Assembly (NCBI GenBank): GCA_946615275.1
Contig: CAMOHV010000011.1
Location: 1-14,696, forward strand
DNA from: an uncultured Verrucomicrobiota bacterium
GTDB lineage: Bacteria > Verrucomicrobiota > Kiritimatiellia > RFP12 > UBA1067
Length of the DNA: 14,696 nt
Direction: 5' to 3'
Notes under the pieces: generated by a model
Told to the model about the DNA's origin: nothing
The model's input: the letters and a program-made list of their open reading frames with translations, nothing else
Database searches by the model: none
In this document: positions 1-14,696 of the stretch, piece by piece
Numbering within the stretch: position 1 is the stretch's first letter
How the letters are laid out: every line of letters starts with the position of its first letter
Translations under genes and position numbers: made by a program

Positions 1-1
1 C

Positions 2-79
2 TTCTCCGATCTTGTCGGAAGGCTTGAGTGGAATGGCGATGCCGTGAAGGAGCAACGGAGGCTGAGGGATGAATGGTAA
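2..79 (+). CDS. C-terminal end of an antitoxin of a vapBC-type pair (5' truncated by window)
   Basis: An open frame runs in from the left edge and ends at TAA (77-79), giving about 25 residues that finish in KEQRRLRDEW. The stop lies past the ATG of the PIN-domain toxin that follows, so the two genes overlap by 11 bases, as is usual for translationally coupled antitoxin-toxin operons. The charged, Leu/Trp-containing tail (DLVGRLEW then DAVKEQRRLRDEW) resembles the toxin-wrapping C-terminus of VapB-like antitoxins. The DNA-binding N-terminus lies outside the window, so the subfamily (AbrB, RHH, Phd) cannot be told. It is on the strand opposite to the phage operon and is probably host DNA. Confidence 0.55.
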   Translation, partial: FSDLVGRLEWNGDAVKEQRRLRDEW

Positions 80-304
80 TGGCTATCTTCTCGACACCAA
101 TGCAATCGTCCAACTGCTAAAGGGCAACAAGGAGCTGATTGCCGTCCTTAGCACCGCTGATTTCATCGCCACATCAATAGTCGCCGAGATGGAGTATCTT
201 TCTTTTCGGGGTTGAGCGATGCTGATGTGGCGCTGTATCAGACGTTTCGGGGGTGTAACGGCGCGAAAGTGATGGTATGGGTTTGCGATGAGAAAACACC
301 CTAG
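69..304 (+). pseudogene. vapC: VapC-type PIN-domain toxin, frameshifted and truncated
   Basis: ATG at 69 is preceded by GGAGG (57-61) with 7-base spacing. The first frame reads 48 codons to TGA (213-215) and carries the PIN hallmark GYLLDTNAIV, with the first catalytic Asp at residue 9, and a conserved acidic stretch SIVAEMEYLSF (Glu40/Glu42). Right at the stop, the -1 frame continues the homology with SGLSDADVALYQTFRGC, so loss of one T from the run at 203-206 explains the break. That second frame reads about 33 codons to TAG (302-304). Family members are about 125-135 residues. The remnant reaches only about residue 70 and then turns into the unrelated tail WVCDEKTP, so the acidic residues near the C-terminus are missing and ribonuclease activity is not expected. 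The loss of similarity near 275-300 may mark an insertion junction. Confidence 0.72.
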
Positions 305-374
305 GGAATTAGGGTCGAATCACAGGGGAATCGCGCGGGAATCCATTGGCGGTCACATGGGATACATATGGGAT
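304..374. repeat. Five GGGAAT/GGGAT motifs phased at 11-bp multiples
   Basis: GGGAAT occurs at 304, 326 and 337, and GGGAT at 359 and 370. The spacings are 22, 11, 22 and 11 bases, so all five sit on one face of the helix. A degenerate copy (GGGTCGAAT, 312-320) lies between the first two. The stretch is non-coding and lies between the dead vapC gene and the late-operon terminator. Phased short motifs are typical of arrays bound by a multimeric protein, such as a transposase at a phage end or a regulator. Which protein binds, if any, is unknown, and chance is not excluded for such short motifs. Confidence 0.35.
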
Positions 375-383
375 CGTTAATAT

Positions 384-453
384 AAAAATCCCCAGGAGGT
401 CCACCTCGTGAAAATCATGCCTGAAAAGGTCGGGTGGTCTGGCACCTGGGGAT
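384..453 (-). terminator. Rho-independent terminator of the phage late operon
   Basis: Read on the minus strand, the sequence just after the last stop codon (460) forms a long hairpin. The outer arm ATCCCCAGG (plus 388-396) pairs perfectly with 445-453, and an inner arm CCACC (401-405) pairs with 433-437, leaving a loop of about 27 bases. On the minus strand the stem is followed at once by a T run (plus 384-388) and more A/T. There is no T run on the other side, so it should stop only the phage operon and not transcription from the toxin-antitoxin side. Confidence 0.75.
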
Positions 454-459
454 GTGGGT

Positions 460-942
460 TTAGTTTGAATGGATGATCGTAACCTCGTTGGTTTGGGCTG
501 CGGCGCGCTGTGCGGCACGGATCGCCGCCAGCTCAGGCGGCAGGTGGGCCGCCTCCCACGCGGCCTTGATTGACTCCGATCGTGCTTTGGCCGCCGCTAC
601 TGCCTTGGCCCGCGCCTCTGGGTCGGCAGACCTCACCTTACGTCCAGCGGCGGTGTGGACGTAGCCGTCCGAATAAAGCGTAGCCACGTAGATCAACTTG
701 GTAGTCTCGTTGGTGAGGAGATATTGCCCCATGGGACTGCCGTGCCAGGCACGCCGACCGGTCTCGCTCTCCATGTCGCGCCAATACTTACGATTCAGCA
801 GGCCCAATGAATCCTGTAAGTCGCCCTGAGTCCAAACGTTTGTTGACCCATCGGCATACTGTGTGACAGCGACAATGTTGGTGTCTGCCGACCAAGTGAC
901 TGTCGCCACTAGCATTATCAAGGACGTTGCTAGATATTTCAT
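460..942 (-). CDS. Signal-peptide protein, last gene of the late operon, function unknown
   Basis: 160 aa. The start ATG has GAGGA at 7-base spacing. Residues 1-19 form a clear signal peptide (MKYLATSLIMLVATV core, likely cleavage TWSA|DT), so the product should be exported. The mature part opens with a beta-type segment (VAVTQYADGSTNVW), with a related phrase later (YVATLYSDGYVHT). It ends in an Ala-rich helix with RAKAVAAAKARSESIKAAW (from about residue 108) that could form a coiled coil. There are no cysteines and no catalytic motif was recognised. It follows the 188-aa membrane protein by 33 bases and is followed by the terminator. It may be a fibre-associated or periplasmic accessory factor; an exported lysis accessory protein is an alternative but no spanin or lysozyme motif is seen. 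Confidence 0.8.
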   Translation of the reverse strand: MKYLATSLIMLVATVTWSADTNIVAVTQYADGSTNVWTQGDLQDSLGLLNRKYWRDMESETGRRAWHGSPMGQYLLTNETTKLIYVATLYSDGYVHTAAGRKVRSADPEARAKAVAAAKARSESIKAAWEAAHLPPELAAIRAAQRAAAQTNEVTIIHSN

Positions 943-986
943 GGTGATTCCTCGCTGGTTACTGTTAGAACGTCGTTTGTGACCGG

Positions 987-1553
987 TTATTCAATGATGC
1001 GGACACGTGTATTGACGAATGATGCTCTCCCACCATGGCCAGGCATGAGAAACCCTTTAATCTGCCATACCCCATTGGTGTGGACCGTCGGCTCGGGCGT
1101 ATAAGACGCCCCGACCATGAAGTTGTAGTTGGTCGCCGACTCTAGGGGGTAGTCGTACGGAAAATCCGTAAATGTCAGACGTGGAGACAGCTCCATCCAA
1201 TCTGTGGCATTGGTGCTCGCGATTGGACGGTAGTAGACCAGTATCTCGGTGCTATCCGGGAGTATCGCCGTGCGCTTCGCGATCGCGATATGGACATAAT
1301 CATTGGTGACATACGATCCGTTATCGGTGATGTACGGATCATTGATGGATACGGTCGCCTTGCTGCCTCCGTAGATCACGCCCATGATTGCCATGACTAG
1401 CAGCATAAATGTTGTGCCTGGCGGCAGATCGCGCCTAGATGACCGTGCAATCTGCTTTAGCAGCCCAATCATGCCTATCGCGGCGAGCAACAACAGGCCG
1501 ATCACGCATGCCCACAATGCGGCCGCCTCAAATCCAGCGATTACCTCACTCAC
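987..1553 (-). CDS. Two-TM membrane protein with a C-terminal beta (FN3-like) domain
   Basis: 188 aa from a GTG start at 1553, chosen because GGGAGGC lies 7 bases upstream and the GTGA overlaps the preceding stop, as at two other junctions in this operon. An ATG at 1601 would add 16 residues and force a 52-base overlap. Hydrophobic segments lie at about residues 8-32 (ALWACVIGLLLLAAIGMIG) and 48-64 (FMLLVMAIMGVIYGG). The loop between them, KQIARSSRRD, is positively charged, which puts it in the cytoplasm and both termini outside. The remaining 120 residues alternate in beta fashion (TEILVYYRP, TNYNFMVGASYTPEP) and resemble a fibronectin-III-like or fibre domain. Holins also have two short TM segments, but a large external domain is unusual for them. 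Function unknown; a membrane-anchored partner of the preceding fibre is one possibility. Confidence 0.78.
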   Translation of the reverse strand: MSEVIAGFEAAALWACVIGLLLLAAIGMIGLLKQIARSSRRDLPPGTTFMLLVMAIMGVIYGGSKATVSINDPYITDNGSYVTNDYVHIAIAKRTAILPDSTEILVYYRPIASTNATDWMELSPRLTFTDFPYDYPLESATNYNFMVGASYTPEPTVHTNGVWQIKGFLMPGHGGRASFVNTRVRIIE

Positions 1554-3451
1554 TGGAACGCCTCCCACGTGATCGTACCATTGTTGTAGACGGGCCGACA
1601 TTTATGCACGCCGTCTGTGCAGAGGATACCGTCGGGGATGTCAAACGTACCTTTACTCGTGACCTTGACGCCCCCCTCCTGGAAGAACTCGAAGGCGAAG
1701 AAACCCTGTCTGGCCGATGTCGTAACCGTGCAGACCCATGCGCCACTCGAACCACTCCATGTCACAGAGATGTCGGTCGTGAATCCGTTCTCCTCCCGCT
1801 CCCATGCCAGCGGTGAGAGAGCCTGCGTATACCTAAGATAAGGGTGAGTCTCCGCGACCACTGGGACTGCCATCGTCACCGTGTTGCCATTGACGTGGAT
1901 CGAGGTCGCGTCGACGCCGACAAGGTATGAATCCGTCTTCTCGACTGCGAATGCCTCTGTCCCGTCGGCCGACATGAGCGTGATGTTTGACGCCTGGTTG
2001 GTGTAGACCTGTGGGGTGTCGCCATGGTATGAGAGTATCCATATTTGCCCAAACGTCGTTACCTGTTTCTCGTACTCCAGACCGCCGGCGAATACCGTAG
2101 TCGGTGTCGATATCCACGTCGTGTTGCTTGGAGCGGGTGCGCCTAGCCCCGACGTCGTGCCGGACCATCCTCGAGGCGCATACGCCTCTCGAGCACGCGC
2201 CTCCAATTCCGCGACGGCGGAATCGGTGTAGGCGGCCGCCGATCGCACGGTGCGCTCCAAACCATTGGTTTCGGCCCAGATCGTTATGTAGGTGTTTGTC
2301 TCAGTGAACTGCAGCAGGCGGAGTGTGGGGGGATTGACGCGCGAGTTGTAGTTGGTCACCTCGCACACGACGTTGCTTCCGGAGTAGAGGCGGTAGATGA
2401 GCGAATTTTCGGCGCGCATGTCCGCTATCTCCTGTTCGATGGGCAAGACCGCTGCCGCGGCGGCAGCCGTGGCGTCCGTGCGCGTTGCGATACGCCCATT
2501 CTGCACCATCGTCACACGTGCCTCTCGTGTCGCAATGATATCGACATACTCTCCAGACGTATTATCATATAGGGGATAGCTGAATTCCAGGGCGGCTTCC
2601 GCCGCTTCACGAGTTGGATGAAAACTCTCCATGTACGGCAGTGAATTGTAGTCACTGCCGGTAATCAACCACGGGAGGTCTGGATATGGAGAATCCTCGA
2701 TAATTATAACATCGCGGGTCTGTCCATCGCTGAATACCCAATCCGTATAATTGGTCTGTACCTTGTATACAGCGAGGTCAGATTTATCCCTCATTGCGCG
2801 TGAGAGTGCGTTTGTCGCCTCGTCGGCGTAAATCGTCGCGGGCATGAGGCTCTGATGTTGCTGCAGCGCGGACATGGCGCGGTTGGAGACGGTCTCGTAG
2901 TCGGCGGGGGCGAGGCCGGAGAATGTCACGTTTGTCACGACCTGGGCGTCATTGCGGATAGAGCCGAGCGGCGCAGTCTGGACGGATGCGCCAAGCGCGG
3001 AGAGGCAGAGTGTGAGCAGGATTGCCGCCGCGCCGCCGCCGAGCTTGTGGATTATCTCGTTGAGCTTTGCGGCCATGTCGTCCATTGTATGCAGCTCCGG
3101 CAGGGCGTCCACGCCGTCAAGCGGCTTGCCGCCGTCCGCGCCTGGATCCATGTCCAGTGTCGAGCCGTATACAAGCGCGGGAGAGTCCGTCACCTTGATT
3201 TTGGCGGAGATCGGGTATGTTTTGACGCGCCCGTCCGCATATCCGGCCGCAAAGTAGATCGGGGACGTGCCGAGCTTGAACGCGGCGGACTCCTCCGCCG
3301 TGAATCGGATCGAGAGTTGGTCGCCCTGGGCGACGTGTTCGAACGTGCGCACCACGCCCTGGTATTTGGCGAGCAGCCGCGCGGCCGTCTCCGGCGCCGT
3401 GAAGCAGATGGGGGCGGGCGTGTCGCCCTTTAATATGGTGGGAATGGCCAT
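1550..3451 (-). CDS. Tail fibre/baseplate fusion: BppU-like N-terminus, internal hydrophobic segment, fibre C-terminus
   Basis: 633 aa. ATG at 3451 has GGAG about 9 bases upstream; a TTG 15 bases earlier is less likely. Residues 1-90 (MAIPTILKGDTPAPICF, then AEESAAFKLGTS, AKIKVTDS) look like the N-terminal fold of phage upper-baseplate BppU-type proteins, which attach receptor-binding parts to the tail. At 139-156 there is an 18-residue hydrophobic run (GAAAILLTLCLSALGASV) ending like a signal-peptidase site. Ala-rich helical stretches near 325-350 and 400-422 may trimerise. The rest is beta-rich (SDLAVYKVQTNYTDWVFSDG; C-terminal VHKCRPVYNNGTITWEAF). Base composition changes inside the gene: the 5' third is about 63-75% GC in 60-base samples, while 2521-2760 is about 42-45%, suggesting mosaic exchange of the receptor-binding half. 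Probable host-recognition protein. Confidence 0.75.
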   Translation of the reverse strand: MAIPTILKGDTPAPICFTAPETAARLLAKYQGVVRTFEHVAQGDQLSIRFTAEESAAFKLGTSPIYFAAGYADGRVKTYPISAKIKVTDSPALVYGSTLDMDPGADGGKPLDGVDALPELHTMDDMAAKLNEIIHKLGGGAAAILLTLCLSALGASVQTAPLGSIRNDAQVVTNVTFSGLAPADYETVSNRAMSALQQHQSLMPATIYADEATNALSRAMRDKSDLAVYKVQTNYTDWVFSDGQTRDVIIIEDSPYPDLPWLITGSDYNSLPYMESFHPTREAAEAALEFSYPLYDNTSGEYVDIIATREARVTMVQNGRIATRTDATAAAAAAVLPIEQEIADMRAENSLIYRLYSGSNVVCEVTNYNSRVNPPTLRLLQFTETNTYITIWAETNGLERTVRSAAAYTDSAVAELEARAREAYAPRGWSGTTSGLGAPAPSNTTWISTPTTVFAGGLEYEKQVTTFGQIWILSYHGDTPQVYTNQASNITLMSADGTEAFAVEKTDSYLVGVDATSIHVNGNTVTMAVPVVAETHPYLRYTQALSPLAWEREENGFTTDISVTWSGSSGAWVCTVTTSARQGFFAFEFFQEGGVKVTSKGTFDIPDGILCTDGVHKCRPVYNNGTITWEAFQ

Positions 3452-3485
3452 GTTACGGGTCTCCAAGGTGGTTTGCAGGGTGGTT

Positions 3486-3920
3486 TCAGTCGACGCGCAG
3501 CGTCCATTCGCCGTCGATGTTGACAGCGGTGAGAGGGTGGGCGCCGCCGTTCTCGTCGGATGCGGTGGCGACCACGACGTTCCCGGATACGCGCGGAGTC
3601 ACGGTCAGAGTGCCCGCCCCGAGGTAGGTCTCATTTCCCCGGGCGTCTGTCGCCACGACCTCATACTGCGCGTCTCCGGACGCCGGGAAGCACGCGGGCG
3701 AGGCGTAGCCGGTCCAGAGTCCGCTTGGATGCTCGGCGCAGTGGACGACATAGTGGTCGTCGGTGCCCGGGACCCCGATGCGGACCTCCAGGCCGGTGAC
3801 GTCCGCCGGGACATTGCGCAGGGCGAAGTGCCAGGACGACAGCTGGGCGGGGCGCCATGTCACGAGGGGGACGTTGAGTTGCGCGGGGCAGATCACGATG
3901 AAGGCGTTGCAGAGTTCCAT
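3486..3920 (-). CDS. Small beta-rich tail-associated protein, probable baseplate or fibre accessory
   Basis: 144 aa. ATG at 3920 is used because AGGAGG sits 7 bases upstream; a TTG at 3926 would be too close to it. The gene begins 2 bases after the stop of the beta-helix gene. The sequence alternates as a beta sandwich: LEVRIGVPGTDDHYVVHC, then SGLWTGYAS, QYEVVATDARGNETYLG, GTLTVTPR. Four cysteines (4, 11, 61, 77) are notable for its size. It reads like a single Ig-like or BppU-like domain. With the N-terminal domain of the next gene it could form the connector that holds fibres on the tail tip (inference from position and fold type). No enzymatic motif and no signal peptide are seen. Confidence 0.72.
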   Translation of the reverse strand: MELCNAFIVICPAQLNVPLVTWRPAQLSSWHFALRNVPADVTGLEVRIGVPGTDDHYVVHCAEHPSGLWTGYASPACFPASGDAQYEVVATDARGNETYLGAGTLTVTPRVSGNVVVATASDENGGAHPLTAVNIDGEWTLRVD

Positions 3921-3922
3921 GG

Positions 3923-5587
3923 TCAATCCTCCTGGGCGTCTGTCTCGACGGTGACGGGCTCCGCCGGATCGGGCAGCTTCATCGGCTCCACAGCGTTGCG
4001 CGCGACGAGCTCGGCGCGCCTCGCCGTCAGGGAGGCGCTCTGCTCCTGCGTGACCGTGCCGGACGCCACAAGGGCGTCGATCACCGTGGCCGCCGCCGCG
4101 TCGCGCACGGCGCGGTCTGCCGCGCTGTTATAGCCGAAGGGCAGAAGGTCGAAGTCCGACATGGCCGGGCGGTGTGTCTGCGCGTCCAGGCGCGCGGCGA
4201 GATTGGTGGCCGACGTGCGAAACGCGAACGTGCCGAAGCCGCTGCCGGGGCCGTCAAGCCCGAAGCCGAGGGCGGAGTTCGCGCAGTTCCGCGTACTTGT
4301 GTCGCTCGTCGTCCGCGCCGCGCCCACTACCACCGTTGATTCCGTCCAGTTGCAACGTTCCCCGTTGAACATATACCCCCGATGGTGGAAGGTGTCTACA
4401 CGGTCGATGTCGATGTAGCAATTCTCCATTTTTAGGCTATAGGCGAGATTGGCCGCAACGGGCGAAATCGTGCGGAATTTCATTGTCGAATTGCGCGCGC
4501 CGCATTGCTCGAATATCACGCCGAAGTCCTGGGAGTTCGGTTGCGCGGTGGCGGCGACGTTGAAGTCCACGTCGCAAGCGTCCAGGGCGCACAAGTGAAA
4601 AAGCCATTGGCTGTTGCGCACCACGGCGTTCGTGCCCTCGATCCGGCAGTTCTCCAGGTAGAGAAGTTGCAAGGCCGCGCGATTGTTGGCCCCGGCGTTC
4701 ACGGACGGAATACGTGGGTCGCGGATCGTCGCGTTCTTGATCGCGCAGAAATAGCCGCTTGATCCCGCGCTGATCCTTCGGACGCCGCCGCAGTCGATCA
4801 CCACCTCGTCGCGGCGTCCGACGCCGACGATCGCTATGCGGTGGGCCATAGACGGAATCACGCCGTCCAGATATTCCGGCGATTCGTAGGTGCCCCGGTC
4901 GATGTAGATGGTGGTGGTGTCGTTCGTCAGGGCCATGATCGCCGCCTGGAGCGTCCTTTTCGGATAGTAGGTCGAAGCGCCGGAGTATTCGTCGCTGCCG
5001 TATTCCGCAACGTAGATGGCGTTCGTTTCGCTGCGGTTCCAGTCGCTAGTCCATAGCGGGGCGCTCGTCTCCACCACACCGTCGCGTTTCACAATCTTGC
5101 GCGCGTTAAGGTAAAGCGTTCCGTCGTTGTAATAGATAGGAGGACAGCCATCCCAATTCACCGTGGCCGTCTTGTCTGGTGTGATCCAAAAGCGTTTAGC
5201 GCCACCATCCACGTTAAAGTGGCCATTGATCACGGTGCAGTTCGTCCTACTGTGCGCCCCCATGAAAGCGCCCGAGCCTATGCCCACGCATCCATAAAGG
5301 TTCGACGAGGCGTAGCCAGACCAATTGCCCACCATGACGCAGTGTTTGTTTCCGCCGGAGATGGCGGTGGAAAGCGCGCCGACGGCAACGCCATGATCGG
5401 CGGACGACTGGCGGAATGCGCTGTTTCCCACGGCGGTGATGTAATCCCCGCTGGAGCGTGCGCCGCTGTACGCGGCGGCGGAGTATGAGTTTGTGCCGTC
5501 TATCTGATAGGCGCGGTTCAAATATTGCGAGGCGGCAAACGCCGTTCCCGCGAACACAATGATGATTGAGATGATTTTGCTTTTCAT
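3923..5587 (-). CDS. Exported-looking tailspike: YadA-like head repeats plus right-handed beta-helix
   Basis: 554 aa, with AAGGAGA before the ATG. Residues 1-18 form a signal peptide (KIISIIIVFAGTAFA, cleavage AFA|AS). Residues 52-107 hold four repeats of the hydrophobic-hydrophobic-G-x-x-A/S type (AVGNSA, AVGALS, MVGNWS, GIGSGA) spaced 16-17 residues, as in the head of trimeric autotransporter adhesins. From about 190 the motif NAIYVAEYGSDEYSGAS then PKRTLQAAI matches the DUF1565/pectate-lyase-like start of right-handed beta-helices, and repeated short beta turns run to about 425. The tail (from about 487) is helical and ends in an acidic Pro-rich stretch. There are 13 cysteines, far more than in the capsid protein. 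Likely a trimeric adhesin or tailspike. No confident catalytic residues can be named, so polysaccharide cleavage is possible but not shown. Confidence 0.78.
   Translation of the reverse strand: MKSKIISIIIVFAGTAFAASQYLNRAYQIDGTNSYSAAAYSGARSSGDYITAVGNSAFRQSSADHGVAVGALSTAISGGNKHCVMVGNWSGYASSNLYGCVGIGSGAFMGAHSRTNCTVINGHFNVDGGAKRFWITPDKTATVNWDGCPPIYYNDGTLYLNARKIVKRDGVVETSAPLWTSDWNRSETNAIYVAEYGSDEYSGASTYYPKRTLQAAIMALTNDTTTIYIDRGTYESPEYLDGVIPSMAHRIAIVGVGRRDEVVIDCGGVRRISAGSSGYFCAIKNATIRDPRIPSVNAGANNRAALQLLYLENCRIEGTNAVVRNSQWLFHLCALDACDVDFNVAATAQPNSQDFGVIFEQCGARNSTMKFRTISPVAANLAYSLKMENCYIDIDRVDTFHHRGYMFNGERCNWTESTVVVGAARTTSDTSTRNCANSALGFGLDGPGSGFGTFAFRTSATNLAARLDAQTHRPAMSDFDLLPFGYNSAADRAVRDAAAATVIDALVASGTVTQEQSASLTARRAELVARNAVEPMKLPDPAEPVTVETDAQED
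5258..5440 (-). repeat. YadA-like head repeats within the tailspike
   Basis: Residues 50-110 of the 554-aa protein contain four [AMGV]-[VI]-G-x-x-[AS] cores at residues 52, 68, 85 and 102. The 16-17 residue period is close to the 14-16 residue period of left-handed parallel beta-rolls in YadA heads. The pattern is visible directly; the fold is inferred. Confidence 0.55.
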
Positions 5588-5597
5588 GGTTGTCTCC

Positions 5598-8135
5598 TTA
5601 GTTGATCAGATCGGGTGGAAGCATGGGCACGGGCGGCAGAGGTGAAGACACCTCCGGCGGCACTATGTTGCGCTTGGTGTTGGGGTCTATGGTGCTGCTG
5701 TCTCCTCCTAGCGGCCCATCAGGCAGCGGTATGTCGAGTATTGGCAGCTCCTCTTCCTCCTCTAACTCCGGCCACACCATCGGGCAATTACGCCATTCCT
5801 CGTCGTCATCGTCCTCCGGCTTCTCCGGTGGTTCCTCCGGCTTCTCCGGCTTCTTCGGATTCTTCGGCGGCAGTATGGGGTTTTTCCTCTTGCCATCTTC
5901 GTCTTCTTCATCGTCTTTGGGAGGCGTGGGGCCGATGGGGTCGATGGTGGTGGAGTCCGAACCATCGCGGCGGTCAGCGCCGCCCTTGGTGCGTGAATAG
6001 CCGCATGGATCCGTGCCGTTGAACATCCCATCGGCTGTTGCGCCACCGTCGGCGGTCCCGGCGCTTATGTAGCCCTGTCCGCCCACGCACATCTCCTCGC
6101 CGCTGAACGGGTCGGCCTCGAAGAGGTGCATGCACTTGTAGAGTCCGCACGCGCACCAGTGGTATGTGGCGCTCTCCTTGCCGTCTCCGTTGTCGGGAAA
6201 CGACCAGTAGTGGGATCCCGTGATCTGCTCCTCCGTCAGGGGTTCGCCGTCCTCGTCCACGAACATCCCGCACCTGTCGCAGGCCGAAACCACGCAGAAT
6301 CTGTTGGTCGGCGACTGCCATTCCTTTGTCACTTTTGGGATTTTCCCCTTTTGATTGACTATGGCCACCACGCCGGGCTGATGTATGGACGTCTCAGGCT
6401 CAGCGCCATTCAATACCGCCTGCCTGATGGCCTCAGGCTCTGTGATCCCTTCCAGATTGAAGAAGCATGGGCATTTGCAGTAGTGCTCATCTTGTCCATA
6501 GAACCCCCACATGTGGCGGGCAAGCGCGCCCGACACACGCTCCCCGCATTTCTTGCAGACGCCGGTTATGCGATGCCACTCTCTATCTACGTAGACATAC
6601 GAGAAGTTCTCCGAGTCGGGATCCAATTCATGTGGGTCCTTGACGCGGCGAACATGGGGGCATGGATCGCGCTGGCATTTCCTCACGTCGTAGTGGTCCG
6701 AGTCGTCATATGGCTCATAAGTGTCATGCTCATGCGCGTGTTCAAGGTGGACGGCGTCCGACGCGGAGCTGTACGCAAGGCATTCGCAGGAACAATAGTA
6801 GTCGGTGTCGTCGTCTTCGGGTCCGGTATGGTGCCATCCGCGATGGTGGACGATGCCGGTGGCGGGCTTGTCGTTGTCGCCGCAGATTTCCTTGGTTTCT
6901 TCCGGTCTGCCGCCAAGCCCCTTCATCTCTATCTTGTTCACGCACACGTCGCACTTCCCCGGGTATTTCTCCTCGAACGCATGCTGCCTTGTCGCGTTGC
7001 AGTTGCCGCGCGTGCATTTGCAGTGCGCTCCGAATATGTGGCCCTTCTCCAGGCACACGTCCTGCACCTTCACCTTCGTTGGATATGTGTGAGGGTAGGG
7101 CGGGATAGTGACCGTCCCATTCGCCAAGAGGGTCTCCCAGAACAACTGCCCCACAGTCAACGTCGTGGTGACTGTGTTTCCGTAGTCGTCCGTGTCGGTG
7201 AACTGCACTTGCGTGGGGATGGGAACATACCAGTTGGACGGAGCTTCCCAGGCGCCATTCGGGATGTCGGTGCCCGGCTGCCATTCCTCGTCGTCGGCCA
7301 GTGAGCCTCCATACTCTTCGTTCCAGTCGATCGGCCCGGGCCCGATGTAGTTCAATCCAACCACCACGGTTCCCCCTCCTTGCGGAGCGGCGGCGCGCAG
7401 ACGCAACGAGCGGAGCGCGGGCGCGCCGCGGACGGGCGTCCAGGTGAACGCCAGGGACCACGACTGATTTGTGGCGTTGCCACACCATTCATGGGTGGCT
7501 GCGGTCTCGCCAGCCGCCGCCGCGTTGAACTCCTCTTCAGTCAGCGAGTGCGGTGCGATGGTGAACGCCCCCTGGACGTGCCTGACGCCGTTCGTGTAGC
7601 CCCACGCGACGACCTCGATCCTGTCGGGGTAGCCGAGAGAATCCCACTCGCGGCCATCCGCGACGTCGGAATAAACGAACCACCTTCCGCCGCTCTTATC
7701 GAACGAGAGGCGCGAGCATCCGCCCGTCAACGCGCCGCAGAAAAGCTGCCCCGGGGCGACGCATGCGTACAGCGTGCCGGTGGGGCATTCCGGCAGATCG
7801 GAATCGACAACGACCGCGCCGTGGAAAGGTGGCGTCGCGATCGTCTCAACGCTCAGCGAATACCGCTTCTCCACCATCGAGACTGAGCCGTTCGTCTCCG
7901 CCACGGCGTACCGGACGGTGGACACGCCGTTGGACGGCACGAAATCCGCCACGCCCTCGCCTCCGTAGAACTGCCGCAGCACGCCGCTGTTGATGATCGC
8001 AGCAATGGTCGCACCCGACGGAATCGCCAAGGCGTGGGCCACGTAGTTGGACGTCCAATGCATCGTCGCCATCGGCGAAGCGGCGGCAGACAGCGTGGAC
8101 AATGCCAAGATCGGAAACATAGCGGTGGCTCGCAT
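5598..8135 (-). CDS. Large exported-looking Cys/His-rich tail-region protein with repeated CxxC...CxC modules
   Basis: 845 aa from the ATG at 8135, which overlaps the previous stop as TGATG and has GGAGGG upstream; an in-frame upstream ATG (8231) would sit deep in the preceding gene. Residues 1-20 form a signal peptide (MFPILALSTLSAAAS). Residues 20-330 are beta-rich. Residues 361-711 carry over twenty cysteines and many histidines in at least three related modules. Each starts with CxxC (395, 527, 619), has a His/Trp-containing middle and ends with Y-x-C-x-C or H-W-C-x-C (448-452, 553-557, 661-663). This could bind zinc or, if exported, form disulfides. Residues 736-782 are a Pro/Glu/Lys/Asp linker and the C-terminus is acidic and Pro-rich. 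The place after the tape measure fits a tail-tip hub or fibre, but no Tal or peptidase domain is recognised. Confidence 0.72.
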   Translation of the reverse strand: MRATAMFPILALSTLSAAASPMATMHWTSNYVAHALAIPSGATIAAIINSGVLRQFYGGEGVADFVPSNGVSTVRYAVAETNGSVSMVEKRYSLSVETIATPPFHGAVVVDSDLPECPTGTLYACVAPGQLFCGALTGGCSRLSFDKSGGRWFVYSDVADGREWDSLGYPDRIEVVAWGYTNGVRHVQGAFTIAPHSLTEEEFNAAAAGETAATHEWCGNATNQSWSLAFTWTPVRGAPALRSLRLRAAAPQGGGTVVVGLNYIGPGPIDWNEEYGGSLADDEEWQPGTDIPNGAWEAPSNWYVPIPTQVQFTDTDDYGNTVTTTLTVGQLFWETLLANGTVTIPPYPHTYPTKVKVQDVCLEKGHIFGAHCKCTRGNCNATRQHAFEEKYPGKCDVCVNKIEMKGLGGRPEETKEICGDNDKPATGIVHHRGWHHTGPEDDDTDYYCSCECLAYSSASDAVHLEHAHEHDTYEPYDDSDHYDVRKCQRDPCPHVRRVKDPHELDPDSENFSYVYVDREWHRITGVCKKCGERVSGALARHMWGFYGQDEHYCKCPCFFNLEGITEPEAIRQAVLNGAEPETSIHQPGVVAIVNQKGKIPKVTKEWQSPTNRFCVVSACDRCGMFVDEDGEPLTEEQITGSHYWSFPDNGDGKESATYHWCACGLYKCMHLFEADPFSGEEMCVGGQGYISAGTADGGATADGMFNGTDPCGYSRTKGGADRRDGSDSTTIDPIGPTPPKDDEEDEDGKRKNPILPPKNPKKPEKPEEPPEKPEDDDDEEWRNCPMVWPELEEEEELPILDIPLPDGPLGGDSSTIDPNTKRNIVPPEVSSPLPPVPMLPPDLIN
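5790..5930 (-). other. Pro/Glu/Lys/Asp low-complexity linker in the 845-aa protein
   Basis: Residues about 736-782 consist of acidic clusters (DDEEDEDG, EDDDDEE) flanking a PKNPKKPEKPEEPPEK type block. Such stretches are extended, disordered spacers, here separating the Cys-rich modules from a short Pro-rich C-terminus. Confidence 0.7.
6003..7055 (-). other. Region encoding three zinc-ribbon-like or disulfide modules
   Basis: Residues 361-711 of the 845-aa protein. Module cores are CDVC (395) to CSCEC (448), CKKC (527) to CKCPC (553), and CDRC (619) to CAC (661) followed by C668. The middles contain HHRGWHH, RHMWGFY and SHYWSF respectively, so Cys pair, His/Trp block and CxC pair recur in the same order. 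A fourth half module (CHCKC type, 372-379) precedes them. Confidence 0.55.
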
Positions 8136-8656
8136 CACGAAATCCCTCCCATGGTTGCCGCTCCGAATGTCTCGACGTCGATACGCTCCAGCCGTCCCTG
8201 CTTGTCGAATGTCCACGTGCGTTTGCACCAATGCTCGGCGTTACCGTTGGCTCTTTCTATCTGCCGCGAAAACACGTCGATCTTCACGCCGGCCGTGGCC
8301 GTGGCGCGATCCCAGGTGTTGTTCTGGTTCGCCGGGACGGACGCCCCGCCCTCGCCGGCGTTGTATGCCTCATCGGGAGTGGGGTGGTTCGTAATGGCGG
8401 CGTCGATGTGAACGGGCGTGGTGCCGTCGGCCACGTCCTTGGCGAATCCGCGCTGCACGAGTTCGCCTTCGAGCGCGGACACGTCGAGATCCCATTTGGG
8501 GCCGGCCTGCAGGCTCGGCTCGGGCGGACATGTGAAGCTTATGCAGTGTCCTCCGCGGGCGTGGTTCCACATGTCCGCAAGCGCGTTTAGCCACGCTGCC
8601 TTTAGCAGTCCAAAGACCGCCCCTTTCCGGAATCTGTTGAATAGATGCGCCGCCAT
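8135..8656 (-). CDS. Tail-tip candidate protein, function unknown
   Basis: 173 aa. ATG follows AGAGGAAGG closely and starts 10 bases after the upstream stop; its own stop shares a base with the next start (TGATG). The N-terminus is basic and helical (NRFRKGAVFGLLKAAWLNALAD), resembling the short anchor helices seen at the start of some phage fibre or tip proteins. It then becomes polar with a beta-rich C-terminus (WTFDKQGRLERIDVETF). It has three cysteines and no signal peptide by eye. It lies two genes after the tape measure, where distal-tail and hub proteins are encoded in long-tailed phages, so a structural role at the tip is likely by position only. Confidence 0.7.
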   Translation of the reverse strand: MAAHLFNRFRKGAVFGLLKAAWLNALADMWNHARGGHCISFTCPPEPSLQAGPKWDLDVSALEGELVQRGFAKDVADGTTPVHIDAAITNHPTPDEAYNAGEGGASVPANQNNTWDRATATAGVKIDVFSRQIERANGNAEHWCKRTWTFDKQGRLERIDVETFGAATMGGIS

Positions 8657-8666
8657 TGCCTTCCTC

Positions 8667-9137
8667 TCAGAGCGGGGTCGATTCTATGGTGGTCTTCTGG
8701 ACGGTCCACGCCCCTGCCGCATTAGCGCGGAACGACTTCACCTTCACTATTGTGCCGTTGCAGTCAGGGACGTCCACCCATGCGTTGCCCTGTGTGAACG
8801 TATGGCCCGTCATGTTGTTCGAGATCGTGACGCCGCCGAGCGCCCCTCCGGAGAGAGAGGAGGCCGTGGACTCGTCAACGGCACGCCACTCCTCGACCGT
8901 GGTCGTGATGCGCACCTTGCAGGCGATCCGCACTGTGCCCGTCTGGTGGAACTGCGTCACGCGCACGTCGTTGCCGTCCGCGTCCTGCACACGGTTGCCG
9001 TTCGCGTCGAGAAGATACGTCTCGAGCGTGTAGCCCACGGGTATCAGCTCCTCGCGCAGGATGCGGTCTTCGGACTCCTTCGAGATGAGGAAGTAGTTCG
9101 CCTGGTTCGTGTTTCCGCTAGTGTTCAGCCATGCCAT
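8667..9137 (-). CDS. Tail-tip candidate (position of distal tail protein), function unknown
   Basis: 156 aa beginning 2 bases after the tape-measure stop. It starts MAWLNTSGNTNQANYFLISK and contains RILREELIPVGYTLETYLLD, a duplicated Asp/Gly/Asn phrase (DANGNRVQ, DADGNDVR), the strand TVRIACKVRITTTVEEW, and a beta-type end with VDVPDCNGTIVKVKSF. The composition suggests an all-beta virion protein. Being the first gene after the tape measure it sits where a Dit-like protein is expected, but no Dit family motif is recognisable and the length is shorter than typical Dit proteins (about 200-300 aa). No signal peptide. Confidence 0.72.
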   Translation of the reverse strand: MAWLNTSGNTNQANYFLISKESEDRILREELIPVGYTLETYLLDANGNRVQDADGNDVRVTQFHQTGTVRIACKVRITTTVEEWRAVDESTASSLSGGALGGVTISNNMTGHTFTQGNAWVDVPDCNGTIVKVKSFRANAAGAWTVQKTTIESTPL

Positions 9138-9139
9138 GT

Positions 9140-10852
9140 TCAGCCCACCTCCGCGAACGACTTCTCTATGTTCTCAAGCGATTCCGCGGCGCGCTGCGAC
9201 GCCTCCGCCGTGACCTTGGCGTATTCCTGGGCGGCCCGCTCCTCCTCGCGGGCGAGTGCCACGCGGCGGACGGCCTCCTGGTCCAGCGAGAGGTTCTTCG
9301 CCTCGCGCCAGTCGCGGCGGAACCTCAGCTTCTCGAAGTCCTTCTCGAACTGCGACTGCGCGGCGGCGTCGGCCTTCTCCTCCTCCAGCTGCGCCTTGAG
9401 CGAGCCCTTGTCGCGGTACCAGCCCCAGGCCTGGCGGACCGCGGACTGAGCGGCGGCCAGCCGTTTCTGGGCTTCGGCCTCGACCTGGGCCTTCTCCTTC
9501 GCCTCCTCGCGGGCGTTCTTCATGCGTGTCTTATGCAGTTCCCGCTCCAGCCGCTCGCGTAGGCGCTCCTCTTCCTTCGCCAGTTTCTCGGCGCGCTTCT
9601 GGGCCGCCTTTGCCTCTTTCTCTGCTAGCTTCGCCGCCGCCCGCTCGTCGTTCTTGACTTTGGCCTCGGCCATCTGCTTCGCGATGCGTTCATCCTCGCT
9701 CTGTCGCTTCTTCGCGGCGTCGGACTCTGCCTGCTGCCTCTTGCGGACGGCATCCTCGCGGACCTTCGCTTCGCGTTCCGTCGATTCCCGCTTCCTGTCT
9801 GCCTGCTCCTGACTCGTGCTTCTCCATGCAGCCGTGCCCGCTTCCAACGCATCGTCGTGCGTCCCGCCTGCCCACCATGTGCCGACCATTGCTCCCGCCA
9901 CAGATCCAACCTTCTCCAGCCCGTCGCGCATCCATTCGTAGGCACTCTTCAACTTGCCTAGCCATCCGAACGCAATCTTGGCGTATTCGGCCACCTTTTC
10001 CATCGCTCGCCCGGCTCTGTCGGCCCACACTGCGATCGTGCCGTCCTGGTTCAGCTCCTTCATCTTCTCCAGCAGGAGCGCAAGCCCGTCCTTCACCGTG
10101 TCCAGCAGCGCTCCGCCAAATGTGCGCACCGCGTCATCCCACTGCGCGGATATTGCGCCCATCAACCCTTCGCCTGTCTGCTCCGTCTCCTCCATCGCCC
10201 CTTTGAACTTCCCAAGGGCCTTCTCCAGCTCCTGCCACACCTCGAGATTGGATGCGCCGGACTTCTGCAAGTCCTCCAACCGCTGCGCCACCTCCGGAGT
10301 TATCGCCCCCATGTTTCGCAACCCCATCGTGGCTCGTGTCAACGGTTGTCCGTCGCGGATTATGGCGTATGCCCTCCCCACCTCATGCGCAAGGTTCTGT
10401 ATCGGCTGTCCAGTGGCCGCAGCCGCGTCGCCCACGAGTTGCAGAGACTTCTCAAACCCTAGAGCGCCATCGGTCATCACCATCAGCGATCTCGATGCCT
10501 TCGCGAACTCTTCAAGCGAGAACGGCGGTGTGTCGCCCATCTCCTGCAGCATTGCCATGTGGGCGCGGGCATCGTCCATCGAGCCGACAAGGGCCTTGAA
10601 CTGGACGGTCATCGTCTCGAACTGGAAGGCCTTGCGCAGCTTGCCGAGCGCGTTCTGCGCTATGGTGCCGAGCATCTGGAAGCCCGCTTGTATGTTGGCG
10701 AGGTTGCTGCCGATGCCGGACGCAAACGACTTTACCTTGTCCAAGATGCCCTTGACGCCGTTCACCACCGATGATTTTGCAGACGCCACGCCCTGCGAGG
10801 TGGCATCTTTTACGGAGATCTCATACTCAACTCCCTGTTTCGAGTCAGCCAT
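9140..10852 (-). CDS. Tail tape-measure protein
   Basis: 570 aa, overlapping the preceding gene by 8 bases. Residues 70-230 hold the conserved tape-measure region (FETMTVQFKALVGSMDDARA, then ATGQPIQNLAHEVGRAY and a GLRNMGAITPE stretch). Residues 45-75 and 285-330 have amphipathic or hydrophobic helices (GSVAGAMVGTWWAGG). Residues about 350-470 and 485-565 are highly charged Ala/Glu/Lys/Arg coiled coils. Such proteins fill the tail lumen during assembly and set tail length; at the usual 0.15 nm per helical residue this one predicts roughly 85 nm. No lytic transglycosylase or peptidase motif is visible. Identification is by domain type, the coiled coil and position after the tube. Confidence 0.9.
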   Translation of the reverse strand: MADSKQGVEYEISVKDATSQGVASAKSSVVNGVKGILDKVKSFASGIGSNLANIQAGFQMLGTIAQNALGKLRKAFQFETMTVQFKALVGSMDDARAHMAMLQEMGDTPPFSLEEFAKASRSLMVMTDGALGFEKSLQLVGDAAAATGQPIQNLAHEVGRAYAIIRDGQPLTRATMGLRNMGAITPEVAQRLEDLQKSGASNLEVWQELEKALGKFKGAMEETEQTGEGLMGAISAQWDDAVRTFGGALLDTVKDGLALLLEKMKELNQDGTIAVWADRAGRAMEKVAEYAKIAFGWLGKLKSAYEWMRDGLEKVGSVAGAMVGTWWAGGTHDDALEAGTAAWRSTSQEQADRKRESTEREAKVREDAVRKRQQAESDAAKKRQSEDERIAKQMAEAKVKNDERAAAKLAEKEAKAAQKRAEKLAKEEERLRERLERELHKTRMKNAREEAKEKAQVEAEAQKRLAAAQSAVRQAWGWYRDKGSLKAQLEEEKADAAAQSQFEKDFEKLRFRRDWREAKNLSLDQEAVRRVALAREEERAAQEYAKVTAEASQRAAESLENIEKSFAEVG

Positions 10853-11594
10853 GCGCCTTCCCCTTGTCTTCGTCTGACCTTCCCTTGACGCGCTTCTCGA
10901 TGCGCGAGGAGACGAGCCGGAGCGCGGTCATGGCGTCGTCGAGCTCGTCGAGCATCCGCCCCCCGCCGCCCGAGCCCCCGGAGTATGCCCGCGCGAACTC
11001 GTGGAGATCGTTGTAGGCGAGTATCGCGTAGGATCCGCTGCGCTTCCACATCCACTCCTCCGCCGGAATCCCGCTCTGCGCCTCCAGGCGGGCGCAGATG
11101 GCGGCCCAGTCGGCGGCGGCGGCCGATGCCGTGGATTTCGGGGTTGCGGGCCTCCGTGCCAGCCCCAGCACCTTGTCGATCGCCAGGTTCACCTCCTCAG
11201 GCGTCGCGTGGATCGTGCGCATGGTAGCCTTCACGGCGCGCATGATCGCCCGCTCCGTGTCCAAGCCCCTGAACGCCTCCGGATCGCGCGAATGGGCGAA
11301 CGCGTATATCATCGCGAGACGGTACTTGGGCGACGTTCCGCCGCCCAGGATTCCTTCCACCTCGTCCAGCCACACGCTCGCGCCAATCGTAAGCTTCCAG
11401 AACCAGACGCCCTCGCAGACGCGGACGGGGAATCCCGCCGCGTCCGCGTTCACCTCGCGGAACGGGTCGGCGCACCGGCGCGCCGCCTCGGCGAGCTCGT
11501 AGAGCTCCTCCGGCGTGGCGTCGCCTGGCTCCACGCCCTGCCTGCGCAGCTGCTGGAGCGCCTTCGCGAAATGCATCTGGCCGGTGATCTTCAT
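10845..11594 (-). CDS. Probable tail-assembly chaperone (positional), function unconfirmed
   Basis: 249 aa. The start overlaps the tube stop as ATGA and the end overlaps the tape-measure start by 8 bases. It is mostly helical, with Trp-rich patches (VCEGVWFWKLTI at 59-70; AEEWMWKRSGSYAILAYND at 178-196), a Gly/Ser linker (205-212) and a charged, Lys/Asp-rich tail. In long-tailed phages the gene between tube and tape measure encodes the chaperone that coats the tape measure before the tube polymerises. Many are made in two forms by a -1 frameshift, but no canonical slippery heptamer was seen near the 3' end and no second frame continues downstream, so a single product is more likely. No sequence motif confirms the role. 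Confidence 0.7.
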   Translation of the reverse strand: MKITGQMHFAKALQQLRRQGVEPGDATPEELYELAEAARRCADPFREVNADAAGFPVRVCEGVWFWKLTIGASVWLDEVEGILGGGTSPKYRLAMIYAFAHSRDPEAFRGLDTERAIMRAVKATMRTIHATPEEVNLAIDKVLGLARRPATPKSTASAAAADWAAICARLEAQSGIPAEEWMWKRSGSYAILAYNDLHEFARAYSGGSGGGGRMLDELDDAMTALRLVSSRIEKRVKGRSDEDKGKAHG

Positions 11595-12346
11595 CAGGTC
11601 CCGCTTGTGTTGGAGCTGGCTGCGGCGATGTCCGCGTCGTTGGAGATGTGGTGGATGAGGTTGAGGGACGTCGTGGTTACGGCCGTGTTGGACGGCGTGG
11701 TTGTCTTCTGGTCGTTCGTCCAGCCGGGCCCGACGACGTAGTCGTCAGTAGTGGCGTCGCCGGTGAACTCCACCGCCAGCGTCTCCACGCCGTCGTGGTT
11801 CTCCCCGGCGAGCTGGGTGCCGTCGCGCCCTGGTTCGTCGATGTGCGTGACCTGCAGCGTGTATGTTGCGGAGCGGAAGTCCACGACCGCGCCGCTTGCG
11901 AGGGCCACGCCGCCAAGGTCCGACGGCACGCCGAACGCCGCCGCGCCGATCGTCACCGTGGCGGTGTACGTGCGGCACTTTCTGCCCGTTTGGCTCGTGG
12001 TGTCCGCGTGGTTCGTGCCGTCCTCGTGCATGTGGGCGTTCACGACCATCTTGGGCTTGATCTGGTCGCGGCCCCAGGTGATCTGGATGGAGTCGATGTG
12101 CCATCCGCCAGAGACGACTCCGCCCTTGGGGATGGAGATGTCGCCGGAATCCAGATTGTTCACGAACGTCCAGCTCCACGTCGCCTTCTTGCCGTGCGTG
12201 GCGTTGCGCAGCTCGTCGCCGTGGGCGTTGAGTTCGTTGGCGTAGGTGGATGCGGACTGCTTCGGGCCGCTTGTCTGGAAGTCCCAGTCGCTGCCGACGG
12301 CTATCGGGCAGGTCGGGTTGAAGAAGTCTATTGTTCCGTGTGCCAT
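11594..12346 (-). CDS. Probable major tail tube protein
   Basis: 250 aa, preceded by AAAGGAACA. It is all-beta and Gly/Thr/Asp-rich with few charged helices, typical of tube subunits: WSWTFVNNLDSGDI (57-70), a conserved-looking GGWHIDSIQITWGRDQIKP (80-98), TYTATVTIGAAAFG, and THIDEPGRDGTQLAGENHDG (167-186). It lies between the tail-completion gene and the chaperone/tape-measure genes, the usual tube position. The EPGRDG hexapeptide also occurs in the preceding gene product, suggesting that both share a tube-like domain. No tail-sheath gene sits next to it, so the tail is probably non-contractile. Assignment rests on position and composition rather than on a family match. Confidence 0.72.
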   Translation of the reverse strand: MAHGTIDFFNPTCPIAVGSDWDFQTSGPKQSASTYANELNAHGDELRNATHGKKATWSWTFVNNLDSGDISIPKGGVVSGGWHIDSIQITWGRDQIKPKMVVNAHMHEDGTNHADTTSQTGRKCRTYTATVTIGAAAFGVPSDLGGVALASGAVVDFRSATYTLQVTHIDEPGRDGTQLAGENHDGVETLAVEFTGDATTDDYVVGPGWTNDQKTTTPSNTAVTTTSLNLIHHISNDADIAAASSNTSGT

Positions 12347-12359
12347 TTCGTTGTTCCTT

Positions 12360-13109
12360 TCATGTTGTCTTCATGGTGCGGCCCGTGAGCCGCACGGTGG
12401 CCGTGTCCTCCGCGTCGGCCGACATGGCCGCCGAGTTCACGTAATACGTCCTGCCGCCGTATTCGAACGGCGCGCCGATCTCCGGCAGGTCGTCCTCGCT
12501 CTGCGTGGTGACCGTGCACTCCAGGTCGATCGTCCAGTGGCGGTCGCGCGTGCCGAGGTAGCGGGCGTGGCCGTCTCGCCCTGGTTCGTACACGTTCACC
12601 CCGCCGCGCGCGACGTTCTTCTTCGTCACCTCGCCCAGGATCGTCGTCTCGCCGATGCCCCAGGAGACGGCCGCCGCCGGGTCCAGTGCGAGCGGCGCCA
12701 CGAAGTTGACGATCATGCGGTAGTCGTCGTCTGCGACGTCGGCGCGCTGCATGTCGACATACACGATCCGCCGCCCGCGTATCTCGCGCCAGTGCAGCGC
12801 ATCCTTCGCGGCCTCCGCCACCGACGTGACGGTGTGGCCGGGCGTGCCGCTCTTGCGGTTCCGTCGTGGGTTCTCGACCAGGTTCAGGCTGATCTCGAGA
12901 TCGCCGGCCGAGGATGCCCCCGTGCCGGGCTTGCGACGGTGCCCGCTCGCGGCCACCAGCACGAGCACCCCGAACTTCCCCCGCGCCTTCTCTGCCTCTG
13001 CAGACGGATCGCAGGCGTCCTCCACGGCCACGGTCACGTGGAGCGGATCCGCGATCGTCTCCTGCAGGATTGTCGCGATGGCCTTGCAGATGTCCGCCTG
13101 GCGGCTCAC
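12360..13109 (-). CDS. Tail completion/terminator-like protein with a tube-like C-terminal half
   Basis: 249 aa from a GTG that overlaps the gp36-like stop (GTGA), the same arrangement as the GTG start at 1553. Residues 1-140 (ICKAIATILQETIADPLHVTVAVE, then KFGVLVLVAASG, RRIVYVDMQRADVADDDY) have the alpha/beta pattern of short head-tail joining or tail-terminator proteins encoded after gp36 in Mu-like phages, where the gp37 family sits. Residues 145-249 form a separate beta-rich part with ILGEVTKKN, NVYEPGRDGHARYLGTRDR (172-190), WTIDLECTV and YYVNSAAMSADAEDTATVR. That half shares EPGRDG with the tube, so the protein may be a natural fusion. It would act at the capsid-tail junction and close the tube. 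Confidence 0.7.
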   Translation of the reverse strand: MSRQADICKAIATILQETIADPLHVTVAVEDACDPSAEAEKARGKFGVLVLVAASGHRRKPGTGASSAGDLEISLNLVENPRRNRKSGTPGHTVTSVAEAAKDALHWREIRGRRIVYVDMQRADVADDDYRMIVNFVAPLALDPAAAVSWGIGETTILGEVTKKNVARGGVNVYEPGRDGHARYLGTRDRHWTIDLECTVTTQSEDDLPEIGAPFEYGGRTYYVNSAAMSADAEDTATVRLTGRTMKTT

Positions 13110-13501
13110 GACAGCACCCCCAGCGAGTTGAATATCTTCGCCGGCTTCGAGATGATCACGCCGTCCGTCGTGGCGTCTATCGCCTCCGTGCCGCTCGCGA
13201 GCGCCCGAAGTCGCGCCTCCTGCTCCTCCGCCAGCTTCGCCCACGGATTCTTCCCGTCGTCGTCGCCGTGGCGGCGGTAGAGGAGGTCGAGCAGGAACAC
13301 CCGCACGGCGTAGTCCGCCGCCACGGAGTACTGCGCCGGCACGGCCCCGCCGAAGACGGCCTCGGCGCGGGCGTTCGCGGATGCGAGCGCCGCGTCGAAG
13401 GCCTTCTCGTCGGCGAAGCCGTCCCGGTCGTCGTCGAGGGCCGCGATGATCATCTGCTCCGGCATGTCGCCGGTCAGGTCGTCTATCGTCAGCCTCGTCA
13501 T
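13106..13501 (-). CDS. Mu gp36-like head-tail connector (DUF1320 family)
   Basis: 131 aa. The start lies 6 bases after the capsid stop. The N-terminal half carries the family hallmark seen in Mu gp36-like proteins: MTRLTIDDLTGDMPEQMII followed by LDDDRDGFADEKAF (22-35) and ALASANARAEAVFGG. The Asp-rich DDDRDGFADE looks like a calcium-loop and is a recurring feature of this family as I recall it. The middle is helical (YAVRVFLLDLLYRRHG). These proteins form part of the neck between portal and tail. The length is close to the usual 130-150 aa. The position right after the gpT-type capsid gene matches the gene order of Mu. Confidence 0.85.
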   Translation of the reverse strand: MTRLTIDDLTGDMPEQMIIAALDDDRDGFADEKAFDAALASANARAEAVFGGAVPAQYSVAADYAVRVFLLDLLYRRHGDDDGKNPWAKLAEEQEARLRALASGTEAIDATTDGVIISKPAKIFNSLGVLS

Positions 13502-13507
13502 GGAGCC

Positions 13508-14446
13508 TTACTTCTCCTCCCAGTCCGCCACGGCCGCCGCGCCGCCCTTGTAGGCGAGGAACGGAAGAGTCAGGAAGCCCTCGCCGCGCGCGTGGACGCC
13601 GTAGAGGAAGTCGTTCGTCATGAAGACGTTCGTGTCCTCGTCGCGGTCCTTGCGCGTCAGCACCGGCAGCTTGCGCTTCTGGATGCCCACGGCCTTCACG
13701 CCGTTCTTGTCGCCCAGCACGTACCACTCGTTCGCGTGGTCGCCCACGAGCGACTGCGAGACGCGCACCTTCAGCGCCTTCGCCGGGCTCACGTTGCTCA
13801 CCGTCGTGCCGTTGTCCGCCACGAGGTCGGCTTCGCAGATCAGCTTGGCCGCCGCCTCGAGCGACGGGCCCACGAGGAGCACGTCCGGGCGGATCTCGCC
13901 CGGCTCGCCGCCGTAGAGCTTCCAGCCGCGCATCGCCGCGACCGCCGCCTCCACCGCAGCCTTGCCGAAGGCGGTCGTCACGGCGTTCGTGAACGTGCTC
14001 TTCCCGAGCACGCGGCCCGAGCAGAAGAACGGGTTGCCGTCCGCCCACTCGCCGTTCCCCAGGAGCGCCTCGATCGCGAGCTTCTTCCACAGGTTCTCGG
14101 CGTCCGCGCCCATCATGCCGATCAGCGGCGAATATACGCCGTACTGGTCGTCCTCGATCTCGTTGCGCGAGACCTTGATCGTGTTCTCGAAGTCGCGGTT
14201 CACGACCGTGAGCTTGCCGAGCTTCGCGTTGTTCAAGACGCGCTCGCCCACCCACTCGTGGATGCCGTGCAGCTGCTCCAGCCAGCTGTGCTGCGTGGCG
14301 GAGCCCGCGCCGGTGAAGGAGAGGGCGATGTCCTCGGGAAGGAGGTCGTTCGGCGTCACGCGCGTCTGCGCGGCCTTCTGCGCCTCGGTGAATTTCGTCT
14401 GGAACGTCTTGAAGAGTCCGTCCAGTGTTGCTGCAGTGATGTTCAT
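13508..14446 (-). CDS. Major capsid protein, Mu gpT-like
   Basis: 312 aa, with GGAAAGG upstream of the ATG. The diagnostic block of the Mu gpT family is clear: MNITAATLDGLFKTFQTKF at the start, HSWLEQLHGIHEWVGERV (53-70), VVNRDFENTIKVSRNEIEDD (81-100) and QYGVYSPLIG (101-110). Later KAAVEAAVAAMRGWK, DVLLVGPSLEAAAK and KALKVRVSQSL correspond to the shell-forming HK97-fold region. The C-terminal GEGFLTLPFLAYKGGAA fits the usual end, and the length is near the family norm of about 300. It is the most reliable anchor for calling the region a Mu-like structural module. The prohead protease and scaffold gene expected upstream lies outside the window. Confidence 0.93.
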   Translation of the reverse strand: MNITAATLDGLFKTFQTKFTEAQKAAQTRVTPNDLLPEDIALSFTGAGSATQHSWLEQLHGIHEWVGERVLNNAKLGKLTVVNRDFENTIKVSRNEIEDDQYGVYSPLIGMMGADAENLWKKLAIEALLGNGEWADGNPFFCSGRVLGKSTFTNAVTTAFGKAAVEAAVAAMRGWKLYGGEPGEIRPDVLLVGPSLEAAAKLICEADLVADNGTTVSNVSPAKALKVRVSQSLVGDHANEWYVLGDKNGVKAVGIQKRKLPVLTRKDRDEDTNVFMTNDFLYGVHARGEGFLTLPFLAYKGGAAAVADWEEK

Positions 14447-14491
14447 GTCTTTGCCTTTCCTTGCTGTTGTACGCTTGCTGTTTCCTCGCCG

Positions 14492-14696
14492 CTACCGGCC
14501 AACCACCACGACCACCCGGCCGTCGTCGCGAACGTCGGCCACCTTGCCGACGGTCTTCGTGCCGCTCGTCTTCGTCACGGTCCAGGGGTTCGTCGCCACG
14601 GAGTAGGCCGTAGCTCCGATGTCCTTCTTCGCGATCGCGCCGGCGCCGGTCGTGTTCTCGAGGATGAATCCTCCGCGCTGTACCGTCACGTTCTCG
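14492..14696 (-). CDS. Capsid decoration/cement-like protein (5' end cut by window)
   Basis: The reading frame is open to the right edge, so the true start is outside; the GTG at 14689 is not necessarily the start. The 67 or so residues visible include TVQRGGFILENTTGAGAIAKK, then GATAYSVATNPWTVTKT and TVGKVADVRDDGRVVVVVGR, ending at TAG (14492). The pattern of short beta strands, with a tVgkv-a-d-v-dgrvvV ending, is that of the small head-decoration (DUF2190-like or FluMu-type) proteins commonly found just before a gpT-type capsid gene. It likely stabilises the capsid surface. Only the C-terminus can be judged. Confidence 0.6.
   Translation of the reverse strand, partial: ENVTVQRGGFILENTTGAGAIAKKDIGATAYSVATNPWTVTKTSGTKTVGKVADVRDDGRVVVVVGR

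Follow-up and report, generated by a model that had tools for sequence, protein, structure and literature searches.

The window analysed here, a stretch of 14,696 nucleotides, covers the head-tail region of a Mu-like tailed prophage in a gut bacterium (Table 1). The Mu-like capsid was recognised by its match to the phrog_371 profile, tape measure profiles matched weakly, and the tube and remaining tail genes were assigned from position alone; the head protease (PF10123) was above the cut-off in relative L001. Relatives share with the Mu-like head module (phrog_371 capsid, PF10123 protease, phrog_1731 or PF09956 cement) both its gene families and the order protease, cement, capsid. A tail-only particle of the tailocin or eCIS kind, in which a capsid is absent, was ruled out by the capsid and cement genes of the window and the protease gene of L001. 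Capsid relatives were found in MAGs titled Kiritimatiellae, Lentisphaerae, Verrucomicrobia or uncultured, and every host was a MAG. Scans of viral contigs with fibre and with capsid queries found no relative, and a search of phage records for the cement found no match. The restriction of capsid relatives to MAG contigs and the empty viral contig scans would suit a domesticated or gene-transfer particle using an exported adhesion apparatus, an option raised in the sequence-only reading. This is not favoured and most improbable, since different tail blocks occur behind near-identical heads among the relatives and MuA/MuB-looking genes lie upstream (judged by eye on gene maps), both of which fit an active transposable phage.

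Table 1. Features of the window: feature, position, strand, and evidence or remarks
Capsid cement gene, 3' part	14492..14696	-	phrog_1731, E 1.3e-6
Major capsid protein, no export signal	13508..14446	-	phrog_371, E 1e-49; signal in 0/28 homologs
Head-tail region gene, no signal	13106..13501	-	signal in 0/10 homologs; no family match
Head-tail region gene, GTG start, no signal	12360..13109	-	no family match
Probable tail tube (position only), no signal	11594..12346	-	signal in 0/4 homologs; no family match
Probable tail assembly gene (position only), no signal	10845..11594	-	signal in 0/6 homologs
Tape measure protein, no signal	9140..10852	-	weak phrog_1686 and PF20155 matches; signal in 0/12 homologs
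First distal gene, no signal	8667..9137	-	rule score
Second distal gene, no signal	8135..8656	-	rule score
845-aa tail/adhesion candidate	5598..8135	-	signal peptide at about residues 1-19 (8079-8135)
554-aa product, tailspike-like by eye	3923..5587	-	signal peptide at about residues 1-18 (5534-5587)
146-aa (TTG start) or 144-aa (ATG start) protein, no signal	3486..3920	-	signal in 0/6 homologs
633-aa tail fibre candidate	1550..3451	-	C-terminal half defines the family, preceded by an N-terminal domain and an internal signal-like segment
Signal-like segment within the 633-aa product (residues 139-156)	2984..3037	-	hydrophobic run
188-aa (GTG start) protein, two membrane segments and C-terminal domain	987..1553	-	hydrophobicity
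160-aa protein	460..942	-	signal peptide at about residues 1-19 (886-942), score 4.96

Export signals were scored by our own rule, based on n-region charge, hydrophobic core and an A-x-A-like site. The calibration set comprised 160 E. coli K-12 genes, assigned manually to classes by product name and general knowledge, with ambiguous genes excluded. Within it, scores of at least 5.0 picked 29 of the 32 exported proteins, 12 of the 31 membrane proteins and none of the 97 cytosolic ones. False positives of the rule were the cement proteins of L149 and L152, P0019 and probably L077 9647, and four more cement loci without a signal scored 4.95-4.99, close to the cut-off. Genes were called by a codon-usage caller, which missed some signal starts (L002 and L134). 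The features of a Sec signal peptide of the SPase I type (i.e., a basic n-region, a hydrophobic core and an A-x-A-like site) were present in the proteins that the rule scored as signal-bearing. The presence of conserved export signals is well supported, while export, cleavage and the assembly route are predicted.

Five of the six distal products were found to carry export signals or membrane segments, as the sequence-only reading had stated, the exception being the 146-aa product (PF19077 Ig-like, E 0.001, below the cut-off). N-terminal Sec-like signals were confirmed for the 845-, 554- and 160-aa products, with scores of 5.45, 6.69 and 4.96 (the last just below 5.0), and random N-termini with each protein's own mature composition matched these scores in 1, 0 and 38 of 2000 cases, respectively. 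The 845-aa product contains 31 Cys, and both of its database homologs were signal-scoring (5.06 and 6.09); the 554-aa product, which matched the phrog_4636 tail spike at E 0.03 only, has a single distant homolog (L123, score 5.5). The two membrane segments read in the 188-aa product were borne out by strong hydrophobic 19-mers at residue 11 and a run near residue 49 (rule score 4.75), and an equally hydrophobic 19-mer occurred in 8 of 1000 shuffles; an alternative ATG at 1601 would give a product of 204 aa. Among homologs, the state of each family proved conserved, with signals in 12 of 12 homologs of the 160-aa product (all at 5.2 or more) and 13 of 13 of the 188-aa product (all at 5.0 or more, 11 holding a 19-mer of at least 2.0), and in none for the 146-aa product (0/6), capsid (0/28) and tape measure (0/12). 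The chances stand in equal balance that the 188- and 160-aa genes form a plain envelope or lysis module, where signals are ordinary. In relatives such as L077, both genes stand behind the fibre gene and ahead of lipoprotein-like genes (judged by eye), and signal-bearing endolysins have precedent (PMC8878798); against this, no lysis family match was found for these two genes or for tested neighbours in L119, L115, L080 and L077, and such a module leaves the fibres and cement unexplained.

The internal run proposed at residues 139-156 of the 633-aa product was retained on family evidence, the run in this single sequence being at chance level (181 of 1000 shuffles). The family comprises 303 relatives, and such a run appears at about residues 131-187 in 12 of 120 members among those listed, the window's own included, at the position of the N-terminal signal in other fibre architectures. 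A 98% identical C-terminal part stands behind a signal and adapter in P0002 and behind an N-domain and internal segment in the window; as judged from the sequences, fibre fronts are exchanged, yet the signal is retained. In L063, a tube-like protein (by eye) was noted with a fibre adapter fused to it. Profile matches among 40 aligned fibre members were to phrog_23820 tail fiber (2 members), phrog_26941 tail protein (1), phrog_2824 virion protein (1) and an unnamed phrog (4), a Pfam search of the same 40 gave no match, and solved-structure searches with fibres gave nothing useful. An internal translation start at Met123, which has an upstream GGAG motif, was considered for the 633-aa gene and rejected as a general cause, several internal-segment homologs being without a matching Met (by eye).

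The claim that the upstream genes lack signals held for the complete genes of the window to just past the tape measure, all of which scored 1.2 or less, but failed for the cement of relatives. This gene is cut by the window edge, so that its 5' end (the signal region in relatives) falls outside, and it is signal-bearing in L001-L006; the part within the window is 95-96% identical to the C-terminal parts of the cement of L001-L004, all four signal-bearing. Homologs of the gene with a GTG start in the head-tail region scored at least 5.0 in 0 of 5 cases and at least 4.5 in 2 of 5. Cement identity was indicated by matches of four cement proteins to phrog_1731 (E 1.5e-9 to 2.4e-8), one of which also matched phrog_673 head scaffolding (2.3e-7), and attachment to the capsid is predicted; in Pfam, two of the four gave matches below the cut-off and two gave none, and comparison with a solved phage minor capsid protein (9gay) gave E 0.012.

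All 7 matching genomes of the order had a signal on the cement gene, as did all 120 homologs that were listed out of 435, many of them near-identical. In this respect the relatives differ from the Mu-like head module, their cement adding an N-terminal Sec-type signal ahead of the canonical N-terminus whereas 29 of 30 cement loci of the wider phylum are without it, and a single change on the capsid tree is enough for its gain. The cement signal is under coding constraint equal to that of the mature part (pN/pS 0.35 for both). False signals created by mis-set starts are opposed by this codon constraint and by a Shine-Dalgarno motif before the signal start; the motif was weak ahead of some fibres. 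Head export is not universal: in L067, whose capsid shows 48% identity, the gene before that of the capsid is signal-free and of other look, and in L072 a head gene that resembles cement by eye is without a signal.

Differences between core and distal genes were also evident from counts across loci. Thus, signal-bearing genes made up 7 of 149 up to the tape measure and 40 of 99 downstream in 14 loci. The distal counts are biased upward, because 7 of the 14 loci were found via fibres that bear a signal or are of the 633 type. The seven core genes are cement genes in six cases, and the seventh is an unnamed L077 gene that adjoins a capsid-like gene. In the seven capsid-found loci, window included, signals were noted in 6 of 115 core and 10 of 37 downstream genes (p 7e-4). 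Among large distal genes in 13 loci of the group, 18 of 37 had an N-terminal signal, 4 an internal one and 15 neither kind; since 7 of these loci were found via fibres, a recount was made on six capsid-found loci, window included, which gave 8 of 18 and 1 internal (p 0.002). Some signal-free large distal genes lie directly behind the tape measure and others are host-like. In 11 loci of same-phylum prophages with homologous capsids, where anchors were set by hand and in several on a gene other than the tape measure, 2 of 33 large distal genes had a signal and 1 an internal one, which opposes the view that distal tail blocks carry signals in general. Of these two signal-bearing genes, L188 8658 is host-like by eye. 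Oxidative folding of Cys-rich fibres was rejected as a general reason, Cys not being enriched in signal-bearing proteins (p 0.38). Signal-like sequences are conserved per family and confined to one lineage among the compared loci.

From homology and position we infer that the signal carriers are virion parts, the links of the carriers to virions being weak profile matches, gene order and homology. The sequence-only reading had proposed an envelope-anchored or secreted adhesion apparatus, and envelope targeting or secretion at some stage is very likely given the conserved signals; a purely cell-surface role explains less than export followed by virion attachment, because the capsid cement carries the same kind of signal. 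It is unlikely that the exported products are not virion parts and act at the envelope of the lysogen or dying cell (as surface adhesins, in receptor masking or in superinfection exclusion). A signal with adhesin-like domains is the customary make-up of a surface protein, and two DGR papers associate a signal peptide or a membrane segment with cellular, not phage, targets (PMC6199706, PMC8144416), but the cement homolog is also signal-bearing and the block occupies the place of signal-free large distal genes in same-phylum relatives. Uncleaved hydrophobic N-termini might instead keep fibres and cement anchored in the inner membrane, where particles would be completed, as the internal segments of the 633-aa type and its two-segment 188-aa neighbour could suggest; this is decidedly unlikely, the cores of fibres and cement being short and followed by signal-peptidase-like sites, as in cleaved signals.

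The reading preferred here, for which the odds appear level, is that Sec-exported exterior parts of the virion join cores built in the cytoplasm at lysis or later, once the contents of the two compartments mingle. The core (capsid, tube, tape measure and first tail-tip genes) would be made and assembled in the cytoplasm, whereas tail fibres, spikes and, in this clade, cement would be synthesised as Sec precursors, cut by signal peptidase and folded in the periplasm, to dock as mature proteins on finished cores. In other phages, cement proteins and fibres (lambda gpD, T4 Hoc/Soc, T4 fibres and P22 tailspike) can join finished particles in vitro. Fibres of the 633-aa type are awkward for this split-compartment model; their N-terminal domain would remain cytoplasmic and then be cleaved off or anchored. 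The wider proposition of split-compartment building of a tailed virus, as a trait gained once on the cement of the lineage and now part of the tail modules in many prophages of the order, is judged somewhat short of evenly probable.

By textbook accounts, tail fibres and capsid cement are assembled in the cytoplasm, and searches of the literature listed no case of their export. Filamentous phages insert their coat proteins via Sec/YidC and their particles are extruded at the membrane. The likeness lies in virion proteins with cleavable signals (cleavage here being predicted); in contrast with membrane-extruded particles, the capsid, tube candidate and tape measure here are without signals. Spanins are signal-bearing phage lysis proteins. 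These, and the signal endolysins described in PMC8878798, are similar as phage proteins using Sec, but the carriers here are fibre- and cement-type proteins. Surface-displayed bacterial proteins of the DGR type likewise combine a signal with a binding domain, whereas the present carriers sit inside tail modules. If a phage lineage does export its fibres and cement, virion morphogenesis would not be confined to one compartment, a signal peptide would stop counting against the phage origin of a binding protein (compare PMC6199706), and annotators should not assign signal-bearing fibre genes to the host. The question would then be how and where progeny acquire their fibres.

The window was found to hold a single gene block, all on the minus strand, with a head decoration gene at one end and small genes around position 460 at the other. 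In profile searches, the capsid protein matched phrog_371 (E 1e-49) and matches of the tape measure were weak. All signal calls were made with one home-made predictor of Sec signals, applied to genes from our own caller on MAG contigs. For calibration of the predictor, 160 E. coli K-12 genes were labelled by hand, among which 29/32 exported, 0/97 cytosolic and 12/31 membrane proteins reached the threshold of 5.0; a lower line of 4.25 was reached by 9/97 cytosolic proteins. The sequence-only reading had assigned export signals or membrane segments to five of the six distal tail products. These assignments were upheld, with scores of 5.45 (845-aa), 6.69 (554-aa), 4.96 (160-aa) and 4.75 (188-aa, with two membrane segments); the internal hydrophobic run of the 633-aa product, taken alone, was not significant (181/1000 shuffles). 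No signal was detected in the 146-aa product by the same rule.

Signals were also kept in other genomes, as was evident from homologs of the 160-aa (12/12) and 188-aa (13/13) genes among called genes of fetched loci, with the best of several starts used and duplicate loci L065, L066 and L134 left out. In the same counts, no signals were noted among homologs of the 146-aa gene (0/6), capsid (0/28), tape measure (0/12), tube (0/4) or chaperone-like gene (0/6). Two database homologs of the 845-aa protein scored 5.06 and 6.09, and the one 554-aa homolog found (in locus L123, 26% identity) scored 5.5.

Features of the window and of related loci
Locus	Position	Strand	Feature	Remarks
Window	5598-8135	minus	845-aa product	31 Cys in CxC/CxxC-His-like runs (by eye); database relatives listed are P0241 and P0242 only
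Window	12360-13109	minus	gene	homologs: signals in 0/5 at 5.0, 2 at 4.5 or more
Window	13106-13501	minus	gene	homologs: signals in 0/10
Window	14492-14696	minus	cut cement gene	matches phrog_1731 (profile search)
L072	399-770		cement-like gene (by eye)	no signal; beside another capsid-like gene; own tail block has several signals
L077	16458-16985		175-aa gene	score 6.02; adjoins capsid-like gene (by position)
L119	11444-14793		five consecutive signal- or membrane-positive genes behind 633-type fibre	scores 5.3-6.3; then further genes, one lipoprotein-like, one integrase-like (by eye)
L176	4938-5792		gene among head-tail genes of genome G267	score 6.39; G267 head-tail genes also include signal-bearing cement gene
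L176	5814-6221		gene among same head-tail genes	score 6.1

The view that the head and tail core lacks signals held for the complete upstream genes of the window (1.2 or less) but not for the capsid decoration (cement) gene of loci L001-L006, which lay directly before the capsid gene and scored 5.7-6.1. Six genome-contig loci, titled Kiritimatiellae, Lentisphaerae, Verrucomicrobia or uncultured bacterium, encoded capsids 82-97% identical to that of the window, and their tail blocks gave little tblastn match to the window beyond the tape measure. The cement gene likewise carried a signal in L068 and L069 (capsid 45% identical), while L067 (48%) had, at the cement position, a 147-aa gene of different look without a signal. 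The cut cement gene of the window differed from its nearest homologs at 2/67 residues, and all 120 database homologs listed (of 435), many near-identical, scored 5.0 or more. The phrog_1731 match began at residues 18-38, at or past the signal's end. By eye, relatives without a signal start with NRDTRER, which aligned with xEHDTPQ/AERDTPR at the beginning of the mature protein. Against solved structures, the family profile gave a weak match to phage minor capsid protein 9gay (E 0.012). The stretch coding for the cement signal is under the same codon constraint as codons 21-50, with pN/pS of 0.35 for each in five loci and of 0.50 and 0.49, respectively, in six; corresponding values for four fibres, near saturation, were 0.71 and 1.05.

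Among the loci compared, the cement signal is lineage-specific. Within the order to which L001's genome belongs, phrog_1731 was matched in 7/161 genomes, all seven with a signal; in the control group, the phylum of that genome (inferred Verrucomicrobiota), it was matched in 39/387. Of 30 control cement loci read, 24 started M-x-A-L-T-like and 5 otherwise, all 29 without a signal by eye, and one (L159/L176) had a real-looking signal (6.34). Signal-free cements of L149 and L152 nevertheless exceeded 5.0, and four others reached 4.95-4.99, because of a run inside the fold. In a 28-row capsid tree, where the window and L067 carried no cement label, a single change accounted for the nine signal-bearing and 17 signal-free cements (support 80/66; likewise a single change in 84% of bootstraps).

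Across the 14 loci that had a tape measure, seven of them found through fibres, 7/149 genes up to the tape measure scored 5.0 or more compared with 40/99 downstream, the latter including membrane, lipoprotein-like and some doubtful calls (Fisher p 3e-12, relatedness not corrected, on loci that are related and in part selected). In the seven capsid-found loci, window included, the counts were 6/115 and 10/37 (p 7e-4). The positive core genes were six cement genes and the L077 gene; neither the latter nor its capsid-like neighbor had a family match, and head export may, given this gene, have had more than one origin. Large distal genes (300 aa or more) had N-terminal signals in 18/37 cases, with 4 internal and 15 neither, in 13 loci of the group, as opposed to 2/33 plus 1 internal in 11 same-phylum loci (p 1e-4); the six capsid-found loci gave 8/18 plus 1 internal (p 0.002). 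Genes just behind the tape measure were mostly signal-free in both sets.

The 633-aa fibre had 303 relatives, and in the 120 listed and analysed the C-terminal half was, with a few exceptions, common to all while fronts varied. One exception, P0067, resembled the window fibre closely over its N-terminal 210 residues and internal segment, but its C-terminus was altogether different and contained a GDSG motif (protease-like by eye). Fronts consisted of a signal plus adapter (VPLxWT...HGETLEF), of the window's own arrangement, in which an internal hydrophobic segment follows an N-domain (IPTILKGDT...), or of a signal joined immediately to the region otherwise found behind that segment. Among these 120, 45 scored 5.0 or more, 48 scored 4.25-5.0, 13 were called internal (the window's own included, P0019 wrongly) and 14 were called none, several of these being N-truncated or having a hydrophobic N-terminus that the rule rejected (by eye). 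The homolog P0002 shared 98% identity with residues 177-633 of the window fibre yet carried the signal-plus-adapter front. Inserts such as NSPFSIL or HYSLFT were noted within signal peptides of P0002, P0003, P0095, P0099 and P0107; they give the impression that a short DNA repeat was inserted where such additions are tolerated. The fibre of L002, which bears the adapter, had matches in 40/161 genomes of the order, and 25 of 30 places read among 54 listed scored 5.0 or more (best start); L044 (4.9), L059 (3.3) and L049, with a short hydrophobic N-terminus, fell below, and L013, with a broken frame, was left out. In the remaining place, L063, a tube-like protein (by eye) carried the adapter, without a signal, fused at its C-terminal end, an arrangement that points to virion docking or decoration as the adapter's role. 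In the open PMC library, as represented by titles, abstract openings and passages, no report was found of tailed phages that export their tail fibres or cement, and none appeared in passages of PMC6199706, PMC8144416, PMC6920513, PMC13001222, PMC12946066, PMC12309495, PMC6811365, PMC5313236 and PMC8878798.

Disulfide folding as the reason for export was not supported by cysteine analysis of the signal-bearing proteins. Signal carriers here coincided with cement and fibre-type proteins. In other phages, proteins of these types are virion parts able to join finished particles in vitro. Judged from the genes, export, cleavage and late attachment are the simplest reading of the signal pattern. Exterior proteins (cement and fibres) would be exported, the signal of the exported precursor would then be cleaved and the mature proteins would attach late to particles. 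The sequences themselves show the presence of signal-like stretches, that these are conserved and specific to a lineage, and that in the cement gene they are under coding constraint; we infer that the proteins attach to virions, and when they do so. Fibres with an internal signal would need either to be anchored or to be released from their N-domain by cleavage.
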